This document shows, one piece after another, positions 1 to 64,000 of a stretch of 64,000 nt of DNA. This stretch comes from Isoetes taiwanensis. Lineage: Eukaryota > Streptophyta > Lycopodiopsida > Isoetales > Isoetaceae. The notes below the pieces were generated by a model. It was not told the DNA's origin and did not search any database. It was given only the letters and a program-made list of their open reading frames with translations. Where the stretch lies: the NCBI GenBank assembly GCA_021234155.1, contig JAJEKV010000059.1, positions 62,001 through 126,000 on the forward strand. The letters are read 5' to 3'. Every line of letters starts with the position of its first letter. Positions within the stretch are counted from its first letter, which is position 1. Made by a program: the position numbers and the translations under genes.

Positions 1-3000
1 TGAATGTTGGATGTATTATGTTGTGGACAGTACGGAGATGTTCGAAGCTTGTAGCACCTGGTATGTTACTTAGGAGGAGGCGTAGGTAGAACCTTTCTCC
101 TTCGTTTGGATTGGAGAAGTACATGCGTCCAATTGTTGGCATGCGTTGATGGTTTTCTCTTGCTGTCCAAGTTTTACTGGCTTTTTGCCAAGTATATGAT
201 GATGGGAAATCTTGGTATAGAAGGTGGCGTGTGTCCTGTATTTCAGCATTTTTTTGGAAGTATCTTGTGAGTGTTGTGTGTGTGCCTCGTTGGAATGTGC
301 TGTTAAGGTCGTCAGCGTCTCTAAAGTGGAGGACGTTCTGGTTAGGTAGATGTATGGCGAGTCTGACAACATGGGGTTCTTGTTCTTGTAAATCGTAGGA
401 TAGTACTCTCCATGAAGCCTCTATTGCGGAGAAGTATCTAGCGTTTAGGTAGTGGGCGATTTCATCTTGGTTTGTTCCTACAGGAGTTCTATTTATTGGG
501 AGGTTTTGGTATTCTAAGGTTGCTGAGATCATGTCTGGACCTTTGTATATGTATTTGTACAGGTATTTGATCGATTGGATGTGGGCGCATATTTCTACAT
601 TGATATGGCATTTAAAGTATGAAGAAAGCCATGTATTGTGTGGTACAACCCATCTGTTGTCAATACGATGTCCATTGCGTATTATATGTCGTCCATTATC
701 GCGGCGTCTGTATTTGACTTGGCCTTGGTGCAGAGTGGTTTCATTTTGGAATTCCTTTGGATAATGCTTTGTGCATCTTCCATCCTTCATGCATGGTGAT
801 GATGGATTTAAAGCTCCGCATGGTCCGTGTATCATGCTATTTGTGACAATATTGTATAGCTCTGGGTTTATGTGCGGGTCTGGGATTTCTGCAGAGACAA
901 CTTTGTCATAATCTGCGGCAGTTTGTGGTTTGTCACTGTGATGAACGATTAGGAGTAGGTGCGCATGTGGGAGGCCTCGCTTTTGGAATTCTATCACGTA
1001 GACTTTTCCGATTATTGTGCCTAGGATTTGTTTGTTTATCAATAAAGTTAATAGTTCCCTGAGTTTCATTTGGAATACGCGTGCGATAAGGTCAGGTCGG
1101 TCAGATGGTGTTTGTCTTTGGAGCAGTTCTCTTGTGATTTCTATCCAGTTTGGGTTTGCGGTCATGGTAATGAAGTAATCTGGTTTACCTAGTGTTCGTA
1201 CGATTGCCATTGCGTCATGGTATAGTTGGTTTGTATGTCTTGGCGAGCCAATATGGCTTGATGGGAGGATGACACGGCGTCCTATATTTGATGCTGTGGT
1301 TGCTGGTTGGCCGATTGCATCCTCTATGCCTTGGCGTATTTCACATCGGAATCTTTGTTGATTCATTCTGACATAGGTGAGTCGGGCTTGCTCTATTTTT
1401 GCAAAGGCAGTGCATATGTATTCTTGGAATAATCGCCCAGCATGATGGATGGGAGAAATGTGGTGTAGATGTGCGTGTATATGGTAGCTATAAAATTGGA
1501 GGGCCGTAACATTTCTTTGGGTTTGGTTTTGTTGAAGTGCTGTCTGTGGAATGTTGATATGCCAACCATCTGTTCCATATGGGAAGATCAAGACAAAGTG
1601 TAAAGGATCATACGATGCATGGCATTCATTTATGGATTGAAGTGTGCCATCTCTTGAGTGTAGAATGATGTTTTGATGGCCTACTATAGGGTCTGCCTCA
1701 TTTGGCATGAGTATTGCGATTTCATTGGATGTAGGCGCATTGTATTGTCTATTTCTTGCATCTGGAGTAGCTGGTGATTGGATGCGTAGTCTGATATCTA
1801 TAGCTGGATGAGTGCGGATGATGTCTGCTGTGGTACGTATAGCATGTGCAAATGGGTTGTTAAGATTGATTAGTTGCTGGAGGTCACGAAGTGTGTCTCT
1901 TCTAAGGTCATGTACATAATCTTGTCTCGTATCTAGTTGTTGTTCCTCATTGTCCAAGATATATATTTGCGCGTACATTGGTTGGCTGTCTGGTTGAGAT
2001 TGTAGTGTGCCCATAATGTGCGACATTCGACCATTGACTCTTAGTGTGTATGGGCCGCCTGGCATGTTAGTAATCCGATGATCTGTCTTGATGGCTAGGG
2101 ATCCAAAAGCTAGTGCGTTGTTGTATTTTCTAATATTCTGTCGGAAATCTCTACTTTCTGCTCCTGGAGATGTGTATAGGTATAGTAGCAGAGGTGGTGG
2201 TGCTGGCATCAACGGGAGGTTGATTTTGCCGTTGTAGCAACATTTCGATGATTGTTCAATTGGCCATAGGAGGGCGTTACAATGTGGGCATGTGGTTTGC
2301 ATGGTGCCAAGGTCATGTGGGGATGGAATTGTTGCTGTCCATGCTATTTTGCGAGTATCTGGGGTGCTTTGATTTTGGTGTTGGGTTTGAGACGCTACTC
2401 CATCATTTGCTGTATTTGTATGCACTGTTCTAGCAAGTCTTCTAGCTGCTCTTAGTGTTACTATTGATGTAGGTAGGTTTGTTGTTGCGTTGGTGTCAGG
2501 TATCTGTGTTATAAGCAGCGGAGGGAGTTGTGGAATGTCTGGAGTTGATGGATTTCGAGCATTGCGTCTTGCCTGTCTGCAAGAGTAACTGTGTGCTTGT
2601 TGTCGATGGGTTTCATTAGTTGAAGTGGTTGGTTCGAGTGTGTATGGAGTAGGTGGATCATGGAATGTAGTGGCATATAGCAACGGTGGTTCTTGGGAGG
2701 ACGATGGGGCAAATTGGTCAATGAGCACTGGTGTAAGTAGGTTCTGTATATTGTTCGCAGCAGGTGTCTCTGTTGAAACTGCTGTGGTTAGATCTTGAGC
2801 GTGTGGATTTGTTGGCTTTTGAGTAGTTCGTCGAGCAGTTCGTCTTGCGTCTCTACAGGACGTAATCTGGTTTTCTTGGGCTTGGCCATGATCAGCTGGC
2901 ATTTGTGTTGTTGGTGCTCTTGGAAAGAGGGGCTGCATAGCAGGGAAATGTTGAGAGATGTTGTAGGCTGTGAATGTTGGTTGTTGAGAGGACGATGGTG

Positions 3001-3067
3001 CAAATTGGTCAATGCGCATTCTTTTTGAGTTGGATGGACCTCCCTCTGTCTCTTGTTGTCTCTGCAT
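1..3067 (-). CDS. Helitron Rep/helicase protein, N-terminal 1022 residues (runs off left edge)
   Basis: Reading the minus strand from an ATG at 3067-3065 gives one reading frame open to base 2. This is the amino half of a RepHel protein, the HUH nuclease-helicase that moves Helitrons by rolling-circle replication. A cysteine cluster (TCPHCNALL, then KCCYNGK) lies near residue 260-280. The Helitron-like N region follows, with FRQNIRKYNNALAF and LFPYGTDGWH. The HUH metal-binding motif GLPHAHLLL puts the histidines at about residues 701 and 703. The tyrosine motif YLYKYIYKG starts near residue 835. The end of the window reads GERFYLRLLLSNIPGATSFE, the usual lead-in to the helicase part, which lies outside. 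The frame stays open upstream to about 3149, where TCTGTCCTCTTTCAG looks like a splice acceptor, so the true start could be in an earlier exon. No stop or frameshift is seen, so this copy may be young. The family is well known; the start codon is a guess. Confidence 0.9.
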   Translation of the reverse strand, partial: MQRQQETEGGPSNSKRMRIDQFAPSSSQQPTFTAYNISQHFPAMQPLFPRAPTTQMPADHGQAQENQITSCRDARRTARRTTQKPTNPHAQDLTTAVSTETPAANNIQNLLTPVLIDQFAPSSSQEPPLLYATTFHDPPTPYTLEPTTSTNETHRQQAHSYSCRQARRNARNPSTPDIPQLPPLLITQIPDTNATTNLPTSIVTLRAARRLARTVHTNTANDGVASQTQHQNQSTPDTRKIAWTATIPSPHDLGTMQTTCPHCNALLWPIEQSSKCCYNGKINLPLMPAPPPLLLYLYTSPGAESRDFRQNIRKYNNALAFGSLAIKTDHRITNMPGGPYTLRVNGRMSHIMGTLQSQPDSQPMYAQIYILDNEEQQLDTRQDYVHDLRRDTLRDLQQLINLNNPFAHAIRTTADIIRTHPAIDIRLRIQSPATPDARNRQYNAPTSNEIAILMPNEADPIVGHQNIILHSRDGTLQSINECHASYDPLHFVLIFPYGTDGWHINIPQTALQQNQTQRNVTALQFYSYHIHAHLHHISPIHHAGRLFQEYICTAFAKIEQARLTYVRMNQQRFRCEIRQGIEDAIGQPATTASNIGRRVILPSSHIGSPRHTNQLYHDAMAIVRTLGKPDYFITMTANPNWIEITRELLQRQTPSDRPDLIARVFQMKLRELLTLLINKQILGTIIGKVYVIEFQKRGLPHAHLLLIVHHSDKPQTAADYDKVVSAEIPDPHINPELYNIVTNSMIHGPCGALNPSSPCMKDGRCTKHYPKEFQNETTLHQGQVKYRRRDNGRHIIRNGHRIDNRWVVPHNTWLSSYFKCHINVEICAHIQSIKYLYKYIYKGPDMISATLEYQNLPINRTPVGTNQDEIAHYLNARYFSAIEASWRVLSYDLQEQEPHVVRLAIHLPNQNVLHFRDADDLNSTFQRGTHTTLTRYFQKNAEIQDTRHLLYQDFPSSYTWQKASKTWTARENHQRMPTIGRMYFSNPNEGERFYLRLLLSNIPGATSFEHLRTVHNIIHPTF

Positions 3068-3149
3068 TGCGGTAGCAGTCTGGTTTGTACGATGGTTTTT
3101 GCTCCTAGGAACAATTGAGCTGGTTGTATGAACTGTTTGCAGGAACTCT

Positions 3150-4080
3150 GAAAGAGGACAGAATAATATGGTTCAGTATATTGGATTGTTTGAATGTGTG
3201 GAAGAGTTTAAGAGGTGTCAAGGATAATATGAAGCCTCGGATGGCTAAGGCGTAGAATATTGGCTTTAAATGGATGGAATTTACTGGGTAAATGTCATAT
3301 TATAAGGAAATTCTGTAGCTGTGATATAACGTTGCAACTCTTGCAAAGTTTCCTATGCGACGGGAGGAATAACTTAACTCATCATAAATTTGCCTGGATC
3401 CAAGAAGAACGTAGTGGATGTAGGATGTTTAACCTAGCTATTCAAAACTCTCAGATACGTATAACGTAGATACTAAAAGTGAAGGATCGGGCAATTCATT
3501 AAAGCCGAACGATATTCTGGCTGCAATCGTTTCGAAATATATGAATAGACATACAATTTTACAATTTGAGACTATGAAGTAGGAAGCGAAATGAACATAT
3601 TTAAAGCAGAAAAGAAATATGCAAGTATAGAATGTGACCTCTGGGTTAGGTTGTTCGAATCGCTTGTTGATTTGCGTCGTGTGAATGCTACCAGATTTTA
3701 TGTTGTTGTTGTAATTTTCCTGCAGTTTGAAGATACTGTAGGTATTAGACGGAAGATACAGTTTGTTAGCACAAAATGGACTGGATTTGCTAAGTGTAGA
3801 CATTGCTATTGCTATAGTCTATATCTGTTTATAGAAGACTTTGTAGAAACATGATTATAAGAAAGAATAATAGAAAGAAGACGGATTTTATCAAAGTAAT
3901 ATTTATAAAATATTTTGTAGAAACAACATGAACAATCTGAACTACACTATCCTAACTTTCTTTAATTTTAGAATACTTCATATACATATGTTGCTTTTGT
4001 AGCGGAACTAATTTCTATAGGAACACCAGAAGGACCATGCAAAAAGGAAAGAGGTAGAGGAACATTTATTATTTACTCAT
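3150..4080. other. AT-rich spacer inside the Helitron region, no gene seen
   Basis: I see no recognisable protein, RNA gene or repeat here. Short open frames on both strands show no family motif and look like chance. Confidence 0.4.
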
Positions 4081-4372
4081 TGAGCTACATTATTATTTAC
4101 TCATTGACCTGCCAAAGTTAGAGTCTGTTGGCGATTTGTAACCATTGCAAAGCTCTATTGGAAACTTTGTATTCTGGAATCTCATGATCTACCTAGCTAT
4201 CTAAGTAATAAAAGAGATGATTGCAGGTTTTACTCACTGAGCTACATTATTATTTACTCACTGACCTGCCAAAGTTAGAGTGTCTTGGCGATTTGTAACC
4301 ATTGGAAAGCTCTATTGGAAACTTTGTATTCTGGAATCTCATGATCTACCTGGCTATCTAAGTAATAAAAGA
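4081..4372. repeat. Two direct copies, period 157 bp
   Basis: A block starting TGAGCTACATTATTATTTAC at 4081 recurs at 4238. Both copies run to CTAAGTAATAAAAGA with only a few substitutions. The second copy abuts the next, larger duplication. No coding content was recognised. Confidence 0.9.
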
Positions 4373-4374
4373 CA

Positions 4375-5334
4375 TCGCATTTGCATCTGCTGTAACCTGT
4401 GGCATTTCAACCATGAAGATGAGCCATAGTAATCCACATATGGACATGGAAAACAGAGAACCTATTTGTGATGATAAGAAAAGCACTGATTTATGGTAAA
4501 AAAATGAGGTAGAAATGCATGTATACAGGGAAAATGATAAAGAATAGCAAGTATTTTGTTCTTAACCGGCTCTGCCTCTGACCCAAATCCTCAAAACATT
4601 TTATAAACTATAACATCTATGCTCACGATAAAAAGAGGTCTCTGGATGCATGGGTTCACAGAACATACCTATTTAGAATATAAAATGATGCTCATTCCAG
4701 GGATTTCTTCCTGCCAAAAGAAAGATGCAGATAACAACAAAAGAACCTGGGTATCCACGACATCACAGCAAAAATTAATCTGTATCTACGATTTATAGCT
4801 CTGGCATTTTGCCCAAATGTATACAGCTTAAATTCCATATCCTATATGCATTTAGCACTGGAAAAATGCTTCAGATGCAAACATATATAGATAATATCTT
4901 TTACATATTTTTTGCCTACCCGGCTTGCATAATGAATTTGTAACGTCGCATTTGCATCTGCTGTAACCTGTGGCATTTCAACCATGAAGATGAGCCATAG
5001 TAATCCACATATGGACATGGAAAACAGAGAACCTATTTGTGATGATAAGAAAAGCACTGATTTATGGTAAAAAAATGAGGTAGAAATGCATGTATACAGG
5101 GAAAATGATAAAGAATAGCAAGTATTTTGTTCTTAACTGGCTCTGCCTCTGACCCAAATCCTCAAAACATTTTATAAACTATAACATCTATGCTCACGAT
5201 AAAAAGAGGTCTCTGGATGCATGGGTTCACAGAACATACCTATTTAGAATATAAAATGATGCTCATTCCAGGGATTTCTTCCTGCCAAAAGAAAGATGTA
5301 GATAACAACAAAAGAACCTGGGTATCCACGACAT
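4375..5334. repeat. Direct duplication of a 389-bp block (4375-4763 and 4946-5334)
   Basis: Both copies begin TCGCATTTGCATCTGCTG and end GGGTATCCACGACAT. They differ at only a few positions over 389 bp and are separated by 182 bp. Near identity suggests a recent duplication in the spacer between the Rep and RPA genes. An open frame crossing the second copy (minus strand, 4842-5057) resembles nothing I know. Confidence 0.93.
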
Positions 5335-5640
5335 AAATGATGCGACCAAAGTAGAGTTGCAGCCAGACTTCCTGCTAAATAAAAATTCCCGCCGTTACCA
5401 TCACTTAGCAATTTCATCTACAAAGGAAAACAATGGAGTGTGCTTCCTAAACAGTAGCACCTCATGGAGGCATCGTAATGTTTTTGTGAGAAGCGAGTGT
5501 TTGTTAATTGTTGAAGCTAATTGTTCAGAACTAATTAATGCATAATAAACAAAGTACAAAGTTCCAGTTCATGGATTGTTGCCAGGTTTTCAAAAGTTGG
5601 ATTATTTGTCGAGAAGATATTCTGGGAGGAGGTGGAGAAG

Positions 5641-5754
5641 TTACTGGATGAATATAAGAGTGAGCCAAGGAAAACCAAGTAGGCAGAGAATCTACATTTA
5701 CTGGATGAATATAAGAGTGAGCCAAGGAAAACCAAGCAGGCAGAGAATCTACAT
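5641..5754. repeat. 57-bp tandem repeat, two copies plus a degenerate third
   Basis: The unit beginning TTACTGGATGAATATAAGAG at 5641 repeats at 5698, with a partial relic after 5755. The period is a multiple of three, so open frames cross it on both strands, but no protein family is apparent. Confidence 0.9.
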
Positions 5755-5889
5755 TTTCAGGGAAACGAAGTACGCAGAGAATTTACAGCTGCTTGTGGCT
5801 ATTTCGTAGATAGAAATAGCTTAGTTGTATTGTTGTTTATCCAATTGTGCGGGAAAGTCATCTTAGAAAATTTGAGTTTACCTGTACTC

Positions 5890-6740
5890 ATACAACCCTT
5901 GAGCATGCACTGCATGCTGGCTAACTGAAAATTTTCATAATCATAACTGTATGTTCAGTCAAGTTGTTTGCATCATGGTGGTAATGTGCCATAGCATCAA
6001 CTTTTATCATGTCCTAGGGCGCAAGAACTCAACAGAACTTATTTCAAAGTTGAAACTCTGACTCAAGAGTAGGAGTGGCACTGCCAAATCTATGGAATAT
6101 GGTGGCAGCAAATCAGACTGATGGCTTTTTGACCCTAGTAGATGATGGTGGCAATGGATATAAAAGCCTATCATCTTCTTGGATTTTCTAGAAGGGCAGT
6201 CACCAGAACAGTCAACAGTGCTACTGGAAGTCTTCTCACATCTGGCACGTTCCTCAAGCTACAGGATGGTTATTTTGATGGTTTAGACAATGATGCACAT
6301 AATCAATCTTTCGTAGATAGAAATATCTTAGTTGTATTGTTGTTTAGCCAATTGTGCGGGAACCCTTGAGCATGCACTGCATGCTGGCTAACTGAAAATT
6401 TTCATAATCATAACTGTATCTTCAGTCAACTTCTTTGCATGATGGTGATAATGTGCGTCCTCAAGGACCACTGATTTCGCAGTTGGTCAGAATGCATTTC
6501 TTCAAAGTACTTAAGTTTATAGGATGTAACAGCTGATGGCGCAAGGGAAGAATTCAACAGAACTTATTTCAAATTTGAAAGTCTGACTCAAAAGTAGGAG
6601 TGGCACTGCCAAATGTATGAAATATGGTGGCAGCAAATCAGACTGGTGGCTATTTGAATAATTGCTTTTTGACCCTAGTAGATGATGGTGGCAATGGATA
6701 TAAAAGCCTATCATGTTCTTGGATTTTCTAGAAGGTTTAA
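5890..6740. repeat. Pair of diverged direct repeats about 470-540 bp apart
   Basis: GAGCATGCACTGCATGCTGG occurs near 5902 and near 6369. A longer block containing TGATGGTGGCAATGGATATA and ending TTGGATTTTCTAGAAG occurs near 6141-6193 and 6681-6735. Copies differ by substitutions and small insertions, so this duplication is older than the one at 4375-5334. Confidence 0.8.
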
Positions 6741-7550
6741 TGCATTATGCACACTGCCATACACAACGGTCGCCCGAGCGATTACTCTTGGAAGCCTTCT
6801 CACATCCGCACGCGCCTCAAGCTTCTGGGATGGTTATTTTGATGGTTTAGACAATGGAGAAACTAATAGTCAATTCGCCAGTTGTGGCTCATTGAATCTA
6901 ACATGTCAACAATGATGCACATAATTAATCTTTCTCACTTGATAATAAATTTAATGTTTATGTTGTATCCTTGAGGATTTTAGCTGAATTGCTACAATAT
7001 TTTACTTTTGTTATGAAGATGGCTATGGCTGTGGCGAATGCAAAGCCTAAGTGCATGCTTGGTCGAAGCACAATATTGCACTTAACATTTTTGCGTACAG
7101 TGCAATGAAGATCCTCACCACTAAGTACAGCTTCAAGATCTTCGAATTTACTGCAATCTAGAACATCGAATCTCACAAAAACAGAGGTATTTTAATTACT
7201 TTTTAACAGTTATTCTTTGCCTCATTCATCCACATGTATTCATCAATAGTGATAAGTATGCTAATCATAGTAAGGATCTATATGTACAGTAGAAGTTAGA
7301 AATTAATATTTGCTGTAGAAGTGAGGCATACCTCTGGAATGCAAGAAACCCAAAACTGAAATGGAAAGCAAGTCCTTCTGCTAACTGAGTGTTATTGTTG
7401 CTGCAAGAATAGAAGGGATTCATCAAACTTGCCATGCACATGCAAAGCTGTAATTCTGCTATTCACGTTTCATTCAACAGATCTGGCTTCAATTCTCGAG
7501 ATTCAAAAGAGGATAATAATACTAACACTGATGGACTATCTTTGATGAAG
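6741..7550. other. Spacer before the RPA-like gene; one unidentified small ORF
   Basis: A 72-codon minus-strand frame (6958-7176) contains FDVLDCSKFEDLEAVLSGED and could be an exon relic, but I cannot assign it. Nothing else is recognised. Confidence 0.3.
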
Positions 7551-7638
7551 AAACTTATTTACAATGTTGCTAATATGTACAGCACTCACTAATCAAACTT
7601 ATTTACAATGTTGCTAATATGTACAGCACTCACTAATC
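7551..7638. repeat. 44-bp perfect tandem duplication
   Basis: AAACTTATTTACAATGTTGC begins at 7551 and again at 7595. The two units are the same, including the ending CACTCACTAATC. It lies just downstream of the RPA-like reading frame. Confidence 0.92.
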
Positions 7639-7687
7639 CAGACCATGATGAGACAAATTCACAATTAGCTAATAATTACAATCAAGT

Positions 7688-9242
7688 TTACGACAACTTC
7701 TGTATTGCGGCCAGCAACTGCACACATCCCATTGAATAATTCACCTCGTCCACTTTTTCAACAATGTACCTGTTTCTCTCCACATCATTATATGTTTCTT
7801 CCTTTATTTTGATTCTGAATAGCAAGGTTTTAAAGAAGGATCCCTGCACAATCTTATTGAACTTTTTAATGTCTGTAAGCTTCCAAACATCCATTTGCTT
7901 TGCTGTACAACCAAATAGCTGCTCACCTATGTCTTGAAAAGCTGTCACCCATAAGCTTCCAGTGTGGTCTGATAGCTGCAGTGAAATCACATACCTGTAA
8001 GAGCACTCTTTCACACGGACATTACAACTACTACAATGCCACAACCCATCTTCTGTAGCTGTCACCTTCTTGAAACATTGACGGTTCCCACATTTCAATG
8101 GGCATGCTGCATAATACAATACATCATGCTTCATATTGATTATGGTTCCCTTTAACTCAACTAACATCGGCTTCTCCACATCTCTAAGCGCTGCTTCGGA
8201 TAGCTCAGACACAAATTTCAGAGAATCACCTATAGTTAAAGGTTGCGAAGACATCGTCAGAGAAATAGAAACACTCTTTTTTCCTTCTTTCACAAACCAT
8301 GCTCTCAGGGCCCTAGCCTCTGGAATAAAAGGGTTTATTTGGACCTGGCTTGATTGAAGAGTGACTAAAGATCTAGTTGCATAATCGCTCACCCTCGCCC
8401 CCCTTATTGCAACAACAGGCTCCCTATTCGCACGCATAGCCTCTTCAATTTCACATTTCCCTCTCCTCGAAATGACACCCCCACATAGTAATTTCAATTT
8501 GCTTACCAGATACATCTTTCATATGGATAATCCTACGATCAACGGGGCTTCCGTTCTTTCGATGCACACGTGATGCCTCCTCTACTGCACTGATAACACC
8601 AATCACATCCACTATAGAATCCTTTTCCTTGAATTCTAAGTCTGCAATGGATACAAATTTATACAAATGATGGACAATATTCTTATCATCATCACATTCT
8701 TCAACTATCGAAGCATCTTGCAAATATAATTCCCATGCATGACTCAACTGATTAAAGATCTTATTTGCTGGCTTCAACATGCCTCTCGATATATTGAAAA
8801 CCTTACCGATTCGGATATGCTTATCAAATTTTACGGCAAGGGCATTAAAACATACCACTCTAATCTCAGATGATTCAAAATCAATCACGTCAAAATGGAA
8901 TAGACTTCCAGCCGTCCTGGACGAAGCGAACTTCTTCAGAGACACCCTCGCTGTCACTCTACATTTAATCTTCCAATTAAAGAGGTAAGGACTTAAACTA
9001 CGAATAGGAACAATCCCAGACTCTCTACTACTTGAAAATGAACATGGAACATCAGAGCATGGAGAATCACATGGAACAGTAGAGGGCACATTAGAAGGAA
9101 CATCAGAACTGGGAAAATTACATGGAACAGAAGATGGCACATTAGAAGAACATGAACCATCGAATCCACCAGAACATGGAACCTCAGAGCATATGGCATC
9201 GGATACAGAAGAACAGGAACTACCAGCCATTCCAAAACCCAA
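7688..9242 (-). pseudogene. RPA70-like single-strand DNA-binding protein, one frameshift
   Basis: The minus strand encodes a replication protein A large-subunit-like protein in two overlapping frames, 9242-8454 and then about 8515-7688. Order of domains: a Ser/Cys/Pro-rich start; a DBD-A-like OB fold (KIKCRVTARVSLKKF to GMLKPANKIFNQL); a DBD-B-like OB fold (VDVIGVISAVEEASRV to IEITMWGCHFEE); then PVVAIRGARVSDYATRSL and a DBD-C-like zinc ribbon (CGNRQCFKKVT and GLWHCSSCN). The break falls near 8460-8475, just after the MWG motif, where homology jumps frame. One small indel or a sequence error explains it. Plant Helitrons often carry an RPA-like gene, and this one is on the same strand as the Rep gene and upstream of it, so it is probably the element's own accessory protein rather than the host RPA1. 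An intron near the break cannot be fully excluded. Confidence 0.85.
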
Positions 9243-10312
9243 AAACTATCTAACAAACACTAAACACTAACCTGGAATCTGAAGCTATCATGCCACCAGC
9301 TGCGACGTCTGCTTTTATCCAATCGCCCACTCCAAATCCACATCCACGATTCAATTGCATGGCAAGAAGCGGACACCTAGAACCTCCAACTTGCAATCTC
9401 GGATAGAAATCGGTCATCATGGAAGCACCGTGCATGCAGGGAAACCATAAACCCTGGAATAATGTCCAAGACCATTGCTCTCGATTTCTGAACAACCGTA
9501 AAATATTCCGGGCATCAGAAAAAACAATAATCTTAGGAAATCAAGCAAAAAAAAATTCCAAAAAACTTTTCTGCCACACCGGAAACTTTCAAATTAACAA
9601 GATGGATATGCATGCTTTGTGAATGTGGTGTGGTATGGTGGTAATAAGACGTGGTTTAATATATTGTTATATATACGTGGTTTTTAGAATGCTAAAATAG
9701 CATGACTTATTGATGTGATAAATTTATATGGTTCTCCTTGTGTTTACATGTCATAGGTCATGATTGTTTAATGGCCTAAAGCCTTGCATGTTTATGCATC
9801 AAACCCGTAATGCTTTTAGTATGGGACGATGGTTTAGTAAGTTTTTTATGGAGTGGTTAAAGGTCATAAATCACTAGTGTTTTATTTTTGAAAGCAAATT
9901 AAGATACTTTATATAATAACACCATATAATTTTATTTTATTTTCTTTAACTTGTAGTGGTTTCTTTGTTCAAACCCTTCATAATTGGTGTGTTATCTGAA
10001 GCATATATCACTACCGTCTTGTTTTCCAAAGCCTAGGTGTATATGACTAGTGGTTTCTAAAAGATAGTCCCAAATTCCATAAGCTTGCAAGATCAAAAAT
10101 AATAAAAACAAATAAATCAAAGCCATGAGGATTTGAACCCCATTTTAACCATATATATATTGTGCATTATACCCAAAGTGGATAATTTAGTCATGCACTA
10201 AATCACTTTCTTCATATCTGACTTATCCTCCGCACATTTTATTCAAAAAAAATGACCTACGATAATTTATTAAATAAAAAACTACTTGTATATGTATACA
10301 AGCAGACCTGCT
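9243..10312. other. AT-rich region with no gene recognised
   Basis: This is upstream of the RPA-like gene on its strand, where a Helitron 5' end would be expected. I searched for an end resembling the three Helitron 5' termini found elsewhere in this window and did not find one. Short open frames show no motifs. Confidence 0.4.
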
Positions 10313-11240
10313 CTGCCGGAAGGAGCAAGAATTTCGACTGCAGGACCACTTCCTATAATAGGAGGGGCTCGGATGAACACAGCATGAAAGCTTGGACGAC
10401 CACCTTCAGTTGCTTCCAATGCAGGCACAAAAAGCTCCGTCTCAAAGCTATTAATCTGAAAAAGAGCTGGTTAATTAATGCTGCAAGACAACATACTCGA
10501 AAATGTTAATAACACCAGAAATGCAATAGGCTTCTACAGATCTAAGATGCAAAATAATGGAAAAATTAATGTTTGCAAGCCAAAACATGTGCTTAGAATG
10601 AAATGAACTCCTAGGTATTTAATCCATTTTGACTAAGAGGAACTAAAACATCAACCTGCCTCCTAAAAGCTCCTGACCTCCAGCTTTCTGTCCTGCATAG
10701 TACGATGAGCAAACCAGCTGAGAACTTACTCACCAACAGCTCTATCTGCAAGGACTATAAGCCCTGCACATGTACCCCATATAGGCTTTCCTAGTTTTGT
10801 GAATTTTCTAAGCGCAGGAAACTGCAAAACAGTACATGATAAATACTCCAGAGGCTCAGTTCTCTTTTACTGATGTTACGGCACCTGCTCTATATTGCGG
10901 GATTATTATGAACAACATAACTCCTGGTTTGAAGTCCATAGTCTTTAATGACGGTGGGCATTTACTGAAAAGTTATCAACTAAACTTACGATATTGTAAC
11001 TTTCTGCAAGTTTGGCCATTGTGGTACTTTCGCCACCAGGAATGATTAGACCAGAGAGACCTTCTAGTTGTTCAGGCTTCCGGACTTCAGTGGCATCCAT
11101 TCCAAGTTTATTAAGAGCTGCAAAAAATATTCTAGAGGTAAACCAAGGACCCAATACAGATCTAAAGCACAAAGAAATCTAACCTGCGCTCCATGCCATT
11201 AGAGCCTGAGAGCAGCCATAGCCAGAAACAGACTGCATCG
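10313..11240 (-). pseudogene. PDX2: PDX2-like glutaminase gene fragment (pyridoxal phosphate synthase), several exons
   Basis: Exon pieces of the glutaminase subunit that feeds ammonia to PDX1 in vitamin B6 synthesis lie in order on the minus strand. About 11184-11230 is a degraded first exon. 10990-11117 encodes RKPEQLEGLSGLIIPGGEST and ends at GTAAGT. 10734-10821 encodes [20 protein letters not shown], including the nucleophile cysteine context, and ends at GTGAGT. 10656-10692 encodes GQKAGGQELLGG. About 10313-10455 encodes INSFETELFVPALEATEGG and VFIRAPPI. Acceptors TTTTGCAG and CTATGCAG are in place. Two things are missing: the short segment expected around the HRNFFGSQ motif, and the whole C-terminal exon with the catalytic His-Glu pair. 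The first exon reads in the wrong frame. I therefore call it a fragment. It sits next to Helitron genes, so capture by a transposon is plausible but not shown. Confidence 0.85.
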
Positions 11241-14200
11241 ACGACTCCTGGCAATGCCGAAATGCAAGGAAACATATATATGCATATGGAAAGCTCCAAA
11301 TCAGCCAGAAACTATTATGTTTCATTTGTATGAACAGTGAGAAGATCGAATCGTGTAGCGTCCAGCAACTGCAAACAGATTCTATGGATTCCAGCACTTC
11401 TTAGTTAGATGCTCTCATGGCAATGGATGTGCAATCCTCCCTTCCTGCACAAATACACACAGCACAAATATATCTCAATTTTATACTTAGCTTACCTTCT
11501 CTTGCTAAATATATCCATGGTATATCTCCAGCACAAATCTGACAGATTTTAGTGTTGTTCACCAGACTGCCTACCCTTCATTCTCATGGAGTCCCCAAAG
11601 CACTATCAACCCGTTCCCATATACAATGAGCACCCTACAATATAATGAATAGCCTAAAGGATGCGTCTTAGTGGAAAGAAAAGACATTACGCACAAGTAA
11701 ATTCCTCAAATACATGAATTGAAAGGAAATAATGACAACAAATTTGCAGATGCAGCATGTGCACACATGCATACATTTCTGTTGCAACCATTTACTAAGC
11801 TATTTTCTGTTTCACCTCACTGAACAAGTCACTATTCTGTGTGGAATTACAAAGCTGCCCACTTGCTTGCTGTACACAGCATTAATATTGGGACGGAACA
11901 AAGAAGCCAAATGACCAAACAACAACTTTGCAAAGGGATCAATTCCCAAACCATTCTTCCTCACGACAAAATTCCACAACTAATTCTGTCAATGGATACT
12001 AGATTCAGGTTGAGCGCCACTGTGGCATTTCAGATAAAAAAAATTAGAATCAAAATACAACAATACAATGGAAATAGAACTTACATCCATTAATAAACCC
12101 ATAACTATGAGAAAGCCTGATTTCAGCAACTCAAATAAAGACATCTGAACCAAATCATTCTTTACCATGATGTGGTGCTCTTTGGTGCACTAAAGTGTAC
12201 TTCCTTCATAACTGGCCTGATTACTCCAAATGCACTGATAACCATTTAACGAGCTAGAGTCTTAAAGTCCACTTTTACAAACTCACAGCTTTGGACTCTT
12301 ATGTTGGGCACATACATGTTAGAGGAAGCTGCAACTTTTATAAAACTGTCCACAAATAGGTGCCTATGTTTAAAATGCGATAAGTTGAATTGTACTTACT
12401 GGAATTAAGCGATTTCAATTGCGTTAGAAACTAGACTTTCTGCTGATCATTTTTCGACTTTGAATTACAAAAATCAGAGCTCCATACAGGGAGAACTGTC
12501 CGTCCAAAGTTGACCAAATTCCTTCACACGATTTTGCCATATCAGAGAAGATTTTCAGCCAGTAAGCTCCTGATATGTGAACCTGCAAAATAGACATGCA
12601 TTATCAAAAAGAGAATCTCAAATAAAAAAGGAAAGTCGGACTTATGAATGCTAGAATCATCCACCAAGATCAACAAATTACCCAGGCAACCAGACAATAT
12701 GTATTTTTTCAAAATAAACCACTGCTAACCACAACCAAAACTTATGCATAATGATCATCTTTATCAGCAAACAGAAAATACTGTAACCCAAAACGATTTT
12801 CCAATGCTATTCAGAGCTATAAACGAGCATCTAGAGCCTGATGTTTTGGATCCAAATGCATCGCACAAACCTGAATGGGTTCACGCCTAATGCAAGCAGG
12901 ATCAAGCAGGATGTCGGTTGTTGTCGTTGCACAAAATCTTCCAGTTTGGCATGCATCAATCCAGTTAGCATCTCATGCTCAATAACAGAAAAAAAATGAT
13001 CTCAATGCACCAAGAGTGATTTGAATGAACCGGCCATATCTTCCCCGGCCATATCTTCCCCGGCCATATCTTCCCTGATTTGAGCATAGGCCATCCAAAT
13101 CCGGCAAGCTCTATTCTTTCTTCGAAGATTAGGGCATGGAGCTCTTACTCGCGCATCCATTAACATCGTCTCTATCACAATGGCCTTAGCTGCTCACGAA
13201 TTTTTGTCCAGAACGATGCTTTAAACTCATGCTCATTGCTGCCGGAATCTTCAACCGATCTTGGAGCACTCCAGAACATGCAGCGGCAAGGCCTCATGCT
13301 ACATGTGGAAACCTTGTTAGACGCCTTTTTGGCAAGAAACGCTTAGTTCTGGCTGCTAAAATTTTCGTAGTTCATAGGTCTATCTATCTTTTTCTTTTTT
13401 TTAAGCGTGTTTCCTGCTATTTAATAGGCTACACAACCCTAATGGCTACACTCTAATGGCCATACACTTGTCACCACCTAAAAGCAACAGCACTTTACAT
13501 TGGTGCTCTCATATATGTAACAGAGTGCAACATTCTTACTTTTAATATTTTACATTGCAAAACAGGTTACGTTGAACATTATTGCAGTATATGTGCCCAC
13601 AGACGATTATTGAGTGAAACCACAATGTAGATTCAATAGCCAACATTTGTGAGATGGAATCATAATCCGGATTCATAAGACAATACATATATAAACATTG
13701 CTTAACCAACAGGCAACAGGCAAAACGGAAGCTGCATGTTCATAATTTAGGTGCCATTGACAGTGTGTAAGCACCACTGGAGAGCATTCTTGTGAGCGTA
13801 TAGCCCAAGGCATAATCAACTGAACGGGTTCTTCATTACCTGATAATTTCTTGATGCGGGGATGCTTGCAGATTATGGTGCTATGCTGCATACGGATTAT
13901 GGTGATATGCTGCATAGCCCGACAAATAAAAAATAACAGTAAAACCTGGACACCACAATCAATATTTCTTGCCGCAAAGCAAGGTTTATCAAGTGGTCAA
14001 CACCATAAGATGTTCCAACGTAATAGAGTATTCCATTATGGTCGTCATCACAAATATACATCAATTTCTTCAAAAACGATGATCTCCTAGAAAGTTGCAG
14101 AAAACTCTTATGAGGAGTCACAAGTCTCCCCTAAGTCCTCATGTGAAATCTTTCTATGTACAGAAGGCTGCTAAATGTTAACAAAATGAGCTGCCACTTG

Positions 14201-16139
14201 CATTATGAAAAGCCTTTAACAATCTGATACCATGTCTCTAAGATGTTATGAAGCTCCTGAACATCCCCAAAACCGAGCATGCCAAAGCCGTTCTGGAAGA
14301 TAAAGCAGCTGCAGGATCTCACCTATACAAACCCTTATTTCTGAAACCCGGCATTCAGTTTTGCAAACCTAGCCGCGATGTCCGTCTCTGGATCGGAACT
14401 AGGGTTAGGGCGCCCTGATCGAGAAAACTTTCCTTGGTTCTCTAATAAAATTTTTTCAATAAAATGTTAACATATTCCTTAAATAAAATTTCATCTATGG
14501 CTCTAATAAACCACCGGCTAAGATTGACCTCAACTGTTGGATCACTATAAACTTGAGGGGCGGTGTGTTAAGGTAATTTCGATGGAAAGACGAGAGGGAC
14601 GTACAAATCCCTAGCAGATGGTTGCTTTTTTTTTCAATAACTATAATACGATCATAATCAGCATCATGAAGTGCTTGTGCACCATGTTTGCATCTATTTC
14701 TGCAAATGCTAAATCCAACAATAGATAGAGAAGGAGTTTCACACGCATTTCATAATGTTGAAACAACCTTAAAGATGGAGAATATGAAATGGTCAGTGTT
14801 AATGCCATGGAAGGCACATTTGACTCAAGTGTCCCGCCTCTGCATCTGTATCTGGCTTTTGGCTTGGAATTTCAAATAAGTTTGTCGTTCTTCCAAAAAA
14901 AAAAAAAAAAAAAAACTCAAGTGTCTTGATCAAAATATTTCCACACTCAAAGTGGGCCATTCATCCTTCAATATAATCATGAAACCTACCTTCAAATAGA
15001 TGCTCGAAAAAGGAATTCAATACTTCGATCATATTCCTCTGCTTTAAGGCAGTATATCCTAAATGCTTCAAGTGCCAAATTAATAAATCTTCAGTAAATT
15101 CTAGTCCCTCTGCCATAATTACTATTTATCCAAGCTCATTCTTGTGTATATGAAATGTTGCTATGATGTCTAAACTTGATACAATTCTCTTGGGTTACAA
15201 CGTTTGTTAGAACTGATGATCCAAATTAAAAAATCGTAAGCAATCGCCTGCTCATGGATGATCAGTCTAAGCTGAAAGCTTTGAAGACTGTTGCAACTTC
15301 TGTGTCTTCTAAATTTAAATCAGATATATGGTGTCTTTTGAGCTTTAATTACATTTTGCAAAAAAAAAAAGTTATATGGTCATAAAAGCGGGGATTCTAG
15401 CCAGCGCTGGAACTCCACAACATTTGGGTGATCCCCATTAATAACTCAATATGAATCGGGAATCAAGAGAATGTTCTTAGGTCCCCCACACAACACCATC
15501 AAACAAGGGTTTGCCCTTTCGAGCAACCCAAAAATAATTATACCTATAGTGGTCTGGTAACGATTAGTTATAATAGCTATTTCCTTTGGACTCTTGTGTT
15601 AATAGCCATCATGAAATGACGGCCCTTTTGAGTGAAACTTATGAGTAACCACTAAATTGACCATAATCCAGTTTTTAATAAATTAATGTTGTAATAGAAA
15701 AACCAACATGAATAATCACAATGAAATTTAAAATGTATTAAAAACTCCCATAATTGAAATTAATGTGAATAACCATCATCACATTGAAAACAATATTGAA
15801 AAACTCTTACGACAAGCCACTACCAATTCGATAAACCATGGTATATTAAAAAACCATAATGAATTACCACTATTGCATTAAAAACCATATCAAAAACCAT
15901 TATCAACTCAAATAAACCATGCTTCAACAAAAAAACAATATAATTAACTATGTACTAATTATAAAAACCACAATAATATGTGGTTTTTATTAAGGATAAA
16001 AAAATCTGCATAGAAAACCACACCAATAGTGGTTTTTTAATGGTAAATTATAGTAGTTAATTTTTTGGGTGCCTTGTGAGTAACATTGGAGGATTTTGTT
16101 GAGATACATGGTTTGTGAAATGATGGTCTGTAGCCCCAT
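11241..16139. other. Gene-poor region, no gene recognised
   Basis: There is no recognisable protein over nearly 5 kb. One minus-strand stretch near 12420-12580 looks exon-like: it is preceded by TTTTGCAG and reads HISGAYWLKIFSDMAKSCEG, but I cannot assign it. From 15640 to 16060 the sequence is a low-complexity run rich in AAACCAT and its variants. Poly-A runs occur near 14896 and 15360. Confidence 0.4.
13031..13075. repeat. 15-bp tandem repeat, three perfect copies
   Basis: CGGCCATATCTTCCC is repeated three times head to tail at 13031, 13046 and 13061. It has no coding context. Confidence 0.95.
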
Positions 16140-16742
16140 TTGAAGTACAATTGGCTAGCAACTCAAGTTACAAAGTAACAATAGGAATCCCTTTGGCAGA
16201 AACCCTTCAATTCAAAGGTCTGCAATCAAGATTCATTTTGTTCAAGCACATTTGAGGGAAAAATTGGAAAGCTTGTTGAGAGTGTTTTGCCCAGATGGCA
16301 TTTGTAACAACGAAGTAAGAAAATAGGTTGCTTATGCCTTTTCTTGGGAGAATTGCCCCAAAGGTCATAAGATAAATTGGGCTTCATTTGACGCTCAGGT
16401 TATGATGTACAAATGCAGGTCGAGAAAAAAGAATCAAAAGGCAAAAAACTGAAATTGATACCAAACCTGTCATTTCTGTTACAGAAATTCCTAAGCTTAT
16501 TCTAGATCAGACCAATTTGAAGCATAACCTGCAGTTAGTGACAGAAAATATAAGGAAGCTTGAGATAAAAAAGGTAGAGATGGGAAAGAAAATGCAAGAT
16601 ACTACTGTTAGTTAGCCTGGCTATGATGCAAAATCGAATGATACAATTTTGAAAAGGTTGACTGAAAAAAGAAGCAATATGGAAAAGCTAAAGTCTAGTA
16701 TTACTGAGAAGAAAGCTTTCGTCAGTAATAAAGTTGCATATT
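16140..16742 (+). other. Decayed coding-like stretch, possible coiled-coil protein of a retroelement
   Basis: The plus strand near 16430-16740 reads as lysine- and glutamate-rich peptide (for example KKVEMGKKMQDTTVS, and KRLTEKRSNMEKLKSSITEK) interrupted by stops. The composition suggests a coiled coil, as in retroelement ORF1 proteins. No family is identified. It ends directly at the palindrome at 16743. Confidence 0.3.
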
Positions 16743-16770
16743 AAATGGGAGTGTTGCAACACTCCCATTT
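16743..16770. repeat. 28-bp perfect palindrome (core GGGAGTGTTGCAACACTCCC)
   Basis: The inner 20 bases are self-complementary and the symmetry continues four bases each way (AAAT/ATTT). It is preceded by TTGCATATT. The same core with one mismatch occurs at 31596-31623, and a half copy is near 51535. A pure poly-A run of about 40 bases follows near 16866-16909. Confidence 0.95.
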
Positions 16771-16874
16771 GAAGATTCCTTTCTAAAATCATATTATTTA
16801 TTTGAAATGGCCCTTTTTGGGGTTTAGTCCAAAAAATCATGGTGATTACAATTTAATATGTGCTATTTTAGCCC

Positions 16875-16912
<38 letters not shown>

Positions 16913-17227
16913 TACCATTGGGTCAACATGTCAACCACTTGAAATAGCAGTCTTAGGGTTTACGTTCAAAACATTATGGTGATTACGATTTTATATACGC
17001 TATTTTAACAACATTTATTTCTTTCGCCACTGATGAATTGTGAACACAAGACAAAAAGAGGTGATTTTGTAATAGATCACAAGTTAAATTACGAGCACTA
17101 AATAGAAAGTGCAAGGTGCATAAAAGTTGTAAAATTAAAGTTTTCTAATGTGAAGTGAAGTAAAAGCACCAGAGCATCCCAAATCTGTGTAGAGAAAACC
17201 TAATCAATGCTTTCAGAATTTCTATGC

Positions 17228-17312
17228 TATTTCAGAATAGGATTATCGGTTGCATATGCACTCTTACGCTATTCTGGAATAGGACCTTGCACTCTTATGC
17301 TATTCCAGAATA
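17228..17312. repeat. Three TATTCNNGAATA-type palindromes
   Basis: TATTTCAGAATA at 17228, TATTCTGGAATA at 17270 and TATTCCAGAATA at 17301 lie within 85 bp. The last two sit in a short duplicated context, GCACTCTTACGCTATT and GCACTCTTATGCTATT. This is the motif clustered in the methyltransferase gene at 37.8-41.9 kb. With the palindrome at 16743 it suggests a relic of the same element family. Confidence 0.85.
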
Positions 17313-17507
17313 CAGTGTGGTAAAACAAGGGTGAAATATTGCATTTACTAACCAAGACAAAGCGTGTTAGGGCATACATTAACCTTGGCCAAGCCTTCGT
17401 TGTATTATCCATCCATATCAAGCCTAGAAGACTTAAATGATGCTTTCTCATGTTCATGCTCTATATATCTTTTTTTTTTATTTTGAAGTGGCATTGGTAT
17501 TTGCGCA

Positions 17508-17531
17508 GGGAACGCCGCATGCGGCGTTCCC
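17508..17531. repeat. 24-bp perfect palindrome (centre GCCGCATGCGGC)
   Basis: A GC-rich perfect palindrome starting GGGAACG and ending CGTTCCC stands in AT-rich DNA. It begins with GGGA, like the palindrome at 16743, but has a different interior. It could be a transposon end, a cruciform or a dimeric protein site. Confidence 0.93.
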
Positions 17532-18089
17532 TTTCCCCTGCGGACTTTTTCCAGTATGCGTCTGGTCTTACTTTTCCTATTTCAAATTCCAGAGGGAAGG
17601 GAGCGGCATAGGCCCTGGCCCATGCTTCTTTGCCGGAGATGATCTCCTTACGTTGGTGAGCCACTATTTTTTCCTTCGGCCCCATTCGAGGAAACTTTTT
17701 TGCACTTCCCTTTTGTCTCCATCTGCATTGAACTAGGTTCTGCAATCAACTAGGAAAATGTTGAACAAAAATAGTAGCTTTACCACCCAAGTGCCATGGC
17801 CTGTGCAAAAAAAAAAAAATGTAGCTTGGGTTGCGATCTATTTTTGCAACTAATTGTGGCCACTTTTGTTAGTAGAAAATGCTGATGTATCACAGAGAAT
17901 GCCATTTGCAGGTAAATGGAGCAGTCGTGCCATATGGCGTGGCTGCGCCATTTACAGTAAATGACGCGACTGCACCATTTCATAAGGCACCATTGGCCTA
18001 TGGTGTGTATTGTTTTTCCTGCTATTCTTTACTAAGTGTATGTCATCGAGGGTTGCATGTCTTTAACAAGTATGTGTGTGTATTAAATT
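17532..18089. other. No gene recognised; imperfect inverted repeat near 17912-17984
   Basis: The segment TAAATGGAGCAGTCG near 17914 and CGACTGCACCATTT near 17968 are imperfect inverse copies around a GCCATATGGCGTGG core, so this stretch can fold back. Nothing else is recognised. Confidence 0.4.
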
Positions 18090-18345
18090 TTATAGGTAAA
18101 GGACCTTGCATAACCTTCTCCATGGGGAAGTGGTTGTTGCCAGAGGACATGAATTGCATAGAGGCCACCTACATGGCAGGAACATTGCATTTAGCAATGT
18201 AGTCGTGGAGGTCACTGAAGCCATAGTGCCCTCCCATGTGCTCCCCTTTCCATGTGCGAGCGCAGATAATATTGTTGAAGCTGTGGGGATATTTATCGAA
18301 TGGCCTCAAAATGTCGTGAGAATATGTGAAAATGCCTCTCATTAG
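18090..18345 (+). pseudogene. DUF8039-like fragment (transposon accessory domain)
   Basis: The plus strand encodes VVEVTEAIVPSHVLPFPCAS followed by ADNIVEAVGIFIEWPQNVV. The valine-rich start and the EAVGxFIxWP ending match what I recall of the DUF8039 domain in plant En/Spm (CACTA)-associated proteins. A second, better preserved copy is at about 24960-25306. It is only about 80 codons long, with no transposase beside it. The assignment is from memory of the motif. Confidence 0.5.
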
Positions 18346-19147
18346 GGCGGATTTGGGGTCTCAAAATGGCCCATAACTTGGATGCCAGAATAATTCCACG
18401 TCATGTTTCTCGCGACCAATGATGTTTGCACATTTTTTTCCAAAGTCAGTATTAGTTGGCAAGTAAAAAGAGGAGCGCTTACTTGGCATCCACATGGCGA
18501 AATTTCATAGGACATGTTTGTGCATTCATTGCAACCACATTAATGGCCCGCATTTTTCGGAAATCGTATCGCGGACCAAAATAATGGCTACTTTTTCCGC
18601 CTACTGTGCACATGCCCACATGCACCAACCACCTTATCAAATTTTGGCACCAAGATTTCCATTGTTCACATTAATGCCGCTATGTGCATCCTCTCCGCCT
18701 TCACTCTTCATTTGGAATCCAAGTCTCTAATAGTGTCTGTGTTTTTGCCCCATTACTCAAGGTCAAGAAGTAGGAGGTTATGTCTCCAAAGGTTCATGGT
18801 GAGTATGTTATAGCATCGATGAGGGGCGAGCATAGAGTTAAGCGACAACGGCGAGGCAATGTGCGGACAAGCAAACGTACGTTACATGCCATGTTTTTAC
18901 TACCCAAATTTTCATTCTGAAGTTTTCCTACTTTTCAGCTCTTTCCATTCATCGTATTGCTCCCTGCCATTCATTCTTACAATTCAACGACCGATCTGTA
19001 TCTCTAATTGCATACATCATTGCTCCTAGTACTCCTACATTGCTTCTGCAGTTCATCACTTACAAAACAATAAAGGCATGACGGTGGAAGGATATCTATA
19101 TATCCATAGGCTCATGGGTGAGAATGCTATCCTTAACGAAGGGTGAC
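18346..19147. other. No gene recognised; inverted copy of sequence near 24780
   Basis: CATTAGGGCGGATTTGGGG followed by TCTCAAAATGGCC at 18342-18374 is matched in inverse orientation near 24780-24812. The two DUF8039-like fragments therefore lie close to an inverted repeat spanning about 6.4 kb. The rest is unassigned. Confidence 0.45.
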
Positions 19148-19151
19148 TATG

Positions 19152-21676
19152 AACAAGGTGACCTAGCAAACGCACTAATGACCTGCGTTTGCACCACAAA
19201 AAGGAATCTTTCAAAGATTCCCTAAAATACCCTTAAATTCTGCCACTTTTGGGGGGTCAATTAAAAAAATGACCCTAAATTTACGAATTTGGTAGCTATT
19301 TTAGGGGTCAAAATTACCAAAAAGTTGGCGTCTTGTTAATTTGACATCCCCATTTTAGGTAGAAAAATAATAATCTAATTTAGTTGGTTTTGGGACACAC
19401 ACAGAAAGTGGCAAAATGAAAGAACTATCATATTCTTGACTAATGAAGACTGAAACATTGGAAAGAAGAAGTGTCTAAATAAAATCTCATTGCCCGTGTA
19501 TATGCGCGCATAGCAAAACATAATATTTTGTTGCACGCGTCTATACACGCATAGTATAACATAAAATCTTGTTGCCTCTGTCTATGCGCGCATAGCATAA
19601 AATAAAATATTGTTGCATGTGTCTACCCGCGCAGAGCATAAAATGTTTTGCTGAGGCCACACATAACATGTTAAATGCTTTTACACTAGTATATGGCGTT
19701 GGCTCCAAGTTTTCCTTGCAACCAAGTACAGGGTATTAGCCATAAACATTTTCAACACAAAATCAAACAAAAAGTTCCAATGGTGCAAAAATTTCCAAAG
19801 TTCCAATGGTGCAAATCCAATGGGCAGCCTCTAGGATAAAAAAAAAAATTCCAATGTAGCATCTGTGCCAGGGACCGACCAGAGGCACCAAATCCGACTG
19901 CCCTGCCACTCCTGCGATTTTTTAGCTTGGTAGCTTGCTTGCGCAGCCCAAGCAACTCGGCATCTGTTTAACGCTCACGAAGCTAAAGGACTGAAGGAAC
20001 CGGACCTTCAGGTACAGGTACAGTGGCCTCCCCAGAACCCCATCTACCTGCAAGAAACACAAAAAACAAAATAGAGCCCCATCGGAACCCCTCACCAGAA
20101 CCCCATCTACCCCTGCACAAAAGAATCTAGCTGAAGAAGAGAAATCGGTGGTGCTGAAACGAACGGCTTCCTTGGTTTATTATGGAGTGAATCAGACAAG
20201 AGAGATCTTGTCAAGAATCGCTGAACAGAGCCATTCAATAAAAGTTAGCAAAAAAAAAAAAAACACCTGAAACCTAAAACACCTGAGCAATCAAACACCC
20301 GAAACCTTCAAAAGCTTTTGAAATCAAGCAACCCAGAGCTCGAATTGAATCCTGGAGATGGATTCCGGAAATCTGGAGATGAATTGAAGGGAAATAATCC
20401 GGAAATATGGCAAAATATAGCTCCAATTTCGCAAAAATCTAAACCCAAAACTGCAAAATCTAACCCCAATCCAGGTTTTTTTACACAAATCAAGGCCACA
20501 AAAATTTCACAAAAGCCCCCTTTTTCACAGATCTTACCTCTTCTTTCTTCTTCGTGACTGCCAAGAATAGAACACAAAACACAAAAGCGGCCGAGAATTG
20601 ATGTGAAACTTGAAGATAGGAAGAAAAATCTGAGGAAGAATTTTTTTTTTTGCTATGCGCGCATAGACACTACCTACCAAGTGAAATTCTACCTACCCAT
20701 TTTTTTTAATAACCTACTCATTTTGTACTGGCCATGTCCTACCCATAATTTCCTACCTACATATTTTACTCCGAACCTGGTCAATGCATGCCATGTCCTT
20801 ATAATTTTGGTCCCAATTTGCCTAGGGCGTTTTGCATTACATTTAAATTATCTATTCTTTGCATTTATGGTTTGGAAAAGTTCTATTGGTTATGAGCACA
20901 TAGCTTGGCTATATTCTTTTCCACCTTGTAGGTTATGCACGCTTAGCTTGGCAATTTTTTTATCCTTATATAGAAATAGCATGACAACCTTTTTTTCTTC
21001 TAGTTGGCTCTATGTGCATAGCTCACCAATGTTTCCTTCTCAACAATAGTTAGCAACTTTTTTTGCCATGTCTTTGGTTGTATTGTGACTAATTAGTTTG
21101 TGGCTGTCGTTTCTTTCCACAAACATTTCATAAAGTATAATTCGTCGAGGGACCAGTGTTCAACTAGTTAAGCAACATTCAATTGGGTTTTGTAATGTTA
21201 CGACTACATGTTTAAGATGTTCTATAGCTAGTGCTTGCAATGTTTTGGCACTATATAATTTAAGTTATTACACCATTAAAGTATGCAGCTTGCAACAAGT
21301 CTACAATTGTTTCTCTTCAAAGTCTGCCAAAGGAACTTGGTGTTAAGGGAGCAAATGATCGTGCAAAATCACCTTCGGCGGGCAACACAAATGATCAGTT
21401 GATTTTGCGTAGCTATTCCTCTTGATGTCTATGCGCGCATAGACATTTTCCTTTTCTTTTGTATTTAAGCGCTCCCAAGAAGTAGTCTTTTTCAGTCTGA
21501 CAAAAACCAAAAAATGTCCTCCTCTTTAAAAATTGTCCATTTTGAACGGCAAATTTTTTTTTTGGTGCATGTGTTTTTAAAAACAAGCTACTAAAAGTGG
21601 CAAATTTTTGTGTTTTCAAAAAAGGAATCTGCAATTGCACCACAGGTCATTAGTGCGTTTGCTAGGTCACCTTGTT
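19152..21676. mobile_element. Non-autonomous TIR DNA transposon, 2525 bp, 4-bp target duplication TATG
   Basis: The left end AACAAGGTGACCTAGC continues as AAACGCACTAATGACCTG. The right end is its exact inverse over the same 34 bases. The element is flanked by TATG on both sides (19148-19151 and 21677-21680). Next to the TIRs both ends share TTGCACCAC-like and AAAAGGAATCT sequence. No transposase is visible inside; the longest open frame is AT-driven and motif-free. The interior has repeated TATGCGCGCATA palindromes. The superfamily is unresolved: a 4-bp duplication does not fit Mutator (9), hAT (8) or CACTA (3). Confidence 0.88.
19490..19640. repeat. About four tandem ~50-bp units centred on TATGCGCGCATA
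   Basis: Units of the form TTGCnnnTGTCTATGCGCGCATAG followed by CATAAAATAAAATA repeat with variation (TATACACGCATA, TACCCGCGCAGA). The perfect palindrome recurs in the same TIR element near 20657 and 21428. These may be internal binding sites for a transposase acting in trans. Confidence 0.8.
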
Positions 21677-21680
21677 TATG

Positions 21681-22559
21681 GAGTTACATCGCCAGAGCGA
21701 CATTCATACGCAATGAATAGGTAGAACTATAGGGTTCAAAATAAATGCTATGGATAGTATATTGCAAAAAACAAAAGGGAAGGGAGGGGGGGAAGGGATT
21801 TGAAGAGGAGGATATTTGCAAATTTGCACCCTCAATAATACATGGATCACAACATGCGAAAATGCATATGCACTTTGTAAATGTGTAGTGAGATTTTGCG
21901 TTATGTGATCCTTGCTTCTTTTTTCTTCCCTCTTCTTGATTTATACACCCACTGAATCAAATATTTTTCTTTGGGCTATATTTATCAGATGTCAGGAATT
22001 TGAGACTAGGGAAAAGCATTACTAGCATCGTTGTTGTCTAACATATGGACATAAGAGACATGCTTTTCCAAGATATACATTCCGGGCAATGGGCATCTAG
22101 TTTTACGTTGTAAAGTTGTGGGAGCCGAGCTTGAAAGTCGTCCCATGACCTCTTTTAAGCGAATTGTGTAAGCCTCAAAGTTATGAGAATGGTGTCCTTG
22201 CAATGAATAAATGTTTTATAAGACGTGCATCCAGGGTTGTTGAAAAAATGAGTTACAAAATATTTGCTCCATTAGAGGTGTTTACTAATGCCACGACACA
22301 AAAGCTCCAAAGATATATTGTATAAAATGTCGCTTTCGTGAGCCTTTGGATCAGTTAACACAAAGTGGCACATATGAAAACATGGTTTGATAAAATAATA
22401 TAAAAATCTTATTTAATAAACCTTTGGTTGTTGGTAAAGTGTTGGCTTATTGATTAAGTGTTTGTATTTTGCTTTGGGACCCTCTTTGAAAAAGTGTTTA
22501 GTTCATAAAACATAATATGACTTGGAATGATACATATTTTATATGCAAATGGGAGGCTA
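21681..22559. other. No gene recognised; one diverged hairpin related to the next array
   Basis: TGGATCACAACATGCGAAAA near 21842 and TTTTGCGTTATGTGATCC near 21893 form a diverged hairpin of the type repeated at 22560-24130. Nothing else is assigned. Confidence 0.5.
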
Positions 22560-23386
22560 TTGATGAGGGACTTGATGTTATTATCTATTGACAACAAACA
22601 AGAAAGTGGATCACACCATGCGAATTTAGTTTATTCCAACCTTTTAGCTTATACAAAATTCGCTTGGTGTGATCTTTTTGGAAAAAGATGACTTCCTATA
22701 GTAAAATTACTTTGATTATTTTTTAATAAAAGAAATATATATGTGTCTTATTTGAAGTTAAGTGTGGATATGTGACGTGCTCATTTATTGATAAAGTGTT
22801 TGCTTTTTGAAAAAGGCTAATAACTTTATGTACTAGTAGAGTTGGTAAAGTATTTTAGATGCAAATAGGAAGGGGTACTTGTGTTTAAGTTTAATTTGAC
22901 AACAAGCAAGAAAGCGTATCACACCATGCGAAATGATTGTGTTCTATTTTTTTTTTTTTTGCATTGTATTATTCGCTTGATGTGATCCTTCTTAAAAAAA
23001 GATATACTCTTTGAAAAGGACTAATAACTTTATGCACTTGGGGTGGTAAAATATTAAATGAGAAGCAGGGATAGGTTCAATCGTTAATGCGTTTTATCAC
23101 GAATCATTATGAATTGTATGTCTGACACATATTTCTTGCAGTATAAAGCGTAAAAATACGGCAAAAAAAAATTTAGGCGGAAGATTTTGACGTCTGTGAA
23201 ACCTTCTAATTCCAGCGTCTGTAAAGTTTTTTTCAGCGTCTGTGAAAGTGTAAAAACAGCGTCTGTGAAAAAAATTTTTTTTTTTTTTTTTTCGGCGTCG
23301 CTGAAAACCTTCTATTTTACGTCTGTGAAAAAAAATTCGCGTCTGTAAAGCGGAAGGTTTTCGTCTGTGAAATTTGAATTTTTTTA

Positions 23387-23417
<31 letters not shown>

Positions 23418-24130
23418 TTTGAAATTCAAATTTATCCTGTAAAATCATATAAACAACAGTCTGTGAAACTTTTTTCGTTCTAAGCGAAGGTTTAGCGTCT
23501 GTGACATCCCGAAAAAAATTTTTTTTTTTTCTTTTTTTTCGACGATTTTTTTCTTGGTTGGCGTCTGGACGAAAAAGTTCAGCGTCGCGGCTTTCCACGG
23601 CTTTTAAAGTCTGTGAATTTTTTTTCGGCGGCGGGGTTTTTTATCGTTAAATAATGTATTTTATTAAAAAATACGTATTTTTTGACTTTATACGTCAGGA
23701 ATTTTGATTTTGTACGTATAGAACCTATCCCTGAGAAGGGGTACTTGTGTTTAATTTTAATTTGACAACAAATAAGAAAGTGGATCACACGATGTGAATT
23801 TAGTGTGTTCCATTTTTGTTGCATATGTACTATTCGCTTGGTGTGATCCTTCTTGAAAAAGAATATGCTCTTTGAAAAGGGATAATGACTTATGTACTTA
23901 AGAGTGCTAAAGCATTTTAGATACAAATAGGAATGAGTACTTGTGTTTAATTTTAATTTGACAACAAATAAGAAAGTGGATTACACCATGCGAAATTAAT
24001 GTGTCCCTTTTTTTTTTTTTGCATATGTAATATTCGCTTGGTGTGATCCATCTTGAAAAAAAAATAGCTTTCGAGTAAAAGGAAAGAAAGAAATATCTTA
24101 TTTAAAGTGTAAAATGTTAGTATGTAAAGT
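22560..24130. repeat. Tandem array of ~196-bp units, each holding a hairpin
   Basis: Units starting GGTACTTGTGTTTAA recur near 22875, 23738 and (as GAGTACTTG) 23935; a diverged unit precedes them. After removing the 668-bp insertion, spacing is about 196 bp. Each unit carries inverted arms, GGATCACACCATGCGAA and TTCGCTTGGTGTGATCC, 40-50 bases apart: 22608/22655, 22918/22973, 23782/23831 and 23976/24034. A lone left arm is near 24209. No coding content. Confidence 0.85.
23066..23733. mobile_element. Small TIR element, 668 bp, inserted in the hairpin array
   Basis: Ends are CAGGGATAGGTTC and its exact inverse GAACCTATCCCTG (13 bp). The flanks carry AGAAG on both sides. The neighbouring array unit without the insertion reads AGGAAGGGGTACTTG where this one resumes AGAAGGGGTACTTG, which supports an insertion with a short target duplication. 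The CAGGG start recalls hAT ends, but hAT would give 8 bp, so the superfamily is open. The interior holds about twelve degenerate copies of GCGTCTGTGAAA and long poly-T runs; no protein. Confidence 0.8.
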
Positions 24131-24959
24131 GTTGGTTCATTAAAATACTATTTGTTTACGCTAAGTTGTAAGTTCAATATTTGTGTTTCTATTTACTTTT
24201 TTACGCAAGGATCACACCAGGCGAATTTCTTATATGTAATTATTTCTGCGCATGAAGATTTCGCATATTTCTCTATGCCTTGTCCACTTCATAATTGTTC
24301 AATTTCTAACAAAACCAAGTGCATGCGCCCAGGCGGTGCATGCACCCATAGTATATGCATGTACTGAGTGCATCCATATGAGCTTAAATGATTTTGTTAG
24401 GGGCTTCCACAAACCTCTTTGCATCTTGTTCTTTGAGATGTATTCGCTATATATATGGGATCAAGTCCGATAGAGCATCTCAAGCTTGTTTCATTCTCAA
24501 TGAGGAATGGATATCATCAGCGCCCTCCTTTCAACATCAATCATCACTTTTTTATATTCAAAGTCCTTTGCCTCGTGAATGTCAATAAGCCATCGTTATT
24601 AGTCATAGTCGCGATGGTTTAATGCCATAAATATTTTTTATTTGTTTCTAATATGTGAAAATGGGACAATAAATGCACAATCTCTCGAAATCCGTGAGAA
24701 TCTATAATTATGAGGTGTAGGTAATCTACATGGCATTGGGGAGAAGAATAAGAAATCTGACGTGGAATGGCTCTTACGAGGCCATTTTGAGATCCCAAAT
24801 CCGCCCTAATGCCTGTGTCATCTGGAATGTCTGATACTGAAACCCCCAACTTGCCTGCTAGTCCCTCTACATCATCATCAGACTCGGTGTCAACTGCTCC
24901 TCTCGTTCAGACAATAAGCATCACAGAATATGGTGAACCTAGTCAGTAGTAATGTTGTG
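24131..24959. other. No gene recognised
   Basis: The inverted counterpart of 18342-18374 lies near 24780-24812 (GGCCATTTTGAGATCCCAAA, then TCCGCCCTAAT). Open frames around 24152-24588 show no motif. Confidence 0.4.
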
Positions 24960-25306
24960 GTTGGTAAGGGTCGCTGGCTGAATAGAACTTGCATCCATGG
25001 AAGAATGTTGACGCACTGAACATAGCAGTGCAAGTTACCGAGGCTATAGTGTCCACCCACATCCTTCCGATTGCATGTGCAGGTGCAGACAACATTGCAG
25101 AGGCTGTGGGCACATTTATCGAATGGCCTCGGCAGGATATAAGATATCATGCCACTAATCTATCTCCTTCATCACTGAGCTCAAATATAGAATCTGTAAA
25201 GGCAATGTCAGATGCAGATGAAGAAATTGATCCTATAGTGGATCTAGCTACTCGGTTTCCTCGCAGGATAGCATCAGATGATGATGAACCACCACCCAAG
25301 AACTAA
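24960..25306 (+). pseudogene. DUF8039-like C-terminal fragment with acidic tail
   Basis: The plus strand reads VQVTEAIVSTHILPIACAG, then ADNIAEAVGTFIEWPRQDI, then a serine- and aspartate-rich tail ending in DDDEPPPKN and a stop at 25306. The domain is recalled from plant CACTA-associated proteins. The upstream part (KGRWLNRTCIHGRML) is in a different frame, so it is frameshifted or spliced. No catalytic transposase is nearby. Compared with 18090-18345 it keeps a full C-terminus. Confidence 0.5.
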
Positions 25307-25607
25307 TCTCTTGGACAAGCATTGCCACGTTCTTTATTCATGTGACAGAAGTAAATATACAGAGACCATAATTGTCTTCAGTGACCCCAGGATGTTGTTG
25401 ACGATGAATTTTTAGGAAACTAAAAGGTGGGCCTTTGTGTGAGAAAGGTGCTTCCTGAACTAATTACAGAGGATCTCAAATGTCATGCTTGTGCAGAAAG
25501 GCCAACAGAAAATGCACTTGTACAATGGAAAAATAGCGATGTGATGCTGCAGGATGGAAGGACTATCACACAATATCTGCAAGCTCGAGAAGCTAAAGAT
25601 AATGCCA
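25307..25607. other. No gene recognised
   Basis: Open frames on both strands lack family motifs. Confidence 0.4.
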
Positions 25608-26310
25608 TCGATCTGAGCCATCGGATTGGTATTCTCGAATGGGCGAGCATGCATCTCTCCCATGCATGCATGCATTGCATGCATTTTCTGGGGCTCTGGT
25701 TCATCCAGATATCGCTATTTCTTGCAGGCTCTTCATCGACTTCTCATCGGCATTTTCTCCTCTCTCAGCAGTTCCGTTAACTCTCTTTCTTTGATACCAT
25801 GCAGGGGAGGGACTTTTCCCTGCTTTGGTTTGATAGTTTGACGTCCTTTTCCATGTTGTGACATGTTCTTCCCCCATCTTGTCCCTTTTTTGTCATCCTT
25901 CAACCTTCTACCTCGATCCCGTTTTGATAAGGTTCTCTTTTTGTCGGGAGCTTTTGTCTGTTTTCATGCGAGCCCTTATTCGAGAATGCTATCGATCCGA
26001 GCCATCGGATCAGTATTCTCAAATGGGCGAACATGCATCTCTCCCATGCATGCATGCATTGCATGCATTTTCTGGGGCTTTGGTTCATCCAGGGATCGCT
26101 ATTTCTTGCAGGTTCTTCATCGACTTCTCATCGGCGTTTTCTCTTCTCTCAGCAGTTCCCTTGACTCCCACCCACCCTCCCTCCCTTAATGTGTATATTA
26201 TTGTAAATGTTATTTTTTGTCGCGTGGCACGCGTGACCAGCCCCTCGCTTTTTCGAGGTGTAAATGTTGTTTTTTGTCGCATGGCACACGTGACCAGCCC
26301 CTCGCTTTTT
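25608..26310. repeat. 178-bp direct repeat (offset 382 bp) plus 58-bp tandem pair
   Basis: A block from TCGATCTGAGCCATCGGAT (25608) to TCTCAGCAGTTCC (about 25780) recurs at about 25990-26163 with few changes. Each copy contains the self-complementary run CATGCATGCATGCATTGCA. Just after it, TAAATGTTNTTTTTTGTCGC to CCTCGCTTTTTCGAGGT is repeated twice (about 26200-26318). GGGAGCTTTTGTCT with TTCATGCGAGCCCTTATTCG also occurs near 25948 and 26658. These look like broken copies of one unnamed retroelement. Confidence 0.8.
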
Positions 26311-26318
26311 TCGAGGTT

Positions 26319-28930
26319 TTTTCTCTATTGGTTTTTTGTTGATGATGTGCAGGTCTAGGGGTGATGCGTGACTTCGGTATTCTCTGTGGAACGTGGGTTT
26401 TTTTGTGGGATGTTTAGCAGCCCCTTGCCGAGATTTTATCGCTAGGGTTTTTCCTCGAAAACCTGAAAGGGCGGGGTTTTTTAATCCCAGCGGAGAGCTA
26501 ACCAACATCTGTAGCACACAATTTTATTTGGGGTCCAGATGTTATAACTAGATATTCCCTATGTTTTTCATTTTTTTGGGTAGCCTGCGATGTGCAGCTA
26601 CCCACTCTATACCATTGTAGAAAAACTGCTGAGATGAATGAAAAGCCTAGCTAGGGAGCTTTTGTCTATTTTCATGCGAGCCCTTATTCGAGAATGACAT
26701 TACAACCCCAACATTTGGTCTACGGCTGAAAACAACAGAAAAAATAAAATACAGGTTGTTTTTTTGAAGATTTGAAAAAAAATCTAAATGTAGTTATAAG
26801 GAGGTGCGGTTTTCCAAGGATATGATGTAGTTTTTGTTAAGGAGCCGTAGTTTTTTTTTTTTAAGAATGTGTTCTTAAGGAGGTGTAGTTTCTTTTTAAG
26901 GATGTGTTGTTTTCTCAGGCGGTATGGTTTTTTGAAGAGATGTTTTTTTTTTTAAGGTGGTGTTTTCTAAGGTAGTGTTTTTTTGAGGTGTGGTTTTTTT
27001 ATGGTTTTCTCAGAATCCATGTAAGACCAAGTTGCCCACATGCCATTACTGCCACAAAATGGCAGCATACAAGAGCTATATGCATGCTTGACACACTTCA
27101 CTAGCATTTGACTTCATACATGTGTGTGACTTGTAGAACGTGAAACTTGAAGACATCCATCACTTGGCAACTTATGGAAGACCCATTGATATGAAGAACC
27201 AAAGATGGACACTAGTTTAGCATCATATAGGCATTTCTTGAAGGACATTTGATCACCTAAGCATCTTGAACACTTGAACTCAAAGGCTGAAGACACCAAA
27301 GTTAAAATTTGGAAGACCACTCGAAAATCAATGGTACTTTGCATGATTCAAGGTTTTTCCATGATGTTACATCTTAAGGAATGATTTTCTATTTCCCAAG
27401 GCTTTGCTACCATCATTCCACCAAAAAAGATCATCTCTTATACATCATTTTCTCCCCTTTCATACAACATTGCCATTTGTCAAGACCAAAGTTAGCAAGA
27501 TCGTTTTTCCTAGTCAACATTCATCCATCACATATGACAAATAGCTAAACTTCCATCCAATTTAGCCATTTCTAAAGTCCAAAACCATATTCTCTCTCCA
27601 AAAAAACAAGATAGAGAGAGAAAGTATATCTTTAACATGACATTCCTAGAAAAGGCAAAAATTTGGCCTAAAAATCTCAAAATCCAAGCACCATTGTGCA
27701 TATATGTCAAAGGTTCCATTATATCACCCCCACATCATCACCATATCACAAAAAGTTTTTGACTAGGCGAAACTTTGTTTGCTAATTTTCTTGCCACATC
27801 ACCACCCTCACATTGCCATGTCACCCTTTGCTTGCCAAGTCATCACCTTTGTTGCCAAATCACTCATCCTTAGCCATTCTTGCCTTAAAAACAAAAAAAA
27901 ACTTATAATCCAAATTTTCTTATTCCAAAATGCAATGGCCTTTGAAAAAATTGAATTTGGCCAAATTTAGACTTTCAAAGTCGATTTCTTGGAATGCATG
28001 CAAAAGTAGGAAATGACAAAACTAGCATATCTACTCCAGTCCGGACTACACCTAGTTTCCTCTTATCCATTTCCGCCACAACCCATTTTAGAATAGAATA
28101 TAATAGAATATAATAGAGTTTTTATCGTCTAGTTCAAGAAACATCGTCAAAAAACTCAAAAATCTTAAGTTCTAGGTCATTGTTGCAAAGTGATAATCCG
28201 TCAACCGGAAGTCGATTTTTAAGGTCACATTTGCGTATTTCTTGTTGAGAGAACCTGATGCACTATGCTTGCAAGCGTGTCAAAGATATCTCTAGGTGTC
28301 AGAATTGAAAAAATATCTCATTTACGCATTCTGCAAAAATCTGAATTCTGTCAGGAGCATTGACTTTATTTTGACTTGGTCAAATTGTCAAAATTGAACA
28401 GGTTCTACATACGTGTTGGGGCTAGACTTTTGGTCATAGATTCTTTGCATTTTAAAGCACCTGTCTGAATTGAAATGACATCAAATTTCAAGATTGTTTG
28501 TGCATGGCATAAGTTTTGCTGAGAGTGCCTTTTCTTGGTTTTGGGAAATCACTTGAAACTTGAGTTCTTTGCATTATTTTGGCAAGTATCTTGCATAGAT
28601 TGGTTGCTTAAGCAACTTGGAGGTTCTAAACCACTGAGGTTGAAGGTTTGCCAGGAACACCTTCAAGAGCCATATGCTCGTCCTTGACATGCAACTCACC
28701 ACAACCTCATGACATGTACACATAGCCTTTCATGGCGCCGACTGGTTTTCTAGACTTCTCTTCACTGACTACAAGTGTGTTCGAGTTGAGGTCCTTTGGC
28801 ACTTTGGCCAAGGATTGGTCTTCTGCCCATAGAACTTATTTCCTAGAGTAATGTCAACATCTTGAGTCCATTGGCAAAGACGATTCGCAGTTCCGAGGTG
28901 GGTAAGTCACCCGTCCCTCGCATTTTGGCT
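26319..28930. other. Gene-poor region, no gene recognised
   Basis: 26810-27000 is low-complexity DNA with repeated TTAAGGNNGTGTNGTTTT. Near 28095-28120 an 11-bp AATAGAATATA-like tandem occurs. No protein family is seen. Confidence 0.4.
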
Positions 28931-28939
28931 TGCATTGAA

Positions 28940-30118
28940 ACACGCCACCTAGGCTCCAACATGCCAAGGTGGCTCCAACATTCCAATTCAAACATTAATG
29001 GCCTAAAAATGCCATTTCTAATGAGATATTTTATAATGCTTTAATTGATTTCCTGTGTTGTTTTATGCCCCTAGGATCTACCATTTGGCTCCACACATGC
29101 CACGTGGGCTCCCGCATGCGAATGTGGATCAAACATGCCAAGGTGGCTCAAAATTGCGACGTGGGCTCCAACATGCCACGTAGGCTACAACATGCCAAGG
29201 TGGCTCGATCATGCGTGCCACGTGGGCTCCAACATGTCAAGGTAGCTCAAACATGCCACCTAGGCTCCAACATGCTATGGTGGCTCAAACATGCCAAGGT
29301 GGCTCAACCATGCGTGGGCTCCAACATGCCAAGGTGGCTCTAACATTCCAATTCAAACATTAATGGCCTAAAATGCCATTTCTAATAAAATAATTTTCAA
29401 TGGTTTAATTGATTTCATATGTTATTTTTTATGGTTCAAATATTGTACCCTAGGATCCACTATGCCAGTTGGCTCAAACATGCCACGCCCACTCTAACAT
29501 GCCATGTGGGCTCCAACGTGCCAAGGTGTCTCAAACATGCCACGTGGGCTCCAACATGCCACCTAGGCTCCAGCATGGCAAGGTGGCTCAAACATGCCAC
29601 GTGGGCTCCGACATGCCACCTAAGCTCCAACATGCCAAGGTGGATCCAACATGCCACCCAGGCTCCAACATGCGAAGGTGGCTCAACCATGCCACGTGGG
29701 CTCCAACATGCCAAGGTGGCTCAAACACGCCACCTTGGTTCCAACATGCCAAGGTGGCTCTAACATTCCAATTCAAACATTAATGGCCTAAGATGCCATT
29801 TCTAATGAAATAATTTTCAACGGTCTAATTGATTTCATATGTTATTTCGTATGGTTCAAACGTTGTACCCCTAGGATCCACCATGCCAGTTGGCTCAAAC
29901 ATGCCACACCCACTCTAACATGCCACGTGGGCTCCAACGTGCTAAGGTGTCTCAAACATGCCACGTGGGCTACAACATGCCACATGGCAAGGTGGCTCAA
30001 ACATGCCACGTGGGCTCCAACATGCCACCTAAGCTCCAATATGCCAAGGTAGCTCCAATATGGCACCTAGGCTCCAACATGCCAAGGTGGCTCCAACATA
30101 CCACCTAGTCTCTAACAT
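28940..30118. repeat. 19-bp minisatellite with a ~420-bp higher-order period
   Basis: Units of CAACATGCCACGTGGGCTC and variants (CAACATGCCAAGGTGGCTC, AAACATGCCACCTAGGCTC) run head to tail. The array is cut into blocks by a spacer beginning ATTCCAATTCAAACATTAATGG at about 28980, 29344 and 29766, whose later copies end near CCTAGGATCCACCATGCC. Because 19 is not a multiple of three, every frame yields a 57-base (19-residue) periodic peptide, so the open frames here are not genes. It ends in a CT/CCCT microsatellite at 30119-30152. Confidence 0.92.
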
Positions 30119-30154
30119 GCTCTCTCTCTCTCTCTCCCTCCCTCCCTCCCCCCT

Positions 30155-31384
30155 CCCAATTCAAAAGTGAGATACCAGATACAGTTGAAAGTAACATTGG
30201 AGTTAAACAAGGATGCCCCTTGTCTCCTACTATATTTGGTCTCTTTATTGACAGCCTGGAAGAATAGTTACATAATAACTGTGATGGAGGAACTGAGATT
30301 CAAGGACATGTGATCCAATTGCTCTGATATGCTGATGATATGGAGCTATTTGCACGATCCCAGGTACACATGCAGCAATTACTTGATCAATTGGCTGCTT
30401 TCTGTAACGAAACGGGGATGCAAGTAAATCTAGAGAAGACTAAAACCATGACAGTAGGTGCGCTCAAGCAGGAACAAGGGTTTCTCTATTTGGGTGAAAA
30501 AGTTGAGATATGCAAGACATATAAATATCTGGGACTTACTATTAGCAGGAATCATAAACGGCATCAATGCATACAACAAAGAATTGAAAGCGGGCAAAAG
30601 GCACTGTATTCTATGCAAAGCATGTGCAGGAAAACCCACATATGGGCATGGCCACTAAAGAAAAAACTATATGAATCTCTAGTCCAAAGCATAGTCTCAT
30701 GGGGCTGAAATTTGGGGACCAGGGCTGCCACAAGGCTCTTGGGATGATATTGAACAGGTACACAAGAAGCTTCTCAGGCTGGAATTGGGCGTAAAGGCGC
30801 AAACCCCATATCCGATGATGCTAGCCGAATGCGGCACTATGCCACTTAAAGGGGAAGCTTTACTCAAATGCATTACTTACCTTGCTAAAATAAAAAAGAT
30901 GGATGCCACACGCATTCCTTATTATGCTTGCCTGAACACTGAACATAAAGGATGGTTTGCTGATGTCAAGACATGGCTTGAAAGATGGGATATCATGTGG
31001 GAAGAGGCAATTTCCATTGACAACCTGAGAACAGGGGTCTATGAAAAGGTTAGAAGAAAAATGTGGATGAGCCCAAAGACTAAGATGATATTGTACAAGA
31101 TGCATATGAATCCTACATTGGATGAGTCAATACATCTAAAGGAGAACTTATCGATAAAGAAGAGGCACAATATCAGTAGAATCCGGCTCAGTTCGCACCA
31201 TCTAGGTGTGGAGGTTGGGAGATGGGGTACTACTCCGAGAACCATGAGATGCTGCAAAGTATGCGACAAAGATGAGATAGAAGACGAAGACCATGTCATA
31301 CTTAAGTGCCCAGCCTATAGTATAATACGAGACAGATATGGCATCAACGTGCCTGATTTCAGAGGGGGAGATGGGCGCTCGTGA
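30155..31384 (+). pseudogene. Decayed non-LTR retrotransposon (LINE), 3' half of ORF2
   Basis: The plus strand carries reverse transcriptase motifs in order: VKQGCPLSPTIFGLFIDSL, then a YADDMELF catalytic box near 30328-30351, then GMQVNLEKTKTM and YKYLGLTISRN. The C-terminal half (30785-31384) continues in another frame, ending with a zinc-binding tail, CKVCDKDEIEDEDHVILKCP, typical of LINE reverse transcriptases. Stops (30268, 30328 context) and at least one frameshift near 30700-30785 show it is dead. No endonuclease or first RT motifs are seen: the element starts abruptly at the CT microsatellite, consistent with 5' truncation. The exact clade is not determined. Confidence 0.88.
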
Positions 31385-31595
31385 GTATGGCGCTTATCTT
31401 GCCAGCGTCTGTTCTTGTAACTTGAGCATCAGGACTCCGTTTTCGATGATCTTCAGTTTGTTGGAAAGCTTATTCCGAGAGCTTTCTATCAGTATAAATT
31501 TTATTAGGGTTTGCAATTAGGTTGGTGGCTGGATTTGGGCCTGTGTGATTTCGGCCACTTTTCGTAGAGATGGGGAAGAAACATGATTGCAAATT
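31385..31595. other. Possible 3' untranslated part of the LINE, no gene
   Basis: No features are recognised apart from the palindrome that follows at 31596. Confidence 0.35.
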
Positions 31596-31623
31596 AAACG
31601 GGAGTGTTGCAGCACTCCCGTTT
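31596..31623. repeat. 28-bp near-perfect palindrome, second copy of the GGGAGTGTTGC family
   Basis: AAACGGGAGTGTTGCAGC continues into ACTCCCGTTT, with one mismatched pair. It is preceded by GATTGCAAATT, as the copy at 16743 is preceded by TTGCATATT. Near 51520-51550 the inverse context GCTCCCGTTTAATATGCAAT occurs. Candidate left end of the methyltransferase-bearing element. Confidence 0.9.
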
Positions 31624-33140
31624 CGAAGATGCCCTTGAAAAAAACAGCTTGCTCTAGAAAATGACACTTTTTTCCTTCTAATTGGGAATTCCAGTAGGCT
31701 TAATTTTTTTTACCTCCTTTTTGGCCCCTTAGTGCAAAAGAACTTGGATTTTGCTAGAAGCAGCACTTGAAAAGGGAAGAATTTAGACATGCTTTTGTAT
31801 TCTCAAAAAGTATTTTCTTGAAAACACCAGAATGCAGTGAATAAAATAATTATTATATAACTAGTAATGGTGCCCAGCGTTGCTGGGCATAAGTCCAGAG
31901 CTCGCAAATGTTTTGGCCACAATAAGAAAAGCGCGCATCCTGTTAAAATAACGGTTGCGATCTTTTGATGCGATCTTTTGTTGGTTCTCACCACATAACC
32001 GATGTGGTCTTTTGTTAATTCTTACTGCATTTGAGAATAAATCGGTATGTGTCTGACGTATTTCAACATGAGATTAGTTGTATTATGGATACCAATATGT
32101 TGCAATATGTATGTTGAATGAGGCATATGTTGTTAATAGGAAATGTGTAAAATGTTCTAAGACTTTAATTGTATATTTGCTTGCAACTTTTATCAATGTC
32201 AAATGTAATTTGATTAGTCTTTGCTTTATCTTAATCAATGGAATTGCTCTTAAAAAACATATTCACACAAATGTTTCATGTTTATTGTTATCTTTAATGA
32301 GTTTATAACTGGTTTCCAACTTTTTGGTAAATGCGTGCAATGCAGAGTTATCCAAGGCCGTTGGAACTTGGGGTTCCTTTATAAACCTTAAATCTTTTTC
32401 AAAGATAGTCACTTTGCATCATGCAAAAGCAACAAAAATTCTATTTGCAAAGGACATAAGTTTAAGAAAGTCTAAAAGTCCACAACAATGAACTAAAAAC
32501 AGCCCGTCCACAATAACCACCAATATAACATAACAAACACATCAAAGAAACAAACAAAACCCCTTTCAGTAGGTTCCCCAATGACGCATCTTGCAGTTTT
32601 GTTGGCTTTTGTTTTTATTGAAATTATTTGGGCCATTCGATAGGGCATTTTTCTCCCAAGGTTTATGCCTGCGGCGGTTTGAGGCAGCCGGAGTTGGGAT
32701 GTCCGAAAAAGGGGGAGTCTGAACGTGTGATTGTCTATGATTGTCTTTCGTTTCTAGAGCTGGACGATTTTTGGTGGAGGCCATGCCTTTTTATTCGTTT
32801 ATCTCTTGTTCATTCTTTGTTCTAGGGCCCAGGTAGCTTGCGAGGTAGGTTCGGCAGTCCGTGATCAATTTTTAGCCCTCTTTTCGGTTAAACTTCTTCC
32901 ACGGCTATTCGGAAGCAATCATTGGCCATTTCTGATTGGGTTTTATTTCTCAAGGATGGAATTTTTCCCGGAGGAATTTTTGCTTGTGTTGATCGAGTTT
33001 TTCTTCTTGTTGTTCTCCTCTCTTTTGGGATTGGTGTGCTTGTGCCGATCAAAGGGTTTTCTTTGCTATTGTTAAGCCCCTCTTCATCATTGGATTTTGG
33101 AACACGGTGTTTTGCCCGTGGGGTCCAATTCCCCTACCGG

Positions 33141-33260
33141 TTCAATGTTCATACCTTATTGTTGTTTTGGTTGGCTATTTCTGTTCTTTTGCTTCTAATG
33201 TTCAATGTTCATACCTTATTGTTGTTTTGGTTGGCTATTTCTGTTCTTTTGCTTCTAATG
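33141..33260. repeat. 60-bp perfect tandem duplication
   Basis: TTCAATGTTCATACCTTATT starts at 33141 and again at 33201, each running to TGCTTCTAATG. It lies inside Helitron copy 1. Confidence 0.93.
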
Positions 33261-34480
33261 TATGGCTCTTTTGCTTCTAATGTTTGGCTGATGCCACTTG
33301 TTCACATCTCTGTATTGTGCATCTGTTCTTTTGCTACTAATCTGGGGTTGATGCCACTTGTATCTGGCTAATGCCACATGTACGAACCAGATTTGTTGTG
33401 AATTGCCAATGATCATTGGCATAGAAGGCTAGGATTTTTTTTAATTCATGGAGGGACCAAAATACACAAAAAGGGTAGCATCTATATCAGCAACCAAGAA
33501 ATATACCTACATTTTATGCAGCCTTTGACAAAAGTTGAGCTAAGCTCATTGTTGCGGAAGACATATAAGCGCCCACGAATTTAAGCAAAAAAACCCACAA
33601 ATTTATCTCGAACCCACAGATTTATATTTCATGTAGGCTTCAAGGATGCTAGGTCGGCTGTCACCAAATTTTGGCCACTGGACTCCAATTCCAAAAGAAC
33701 CACCTACGTATTTGGATGGGCCAAGCTCATATCGGAGGATGCAAAGCTAAGCTTATCCATGCCGCTTTTATCTTTGCAGTAAAAAAGGATAGCAGCATTG
33801 CTTGGCAATTAACAAACAGGCCGCTGCTGCTCAAGGGTTTTGCCCTTAAAGGTACAGTAGAACATTAGATACACACAGAAACCCAGACATCAACATTTGT
33901 AACTGGACACAAGCGGTTTTTGTTGGAACAGCCTTATTGTCCACCTTGATGTCCACGTACATCAAGGTCAGGTTAATATCCTGACATGTTAAATATGATT
34001 GCGCAGTCCTTTGGGCTAACCAAATTTCCAGTAGAATAGTTCATAGTGGCTCCAATACCCCTATTAAACACCCCAGTTAAATAATTAATCATTTTATACT
34101 TCTGAGGAATAAACCTGTGATCAGAAATGCTTGATATTATTTACATATATGATTCTCCTTTATCATTGGAGAGCAAAACAGATTTAAAACAACCACTTTA
34201 ACTTGTTAAAATGTAGGTCTGACAAAAAAAAGTATCTCTCAACTTCATATGCCTTATAGTCAATTCACATACCTTAGTATCACCTTGGCATATGCTAACT
34301 GTCTTCCACAGAGGAACAATTGGAACTTTGATCGTTCTCCTTGATCTTATAATTCGAAGAACACTTCCTCTCCACGGTCTTGGATATCTCTTCGGCTCTT
34401 TTCAATTTGTCACCTACAAACACTTCAAAACCTGTATACTTTATACTGCATTGTGCATCATTTTTGGAAGTCTCTGTGCC

Positions 34481-34738
34481 CTATATATGTGTTCCATACA
34501 CATCAACAACTTTAGCATCAATGTCGTCATCTAAGTAAGCCTGAAAGTCACCATTATCACAATCAATCCCATATTTGATTGCATCCACTGCAAACCTCTT
34601 TAAGGCTATGGTCTTATCTCCCTGAAAATCAGTGGGAAGCTTTCCACAATCATTTAAAGAAGTAGCATTGCTTAAAGCATCATTGTTGAAATGATGCACT
34701 CCATGGATCCAACAAAGGTAGAGAACTGGTGACATCAA
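34481..34738 (-). CDS. Unidentified coding-like fragment within Helitron copy 1
   Basis: An 85-codon minus-strand frame has non-repetitive, protein-like composition (for example ALKRFAVDAIKYGIDCDNGD, then AYLDDDIDAKVVDVYGTH). Its first 20 residues look like intron read-through, so it may be an exon. I do not recognise the family. Helitrons commonly carry host gene pieces, so a captured exon is a reasonable guess; chance is also possible. Confidence 0.3.
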   Translation of the reverse strand: MMSPVLYLCWIHGVHHFNNDALSNATSLNDCGKLPTDFQGDKTIALKRFAVDAIKYGIDCDNGDFQAYLDDDIDAKVVDVYGTHI

Positions 34739-35343
34739 TTTCCTACAATTTCCTAACTTTGCAGCTCTTCCTTGCTTTTTGAGCTTTTATAATCTGTATT
34801 TTCATCATTCATTTGTAACGCCCTGTCTTTATTCATGGCAATAGCTTTGTTCTTGCTGCCAGAAAAGCTGCATAAGTTGTCATTTCAAACGCAATTCTGT
34901 TTTGCAGCATGTGAAATGCCACTTTAGTTCTCTATGAGTTCAGAATGTCTAGTTTGCTATATGCCACTCAACTTTATCTAGCCTTTCCTGTGATATTTGC
35001 GAGAGAAAATGTAAAATTGTTCCTGCTGTTTGCAGAGATCCAGCACATGCCTCACAAATCTTCAACCTTCAAAAAGCGAAAGAAATTACAAATATTCAAG
35101 ATACCAACAAAAAGGAATCAATCATGATCGCATGGCATGAGATTCAGCGGCTTACCTGAAGACCTCAGTCCTTGGTTGCGAATGTGAAAAAAATAAACTA
35201 AAATTTTGAGATGGTGATGCGACCCGGCAATAGGTGCGGGACTTGGCATTTAAAACGTAGTTATTTAATTTATAAGAACTTGCAATTCTCTCCAAAATAC
35301 AAACTTGAAAAACAGTTACATAAAGCTATAGGCCAAAACACCA

Positions 35344-35823
35344 TTGAGAGTCCATAGGCCAAAACTACAAAAAGCCGACAAGTCATGCCAATTGGAGATG
35401 GGTGCGGGGAGTGACGGATCATCCTATGCCAATAAAAACCCGAACAATAAATTTATTTACACCTATATACATGTGCATGTGCTTTTGTTGGGCGTGGAGA
35501 AAAAAAATATTATCATGCCAACATCATTGATTCCCCAAATCCACAAAAATGCTCTAGATTCTTTATATACAACATGGTTTGAATTCACTATAAGCTATGA
35601 AGGAACCAACATGGGCAAATACAATAAAGCTAATAAAAAGATAACAAAGCGTAAGCGAAACCCGATCAAAGACCTTTGTATTTGTGATCTTGCCCACAAT
35701 GTGGCAACATTTCTTTGTTACAAAAGCTTGATCTTCTATGTGAATTCTGCTTTACCACATGCACGCTTTGCTCATCAAATGTCCAAATATCTCATGCAAA
35801 CCTCTAAATATCGCCATAAATAA
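35344..35823 (+). other. 159-codon open frame inside Helitron copy 1, unassigned
   Basis: The predicted peptide is rich in lysine, asparagine and isoleucine and shows no domain I recognise. AT-rich composition may be enough to keep it open. Recorded because it is among the longest frames here. Confidence 0.15.
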
Positions 35824-36638
35824 ACCAATTTAAATGATAAGCATTAAGATAATCAACCAATGCAAAACATAAGAGATTTTCAACATGTTAATCAATTCTT
35901 ACACGAATACTACGGTCCATTCCTAGCAAATCATTCACCCATAATCTCAACATGTTAATCAATTCTTACACGAACACTTACGGTCCATTCCTAGCAAATC
36001 ATTCACCCATGAGCGGCAGCTTGATGCTTGTGATAGTCAAAAGAAACACGAAGATAGCATAGGCGCAACCCGCCGGAAAAAGCGGCTTAGGGCTTCTAAA
36101 GGTCCATTCCTAGCAAATCATTCACCCATGAAGCGGCCTGATGATGACTACATTTGCGGCTTAAACTTTTCAGGGCTAGCAATCGGCCTATTCTTATCTT
36201 CCATTTTTTCTCCGAATCGTCTTTTCTAAGCTCTTTCCCGGGCTGGCAATCCGGCCCCCTTTTTCTCTGAATCATCTTACGCCCGGACATGTTTTTCACG
36301 TGATGGATAAGCAGTTTCGTATATATCCGACCCTATGCCTGCATATCCGGTTGTGAAGCGAATGATCGACTCTGCCATTCTTCCTTCAAAGTATCCGGCC
36401 CCCCTTTTTTCTCGAATCATCTTCTATTCTAACTATTTCCCTTTAAATCTTAGATATTTTTTATCTTTTAAGTGATGGATAAACAGTTTTATTTAAGCAT
36501 ATCCGCCCTATGCCTAAGCGTGTCATATCAAAAACAATTAGGGGCGTTGAAACTTCACGCGGAAAATATCCCATGACATAGAGCCAAGCATCAGCGGCCC
36601 TTCTATTCTAACTATTTCCTTTAATGCCATAGGATAAG

Positions 36639-36930
36639 CGCCTTCCCACGCCAACCAAGAATCTAACAAAAAAAACACAAAAAAAACATCTAAAGAAACT
36701 GACGTGGCATCATCTCCTCCATTGGCTTGATCAAATCTGGAGCGTCCAAATTAGGGCTGGGTCCAACACTTACACAATAACATTATCGCCTTCCTCGCCA
36801 ACCAAGAATCTAACAAAAAAAACACAAAAAAAACATCTAAAGAAACTGACGTGGCATCATCTCCTCCATTGGCTTGATCAAATCTGGAGCGTCCAAATTA
36901 GGGCTGGGTCCAACACTTACACAATAACAT
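36639..36930. repeat. ~146-bp direct duplication at the 5' end of Helitron copy 1
   Basis: CGCCTTCC followed by CGCCAACCAAGAATCTAAC occurs at 36639 and 36787. Both copies run through GACGTGGCATCATCTCCTCC to CAATAACATTAT. The outer copy carries on into the true terminus ATAATATAGGA; the inner one stops at ATTAT. So part of the terminus is duplicated internally. Confidence 0.9.
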
Positions 36931-37110
36931 TATAATATAGGATAAAGAATGTTTCAATGACACAATTTGTAACAACACATGAAGGTGAGTAATAATTTTT
37001 TTTGTAAAAGACAGACTAAAGGTCCAAATCAAAGTCTTCGTCATTCTTTTTGCTTGTTTCTGCTGTGCCAGATTCTGTAGTCTGAACCTTTTCTTGTGCC
37101 TTACCCTTGT

Positions 37111-40100
37111 CTATTCTGCAGTGTCTTCAGGAATGGTAGCTAGTGCCACTTCTTTCAGCTCTGTAAAAGTAGCTTCATCCTCTAAAGAGCTAGTGAATGG
37201 AGGCTGTATCTCAGAAGGGGTCAGCTTGGCAAAATCGGACGAGGATTTGGCGCCTAACTCTTGGTGCTCATCTGGTAGAGTAGGCAAGGCTGCCAGTCTC
37301 ATCTTGATGAATTGCACAGCTTCTTTATCAATGTCCACTGCTAGACAATTCCGGCCCTTCTTAAGTGCACAAGCTATTGTTGTACCAGAGCCAGAGAAGG
37401 CATCAAGCACCCAATCTCCTGGACGTGAAAACATGTCTAGGAGATGGTTGATTAGCTTTTGAGACTTCTGATAGTGATTAACAATTCTACCTTGTGCACT
37501 AGGGTCTTGTAGCTTTTGAAGCACAGCTGGAAATTCCAAAACATTAGAAAAATTCTGGCATGTTGCTGTGTTAAAATGCTCCATGGTGCGTTTGCCATCG
37601 AAACTCCAGTAAGCAACATGGAGGTATTCAACCTTACTCAGCACCCTCGGCCAGCCGCCATGGTAGTTTATATTTGTTTTGTACCTGTAGAAATTAGAGT
37701 CGTGTCACTAACGAAAACAGAACAAAAAACAAACAAAGAGAACAAGTCAAAGACAATCTTATTCTGGAATAGAAAACTAAAACAGAAAGAAGAAAGAAGC
37801 CCAACGTATTCCAGAATAAGGTACTCGCCAAACCAAATTCTCATAACCAGCTTGCACTGGGGATCCGAAATGATTTTTGAACGTGGACTCCACAAGACGC
37901 CAGTGCTTGGCCGTTGTGACTTGTTTGATGCCGTCGACGAAAGCGTTAAACTCTGAAAATTTAAAAGGCTGACCGTCGTAACGGCTGTCTTTTAGTTTAA
38001 AGCCATAGGGAAGGTCTGCTATGACTAGTGTAAAATCATGTGGCTTTACTGTTCCAACCAGTTTAGTGCAGTCCCCGTGGATGATAGAAAACAAATTATT
38101 TTGGTCGTACAAACTAAACTTTTCATAATCAGAAGGCTCCACTTCTAGAGTCCTCCTATCTGCCAGTGTTCTTTCTTCTCGTGCCAGTCTCACGAGGTGC
38201 ATGAAACCTTCTGGCAGGTCCTTATTTTTCTTCTTGTCCTGCAAACAAAGGGGAGATTGAGACAGAGACAAGTCAAATATGACGTGTTTAGTCAGCGTAC
38301 CCATCCTTCAAAATTTGGTGCGTACTGAACAATACGCTCGTCGGATGTAGCTATGGGGTAAAGCTCCTTGCACCTCTCCCACGTTTCCACGTTAAGTTGC
38401 TCCATCAGAAGTCTGGCAGGTGATAACATTTTTTTGGCTTGAAAGAAAACCACAGCAGTTTTAGCAGTTGGAAAGTGAAAACGTAAAGTAAACTATCTTC
38501 CTGCCAAGTAAACTTATTCTAGAATACAAGTGCCTTAGACAACATTTTTGTTGTTGCAGTAGTGTATGCATTAGGAATTTTTTGAGATCATAAAAGGGCC
38601 TTCTAAGAACTGCTGACTAAGCTATATGAACTACCAATCAGAAAACAGAACTGGTAATCCAGTCAGCAAAACAATTATAACTAACTCACTGGATCACATT
38701 TTCTAGCATAAGTGTTGATAGGAAAGTCCAAATGAGCTCTTGTTTGGTGCAATAGATAGATCTCATTGAGATCTTTCCAAACTTCGGTGGTTTGCATATG
38801 TTTTAGCCCCGTACGATAGTAAAAAATGGTAAAAACCACATTTTTTGGAATTTTGACAATCATAAGTGGTTAAAATACATGTAAAGATCTCAACGAGATC
38901 TATCTATTGCACTAAACGAGAGCTCATTTGGACTTTTCTATCAATAGTTATGCTAGAAAATGTGATCCGATGAGAGTTAATTATAACGATTTTCTTGGAC
39001 CGGACCCAAATCGAACTCTAATTTCTGATTGGTAGTTCATTTATCTTCATTTGGCTTAGTTGGCATGTTTTGAAGGCCCCTTTTTAATCTCAAAAAAACC
39101 CTAATGTCCAGAATACACTTTAACTGCGGAGAAGGAGCGAAAGTGTATTCCGGAATACACTTCTACAACGCAACAAGTTAGAGTGTGTATTCCAGAATAC
39201 GTTTTCGCTGACTGAAAGGATCCGAAGTGTATTCCAGAATACACTTTAACTGCGGAGAAGGAGCGAAAGTGTATTCCGGAATACACTTCTACAACGCAAC
39301 AAGTTAGAGCCTGTATTCCAGAATAGGTTTTCGATGACTGAAAGGATCGGAAGTGTATTCTGGAATACACTTTTACACTACAGGAAAATGAAGATGTATT
39401 CTGGAATACACTTTCGATCCCTCGAGGGTGAGAAAGCATTTTGAGGAGTACCCGACTGCTGTTATCTTAAGGTAGTTGTAGAATTCTACAAGTGAAAAGG
39501 CAGCAATGATGGTAATGCTTACTTGTGCAACTCCTTCGACATTTCTTCGAGTGTGAACTCCTTGTCCACCACCTTCTGCAGAAGCCGTTCTAGTAACTTT
39601 CAGGTGTCGGTAAACCCCCGCATCTCTCCCTCCGGGCGTGAAGGTGATAGTAATTTCTTTCTTTGGCACGTCGGTGCCTTTCTTCTTCTCCGAGACCTTG
39701 CCTTTACTTTTTAGCTCACCATGCTCAAACATATTAAATATTTCATTTTGGAGCTCCCAGATCTACAAACAAAATAAGAAACTTAAAAGCTAGTTGCACA
39801 CTAAATTTTATTCTGGAATACGCTTGTAACATACCCGGCCATCCCTGAATGCTAGCTGAAACCAGTTGTCATGACCATTGAGTGACGCCCGTTTGTTCGC
39901 CTCGTCGTATTTAAGGCAACACTCAATGGCACAAGCTTCTTTAAGTTCAAGGGAGTACTGTGGCTTCTTTAAATCCTCTCCGTACTTTTCCTTGAAGATG
40001 ACATATTCTCTGTGCATAAATCTAATTTTATCGACGAAGCTCATTTTTAACTTGTACTCGTTGTCAACGTTGTGAGTGTTGGCAACGATCTTGGCTTCTT

Positions 40101-41616
40101 CGTCGGTCAAACCACAGTAGACTGCACAGAGGACAGACAAGTACCTAGGATTGTTTTTTTCTTTGTATAATTGCCTCCTGGCCTTGAAGCTGTGGTTCCC
40201 ATCCAAAACATAATGCGTATATGTGTCCGCATTTTCTCTATCGTACTCTGCAGGAGTTTTGCACTGTTCTCTATCAACAAGAACAACAATAGGAGCAACA
40301 TGGGCGTTTGGATTGCTCTGAATTCTGTCCTTGAGGTTCCTTAGATGATCTGCATATATCTTTCGAACCTGCAGTGGTCGTTCTCCAGCTTCATTTTTTG
40401 GAGGAAGCTTCATTGATGTGACTGGCAAATAAATGAAACCTTGCACAAATTTGTGCAGGTTAATCTCTTCCATTTTCTCTGCTGTTTTATCAACCTTTTT
40501 TTCTTTAATGGCAACACCAGGTGCTTTGCCCTTCCCCTTCTTCTTCTTGTGTGCTTCCTGAGGAGCATCTTCTATTACAATTACAGCAGTTTTCCTTTTT
40601 TTAGGCTCTTTAGCAGCTATGGTTTGCCTCTGCTTCTTTGGCGGTGGTGATGGTGGCTGCTCTTCCGAATCTGATGGACTCCCTGATGGGCTCGCAGACC
40701 TTGATGGACTCCCTGATCCATTCCCTTGGTCTTCCTCTTCCCCCTGCTCTGACTCGCTGTGGGCGAAGTCTTCGCTTTGTGTGCTTCGAACGTCGTTGAT
40801 TATGGCACTGAGCGATCTCTTGTTGATATAGTGAGAAACATACTTGTAAAGTGCCAGTGGGTTTACTTTGACCAATCTAAAAAAGGCTTCATCTACATGA
40901 ATGAAACCTTGGGATGTTGCAAACGATAGTCTCCCTTGTTGTCCCGACTCCCCAGCTACTTCACTCACAGCTTGTATGGTGCCCATGCAGACAAATTCTC
41001 TGTCATCGTACCTTTTTGCACCAGGGCTCCGACAGACATGTAAGAAAGTAAGGGTACTGTACTTTCCAGCTGTACCCCTTGTAAAGAACCACTGAGTTTG
41101 AAAGTTCTCGTAAATCCCAGGCGCAATAGTATCATCAACCCGTTTCTTGCTGCCTTCTTGCCTGTACAAAATGTGAGTAAACACAATTTTTTTAGTGAAA
41201 ACACTGGCATAAAACTATTCCAGAATACACAATGTCTTAAACAAATGATAAAAAGAGTACAGAAAGAGGACAAAAAGGCCAAAACAACAATGCGCCCTTG
41301 ACAAAAAAACAGGCCCAAACAAGTCTAAAAAGCAGAAAAAACGCCTAAAATTGACGAGAAAATGCGAAAAAATTGTCCTTTTAAAATCAAAAGTCACGAA
41401 AGTGTATTCCAGAATATACTTCCACCTTCGCGAAGGTGTATTCTGGAATACACTTCAAAGTGTATTCCGGAATACACTTCAGCAGACACATTGAAGCAAA
41501 AGTGTATTCCGGAATACACTTTGGCTTCGCCTTCACGCGAAGGTGAAACTGTATTCCAGAATAAGAAACAAGCTTAAAAATGATTGTACGTTGTACTTTG
41601 TTGCTTACCTGTCCAT
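37111..41616 (-). CDS. ParB-like domain fused to a beta-class DNA methyltransferase (six exons, one apparent frameshift)
   Basis: Predicted exons on the minus strand: 41616-41609, 41161-39835, 39762-39523, 38412-38301, 38238-37829 and 37684-37111. All phases join except for one surplus base in exon 3 near 39600, where homology-like sequence (LERLLQKVVDKEFTLEEM) resumes in the next frame. Total is about 889 residues. Exon 2 holds an acidic/serine region, a lysine-rich likely nuclear signal (KKKKGKGKAPG), then a ParB-like domain: IYADHLRNLKDRIQSNP, APIVVLVD and YVLDGNHSFKARRQL. Exons 5-6 hold the methyltransferase: motif IV ADLPYGF; a target-recognition-like middle; NHYQKSQKLINHLLDMFSRP; and the SAM motif VLDAFSGSGTTIACALKKGR. 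Motif order IV then I is the beta class; DLPY suggests adenine N6, with cytosine N4 possible. ParB-methyltransferase pairs are typical of phages and plasmids. Function here is inferred. Confidence 0.8.
37760..37818. repeat. Two TATTCNNGAATA palindromes in intron 5
   Basis: TATTCTGGAATA at 37760 and TATTCCAGAATA at 37807 lie inside the 144-bp intron. The second is only 11 bases from the exon 5 splice donor. Confidence 0.9.
38563..39106. mobile_element. Foldback/MITE-like element with ~230-bp inverted arms in intron 3
   Basis: The left arm begins CATTAGGAATTTTTTGAGAT (about 38567) and the right arm ends as its inverse, ATCTCAAAAAAACCCTAATG (to about 39106). Arms stay paired through GAACTACCAATCAGAAA / TTTCTGATTGGTAGTTC and GGATCACATTTTCTAGCAT / ATGCTAGAAAATGTGATCC. 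The best-matched part is around AGTCCAAATGAGCTC and AGATAGATCTC. The central loop is about 90 bases near 38790-38875. I could not see a target duplication. If transcribed in the intron, it would form a long hairpin RNA. Confidence 0.85.
39107..39409. repeat. Dense array of GTGTATTCCGGAATACAC palindromes in intron 3
   Basis: Full palindromes are centred near 39151, 39194, 39235, 39277, 39318, 39361 and 39402, after a left partial one at 39107. Spacing is about 42 bases, near four helical turns. A 126-bp direct duplication (39107-39232 and 39233-39358) accounts for part of the array. Several copies are symmetrical over 22 bases (AAGTG...CACTT). Centre dinucleotides vary (CG, CA, TG), so the outer arms are the conserved part. 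Confidence 0.95.
41216..41563. repeat. Second palindrome cluster, in intron 1
   Basis: TATTCNNGAATA sites occur at 41216, 41405, 41439, 41463, 41505 and 41552, most of them with the full GTGTATTC...GAATACAC arms. All are inside intron 1 of the methyltransferase gene. Confidence 0.95.
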
Positions 41617-41950
41617 GCCTTCTCTATGTGGATCGGAATACAGTCTCTGAATATTATATTCGAGGCGCTGGCGCTGGCGACTTGAGCTCAGAGACTGGAA
41701 TACGCAACTGAAGGCGCCAAAATTTCCTTTTAAAGGTATCCATTTCGTCTTGCTCGTTTTCTATGTGAAGTGGAATACATTTAGCCTTACTGTTCTGCTC
41801 GAGTGTATTCCGGAATAGCTTTTAGTTTGCCTTTCACTTAATTGTTACATGAACTTCTTCTTGTACCAGGTGGGCTTGTATTCGGGAATAAGAAAAGCTA
41901 TGCAGTAGAGAAAGTTTCTCATTTCCCTACACTGTTTTGCAGTTCTTAAG
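41617..41950. promoter_or_regulatory. Shared divergent promoter with palindromes and half sites
   Basis: This 334-bp gap separates the start codons of the minus-strand methyltransferase gene and the plus-strand transposase-like gene. It contains full sites at 41807 (TATTCCGGAATA) and 41879 (TATTCGGGAATA), and GGAATAC half sites near 41635, 41698 and 41772. One factor binding here could control both genes. The sites also fit the heat-shock element pattern TTCNNGAA, an alternative reading. Confidence 0.6.
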
Positions 41951-44196
41951 ATGACAAACCGCTTCGTCAACAAACTTCCACCACCTTTCGTTGTCTCAAG
42001 CTCGTCTAGTTCTGAGGACACGCTCGGGAACAACTTCTTTTCTTCTGAAGACCGGTATTCTCCGACTCCTACCTCTACTTCATCGTTCTTGCTTCTCGAA
42101 GAGACACCGAGTCCAGCATGTAACAGACTTCCACCACCCTTCCAACCGTCACCAAGTCAAGTAGACATGACACTGGAATCTCCTTCCAAAGCATCACCAC
42201 CAGTTCGGAGCATGCTGCCACCACCCTTCGTTCCATCCCCCGGACCTACAGATGCTCCACAACAACGGGTGCTCAAGAACAAGATACCCCCCCCCCCCTT
42301 TTGTAGTTTTGCCCCCTTCGTGCAAACATACAAGGAACACAGAAAACACAGAAGACTGTGAGATTCACTATAATTTCTCTCACCAGGACTTCACTACAAA
42401 TGAGGACGATGCTGCAGCATGTACTCCTCTTCACACAACGGTTGTGACACATGGATTTGCAGAATTCTAGTCCGCTCTAAAGGACATGTTTGCAAGAACT
42501 CCTTTTCAAGATGGTACAAGAACAGCTGATGCCACAACCTCTTATGGGCCATCACCATCCTTTAACAACTGTACTACCGCCTTTTCCGGGAACAACTTCC
42601 ATTGGTCTGTTTTCCTCTACAAATACACCAATCGGAGACAGGAGGAGGTTACCCCTAGAGTAGAAGTTTCATCGAAGATGATGACACCAAACGGAACAAG
42701 GAGATTACATGTTCTCCAGCCAATCTTCAAAGAAATTCAAGGTGGATTTTAGTTTGAGAGCATGCTCTTCTGTAAGAAGAAGAAACCTTATGGATGAACA
42801 CAAAATGAGAAGACTCCTGAGAACTAAATGCTGCTCATTGGGTTGCATCAACAGATTTAACATGGCCAAACTACGAAAGATTTAGAGACAACTTCTGAGT
42901 TCAATGACATTGGCGCACTGAATGCCTACTTAGCTTATCATGTAAGACCAGACCGCAGCACCTTCTTGCACTACATTAACCGTGAACAAGTCTGCTAAAA
43001 ATGCTTCATGGTTGTCCACCGTCTAGGGCCCTGTGGACCAAGAAGAGTTGTAACTATGCATGCCCTGGCTGCTGTTACATGGATGGAGAAATATTTTAGA
43101 GAGACATGTGAGAAGTTGCCTAATAGCAACATGTATCATCTCACAGACAATATTACAAAAAAAGACAAGAATACAAAGAGACATGCATTCAGTTTCAGCA
43201 CATCTCTTACTCACACTTCACCAGACTGTGGAAAAGTGAATTTGGCCTTGTGAAAATTCCAAGGAGACATAGAATGTCTGTTTGCTCGAGATGTGCAGAA
43301 TTAAAAAGTCAACGAGAAACTGCAAAGACAGAGGTCGAAAGAAGTAAGCTCATGTCCTCCATCCTATCACTTGCTTTGAAGAAAATTTTTTTAACCTGAT
43401 TTCTTTTACAGACATTGTGCAACAGAATCTTGCCAGACATCGTGAACAACAAGTAGCAGAGAGAAGAAAGCTCGCCAAACACAGAAAAAAAGCTCTTGAA
43501 CGTCCACTGCAATATATGTCCATTGTAATTGATGGAAAAAAAGACAACTCTACCCCATTTCCTAAATATTCCAAAAGATGTGCCAGAGGAATGTTTTGTT
43601 AAAGTCCACCTTGTAGGAGCCATGGTCTTTAAAGGAAGTCTAAAGTGCAAAGTATTTTTGACGTATCCAAACTTGCATGGTGACCCAAACCTGACAATTA
43701 CAATCCTTAATAAGGTCCTGTGCGAGCAAGAGCAACTACCACCTGTGCTCTACTTGCAACTTGACAATACTACAAGAGAGAACAAGAATCAAACACTCTT
43801 TGCTTATTGTGCTATGCTAGTGGAGCTAAGGATCTTCAGAAAAGTAAAGCTCGGATGTTCAACAGATTTTCTGTGCGCCTTAGAAGGAAGAAAGCTTTTT
43901 GTCTTCCTATTTTATTTCGAGTCATTGAAGATTCTTACACTCCTATTCCAGTGGTCGAGCTTCTTAAAGAGACTGCAGACTTTAGAGAGTTTGTTTTTCC
44001 TCAACGTTCAGATAGAGAACTGGCTGTGAACAAGTTGAATGATCTTACCTTTCAACATCACATCAAGTTCTACTTGAAGGATGGAGAAAGCTTCTTACAG
44101 GGGAAGAAGTACACCACAACTAAGGATTGGAGTCCAGCAGAGGGATTGCACTTCCTTAAATTTGTTCCAGACCATTGCCTCCAGGGAAAATTTTAA
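41951..44196 (+). pseudogene. DUF7869-type DDE-like transposase, N-terminal and core part, frameshifted
   Basis: The start MTNRFVNKLPPPFVV leads a region with four LPPPF-like motifs. A run of 13 C at about 42286-42298 shifts the frame (ends PPPPFVV in the next frame). Further on are CCSLGCINRF, MHALAAVTWMEKYFRE and a CSRCAEL cysteine pair. A likely intron follows, from GTAAGC near 43347 to TTTTACAG near 43411. The catalytic-like core reads MSIVIDG, then a slip at an A run near 43538, LPHFLNIPKDVPEECF and YLQLDNTTRENKNQTLFAYC. Next is FSVRLRRKKAF with VIEDSYTPIPVVELLKETAD. The third acidic motif expected between the last two blocks seems deleted. Several stops confirm decay. The family name is from memory; the DDE-like reading is inference. 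The C-terminal part is at 50263-51189, beyond an inserted Helitron. Confidence 0.7.
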
Positions 44197-45245
44197 GGGA
44201 CCTATAATTTTGTATAAGTATAATGAATTGGCCATTCCTTGTAAAATATGCCCCCAAAAGTGTAGCTTGAACTGGCCATTTTTCCTATTTTTTTCTAATG
44301 CGGCTGCAACCCAATTGGCGATTTCTGAACCAAATCCTTTATTATAAAGTTTTAGTGTATGTCGTGCATAAAACCCTAAAACTTTCGACGGCGCAGATTT
44401 GATGAAATCAATGGATCGGACCGCTTGGATTTAATCTAAAGATTGGACGGTCCAATTTTTCCCTCCTAGCTCTCGCTCTCGCTCTTCCTTTCCTTTACAA
44501 TAGCCGGATTTGATCGATCGGTTACTTGAAGGTTCGATAGCCAGTGCTTGCCATGGTTTCCTTGCCCTTCTTCTTGCTCTATGCCGGATTTGATGTTTCG
44601 GTTGCTGAAGAAGCCAGTCTCTTGCCGATTTTCCTAAGAGGCTATGGATAGAACTCACAGATCTGCATCATCTCAGGAGCACATTGAATGGCATAGCCTT
44701 GAGCTGGTTCTCATTCCGGTGCACTGCCACCTGTGGAATACAGTCTGCTTGAGCAGTTTGGCTTGCCTTCTATCCACAAAAATGATAAGTGCAAACAGAG
44801 GATGGAGCCGTTCAAGCTTATCAGTTGGTGACTTAAACAACATATGCAATTCTCATTCCAATAATCTTCCTGCTCCTGGTGAGTGTATTGGAATATTTTC
44901 ATTGCATTGCTGCTTTTAGAAGAAAAAGGTGCAAATTTGTATGTTTGCTCTCTTTTAGTAGAAGGTTCTAGCTTTAGATTTTGAAGTAAGTTTTTTCCTT
45001 CTGTGATTCTTAGTTTCCAAGACAGACATAAGCATATTGTGATCGATAAAACAAAATGGGTATTGATTACATGGTGGGTATTTTATGTCTGATAAATCGG
45101 CCCTAGCCATTCATGTGAGGTGAATCGGTTAACCATTCTGGTGCATAAGGAAGACTAGATAAATTTTTATGTTGTTTGCTTATGTTGCATGCTGATGAAT
45201 GGGTTCCAACAGGCATAGTTCCGTTCAGCAACAAGGGCTGCTCAT

Positions 45246-45559
45246 TGTCAAGGTTGCACCAAGGAAGGGAGAGAAAGGGATGCACACTGAATTCCGAGAG
45301 CGCAAGCTCCCAAAACAAAGCAAAAAGGAATTGTATTCAATGCTATCAATACATGACATACAATGATATAAACACAACGGTGATACTAAGAATAGTCTTA
45401 GCCGTTCACCCACCGCCCACTAATAACAGTCGTTACTTAGTTAGGTCGGCGCTCAGTGCTGATAAGGTGCTTTGTCAGCACTTATGTGCTGAGTGCTGTC
45501 AGTGCTGTGACATCACGTCTAGCAGCAAGATGGTGATCTCGATATCATATATCTCGACA
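45246..45559 (-). repeat. 3' LTR of the Copia element
   Basis: Its partner is 47274-47587. Visible differences are GG versus GA near base 20 and AATAG versus AAGAG near base 175 (plus-strand order). Confidence 0.95.
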
Positions 45560-45641
45560 CTCCTCCTTGATGAGAGATCGCCATCTCCATGCTCAGCCTC
45601 CTCCTCCTGGAGATAAGATCTGAATCTTGGTCAAGGCTTGC

Positions 45642-46028
45642 TTAATCAGGGTCATCCGAAAAGCTCAAAAACCAAGTTTGCATGAAGAGATCGGCTCTAT
45701 TCTCTCTGGTAGGTAAATAGACCTGCTGATCAACTACTGTATCAGGAACAGTAAGTCGAGAAGGATTGTCTTTGATATCCATAATTGTTTTGCCAAGAGG
45801 AGGATGAAAATTGTTTTCATGCATATCCTCGATGTAGGCAATAGAAGTATCAAAGATGATTACTCCGTTAAGGCTTGTGGATTCAATAACCACAAATGCA
45901 GCTACTCCAACAATGTTAGTTCGAAATTCTCCATGAAAATCAAACCTTAGTACCTTCGCTTGACCTTGATCAAGTGTTGCTAGAAGTAAAGAGTCAATTG
46001 CTCCTCCTTGCTTTAGAATCATGATCAT
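45642..46028 (-). other. 128-codon frame in the Copia interior, unassigned
   Basis: The peptide (for example RADLFMQTWFLSFSDDPD at its end) lies between gag and the 3' LTR. It shows none of the pol motifs. It may be a rearranged remnant or an extra ORF of the non-autonomous family. Confidence 0.3.
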
Positions 46029-46429
46029 ATATGATGCATATTCAACTCCTCCTTGATCAGGATGATTAAAATCATCTCCTGGATCAGATGGGTCAAGATC
46101 TCCTCCTAGATCGGATGTGTCAAGATCTCAAGGCCGTGATCGTAAAACAACGGGGTCTTGTAAGCACCGGCAGTGCCGGAAGTGTTGGAAGTCTTTGTAA
46201 GTCTTTGGAAGTTTCGTAATCCCAACGTAAAAATCAGGTTGATCGGGTGTTAGACCCCTCGAGTGCCTCCTTGCATAAACGCTGCCAAAGTATCAGAAAT
46301 GAATGCCACTTGATGAAGTGTTGCTACATTGCCTGAAAATGGAGAGATGAAGGCCACATCAAGATATCCTAGCTCAATGGCTGAGGTATCTACTAATCCT
46401 TGCTTCAAGGTGCTGAAATATTAGAAATT

Positions 46430-47223
46430 GGCATCCATTTATTGGGTGCTACCTTTGCATCGTCGATATCCGAAAGTAGAAGGATCTACATCCACTACTT
46501 CATGCTTAATAGGAAGAGATAATCTGCGGCCAATGTGCTTCTCCTCCTCATCATGCTCATCCCCATTCATGGTAGATTGAGTCTTTGAATGCCCTGCTGC
46601 AAAGAGAGTGGCATGATCATCTTTACCTGCATCTTGCCTCATCGTGGATCTCCTCCTTAATAGAAGTGATTGCTTGATGGAAGCCCATATCTTTGTCTTG
46701 CATGAAGCTGCCGCACAAAGAATCAAATGCATTAGGTAATGATCTGAGGAAGAAAAATAGTTGCATCGATTGTGAGATCGATGCTCTTCTCCAAAAGCTT
46801 CAATATCTTTGGAAGGCGTGCTTCATGCGATCTTGGTTAAGACTCTCTCTCTCTTCCCAATACGTGTTTGTTGCCTCAAAGATGCAAATGCCCAATAATG
46901 TGGGTCTTTTGGTCATGCTTCTCAATGAGAGCATGCCACAAATCATGGCTATTCTCTTGCTGGAACTCATCAAGGATAGAGTCAGCTAAAGAGAACCCGA
47001 TATATGCCATCGCCTTGTCATCTCGGCGCTGCCAAACATGCAAATCAGCAATATTCTTGGCATCCGGTGCAGGTTCTTGGCCATTGACAATTCCCCAAAC
47101 TCCTTCATCTTTGAGAATGAAGATCATTCCGCTTTTCCATTGCTGGAAACCTGTGCCGTCAAAGATTTGAATCGCATGACCGCCAGGGAAGGTAATCTGG
47201 TTGTAGCTTGCATCCTTCTCCAT
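46430..47223 (-). pseudogene. Copia gag-like gene, frameshifted
   Basis: The 5' part (47223-46876) is open and reads FDGTGFQQWKSGMIFILKDE, then GVWGIVNGQ, DDKAMAYIGFSLADSI and NSHDLWHALIEKHDQKT, the classic N-terminal gag order of plant Copia elements. Downstream the homologous frame changes: DRMKHAFQR, then LRSLPNAFDSLCGSFMQDKD, so there are at least two frameshifts or stops. No CCHC zinc knuckle is seen. Gag would package the RNA in trans at most. ATG at 47223 lies about 40 bases after the primer site. Confidence 0.85.
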
Positions 47224-47261
47224 TGCTGTGTTGATCTTGAATCAATCTCAGCACACCTAAT

Positions 47262-47273
47262 GCTCTGATACCA
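47262..47273 (-). promoter_or_regulatory. Primer binding site for initiator tRNA-Met
   Basis: TGGTATCAGAGC on the minus strand abuts the 5' LTR end. It is the usual priming site of plant Copia elements. Confidence 0.95.
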
Positions 47274-47587
47274 TGTCAAGGTTGCACCAAGAAAGGGAGA
47301 GAAAGGGATGCACACTGAATTCCGAGAGCGCAAGCTCCCAAAACAAAGCAAAAAGGAATTGTATTCAATGCTATCAATACATGACATACAATGATATAAA
47401 CACAACGGTGATACTAAGAAGAGTCTTAGCCGTTCACCCACCGCCCACTAATAACAGTCGTTACTTAGTTAGGTCGGCGCTCAGTGCTGATAAGGTGCTT
47501 TGTCAGCACTTATGTGCTGAGTGCTGTCAGTGCTGTGACATCACGTCTAGCAGCAAGATGGTGATCTCGATATCATATATCTCGACA
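47274..47587 (-). repeat. 5' LTR of the Copia element
   Basis: On the minus strand it starts TGTCGAGATATATGATATCG and ends CTTGACA. See the partner at 45246-45559. Confidence 0.95.
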
Positions 47588-47679
47588 CTCATGGCTGTAC
47601 TTAACTCCTGCATAAATTTTTAACTGCATGGAAGTACAATGAAGAAAGTCAAGAACCTCGAGTTGTTATTATAGGTACA

Positions 47680-47880
47680 AAAGCTTTTGCTTTGCATATT
47701 AGACATGATTGAATAACATTTGTGTTTTTTACTTGCAAAAAAATGCAAAGCAGTTCCTTACTTATGTGCATGTTCTTGCACAGCTTGGCCAATAGAACAA
47801 GCTTTTGCTTTGCATATTAGACACGATTGAATAACATTTGTTTTTTTTATTTGCAAAAAAATGCACAGTTCCTTACTTCT
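47680..47880. repeat. ~78-bp direct duplication
   Basis: AAGCTTTTGCTTTGCATATT with TTGCAAAAAAATGCA and AGTTCCTTACTT occurs near 47681-47762 and again near 47802-47878, inside Helitron copy 2. Confidence 0.88.
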
Positions 47881-49666
47881 CTTCCTTCCCTTCTCAACAA
47901 GGGGCCATGGCCATGGCCATGTAAAAAAAAAAAAAAAAAAGAAGGGAACCACCACACCAAATAGGGTCTGCATGGCTTTTCCGGGGAGGTTTCATTGATG
48001 TTTTCAAAGACGATTTTAAAAAATTGAAAATAAGTTAATGGCATCGAATCGGGCGAGGTCCCCATAGGATTGAGGTTCTTGCATCTATAGTGGCGAAATA
48101 TCAATACTATAGCCAAAGCCGATAACCCCAACCGGATTGTAACTCTTATCGATGCAACAGAGGAGGAATGCTTTGCTTTATACTGGTATGTCTTAAATCA
48201 TGACAAAATAAATTGCTTTGGACATCATGCTTTTTTTGTGCCCTTTTTCTAGACTATGCACGAGGATTGCACTATTTACGCTCATTTATACATCCTCATG
48301 GTGATGGAAGATTTGAATTTCTTTTCAGTCTATGCTACTACGATTATTGTAAATTGTACATACTCGACTAAACTTTATGAAATATAACATGCAAATGTTG
48401 TTGCAACTATGCGAAACAACTCGTTGGTTATGCAGACCAAACGATTCTTATGCATAATATAGCCTATACTTGATATTAGTTACCGGCGGCATGATGTAGA
48501 CCCGGTTAAAAGTTGAACATGAATCGGATATATTATGGAATTATTTGCTTTCGAAAAATTGGCATCTCGGTTTTGCGAGTTGACTAAACTGTTCCAAACC
48601 AAATCATTTCATGTTATACATGTTGCTCTTCATACATATTGCTCTTCATAATTCATCCACCGTGGCTTCATAATCCAAGGCTAGACCAGATCATGCGTTC
48701 ATGGTTGGTTGTGCCTGTTCGATCAAAGATGCGAGGTAAAATGATTGGACGAGAACAATGTTCATGTTGTGCTCTGTAAAGTTATCTTAAAACACGAGGC
48801 ATAATATTAATATGCATGACTTTGCTCTCAAATTTATATTTAATACAACATTAGCTTTTGGTTGATAATGAAGTCGCATCAGCTCGCAAACTTCACAGTT
48901 GGACATGGCCAAACTAGGTTTTTAATGAACCCGTAATGTCTTTCAACAAATGTGTTGTAACTACATTAAACTCAACGGCCTTACATCACTCTTAGAACAG
49001 TCATTTCAGATTATTGCCATTAGCATAACCACCATAGTTAAAATGTGCATCGATACGAGACTCATCAGATAGATTGCAATTTCTCCCCACATATTTATGG
49101 TAGATACCATTGTTAGAAAAGCTCCCGGTGATCGCTTCATTGAATAAATCTCTTACAATAGGCGCAAGTGTCTCCATTTCATGTATAAACATTTCAACTT
49201 TAAGAGGCTCACAGTCTTTAGTTTTTTTGAACACAGTTGTTTTATGATTCCGTGAATAAGAGAAGCAAAGGAGCAATCTACTACGGTTTTGGGAGCAGCA
49301 TCAGGCAACTTCAAATGCTGCATCTTGGGACATATCTGAATAGCAAGAATTGTGGTGATTCAAAAGCTACACGTAAATTTGCTTGGCCTTTTTTTTTTCC
49401 GAAGAAACTACATTTCCCATAAGTTCTCTAGCACCCGTCTTTTATGTTTAGGGTCCTTGCAGTTGCAACCCCTCAACACAACATTAAACCCATGGTATTG
49501 TGTAATGTTGAAAATCCTTTATAGGTTCAAACTACTTTTCCACTGCATTCGGCCAAAATTCGGCTTGGTTACAAAAGTTGGATTATTACTACACGCTTTT
49601 CTCATTTTAGCCAAAACATTTACAAGCTCTCAACTTATGCCCAGCAACGCTGGGCACCATTACTAG

Positions 49667-50262
49667 TATCTAATAATGTGTAGCTCAAATGGCAATTTTT
49701 AGCTAGATAAATATAGAGCTAGTTGCCCGAACATAAAAAAGTCGCTACCCTATCTAAATGTATTTAAGTTACATGTTGTATGAATTTTAATTCATACCCC
49801 ATATATTTCAATAATGCACATATTACTAGTAGGGAGAATCAGAAAACAAATGCCAGAGTCTTCGTAAAGAGGATTGAAAAGTGCCTCGACATTTGATTTT
49901 CCAAAAGAGCGGGATTATTCTTAGTTGGTAGAGATATTTAGGAATAAAAATTTCTAATAATGTTAGCCCCCCATAAGTGACGAATTTATGAGGGGGCTGT
50001 TAATAAGTTAAGACTTGGCGAACTTAAGGCATTACAGGATTTGGCCAAGTGGCCTAAATGGCCATTCCATAAGTATATCTAGTTCTCACTTGGGACTAAA
50101 TTGGCCCCAAAGTCAATACCACTCTAATTAGCAAACATCTAATTGGCCATTCTAATAGCGTAATAGGCAATAAAGTGCCACGAAATGGCGAATCTGCAGG
50201 TAGTCCGTAGGTAAGGCATCCTACTCAAGCTGGCCGTCGCATTTTGCATGAACCTGTAATTT
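49667..50262. other. Host-element sequence between Helitron and transposase C-terminus
   Basis: No protein is recognised. The words TGGCCATT and AAATGGCC recur. It may be an intron or decayed exon of the split transposase gene. Confidence 0.3.
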
Positions 50263-51189
50263 GTGGCCAAATGGCCCACCGGGGCCACTAAATTTTTTGC
50301 TGATTGCCTCATAGAGCATGCTGAGCAACTTCCTCTCAAAAATCCTAAGGAGTCCAAGCAGAAGAAAAGTACCCCATTGACATCCCTAAAAGCCATTGAA
50401 AATGGCATTTCCTCAAGCTTCAAGTACTTCTCAGAAGAAGATCAATTGTGGTGGACAAATTTCTTTCTTGACCAGAAAGAGGTCTTGCAAAATCTAGCTC
50501 TAAGACAGTTTCAAGAACCGTTTCAATGGCCTGACACCTTCCATCAACCCCAGAACCAAACAGGTCCAAGCAATGCTACAATAGCACCTGCAGCAGAGGA
50601 AGACGAGGATCGAGTCATGTACCTTGGACCAAGACGTAGGAATGAGCCTCGAGGCAATATCACAGAAATTGCCAAAGGTATGCTGATTGCTCTTCCAACT
50701 GAGGAAGATGACAAAGGTCGACCCTTTTGAATAGCAAAAGTTCTTGACACAGTCAAGGAGGAAGGCTTAGTAACTAAACTCAAGATTCACTGGCTGGTGA
50801 CACGTTCAGAAAATGCTTTTGAAGGTAGGTATGAATTAGAAATGAGAAGTCAAAGAAAAGGGAAGAAGTCTAAGAAAGTGGGTTGTAGAGATGAGCTGAA
50901 CTTGAATGATGTGACTATATTATGCTATGCTTTTAAATTGAAATCAGACAATCGTCTGCGCCAAAAAACTGTTAATTTGCTTAAAAAGGCTTGTAATTAC
51001 AAGAAAGAGGATGAAGAAGGGAGTGGTGGTGGCAATGCTTCACCATCTGTTGATAGTGATGAGGAAGACAACTCAAGCATTTCCTCCAGTGACAGTGAAA
51101 GAAGTGAAGGAGATGAGGATGGCATAAATGAACATGATGACGTCCTCGATCCCTCCTTCATCACTCCTCACACTTTTGCACATAACTGA
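50263..51189 (+). pseudogene. C-terminal part of the DUF7869-type transposase gene
   Basis: The plus strand reads IENGISSSFKYFSEEDQLWW, DRVMYLGPRRRNEPRGN, ITEIAKGMLIALPTEEDDKG and, after one in-frame stop at 50728, IAKVLDTVKEEG and KIHWLVTRSENAFEGRYELE. It then has LNLNDVTILCYAF and an acidic, serine-rich tail ending HN at a stop (51187). The order (ED.xWW segment, a GML-A box, then a chromo-like KVxxHW segment) matches the tail of DUF7869-type proteins as I remember them, and continues where 41951-44196 leaves off. The Helitron at 44335-49666 lies between them. Confidence is moderate because the link rests on recalled family layout. Confidence 0.6.
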
Positions 51190-51530
51190 GTCTTAGAAAA
51201 AGACTGTAAATTTTGCATGTGAATATGAAGATTTTATCTTCAAATTTTTAGAATACTACAGTATCAGTTACAGACTTTACTTCAATTTTTTGTTAAATAT
51301 TTTATCCTTTGAAATTAGAGTTTCTGTCTAAAAACATAGACAAGAACATTCTATTTGCTCTGAAAAGTGTCACTTTAAAAAAATCAATTCTTTCATTCCA
51401 CAAAAAAACTAGTCATTTGGAGGGGGGTCAAAATTGAATTTGATGCAACTTTTTTTTTTAACCTCATTTTACCCCCTTTTTCGTAAAAAAAAAGGAATCT
51501 TTTAAGAATATTCCTTTTGCTCTCGTTTCG
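51190..51530. other. AT-rich tail after the transposase; candidate right end of the element
   Basis: No gene. At its right edge GAATCTTTTAAGAATATTCC leads to CTCGTTTCGATGATTTG and GCTCCCGTTTAATATGCAAT (to about 51552). The last part is the inverse of the left-end context at 31584-31605. Confidence 0.45.
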
Positions 51531-53143
51531 ATGATTTGCTCCCGTTTAATATGCAATCTTGTTAAGACAGATATTGCTCTAGCTTTTAAGGCTGCGGCAA
51601 AACGGCGTGAAGCTACCGCCAGTTTGGTGATACGTGATCCCCTAGATACGGTGCAAAAAGAGGTAAATAATTCAATTGAAAGTTCTTTGCCATCGTTGGT
51701 GATTGCTCCAGGGGTTCTTGAAGAAAGGGATTTTCCTTCCTTGCAAGGCGCTGCAAGTAAGGGAGTGGAAGTTAATGGGAATTTGCATCAAACAGGTACA
51801 GAATCCAGTCCTAATGTAGATGCTCAGCCCTAGGCAAATGATAGTGCTTGAAAGTCATCTAATTCTGTTACAAAAGTTTCATATCAAAGATTTAGTGATT
51901 GGCTTTGTAAAGATATATCTAGTGCATCTAGAAAGGCAAGGGTAGCAGCTGCTTTACAGGTATTGTCTGAAGGGAGTAAGGATGAGTTGTCCGCAATCTT
52001 GGACATATTGAAAGCTCGACAGATTCAGCTTCAACAACAATTGCCTCCAAATGATATATTTTACCAGTCTGACTGTCAGGATGTAGTTGAAGGTTCTGGT
52101 ATTCCTGTGGTTGAGGTGGACCATCAAGCTCATATTAAGTGTGCTGAGAACCTATCCTCTGTGCAGTCCTTGGTTATTTTACTGGTGGCTATTTGGATTT
52201 TTCACGGTTCAGAGTATTTGGTTATCTCGGCTTTTGAGAAGCCTTCCTTCCTCCTTTTAGGTCCATCAAGTTGTTGGCGAAAAACTTTGTTCTTATTATG
52301 TTTGAAAGTAGTGATGCGATGGACTCTTTGGTATCAAGAGGGATTGATCCACTTAGTGGGGGTATATGATGTATCGATATTACTCTCACGGTTTTACACC
52401 AGATATGGTTCGCATTAAAGATGCCTTGTTGGTTCTCGATACCTAATCTTCCTCCCGATCTAATGGCCCATCAATTTCTAGTTGCAATTGCAACCGGTCT
52501 TGGGGTTCATTTCTCACATTCCATCATGAGCGGTCCGAGGATTTGTGTCTCAATGCCGGTGGACTCGGCTTTACCGGTTGTATAGTGGTGAAAAGTGGGC
52601 CTTGGTATAAGAAGTTGGATCTTAAGCTTCGAATGGTCCAGTTAGCCCGTCTGTTTCGACAAGGAGGCTTTTGCTAGCTTTCATCGAGACACTCGTGCAT
52701 CTCAGGCATCTGTTCAACCTTCTTCTCAGGCTCAAGCTCCCGTTGTTACTTCTTCATCTATTCATGATCAACCTTTACCAGTTGTGTTGCACTCCTCATC
52801 CATGGAAGATGCTCTAATTCCAGTTCCAACAGTGTCGTCTTTAGCGCCATCATCTGTACCTGTAGTGCATTCTTCTCTCCATGTTGATGCTTCTTCCTCT
52901 CATATTTCTGAGGTTCTTATGGCTGATGGTCCTAATCTTCTGTGCACAAAAGAGTCATGGCAGCAGGTCAATTGGAAGAAGGCGGCAAGGAAGAAATCTG
53001 TTAGGTCATCTCACGAGGTTATCCCGCCTCGTTCTATTCAGTGGCATGATAATTTGATGTCTGTTGATGATCATCTCGATGTGGTAGATCATGTTGATTG
53101 TGATGAGGCCATTAAACGCCTCAAGGTGGCACAAGGAGTGTGA
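51531..53143 (+). pseudogene. Retroelement ORF1/gag-like gene, decayed
   Basis: The plus strand keeps long protein-like stretches in shifting frames: FKAAAKRREATASLVIRDPL; RFSDWLCKDISSASRKARVA with ILKARQIQLQQQLPPND; then LLAKNFVLIMFESSDAMDSL and VVKSGPWYKKLDLKLRMVQL; and finally SWQQVNWKKAARKKSVRSSH and VDCDEAIKRLKVAQGV before a stop at 53143. The middle resembles the nucleic-acid-binding (DUF4283-like) domain of plant LINE ORF1 proteins. No reverse transcriptase follows. Several stops and frameshifts are present. Family placement is tentative. Confidence 0.5.
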
Positions 53144-53764
53144 GTATATACTGTGTATGGGTGGTTTTGCTTAGTGGACTATAACCATCATTCAATTATT
53201 TTAAGAATATGTCTTAATTTTGGGAGATTTTTTTGTGCGCAGCTTCCGTCGCTTTTAGGCGTTTTTTTCTTCCAGTCGCTTTTTCTCTTTTTCCGTCCGC
53301 ACCCGTCACTTTCTTGAAAACTTCCCCCCTAATTTATTCACTTTCCCCCCTCTTCGTCGTTTTTTTTTCCTTACAGTCCCTTTTTTCAGTTTTTTATAGG
53401 CCCCACGCCCAATTTTTTTTTCCAGTTTTTTTTCCTTCTCTTTCTCTGCGTCCTGCCCCTCGTCCAGCGGCGCCTTCGGGCTATGGCGCCGTTTCTTCAG
53501 GCTATGGCGCCTATTCTTCAGGCTACGGCCTCTTCATGCTATGGCGCCTACTTAGCCCATTTCGACTGAGGCAAGAAGGGAGATACATAGCTGAGGATGA
53601 CTGAGCCCATTCTGGTGACCTAAGGTACAACTTATTCCGGTATCGAGGCAATAAAGAAGATGGAATACAAAGGAGATGGTCCAAATGTTGTCTGTTGGCT
53701 TGTTTAGCCATAGATTCGTGGCTTAGTTTCTTCCTGAGGCTTGTGCAGCTCTTAACTATTTCAG
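53144..53764. other. Pyrimidine-rich stretch with a 24-bp GCTATGGCGCC repeat
   Basis: 53260-53460 is T/C-rich. Around 53470-53550, CAGGCTATGGCGCC-like units recur three or four times and would encode SGYGA repeats if translated. No gene is assigned. Confidence 0.5.
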
Positions 53765-54435
53765 ATGCAGGATACAGAAGCAGCTCTATCCTATTTCGGT
53801 GCAAAACTGAAAAAGCAGTTAGATTTGACAGTTCAACAGAAACTTGGATTGGAATGGTGCTTTGAAGGAATGCATGAGGCAACTTCGGTATGTCAGGGAG
53901 GAGCAAGAGCAGAAAATTCATGAGGCAGTAGTAAGCAGAACAAGGGAATGGGACAAGGTTCGTTCAGAGTTTGAAGCGAAGTTGGAGGAAATGGGTATCA
54001 AGCTCATGGAGTCGCAAGCACAGAATGCTGTTTTCTCGAAGTCCCTTCAAGAACGTGCAAAAAGTCTTGCACACATTAGTGAAGAAAGAATGAAAGAGAG
54101 GCAGAGTCTCAGGTGTTTCAAGTCAAGTTAGAGAATGCCACAAGGGAAAATGCGAAGCTGACGTACGAGCTTCAAGTTTTAACTAAAGAGGTTGAGATTA
54201 AGAATGACGAAACAGAATACAGTAAAAGGGCTGCAGAAGCTACCAATAAACAACAACTTGACCATGTGAAAAAGATTGCCTGCCTTGAAGGCGAGTGCCA
54301 GAGGTTGAGGGCACTAGTCAGAAGGAAGTTACCACGTCCAGCAGCAGTTGCTCAAATGAAATTAGAGGTTGAAGCTAAAGAGGGAGGTGGGGAGACAAAG
54401 AGGAAAAGATCACTTTCTAGTTGGATGCAAGGGAA
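53765..54435 (+). pseudogene. Filament-like plant protein (FPP, DUF869) gene fragment
   Basis: The plus strand encodes coiled-coil sequence typical of FPP proteins, which are long plant coiled-coil proteins linked to microtubules and vesicle tethering. Blocks in order: KKQLDLTVQQKLGLE; GALKECMRQLRYVREEQEQK with IHEAVVSRTREWDKVRSEFE; FSKSLQERAKSLAHISEERM; and ENAKLTYELQVLTKEVEIKN, EATNKQQLDHVKKIACLEGE and CQRLRALVRRKLPRPAAVAQ. The frame changes twice (near 53845 and near 54095). The sequence starts after TTAACTATTTCAG, a good acceptor, and fades after QMKLEVE. The rest of the roughly 1000-residue protein is absent. This is therefore a broken fragment, perhaps moved by a retroelement or Helitron. 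Confidence 0.88.
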
Positions 54436-55366
54436 TCGATTATTGTGCATGCCTTTTCTTTGGGTCTTACTACAAGATTTATTGTTGCTTTCACTTCTAG
54501 GTTATTGAATTTGGCTTATTAGACATCGGAACAGCAAGGAGCTTCTCTTTTATTAGAACCCTGGAGTTATTTGGAGTTTTTGATGGGCATAACAGGACTG
54601 AGGCCTTGATGTGAATTCTTTTACAACAGGTTTCTTCAAAAGTTAAATTGCTGGTTGGAGTAGATTATCATGGAATTATGAGAAAATGTTCTCTGTGGTT
54701 GCTAAATTGTGACAAAATGTTCTTTGTGATCTGCTAAATTGTAAACTGCTACTGCTTTAGTTCTTTGTGATCTGCTAAATTGTAAACTGCTACTGCTTTA
54801 GTTCTTTGGAAGGCCTTGGTAGAGTTATTAAACTAAAGCACATGCCTAGTATGTTGGCTGATAATTAAATGAAAATCAGATGTTGCAACTAGGAAACTAG
54901 CAAGAAACATCTGCAGCCAAAGATATTGGAGCCAAGCTTAGGAAGAAGCTGCCCAGTCGTGCAGATGGAGAATAACTTCGTGCAGATGGAAAATAACTGG
55001 AGATGCAGTTATGAGCTTTATTTGTAGCTTTATTTGTTGTCCACAGCTTTTGAAATCGCCCCAAGCGCGAGTTATGAGCTTTATTTGTTGTCCACAGCTT
55101 TTGAAATCCTCCCAAGCGCGATTTCACTTTGTCACACTTTTCTATTTCAAAGCATTTCAAAGCATTTTAGAGGACGTTTTCTTTATTAGTTGTATAGATA
55201 TCCACCTCTATTTGCCTAAAATATCATAACTCCAAATTTAAGATTGTTAAAATTATGTGAATATTTGGAGCAATTTTACTTTTACATATTGTTATATATG
55301 CTTGATTTCGATAAGTAAATGATTATTTATTATGTGATGTCAATAAAAAATTTATTATTTTAAGTA
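54436..55366. other. No gene; two small tandem duplications
   Basis: A 41-bp unit (TTCTTTGTGATCTGCTAAAT...) is tandem at 54720-54801. A unit with GAGCTTTATTTGTTGTCCAC and CCCAAGCGCGA is repeated at about 55027-55120. Confidence 0.85.
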
Positions 55367-58097
55367 CTAGTAACGATTCCCAGCGTTGCTGGGCATAGGT
55401 TGGAAGCCTGTAAATGTTTCGACTGCAATGTGAAAAGCGTGTGGTGATAATGATGCTTCGCGTTCTTGGGCTTTACTTGGAACATGTAGATGATATGCAT
55501 GCATGCACTTATAGTCTACATTGCACGCACGTAAAACTGCAATGAACCTAAACCTTAAGCCTAACATAGAATCTTGGCCATCTTATGGCATCAAATTTCG
55601 ACCATTGGATCACTTTCGTAAAGACATGCATTATCGAACATTTTTTTGAATAAAGATGTCAATGCCTTTGCCTTAATGTAGGGCATAGGCTGTCTACGTT
55701 CAATACAAAGGAAATCATTACATGTATCAAGGACTAAGGACGTCTATTTATATTTCAAGTTGATTTTTAGATGTTCTTAAATTATAAGAGATTGCCCACC
55801 TTTTGTGGATAGATCAACGATTTGTCTTGTGTATGTCTAGGTATAAGTATGTCTAGGTATAAGGTTAGTTGTGGTTTATGTCTTGATATCCAGCTTTAGA
55901 AGAAGATTTTAAGTATATCTTAATTGTGGTTTATGTCTTGATATCCAGCTGGTATGCACATGTGTCTAAACTCTTGTAATCAATCTAGCAAGTAGCTTGA
56001 ATGGATTTCTTGAAAGCTAAGAAGGTTTAGAGCCATCGTGTCCATTTGTTTGGAGAAAAGGCTTGCATATTTCTTTGTTTACTTGTACATTAGATGATTT
56101 ACAGTATTGTCTCTATTTTCACCTTCTAATCCTTACATAAAGGTTGCTACACTTTATCTCATTCTTAAGAATTCATTGAGAACATGGTAGATGTTGTAGA
56201 AATCTTCACTCTAAATATATTCCATTTTCCATGAATGTGCTCAATTTTCCATGAATCTGTCTGTAGCAGAATGCAGCTTGTTCATTGAATTGTGCAGTAA
56301 GTTAAGTGACAAAATTTAATATAATTCCTTGACTTTTATTCTTCTTTGGCTTAAAGGCAAGGCATATCTGCTGGGCCATGTCTCTGCTTGCATACTGTTC
56401 GCTGTTCAGTATTGAATATCACATATGTAGCACATATAAATAAGTCAACTGAACGATTTTCTAAGTACTCAATAAAAACGTGAGCCAATTGTAACATGAA
56501 CATGGGGGAGTAATGAACATGAACTTGTAGGAGTAATGACAGGTTAACTTAAATTGGCACCAGTAGACATGCTTAGAGCTGTCTATCTCAGTAATTTTAT
56601 ACAATGATGTCCAGACCTGCTCTACAATCCTGCCGTTTTCTGGAATTACTTAAAGCCTCTACTTTTACAAAGTGATCTATCCAATCTGCATCCTAAATGT
56701 TTTGGCAGTGAGAACTTTTGGCTGAGATCTGACGAAACTTCAATTGAAGTCATCCTCGTAAGCTACCAGCCAACTGAAGCATCAATTTATGAGATATGTG
56801 CTCCAAAAGTACAAAATGAGTATGGTGTTAATCTTCTGTGCATATTTGGCAAGAACAGTAAGATATTGGTAATATCTTCATTATCATGCCATCAGAAAAG
56901 AGCTGAGGGATCCAGAGGAGATTTACTGGTTATTTTGGAACTGCTATCTGAAGGACTTACGCAAAATGGCCTTTTTCACATAAGGAACATGTCTTCTCTG
57001 CATGCTATGCAACTTAGAAGGCTTTAGGTTATTTTTTGGCTTTAAAGCTCTGCTGCTGGACAATGGTCTGAAGGAAGCTCTTAAAGATGAGCCATCTAAA
57101 CTCTGCACATAAGCAAAACAAAGATTAAGAGAGAACAAAACAAAACCAAAGAAAAAAAGGGAAGAAAATTCAAAAAACAAAGGGAACCGTACACAAATCT
57201 AGAATGTCATGGAAAAGGATGTATTGGAGAGTAGATGAAAAAGGATGTGCTTAAAACATAACTCGGATGACAGGTTACTGCAGACAACCCATTATTCCGC
57301 ACCAAATGAACTTTCCAGCTGACTGACTAAAGCTTCCCCTTTGCTCTTGTTACTATTCTTCTCTCTTAGATTTGGTGGTAATGTTTGCCATGACTGTGTA
57401 GCTATGTTAATTACTGTGTAGCTATGTTATTGAAGAATACCATAAGGAATGAAGCATATTATATAAGTATGTGGCATCATTTTTCAAGAATCTGATGGTT
57501 GATATTTCAAAATTAGAAGAAATATGGAAATCATTGTCATAGGCTGGGATGTTTTGTAGGAAAAGTACCTTGTCATGGATTGCTACAAATGCTTCGATTC
57601 TGATCCTCCATTCTGGTTATACTTCTGTTGCAAAGTTCCTCTGTTATCAATTAACAACCCATCTCTTCATTCTCTTTTCCGCATATCACGCCCATCTCCG
57701 GCATCATTTGTAGCCCAAATATGTTGTCTCTTGCTTAGAAATCTTCTATCTAAACCAGCTACATACTTACCCGGCTCAGAAATCTTCGATCAACACCAGC
57801 TACATCCTTGGCTCTGCATATCCGGCTGCAAAGGTTCTGATACGCTTATGATTCAGCTCTGCTTCTTCAAAAATCTTCTATTTTTCCTTACTTGTGTGGT
57901 CCTGGCCCTGCTACCCACCAAATAGCTTATGCAAATTGCCTGTGCAAATCACCGAATGATATCGCCTCTGCAAATCACCTACCAAAACTGCCCGATATAT
58001 CAGAAGCTGGGCCGGACATATGAGAACCCTAAATGTCGAAAATAGGGTTAGGGTTTCGTTGACGACATACTTACCCAATAACATTATAATATAAAGA
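55367..58097 (-). mobile_element. Non-autonomous Helitron copy 3 (2731 bp)
   Basis: The minus-strand 5' end A|TCTTTATATTATAATGTTAT at 58097 and 3' hairpin CCCAGCAACGCTGGG (55379-55393) with CTAG|T at 55367 match copies 1 and 2. The stretch AAACATTTACAGGCT upstream of the hairpin is shared as well. The hairpin has lost one pair relative to the others, so this copy may be older. No Rep gene. A plus-strand stretch near 56705-56880 (reading FWLRSDETSIEVILVSYQPT) is coding-like but unassigned. Confidence 0.88.
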
Positions 58098-58690
58098 TAT
58101 TTGTTGTTTTAATGCTATATTATCTATCGATGTAATTTCAAGAAAACAAGTCCTTTTTGTGCCTTATTTAATGTAAATACAAATAATTAACCAAATATGC
58201 AACATACACTACACTTTTCTAAATGCAAAAAATAGAATTGAAAAACACTATATGCGCTAAAAATAACGCTTATTTGGCGCGATTTTGGAATAGACATAAT
58301 CCCAAAATAATTGAATGATGGTTCTATTTCGTCCTCTAGGTTTTGAGTCCCATGTCACAGGTCCCTTGTATGTATCTTGATTTTTCTTGATAATAGATTG
58401 TTGTCCTTCAAAGAAAAAAAATCAATGTGTCTGATTTACATACCTTTTTTGGATTGGAAGGAAATAGAATTGGATCACTTTTAATTGAGACTCTACAACA
58501 TACAGAGAGTTGTATTAAAAATGTAAATACCCTCATAGAAGAAGAGGATGCATTAAGTGAGAGTGAGGAATTGGATGAGGAATTGGAAACTCATCTAATT
58601 TTTTATGACTATGATATATAATAATGTCGTCTTATAGGCCTGGGAGGCCTCCCAAAAGACGTAATACACTTCACTTCTCTCTGTCTGTCT
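58098..58690. other. No gene recognised
   Basis: A 64-codon plus-strand frame at 58427-58621 is rich in glutamate and leucine, but no family is evident. Confidence 0.35.
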
Positions 58691-58699
58691 GTTTGAGTC

Positions 58700-61600
58700 T
58701 GATATAAGAGATGGCACCTTCTCCAAGTCGAATAAGGCCAGGACTTGACATGGCTAGCTCACCAGAGGGGAGAGGCCAAGCCCCAGGAGATGGACCCCAA
58801 AAAACATTCTCGAGGAAGCCTTTCCTGGCAGCGCTTCAACTGCAGATTCTCGACCACATCCCAAGTGCAAACGGCCAAAACTCGACCTCCACAACGTGAA
58901 CCCTACAATAACCTAGCAACACACAAGGTTTACATTTCGGAGCTCATGTCCAAGTCAGATTCGAACAGGATCTTGCGCCGTATCATCACATAGCAGGAGA
59001 GTGTTGATGCCATAAGAAGGATCCTTACAACCCCAGGAAACAACTCGCCCCAAAAGTCCTCTCCCAAAAGCCCCTGGCCATGGATGGGCAACTCTCCCAC
59101 TCTGGAACTATGAATTGGCTCTGTGAAAGGGCTCAGAACATCGACATTACCCTAGAGACCAAGTTTCATGGGCAGAAGACCACCATTTCTCCAAGAAGAG
59201 CCAATAGCTCATATCCAACAGATTCGTAGTCAATTGGCCTAGAGATGGCTGCGGAATACTGAAATGTAGAGTATTCGTATTTCTTTCGTTGCCAAAACTG
59301 GCTGTATAACTTGGTCCATTGGGTAACTTCGCCATTCTAGACAATTACCGAAGTCAAATCGCTATTCCGCAGCCCCTACACTGCCCGAACAACGAAACAC
59401 TTGGGTTTCTACACGGTCCCCTGCAGGACGCTTTGTGGTGGCACACTACAAGGGATAGTCGACGTCCAACGACGTCGCGACGTCGAAGAACGACGGGTCG
59501 TCGTCGAACATCGACGACATCGTCGTTCCAACGGCGATAACGCCGCGTTCGGCGCCGTTCAACGACGTTTCGGGGATGGCGTGTCGGATTAGCTGCGTGG
59601 CATGAATGCTGCTACGCCAAAGGCTGGCGGGCAGCTGCGTGTCAAAACATCGTCGGTGAACGTCGTTGAACGGCGCCTCACGTGTGAGCCGGCCGTGGCA
59701 CATCCGGCTGCGTGGCTTGCTGACATGCCAGGCTGGCACGCCACGGTGTTCTGCCACGTCGACATGACGTCGTTGAACGACGACTAAAAATCTGACGTGA
59801 CCGGTGAACCTTCGTGGCTTTGCCGACATGCCCGCCGGGTACGCCAAAGTGTCCTCGCCACGTCGACATGACGCCGTTAAACGACGCTGGAATATCGGCG
59901 TGGCGGCGGTTTTGCCAGGCGATGGCCGATCGTCATCGTCCGCATACGCCATTGTCGGCAGGCGCGCCACGTAAGCAACGTCGTTTAACGACGTCACTTT
60001 TTTTTTTTTTTTTTTTTTGGGAAAAAAAAAAACTGCGAAAAAAAAAAAAAATTTAATACTGACGTCGCTTATCGTTTGGAATGCCAAAATTACCCTATGG
60101 ACTAAGTTACACGGTCAGTTTTGCAAAAAAACGACACACACTTACCACATTGCAGTATTCAACAGCCACCTCCTAGGCCAATTGACTATGAGTGTGTTGC
60201 ACATGAGATAGTTTGGCGCTTCTTCGAGAAGGGGTGGCCTTCTGGCCACAAAACTTGGTCCCTAGGGCAATGTCGACGTTCTGCGTCCATTGGCAGAGCC
60301 GAATCACGGTTCCGGAGAGGGACTTTTGGGGCAAGGCGCTTCGGGTGGTTTTAGGGTCCGTACTCAAGGTCAACACCCCCCCTACGCCAAGACCGGGCGC
60401 AAAGGTCCTAGTCGAATCGACAAGGATAGAGCCTCCTCAAACGTAAACCCTATGAGTTGCCGAGGTTCTAGCGGGGTTTTGCGTTTTGGGTGCCGAAGTT
60501 TTGGATAAGGTTTAGATCAAATAGTTTGCACTAGAACGGTCCCGGACAGGCTGTTGTTGGGCAGTAGAGCCGCACACTTTCTGCAAGTCAAACAAGGCCA
60601 GGACCTTGCAAGGCCTCCTCATTAGAGGGGAGAGTCCGAACCCCTGGAGGCGAGCCCCACAAAGCTTCCCCGAGGCCTTTCTCAGCGGCCGCTCACGGGC
60701 GTGCGCTAAAGACCACACTCCCGGATCTCGGTTCCGTATCCGCCCGTTGAATCCTTTGTTCCGGGAACCTGGTCCGAGAAGGTCCAAAAAATCCAACATC
60801 CGGTCCCGAGAACATATCAAACCGCTGGGCCCCTGCGGCGACAAATACAGAAACCAAAGTGTTTTGTCGTTCGGACATTGCGGAGGTTCGAAATGCCGAT
60901 CCGACTTCGCCACATCGTCGTCGAATGCCAAAATTACCCTAGGGACCAAGTTATACGGTCAGTTTTGCAAAAGAAACAAACACTTACGCCCTACATTGCA
61001 GTATTCAGCAGCCACCTCCTAGGCCAATTGACTACGAGTGTGTTGCACATTAGATAGTTTGGCGCTTCTTCGAGAAGGGGTGGGCTTCTGGCCACAAAAC
61101 TTGGTCCCTAGGGCAATGTCGACGTTCTGAGTCCATTGGCGAGACGGATCCGGTTACCGGAGGAGGGAAGTTGCCCGTCCGTCGCCAGGGCCTTCGGGAG
61201 AGGAATTTTGGGGCAAGCTGCTTCCGGGTGGTTTTTAGGGTCCGTGCTCTGGCGTCAACACCCCCCCTCTACATCAAGACACGGCGCAAGGTCCTAGTCA
61301 AATCTGACAAGGATAGAGCCTCCGAAACGTAAACCCTATGAGTTGCCAGGTTCTAGCAGGGTTTGCGTTTTGGGTGCCGAGTTTTGGTCTTTTGCACTTG
61401 GGACGTGGCCGATCACATGCAGTTGAGAACGCGAAGCAAGGGGAACTGACGGAATGGAGTTTGGACCTGTACTCCTCCCGTTGTGGCAGTTAGAAGTCAA
61501 GGGCCGCTTTTGCAGTAGCAAGACATTCGTAAATTCGTAATTAATGCATAGTACGGACTTAAATTCTGATTTTTTGTCAGCTAGCTTCCTAAGTCATCGC

Positions 61601-62745
61601 CAACATACAGGCCAACTTTCAAAAATTTTGGATAAGGTTTAGATCAAATAGTTTGCACTAGAACAGTCCGGGCAGCCTGTTGTTGGGCAAACCGAGCCGG
61701 GCACACTTTGCCCAAGTCAAACAAGGCCAGGACCTTGCAAGGCCTCCTCATTAGAGGGGAGAGTCCGAACCCCAGGAGGCGAGCCCCAAAAAGCTTCCCG
61801 AGGCAGCCTTTCCTGGCAGCGCTCCGCCGGGGGGGTGTACGCTAAAGACCACACTCCCGGATCTCGGTTCCCGTATCCGACCGTTGAATCCTTTGTTCCA
61901 GGAACCTGGTCCGAGAAGGTTCAAAAAAATCCAACATCCATCCAGGAGAACATATCAAACCGCGAAGCGTCCTGCGGGCGACAGCGTAGAAACCAAAGTG
62001 TTTTGTCGTTCGGACATTGCGGAGGCTCCGAAATGCCGAACCGACTTCACCACATCGTCCGGAATGCCAAAATTACCCTAGGGACCAAGTTATACGGTCA
62101 GTTTTGCAAAAGAAACAAACACTTACGCCCTACATTGCGATCCACCTCCTAGGCCAATTGACTACGAGTGTGTTGCACATGAGATAGTTTTACGCTTCTT
62201 CGAGAAGGGGTGGGCTTCGGCCACAAAACTTGGTCCCTAGGGCAATGTCGGCGCTCTCGAGTCCATTGGCGAGACGGATCACGGTTCGAAGAGGGGAAGT
62301 TGCCCGTCCGGCCGCCAGGGGCCTTTGGGAGAGGACTTTTGGGGCAAGCCGCTTCGGGTGGTTTTAGGGTCCGTGCTCGTGTCAACACCCCCACTACGCC
62401 AAGATACTCGCCAAGGTCCTAGTCAAATCGACAAGAAGCATAGAGCCTCCAAAACGTAAACCCTATGAGTTGCCGTGTTCTAGCGGGGTTTTGCGTTTTG
62501 GGTGCCGAAGTTTTGGTCTTTTCCACTTGGGACCTGGCCAATCACATGCGCTTGAGAACGCGAAGCAAGGGAACTGACGGCGGATGGAGTTTGGACCAAT
62601 ACTCCCTCCGTTAGGCGCTTAGAAGTCAAGGCCCGCTTTTACATAGCAAGACATTAAGTAAATTAAGTAATTAATGCATAGTCTGGGACTTAAATTCTGA
62701 TTTTTGTCACTAGCATCCTAAGTCATCGCCAACATACAGGCATGT
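58700..62745. repeat. Array of ~1.1-kb repeat units, mostly direct, one inverted
   Basis: The anchor GCCAAAATTACCCTAGGGAC occurs near 60083 (variant), 60927 and 62067. Each is followed by AGCCACCTCCTAGGCCAATT (in the first two), CTTCTTCGAGAAGGGGTGG and GTTTTGGGTGCCGA. The first unit lacks about 250 bp seen in the second, apparently lost between TTTTGG repeats. A diverged piece of the unit occurs at 58700-58910 (GCCAGGACTTGACATGG, CCTTTCCTGGCAGCGCTTC). An inverted copy runs from about 59136 to 59440. Units may derive from an LTR; I see no clear TG...CA ends or primer site. No gene. Confidence 0.8.
59450..60075. repeat. CpG-rich palindrome cluster, GTCGTTNAACGAC, inserted in the repeat array
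   Basis: The 17-base ACGTCGTTTAACGACGT at 59978 is symmetrical about its central T. Variants occur near 59548, 59660, 59769 and 59873. The block starts GGGATAGTCGACGTC and ends GACGTCGCTTATC, weakly inverse, right where the repeat-unit sequence stops and resumes, so it may be a small insertion. Poly-T and poly-A runs lie near its right end. The long open frames here come from CpG-rich repeats and are not genes. Confidence 0.7.
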
Positions 62746-63048
62746 TGAGATAAACTACATCTTCGCATGTTGGTAGGGTATTAGTTCTCATAGCAGGGGA
62801 CAAAATTAAAAAAATATATATATATGTCGTCGTAACAAGCGAACACGTAGCTATTGGTAAGGTATTAGTTATCGTAAGGGGTAAGGTATTACTAGTTATC
62901 ATCATCATTATTATATACCTCATAGCTCAACGGATGTACCACAAAAACATTGAACATTTTCATGGTGGTATATTTCATAACTTTAACGGGTGTAGCAAGT
63001 CAAATAAACCCCTATCCATGTTAAATAAACCCATGCATTCTATACTAT
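62746..63048. other. No gene recognised
   Basis: The only repeats are short: GGTAAGGTATTA-like words near 62772, 62857 and 62880. Confidence 0.4.
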
Positions 63049-63185
63049 TTAAAAAAAAAAAAAAAAAAAAAAAAATTTTTTTTTTGGTCGTCGTAAAAAA
63101 AAAAAACGTCGTTACAAACGTCGTTCAACGACGGCGTTTTTTCGTTTAACGACGTCCACGACGTCGTTAAGCGGCGACGTGATTC
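63049..63185. repeat. Second CpG-rich cluster of CGTCGTTNAACGACG after poly-A/T
   Basis: A poly-A run and a poly-T run precede GTCGTCGTAAAAAA and then ACGTCGTTCAACGACGG, CGTTTAACGACGTCC and GACGTCGTTAAGCGGCGACG. It has the same motif and the same homopolymer neighbours as 59450-60075, so they are copies of one sequence. Confidence 0.75.
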
Positions 63186-64000
63186 ATCGGCGGTGACAAT
63201 CCGCGCTTATTTTCGAGCAAGCAAAGCTTATGGAGGAGGCGTTTTTGAGGCGATTTTAGGCGGGATCTACTTTGGGGTCTATTCTAAGTGTAAGACAAGC
63301 TTCATAAAGGTATGTGCGGGATCAACCAACTTCGTTTTTGAATCTAAACTTGTTTTGGTAGATTTAGGGCTTTTGTATTTGTTGTTTGTTCTTCCTTCAA
63401 CCTTCATTCTTCTTCTTCCATTCTTGCATCCTTCTTCCATACATATTCTTCCATTCCCTTTGTCATCTTCTTCTTGATTCTTCCTCCTCTTATACTACTT
63501 CTTCCTCCTCTTATTCAAATTCTTACTCTTAATCCTCCTCTTGCGCTTCATCTTCTTAATTATTCTTCCTCCCCATTTTGGGTTCCTCCTCTTCTTCTTA
63601 GCCTTTTCTTCTTGAATTCTTCCATTCTTCTTCTAATTTTTTTTCCATCTAAGAAGGCGTCGTTAAAAGGCGAGACCCTTCTTCTTTCAAAATTTTCCTT
63701 ATTAGTTGTTTTATACTATTTCTTTCTAATCATTGAATTTTTTGTTTTGCATGTACACTCCTAGCAAAATGTGTTGTTCTTGCAAAACAAGTTGGCACCT
63801 CTTCCAGGTAAGGATTTAATTTTTTCAATAATGCTAATAAAATACTAATGCTTTATTTAGGTTAAATTGTTATCCAAGAAGGGGACGTCATTGAAACCAC
63901 CCTTCCCCCATTGATTTTCCATATTTTTTTTTCCTTTAAGTTGTTTATTTATACTAATATTTTACTAATCATTGAATTTATTGTTTTGCATGTACACTCC
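63186..64000. repeat. Pyrimidine-rich leader then a ~230-bp tandem unit running off the edge
   Basis: 63390-63650 is rich in TTCTTCCTCC. A unit starting AAGAAGG at 63651 and including ATCATTGAATT and TTTTGCATGTACACTCC (63747-63763) starts again at 63877 and reaches CATGTACACTCC at 64000. CGTCGTTAAAAGGCG in the first copy recalls the upstream CpG motif. AGGTAAGGATTT near 63808 looks like a splice donor, so these may be duplicated exons of an unrecognised gene. Confidence 0.5.

Follow-up and report, generated by a model that had tools for sequence, protein, structure and literature searches.

The closest described system is Sola1-1_Ec32, a transposon of the brown alga Ectocarpus with an opposite-strand accessory gene that combines a ParB-like domain and a methyltransferase predicted to produce 4mC or 6mA (PMC12477816). 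The Ectocarpus authors suggested that proteins of this type act on the very transposon that encodes them, by binding and modifying it, and pointed to similar proteins in transposons of green and red algae, citing Iyer 2011 and Petroll 2025 (PMC12477816). The element described here lies in a 64-kb window (the whole stretch of DNA analysed) from Isoetes taiwanensis and likewise carries a ParB-like domain and a methyltransferase in one gene opposite the transposase. It differs, however, in size (~8.3 kb with a fusion protein of ~900 aa, compared to 21.5 kb and 1,104 aa), in being present in very many copies where Sola1-1_Ec32 is one brown-algal family, and in its arrays of palindromic sites, of which the available text on Sola1-1_Ec32 makes no mention (PMC12477816).

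More distant systems share single features. A bacterial ParB-adenine methylase fusion has the same domain pairing, with the ParB part reported to be a nicking endonuclease, but it is not found in a eukaryotic transposon. Other DNA transposons with a methyltransferase beside the transposase belong to other families and have separate endonuclease and methyltransferase genes, with no ParB part named in the accessible descriptions. Self-methylation has been discussed for DNMT-bearing retrotransposons of Symbiodinium and Klebsormidium and for DIRS elements with Dam-like enzymes (PMC5890265); these, however, are retrotransposons with C5-cytosine DNMTs or Dam-like enzymes, and the source, as far as available, names no ParB domain or site arrays. 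The N4CMT of bdelloid rotifers is a bacterial beta-class amino-methyltransferase, with introns, that works in a eukaryote (PMC8885841), but it is a host gene, is fused to a chromodomain and helps to silence transposons. A first-pass annotation of the window knew of no described plant transposon with the fusion. For vascular plants, no report of a transposon ParB-methyltransferase was found among the open-licence papers listed (10-20 matches per search); in algae, however, the fusion is described in brown and cited for green and red lineages (PMC12477816, available text).

The Fusion Gene and Its Copies

The fusion gene occupies the minus strand of the window (41616-37111) and has six exons (Table 1). 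Four of its five introns have GT-AG borders; the remaining one begins with GC, and at this intron copy C1099 reads through to a stop, consistent with GTGAGT. The gene had initially been read as six exons in phase save for one surplus base. The exons stood, with all six in phase in copy C1056, whereas the extra base is damage, as exon 3 of the window copy matches C1056 only in two frames. Exon 5 of the window copy has 11 residues fewer than C1056 and C1099. Judged by its sequence, the window copy is a decayed family member and not a working gene. The motifs first named were recovered on the minus strand, DGNHSFKARRQL in exon 2, DLPYG in exon 5 and DAFSGSGTT in exon 6.

Table 1. Features of the transposon and fusion gene in the window.
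Feature	Position	Strand	Basis
Target-site duplication AAGA, left	31576-31579		
Whole transposon, ~8.3 kb own sequence plus three later insertions	31580-51563		Ends from homology to complete copy C1099
Terminal inverted repeat AACATGATTGCAAATTAAACGGGAG	31580-31604	+	
Later insertion, 5.07 kb	31861-36928		No homology to C1099
Exon 6, SAM-binding motif DAFSGSGTT, PF01555	37111-37684	-	
Two palindromes TATTCYRGAATA, intron 5	37760-37818		
Exon 5 with catalytic motif DLPYG; lacks 11 residues	37829-38238	-	
Exon 4	38301-38437	-	
Eight palindromes TATTCYRGAATA, intron 3; six at exact 42-bp steps (39146-39356)	38515-39408		
Later insertion, intron 3, 0.54-kb foldback element	38568-39106		
Exon 3 (frame broken)	39523-39762	-	
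One palindrome TATTCYRGAATA, intron 2	39809-39820		
Exon 2: conserved N-terminal region, lysine-rich linker, predicted ParB-fold domain	39835-41161	-	Sequence and predicted fold
Six palindromes TATTCYRGAATA, intron 1	41216-41563		
Exon 1, ATGGACAG	41609-41616	-	Same exon in copy C1056
One palindrome TATTCYRGAATA, gap between divergent genes	41806-41817		
DUF7869 transposase gene, divergent from fusion gene	41951-51189	+	Profile PF25273, ORFs, C1099 comparison
Later insertion in transposase gene, 6.1 kb, contains copia-type gag	44182-50288		
Terminal inverted repeat AACAAGATTGCATATTAAACGGGAG, 23/25 like opposite end	51539-51563	-	
Target-site duplication AAGA, right	51564-51567		

Across the genome, 35 of 96 ParB-exon matches had a same-strand PF01555 match no more than 30 kb downstream (from at least 150 PF01555 matches; the window's own gene is outside the 35 pairs), with 29 of these at 0.98-1.81 kb. 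None had a PF01555 match upstream and none on the opposite strand, a pairing far beyond chance. A reading as two separate genes was rejected on this recurrence of order, strand and spacing in 29/96 together with the in-phase reading of C1056. The original proposal that a single gene unites a ParB-like domain and a beta-class amino-methyltransferase was upheld by the PF01555 match, the comparison of predicted folds and C1056.

Bacterial contamination or an assembly artefact would fit the bacteria- and phage-typical domains, but has a negligible probability and was ruled out by the introns and by the many copies on long contigs of the genome (at least 150 PF01555 and at least 95 ParB-exon matches, with 758 exact matches to the terminal repeat). 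The introns had already been taken to argue against contamination, and with the dispersed copies they mark the gene as eukaryotic. First-look genome searches gave rough candidate counts of 1,444, 4,597 and 9,908. A close phage or viral source was rejected: two pattern scans of viral contigs gave 11 and 3 matches with no relative confirmed, and phage tblastn returned methyltransferase-side matches with just 22-24% identity among the best 15 of 794. A poor full-length model compared to viral models had one match at E ≤ 0.001, an uncharacterised protein of Cafeteria roenbergensis virus, followed by a phage ParB/sulfiredoxin.

Predicted Domains and Selection

Exon 6 matched the PF01555 profile above the family cut-off (2.7e-16; 60.6 bits compared to 26.7), as expected from the initial methyltransferase call, and DLPYG precedes DAFSGSGTT in the order of beta-class enzymes. 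DLPYG or DIPYG was retained in 20/22 copies and DAFSGSGTT was exact in just 12/22. The three best solved relatives of the catalytic domain were CcrM, MboIIA and RsrI, which are bacterial and whose likeness is confined to that domain, while N4-cytosine enzymes matched it more weakly (8s9m, 0.027; PvuII, 0.099); one phage match carries an N4 annotation. The predicted enzyme class is a beta-class N6/N4 amino-methyltransferase.

For the ParB-like part, sequence profiles gave weak matches below their own cut-offs (DUF6551, 8.4e-4; TIGR03764, 9.4e-4) and an exon-2 profile search of the PDB gave nothing useful. The early ParB-like assignment was weak by profile but was borne out by the predicted fold. 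The full exon 2 gave a poor model (pLDDT 46) that matched nothing in the PDB at E 0.001, and the ParB part was therefore modelled on its own. The top 14 of 35 listed structures were then ParB, Noc, KorB or PadC (Z 10.4-7.2), with sulfiredoxins coming after these from Z 7.0, and the best Foldseek match was to a ParB (E 8.3e-4). The predicted model places this part in the ParB/Srx fold. ParB proteins usually carry arginines in the CTP-site motifs GERRxRA and ENxxR. By eye these arginines are missing, with GGNHSFKARRQL (22/26 copies) and ANTHNADN (21/26 copies) in their place, and at the sequence level the putative domain lacks the nucleotide-binding motif of the ParB CTPase clamp. No helix-turn-helix, the central element by which ParB clamps bind the palindromic parS, was identified in the predicted model, in which the helices following the domain have a pLDDT below 60.

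Selection was estimated from near full-length, stop-free copies only. Median dN/dS was 0.09 for the ParB part (46/300 pairs inside the dS limits), 0.05 for exon 6 (8/28) and 0.35 for the linker; exon 5 had 4/45 such pairs, the other pairs being saturated or out of range. Earlier values for exons 5 and 6 (0.27 and 0.50) were discarded as they had been raised by decayed copies. These ratios indicate purifying selection on the ParB and methyltransferase exons, with few usable pairs for the catalytic exons.

The Transposon

The first-pass annotation had suspected a mobile element, and terminal inverted repeats and a 4-bp target-site duplication were found around the gene, placing it inside a DNA transposon; it is not host-owned. 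Element ends were identical in copies C1052, C1056 and C1099, and target-site duplications at other copies were CTCG, AAGT and GTTA. The right end also bears a distinct inverted repeat, AAACGGGAGTG. A restriction-modification system would include a cognate endonuclease; inspection by eye of the ORFs in three complete copies picked out two genes and no more. The transposase gene, whose ends were set by comparison with other copies and are imprecise, matched PF25273 twice (2.4e-26 and 1.3e-7) and is interrupted in the window by stops and by the insertion at 44182-50288. For 29 of 150 scored DUF7869 matches, a ParB/methyltransferase match lay no more than 12 kb away on the other strand, in divergent orientation in 28 cases, compared to one with a match on the same strand.

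Members of the Sola superfamily have 4-bp target-site duplications and terminal inverted repeats (PMC10741241, as far as the accessible text goes), and ends of this type were present in 4/4 copies with both ends seen. In the transposase, LQLDNTTRENKN and GHTHDQIDQMF contain acidic residues that, picked by eye, are candidates for the DDD triad. The transposon is probably Sola-like; the term DUF7869 was not found in the open-licence literature.

Palindrome Arrays in Two Families

The palindrome TATTCYRGAATA is arrayed in the introns and 5' region of the fusion gene, frequently at 42-bp spacing, and occurs 20 times in the window compared to 0.03 expected. The full 22-mer of the window family was found 1,810 times in the genome compared to 0 in the reversed control, and pieces of the transposon were present at 8/8 sampled palindrome loci. 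Palindromes touched exon matches in 0/161 cases though these matches fill 79% of the span (at most loci ~40-100 bases before exon 2 were covered, so that intron 1 was outside the view). In three complete elements 0/41 lay in the transposase half, and 33 kb of flank held none. The palindrome core differed at 11/1,779 bases compared to 1,378/12,567 in other non-coding sequence, in a test that requires an intact query copy, which favours low counts, and that counts pairs both ways; the five-base arms flanking the core (164/1,779) were about at background level and not clearly more conserved. Among spacings of up to 130 bp, 65/128 were exactly 42, a step that could stem from tandem duplication, and in a phase test periods of 9.5-11.5 bp were nearly as strong as 10.5.

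A sister family repeats this layout. Its ParB-methyltransferase gene (read at one locus, where it is broken) is diverged, and it uses another palindrome, GGTATAAATTTATACC, with 7,218 sites in the genome and commonest spacings of ~28-32 bp. At the sister locus 1/26 sites sits between two exon-2 matches and may be coding. The two palindromes compare as GTAT-TCCGGA-ATAC (window family) and GTAT-AAATTT-ATAC (sister family), and the DUF7869 parts of the two families share 64-65% identity. The palindrome arrays in the fusion gene and the family-specific palindromes are new here.

Discussion

We describe a transposon family of ~8 kb in which a DUF7869 transposase gene lies divergent to a gene of six exons, predicted to fuse a ParB fold to an amino-methyltransferase. 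The explanation we prefer, to which as a whole we assign a probability of roughly 0.57, is that the fusion protein binds the palindromes of its own family, probably via the ParB-like part, and thereby concentrates its methyltransferase on the element's own DNA to lay a mark that aids the element. The mark would be N6-adenine (more likely) or N4-cytosine. At the weakest step of this proposal, it would most likely keep the element accessible, counter host silencing or flag the element's own DNA to the transposase.

The confinement of the sites to the fusion gene and the intergenic gap, with three complete elements having none in their transposase half, would also suit an autoregulator that binds its own gene and the shared promoter and limits its own and the transposase's expression as a copy-number control, with methylation as a binding switch; in introns 2 and 5 of the window copy, a palindrome is found at a distance of 10-14 bases from the 5' splice site. 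We regard this as unlikely, as a simple operator would not need arrays that reach seven or eight sites far inside introns, in an intron that varies by subfamily. Still less probable is that the transposase or a host protein uses the palindromes, while the fusion protein does something unrelated, for example nicking or modification in transposition. The palindromes do differ between families with diverged transposases, and the bacterial ParB-methylase fusion nicks DNA (PMC5512222, available text), as the ParB domain here also could. However, three complete elements are free of TATTCYRGAATA in the transposase half and in the 1 kb next to either end, the right end holds its own, different inverted repeat, and the palindromes track the fusion gene in both families.

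A role of the palindromes at the RNA level (as hairpins or intronic double-stranded RNA), or their origin as a simple short-repeat expansion, with the protein an ordinary methyltransferase, is very improbable. Most sites are intronic and tandem arrays with ~42-bp units are present, but the core is conserved while the spacers diverge, lone sites occur outside arrays and between genes, and corresponding places in the sister family carry another sequence.

Self-directed binding and modification by the fusion protein may extend, more tentatively and at somewhat under even odds, to a private address system for each family, in which the fusion protein and the intron palindromes co-diverge and the protein loads only on elements of its own family to place a non-5mC mark. 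If true, the system would combine, in a eukaryote, an equivalent of plasmid parS specificity with phage self-modification, at thousands of sites within one plant genome. The function of the algal transposon ParB-methyltransferases has so far been a suggestion; those of Isoetes are abundant and under purifying selection, and their candidate target sites, which differ between two families, make the idea of self-binding and self-modification testable. Nanopore reads went into the published Isoetes taiwanensis assembly (PMC8566536). As 6mA and 4mC signals in plants are disputed, a genome rich in such genes could hold real transposon-derived marks.

Transposon Structure and Gene Content

The element was delimited by aligning six other copies to the window. 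Shared sequence stops sharply at the same two points in the copies, marked by AACAAGATTGCGTATTAAACGGGAG and, on the opposite side in inverted orientation, AACACGATTGCAAATTAAACGGGAG; 4-bp duplications flank the copies (CTCG, AAGT, GTTA; AAGA in the window). Three complete copies measured 7,949, 8,276 and 8,313 bp. Across the 1,658,258,908 bases covered by the genome-wide counts, the 20-mer terminal motif occurred exactly 758 times vs 0 for its reversed control, with at least 13 plus/minus terminal pairs 8.0–8.7 kb apart among the 100 places listed (contigs C23, C37, C39, C46, C120, C232, C256, C343, C390, C397, C434, C623 and C641). At the right ends of the window element and four copies (C1032, C1052, C1056, C1099), a short inverted repeat, AAACGGGAGTG...CACTCCCGTTT, adjoins the terminal repeat with small changes; it was not seen in the 60 bases viewed at the opposite end and is a candidate transposase site.

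Features of the window
Feature	Position	Strand	Remarks
Transposon	31580-51563		Three later insertions; own sequence ~8.3 kb
Fusion gene, six exons	41616-37111	-
Foldback element	38568-39106		In intron 3 of fusion gene; 95-bp arms, 91% complementary
Insertion in transposase gene	44182-50288		Copia-type gag (PF14223, 5.5e-11)
Direct repeats around the gag	45246-45562 / 47274-47590		99% identical
Second, diverged family member	16727-17312		One terminal repeat (6 mismatches/25); two palindromes (17270, 17301) 0.5 kb inside
Replication protein A large-subunit-like gene	7691-9245	-	PF08646 5.5e-43, PF16900 2.5e-15; host gene or Helitron cargo as candidates
Filament-like plant protein pieces	53829-54505	+	PF05911, 4.8e-28 and 2e-40; ~2.3 kb past transposon right end

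For the second family member, a second end was not found in the window, and the stretch at 15-20 kb gave no convincing protein match.

The partner gene, divergent from the fusion gene, matched the transposase family DUF7869 at 2.4e-26 and 1.3e-7. Among the 150 scored DUF7869 matches listed, 29 had an opposite-strand ParB or methyltransferase match no more than 12 kb away (28 divergent) and one had such a match on the same strand. ParB-exon and PF01555 (N6/N4 methyltransferase) matches lay in fixed order and strand for 35 of the 96 ParB matches listed, with PF01555 never upstream or on the opposite strand; a ParB match without a linked PF01555 match among those listed does not mean that PF01555 is absent there.

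Exons, Reading Frame and Selection

The first-pass annotation had placed DGNHSFKARRQL, DLPYG and DAFSGSGTT in six exons, and all were found on the minus strand where it had put them. It had proposed that the exons join in phase apart from one surplus base; the copy on C1056 joins all six in phase, with GT donors and AG acceptors throughout, to give 888 residues, its frame diverging from other copies near the C terminus. By comparison of the copies, the window fusion gene is damaged: exon 3 matched in two frames only, exon 5 is without 11 residues that C1056 and C1099 have, and intron 5 starts with GC. The window transposase is also broken. At two further loci (C976 and C1039) a single PF01555 match covered nearly the whole methyltransferase domain across a short intron 5, with two stops only, and at another (C1034) an exon-6 match alone was found, with 0 palindromes in 8 kb.

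Pairwise dN/dS was calculated on near full-length stop-free copies only. The median of the ParB part (25 copies; 46/300 pairs usable) was 0.091, that of the conserved N-terminal region (exon 2, residues 1-128; 70/300) 0.181 and that of the linker (65/300) 0.347. Exons 3, 5 and 6 gave medians of 0.091 (21/171), 0.180 (4/45) and 0.047 (8/28), respectively. These values speak for purifying selection on the fusion protein in the family's past, with many copies now decayed.

Predicted Domains of the Fusion Protein

The methyltransferase assignment was borne out by a profile search (exon 6 vs PF01555, 2.7e-16), and nearly all of the 244 residues submitted from the C1056 methyltransferase region matched phrog_67, a phage DNA methyltransferase family (5.4e-24). 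The best solved chains were CcrM and MboIIA, both named adenine-specific in database entries, and RsrI, likewise an adenine methyltransferase; N4-cytosine enzymes matched more weakly (E 0.027, 0.099). As a rule, D in motif IV points to N6-adenine, and given this residue N6-adenine is the likelier predicted product, with N4-cytosine the other candidate.

For the proposed ParB-like domain, the predicted fold matched ParB structures but sequence scores were weak (DUF6551 8.4e-4; TIGR03764 9.4e-4; phrog_1033 0.026). Folded on its own with 20 relatives, the ParB part gave a mean pLDDT of 66, ten-residue blocks in the core being mostly 77-86. Against solved structures the best Foldseek E was 8.3e-4, and the top 14 of 35 VIA rows listed were ParB, Noc, KorB or PadC. 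The highest Z, 10.4, came from a ParB alignment of 103 residues at 3.9 A, and another ParB aligned over 95 residues at 2.8 A. ParB-type nucleotide-binding sites usually carry arginines; these are absent from the ParB part, which has GGNHSFKARRQL in 22/26 copies and ANTHNADN in 21/26, and because they are missing CTP-driven spreading was left out of the mechanism. A ParB-type sliding clamp would be an attractive model for the fusion protein. The N-terminal region had no Pfam match by profile search. In a low-confidence full model its residues 58-102 align with beta chains, those of beta-propellers included (Z 5-6), a resemblance that may just reflect a common arrangement.

Palindromes of Two Transposon Families

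TATTCYRGAATA occurs 20 times in the window vs 0.03 expected, with 17 copies in introns 1, 2, 3 and 5 of the fusion gene, one between the two genes and two near the diverged terminal repeat. Over 27 loci, 161 sites lay within the span bounded by the outermost methyltransferase exon matches; none touched an exon match, although exon matches make up 79% of that span. None of 41 sites in three complete elements fell in the transposase half, and there were none in 33 kb of flank. Arrays occupy introns 1 and 3 in the window, C1099 and C907, lie 5' of exon 2 in C976, are in intron 2 in C970, C1049b and C357, and are in intron 3 in most other copies, where intron 1 is mostly outside the fetched sequence.

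Genome-wide, exact matches to the 22-mer AAGTGTATTCCGGAATACACTT number 1,810, and the reversed sequence gives 0. All eight places sampled (from the early part of a contig-ordered list, one per contig, some contigs skipped) held parts of our element, two of them (L034, L038) as degraded pieces only. When related copies were set against each other in 16 directed comparisons, the ten bases of the core differed at 11/1,779 positions vs 1,378/12,567 for other non-coding positions, a roughly eighteen-fold gap from a test that is biased by its need for an intact query site and that uses non-independent pairs. The five-base arms showed no clear conservation (164/1,779), and the central dinucleotide changed fastest (63/352). 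Centres of 103 palindromes in seven copies were 40 CG, 26 TG, 25 CA, 7 TA and 5 other, a mix that would fit the host methylating and then losing CpG there.

Four loci taken from the five top-ranked DUF7869 matches represent a sister family, with no nearby ParB or PF01555 match among the matches listed. Between the families the transposases share 64-65% identity over the DUF7869 part. TATTCYRGAATA was missing from all four loci. With up to three mismatches allowed, they contained 6, 6, 13 and 6 sites matching GGTATAAATTTATACC, and four copies of our family had none at that threshold; exact GGTATAAATTTATACC occurs 7,218 times in the genome and 0 times reversed. Once extended, one sister locus (L045 with L043) also revealed a divergent, broken ParB-methyltransferase gene (28-75% identity by piece) and 26 GGTATAAATTTATACC sites within two mismatches. 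These lay upstream, between the exon 2 and 3 matches, between the exon 5 and 6 matches and, once, beyond exon 6; none of the 26 was inside an exon match, site 7272 falling between two exon-2 matches. Both palindromes read GTAT-N6-ATAC, their six central bases being different. A DNA-binding protein and its site may thus have co-diverged between the families, the evidence on the protein side being thin, with one sister locus. Since sister elements L041 and L042 additionally hold GGTATGAATTCATACC and GGGATTAATTAATCCC, the middle may vary further among subfamilies.

Neighbouring palindromes of our family gave 128 spacings of 130 bp or less; 65 of these were 42 bp and 17 were 41 bp, near four helical turns. 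The helical-phase test was weak there, with every period in the range 9.5-11.5 giving a vector strength of 0.64-0.72. It did better in the sister family, where a period of 10.5 scored 0.47 and 0.52 vs 0.26-0.38 for 9.5, 10 and 11.5.

Proposed Mechanism

The transposon, its two genes, the predicted fold, the catalytic motifs, selection and two family-specific palindromes are established here. They are best explained, at a probability of about 0.57, by a fusion protein that would bind its own family's palindromes and would methylate the element around them. That the palindromes are instead sites of the transposase or a host protein is improbable; the right end of the element having an inverted repeat of its own, together with the weak spacing evidence, slightly raised our estimate for such sites and slightly lowered that for self-binding by the fusion protein.

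A comparable arrangement appears in excerpts on Ectocarpus, where a 21.5-kb Sola1 element, like the window element, carries a ParB-methyltransferase type of gene opposite its transposase, and where the authors propose self-binding and self-modification; the same excerpts cite green and red algal cases (PMC12477816). Sola is known from the moss Physcomitrella, according to excerpts of two reports (PMC10741241, PMC9033089), and the 4-bp duplication of our element fits Sola. Matches listed from the open-licence literature included no such gene in a vascular plant and no palindrome arrays in such a gene. For the Isoetes family, any mark that the fusion protein leaves on its own element may counter silencing, let the element identify itself for transposition, or control its dosage.

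Follow-up and report, generated by a model that had tools for sequence, protein, structure and literature searches.

A palindrome repeated in the introns and divergent promoter of a putative Isoetes taiwanensis transposon: candidate sites for an element-encoded ParB-like methyltransferase

Palindromes that populate the introns of a methyltransferase gene in the lycophyte Isoetes taiwanensis, and the promoter that this gene shares with a divergent neighbour, are candidate recognition sites for a dimeric protein of the same putative transposon, most likely a ParB-like methyltransferase, a reading to which we give a probability of roughly 45%. That the binder would be encoded by the element itself is suggested by (i) the pairing of the gene with a divergent DUF7869 gene, (ii) the inverted repeats around this pair, (iii) the restriction of the motif to non-coding DNA and (iv) the half-sites in the promoter. 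The DNA analysed, hereafter the window, is a stretch of 64,000 nt (assembly GCA_021234155.1, contig JAJEKV010000059.1, positions 62,001-126,000 of the forward strand), in which Rfam and tRNA scans were empty; its relevant features are listed in Table 1.

Table 1. Features of the palindrome-bearing region and of the outlying cluster, in window coordinates.
Feature	Position	Strand	Basis or content
Outlying cluster	17228..17312	.	TATTTCAGAATA at 17228 (one mismatch), exact sites 17270 and 17301
Left inverted repeat of putative element	36865..36943	+	Alignment to reverse complement of 44334-44415
Exon 6: methyltransferase C-terminal part, DAFSGSGTT (SAM-binding, motif I)	37111..37684	-	PF01555, E 2.4e-16
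Intron 5 palindromes	37760..37818	.	Sites 37760, 37807
Exon 5 with DLPYG (candidate variant of DPPY catalytic motif)	37825..38238	-	Exon model
Exon 4	38301..38412	-	Open frame, GT-AG borders
Intron 3 palindrome upstream of insertion	38515..38526	.	Exact motif
Inverted-repeat insertion (MITE-like)	38569..39106	.	Inverted arms; splits one intron-3 palindrome
Intron 3 array	39107..39408	.	Seven exact palindromes and right half of split palindrome
Exon 3, reading frame broken in this copy or assembly	39523..39762	-	Exon model
Intron 2 palindrome	39809..39820	.	Single exact site
Exon 2: N-terminal part, low-complexity linker and ParB-like region (DGNH motif)	39835..41161	-	PF20188 DUF6551, TIGR03764, below cut-off
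Intron 1 palindromes	41216..41563	.	Sites 41216, 41405, 41439, 41463, 41505, 41552
Exon 1 (start codon)	41609..41616	-	Exon model
Divergent promoter	41617..41950	.	Palindromes 41806, 41879; solo GGAATAC 41635, 41697, 41772; everted half-site pair 41649
Broken DUF7869 gene (probable transposase)	41951..44196	+	PF25273, E 2.4e-26 and 1.3e-7, two frames
Right inverted repeat of putative element	44334..44415	-	Strict alignment and blastn

The exact palindrome TATTCNNGAATA occurs 21 times in the window against an expectation of 0.09 (mean of 100 dinucleotide shuffles, the largest value being 1), and a chance origin was dropped on these figures. A preliminary description of this DNA had claimed about 19 sites at 37760-41890, far more than random sequence would give, and exactly 19 of the 21 lie in these ~4.1 kb: six in intron 1, one in intron 2, eight in intron 3, two in intron 5 and two upstream of the gene. 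Its clusters in introns 1, 2, 3 and 5 and in the divergent promoter are thus as described, except that intron 2 holds a single site, and the absence from coding exons is borne out by all 17 palindromes within the span of the minus-strand gene being intronic, although 2675 bp of that 4506-bp span are exonic. The p value attached to this bias (2e-7) holds only under independence of the sites, which tandem copies violate, and the placement could simply mirror a tolerance of tandem repeats in introns alone. What did not stand is confinement to one gene, since the outlying cluster, in which 42 bp separate the one-mismatch site from the first of two exact ones, sits about 20 kb away from the methyltransferase gene. 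A reading as RNA hairpins was also dropped, the palindromes being strand-symmetric and present in the promoter as well.

Around these sites the consensus is AAGTGTATTC-YR-GAATACACTT, with a core of TATTC..GAATA, and likeness among the sites stretches over 20-22 bp, the palindrome itself measuring 18-22 bp. Extended versions, earlier said to be many, do exist in more modest numbers, the full GTGTATTCNNGAATACAC being found in 7/21 sites and the exact GTGTATTCCGGAATACAC in 4/21. The centre is CG, CA or TG in 19 of the 21, which is expected if an ancestral CpG decays through methylcytosine deamination; in the window as a whole the observed/expected ratio is 0.605 for CpG, 1.23 for TpG and 1.19 for CpA. 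The length of the likeness bears on whether the palindrome is chiefly a methylation target of the encoded enzyme instead of a docking site: although a gene for a DNA amino-methyltransferase adjoins the sites, usual methylation targets measure 4-8 bp, which the shared stretch exceeds by far, and we see only a slim chance that this is the explanation.

Judged on its sequence, the product of the minus-strand gene carries a beta-order DNA amino-methyltransferase domain. The PF01555 match scores 60.8 bits against a Pfam cut-off of 26.7, the SAM motif is present, and a search of PDB sequences with exon 6 returned 13 matches, among them CcrM, MboIIA and RsrI. Exon 5 by itself hits no Pfam family above cut-off and, when it is joined to exon 6, the match covers model positions 132-220 alone, short of the exon-5 DLPYG. 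This copy of the gene is damaged, by the frame break in exon 3 and by an out-of-phase junction between exons 5 and 6. The ParB label for the exon-2 region is weak, the similarities to DUF6551 (E 3e-4 to 9e-4) and to the ParB model TIGR03764 (E 0.029) both falling under their cut-offs. The CTP motif of ParB-type proteins is GxxR and, by eye, its expected arginine is a serine in DGNHSF. A structure model of the region is poor (pLDDT 52.5), with low-confidence helices after the core, and a fold search with it gave no match at E < 0.001.

Searches for relatives of the gene and of its sites returned little. The joined-exon protein (residues 220-891), compared at E 0.001 with a capped list of the 7998 candidates that had the most words in common with it, gave no match; exon 2 had no hit at E 0.01 among 4934 candidates and none up to E 1 in PDB sequences. 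Among phages, exon 6 found 363 records, of which not one spanned 80% of the query and the best had 29% identity, and nine stretches of viral contigs fit the exon-6 peptide pattern and two the exon-2 pattern, none of which was confirmed. As for the DNA, the 20-mer palindrome was not found in viral contigs, the paired-site pattern in neither viral nor genome contigs, and the 5.5 kb of the element at 37000-42500 had no match in plasmids. Among the full-text literature matches listed for the motif, titles suggest primers or other chance matches, and no system with a ParB or an adenine methyltransferase in a eukaryotic transposon appears among the literature matches listed (titles and abstract starts).

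The methyltransferase gene and the broken DUF7869 gene form a divergent pair bracketed by diverged inverted repeats, a unit that we read as a decayed DNA transposon. A strict local alignment of the two repeats scores 35 (maximum 20 in 300 dinucleotide shuffles) and blastn gives 73% across 82 columns, at E 4e-8 to 7e-8; the claim is based on these two comparisons. A looser gapped alignment is not significant (79 vs a shuffle maximum of 80, n=100), and ungapped scoring yields two collinear halves of 22 and 19, the tops of three simple shuffles being 14, 17 and 21. The outer part of the left repeat lies inside a 147-bp tandem duplication (36639-36933), and no target-site duplication was seen by eye in the flanks. 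A third stretch, at 57992-58116, is related to the repeats through a 25-base blastn match (96%), its profile score not being independent since the stretch was part of the profile.

Within the element, the palindromes of the intron-3 array, counting the split one, succeed one another at 42, 42, 42, 42, 42, 42 and 41 bp, a register of about four helical turns that is retained though the spacers vary. When the flanks of the MITE-like insertion are rejoined minus one base, an exact palindrome in the same register is restored; this twentieth palindrome had been missed earlier. The array also includes a 126-bp tandem duplication with 5/126 differences (95-96%), and intron 1 a 24-bp tandem pair. These duplications, together with the additional cluster at 17.2 kb, are what neutral repeat expansion would leave behind, that is, multiplication of the palindrome by slippage and unequal exchange with no binder involved, insertions into exons having been purged. 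We nevertheless consider this unlikely. Comparison of intron-3 with intron-1 units (four of the eight exact sites and five of the six, respectively) gives 73% identity for the arms and 29% for the spacers, the spacer of 41439 including the next palindrome, just 24 bp away, and 100% for the core, a result of picking exact-core sites and no evidence alone; the palindrome, and not its spacers, is thus all that the two main introns have in common. In addition, expansion does not readily account for lone sites in introns 2, 3 and 5 and in the promoter, or for the half-site enrichment in the latter, and the ensuing decay predicts one-mismatch cores, of which the window has ten and the putative element none.

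The promoter (about 335 bp) combines two full sites with three of the nine solo GTATTCC (GGAATAC) half-sites in the window; these three had escaped the preliminary description. Sites in a promoter and a first intron, which are typical enhancer locations, might be those of a host transcription factor that the element recruited to drive its genes, and the cluster outside the element, at 17.2 kb, would fit. This is improbable in our view, because the motif is scarce elsewhere in the window (2/21 exact sites outside the element), because the 42-bp array lies far inside intron 3 and because a palindrome of such length is unusual for a plant transcription factor. The palindrome contains TTCNNGAA, a two-unit, heat-shock-like core; the usual form has three units, and a heat-shock element was dropped on that ground.

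The other gene of the pair is probably a transposase gene. The DUF7869 domain proper is at 43529-44196, the open frame from 41951 is inferred to belong to the same gene from strand and position, and this copy has a deletion of the segment aligning to FLLVGHTHDQIDQMF of relatives. Its model is a low-confidence fold with an RNase-H-like strand order, for which the top VIA-align rows (PRP8 RNase H and an integrase) offer weak support; Foldseek returned no significant row, and a literature search by name or conserved words found nothing. With a probable transposase next door, the palindromes could be sites that DUF7869 uses in transposition, repeated subterminal motifs being common in plant DNA transposons such as En/Spm. 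This is quite improbable, the nearest palindromes being 817 bp (left) and 2455 bp (right) inward of the inverted repeats. From the options first proposed for the sites (the ParB-like domain, the methyltransferase or a transposase), binding by an element-encoded protein is retained, with the ParB-like methyltransferase fitting best, while binding of a transposase to the ends is disfavoured.

Several known systems share parts of this arrangement, the closest apparently being the VANC21 sites of VANDAL21 in Arabidopsis. VANC anti-silencing proteins and motif arrays are known in VANDAL (MuDR-type) transposons of that plant (PMC5735166, PMC10398659); the motif YAGTATTAY, located in non-coding parts, is bound by VANC21 both in vitro and in vivo, and its tandem repeats occupy introns of VANC21 and VANB21 as well as the region upstream of VANA21, which encodes the transposase (PMC5735166). 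In Isoetes, too, a short motif is repeated, partly in tandem, in the introns of a putative regulator and upstream of a probable transposase gene. However, it is a palindrome of 12-22 bp and not a 9-base non-palindromic motif, and the element encodes a ParB-like methyltransferase, whereas VANC proteins carry DUF1985 and DUF287. Pfam scans covering exons 2, 3, 5 and 6 found neither domain, and the Isoetes unit is therefore described as similar in arrangement to VANC/VANDAL but not filed as a member.

A ParB-like region and a palindromic site also recall ParB/parS and KorB, described as a long-range repressor, and VirB, described as an antisilencer, but the Isoetes gene is eukaryotic, bears introns and includes a methyltransferase, and its ParB likeness is under cut-off. 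With CcrM, MboIIA, RsrI and phage methylases such as the product of RcWata gene 52 it shares PF01555 and a putative catalytic motif ahead of the SAM motif, although it has DLPY for DPPY and a coding sequence divided by introns. Neither a ParB family (Pfam, E 0.01) nor any resemblance to the ParB-like stretch of exon 2 was seen in the gene 52 product, the one phage protein compared. Finally, mobile elements bearing enzymes that act on DNA modification are known, namely retrotransposons that encode cytosine methyltransferases (PMC5890265) and TET/JBP-bearing DNA transposons of fungi (PMC12730594). As these reports describe them, such elements carry C5 methyltransferases or dioxygenases, unlike the bacterial-type amino-methyltransferase and the palindrome array in its own gene that characterise the Isoetes element.

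If the palindromes are recognised by the ParB-like methyltransferase, this protein would bind the introns of its own gene and the promoter of the divergent pair, and would so let the element recognise its own copies. Once bound, it may adjust the expression of both divergent genes and shield the element from silencing by host cytosine methylation, possibly through an adenine or N4-cytosine mark written there. Such a scheme would resemble that of VANC21 in VANDAL21, with an unrelated protein. The fuller scenario, which we hold to be doubtful, is one of transposon-borne self-marking, in which a eukaryotic DNA transposon would have acquired a ParB-like DNA methyltransferase of bacterial type and developed an array of palindromes that is private to it and centromere-like, the protein loading onto the element's introns and promoter and marking or shielding this DNA as self against host silencing. 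Should the encoded protein prove to bind these sites, transposons would have gained sequence-specific self-recognition outside the VANDAL family too, via an unrelated protein of bacterial type, and Isoetes would offer a natural pair of site and methyltransferase for the study of non-C5 DNA methylation in a eukaryote.

The palindrome TATTCNNGAATA, with ten fixed bases, is present in 21 copies across the 64-kb window, against a mean of 0.09 and a maximum of 1 in 100 dinucleotide shuffles. As the preliminary description had it, 19 of these exact sites lie at 37760-41890, in the minus-strand ParB-like methyltransferase gene and its promoter, within a putative decayed DNA transposon (the element). 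They are not confined there, however, since two more exact sites are found 20 kb upstream of the main group, alongside a one-mismatch copy, and the supposed cluster in intron 2 is a single palindrome. All 17 palindromes inside the gene span are intronic, exons making up 59% of that span. A window-wide mismatch search returned ten sites with one core mismatch, all outside the element and none within it. Solo half-sites (GTATTCC) number nine in the window, three of them, in single orientation, in the promoter common to the gene and its divergent partner, a broken DUF7869 gene (probable transposase).

Features of the window and the palindromes they hold
Feature	Position (strand)	Content
157-bp tandem duplication	4072-4372	TATTCTGGAATC twice, one mismatch to motif
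RPA70-like gene	7688-9245 (-)	Rep_fac-A_C, E 5.5e-43; split across two frames
Outlying exact palindromes	17270, 17301	
One-mismatch copy	17228	
74-base inverted copies	31860-31933 (-), 49594-49667 (+)	hairpin GCCCAGCaacGCTGGGC, ACCATTA, CTAG, T
ParB-like methyltransferase gene	41616 to 37111 (-)	six exons, GT-AG borders
Intron 1		6 exact palindromes
Intron 2		1 exact palindrome
Intron 3		8 exact palindromes
Intron 5		2 exact palindromes
Promoter	41617-41950	2 exact palindromes
Inverted-repeat insertion	38569-39106	interrupts intron-3 palindrome array
Direct repeats	45253-47600	flank copia-type gag fragment (PF14223)
Two adjoining open frames	50260-51189	no Pfam match
Stretch like element's inverted repeat	57992-58116	25 bases at 96% to 36915-36939
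Open frame	60525-61022	KITLGTKLYGQFCKRNKHLRPTL; no Pfam match
Open frame related to the preceding	61652-62152	KITLGTKLYGQFCKRNKHLRPTL

Successive exact palindromes in intron 3 are spaced by 42, 42, 42, 42, 42 and 41 bp. Joining the flanks of the inverted-repeat insertion minus one base recreates a further exact palindrome at a distance of 42 bp from the next one (minus 0, 2 or 3 bases yields none), and this restored register indicates that the insertion came later than the array. A 126-bp duplication, whose copies differ at 5 of 126 positions, makes up part of the array. Units within the duplication, and those of intron 3 versus intron 1 (4 of 8 and 5 of 6 units compared, respectively), nevertheless differ: they share 60-73% of their arms, 29-40% of their spacers and 100% of their core, the last a consequence of choosing sites by exact core; in symmetrised counts, likeness reaches about five bases either side of it. 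The central two bases are CA (8), TG (6), CG (5), TA (1) and GG (1), as if an ancestral CpG had decayed via methylcytosine; the window is poor in CpG, with TpG and CpA in excess. The counts would also fit a binding requirement for a flexible pyrimidine-purine step.

Palindromes of 12-22 bp whose core is fixed, arranged in phased arrays and accompanied by half-sites in the promoter, have the look of putative binding sites for a dimeric protein. The gene itself encodes a candidate: a region of exon 2 weakly resembles ParB-type families, namely TIGR03764 (E 0.029) and, with E values of 3e-4 to 9e-4 that miss the family cut-off, Pfam DUF6551; exon 6 matches PF01555 (E 2.4e-16) and 13 PDB sequences, among them CcrM, MboIIA and RsrI. 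DLPYG in exon 5 and DAFSGSGTT in exon 6 occur in the order of the beta group. In the present exon model, exon 3 requires a frame change and exons 5 and 6 do not join in phase, so there is damage either to this copy or to the assembly. Among the candidates compared from protein and contig collections, judged poor in eukaryotic spliced genes, there was no relative of the whole gene. By analogy with VANC21 of the transposon VANDAL21, we infer that the protein may (i) bind the copies of the palindrome located in the introns of its gene and in the shared promoter, (ii) thereby regulate both genes of the divergent pair, (iii) shield the element from silencing and (iv) mark its DNA. That the palindromes are instead end-binding sites of the probable transposase is disfavoured, because the exact sites nearest to the left and right inverted repeats of the element are 817 bp and 2455 bp away, respectively.

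The 74-base copies, about 90% alike and oppositely oriented on either side of the element, have the hallmark look of Helitron 3' ends; plant Helitrons often carry RPA70-like genes. The two direct repeats, similar by eye, would delimit a short LTR element adjoining the right inverted repeat, and the stretch at 57992 may be one end of a further element of this family. The introns, the copia-type gag fragment and the RPA-like gene point to a eukaryotic source, at a guess a plant-like one. The adjoining open frames may, at a guess, be part of another transposon protein, and the related pair occupies the window's most GC-rich part.

The published account of VANDAL21 describes a comparable arrangement, in which the short VANC21 motif is situated in non-coding parts of the element and repeated in tandem within introns of two genes, VANC21 and VANB21, as well as 5' of the one for the transposase, VANA21; where VANC21 sits, CG methylation is lost locally (PMC5735166). 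The likeness to the present element lies in a short motif repeated in non-coding DNA, introns included. The encoded protein is not VANC, since neither VANC domain was found by Pfam in exons 2, 3, 5 and 6. Motif arrays private to an element have a precedent in VANDALs. As far as our literature search showed, the presumed role of a ParB-like amino-methyltransferase in reading such an array would be one not described before.
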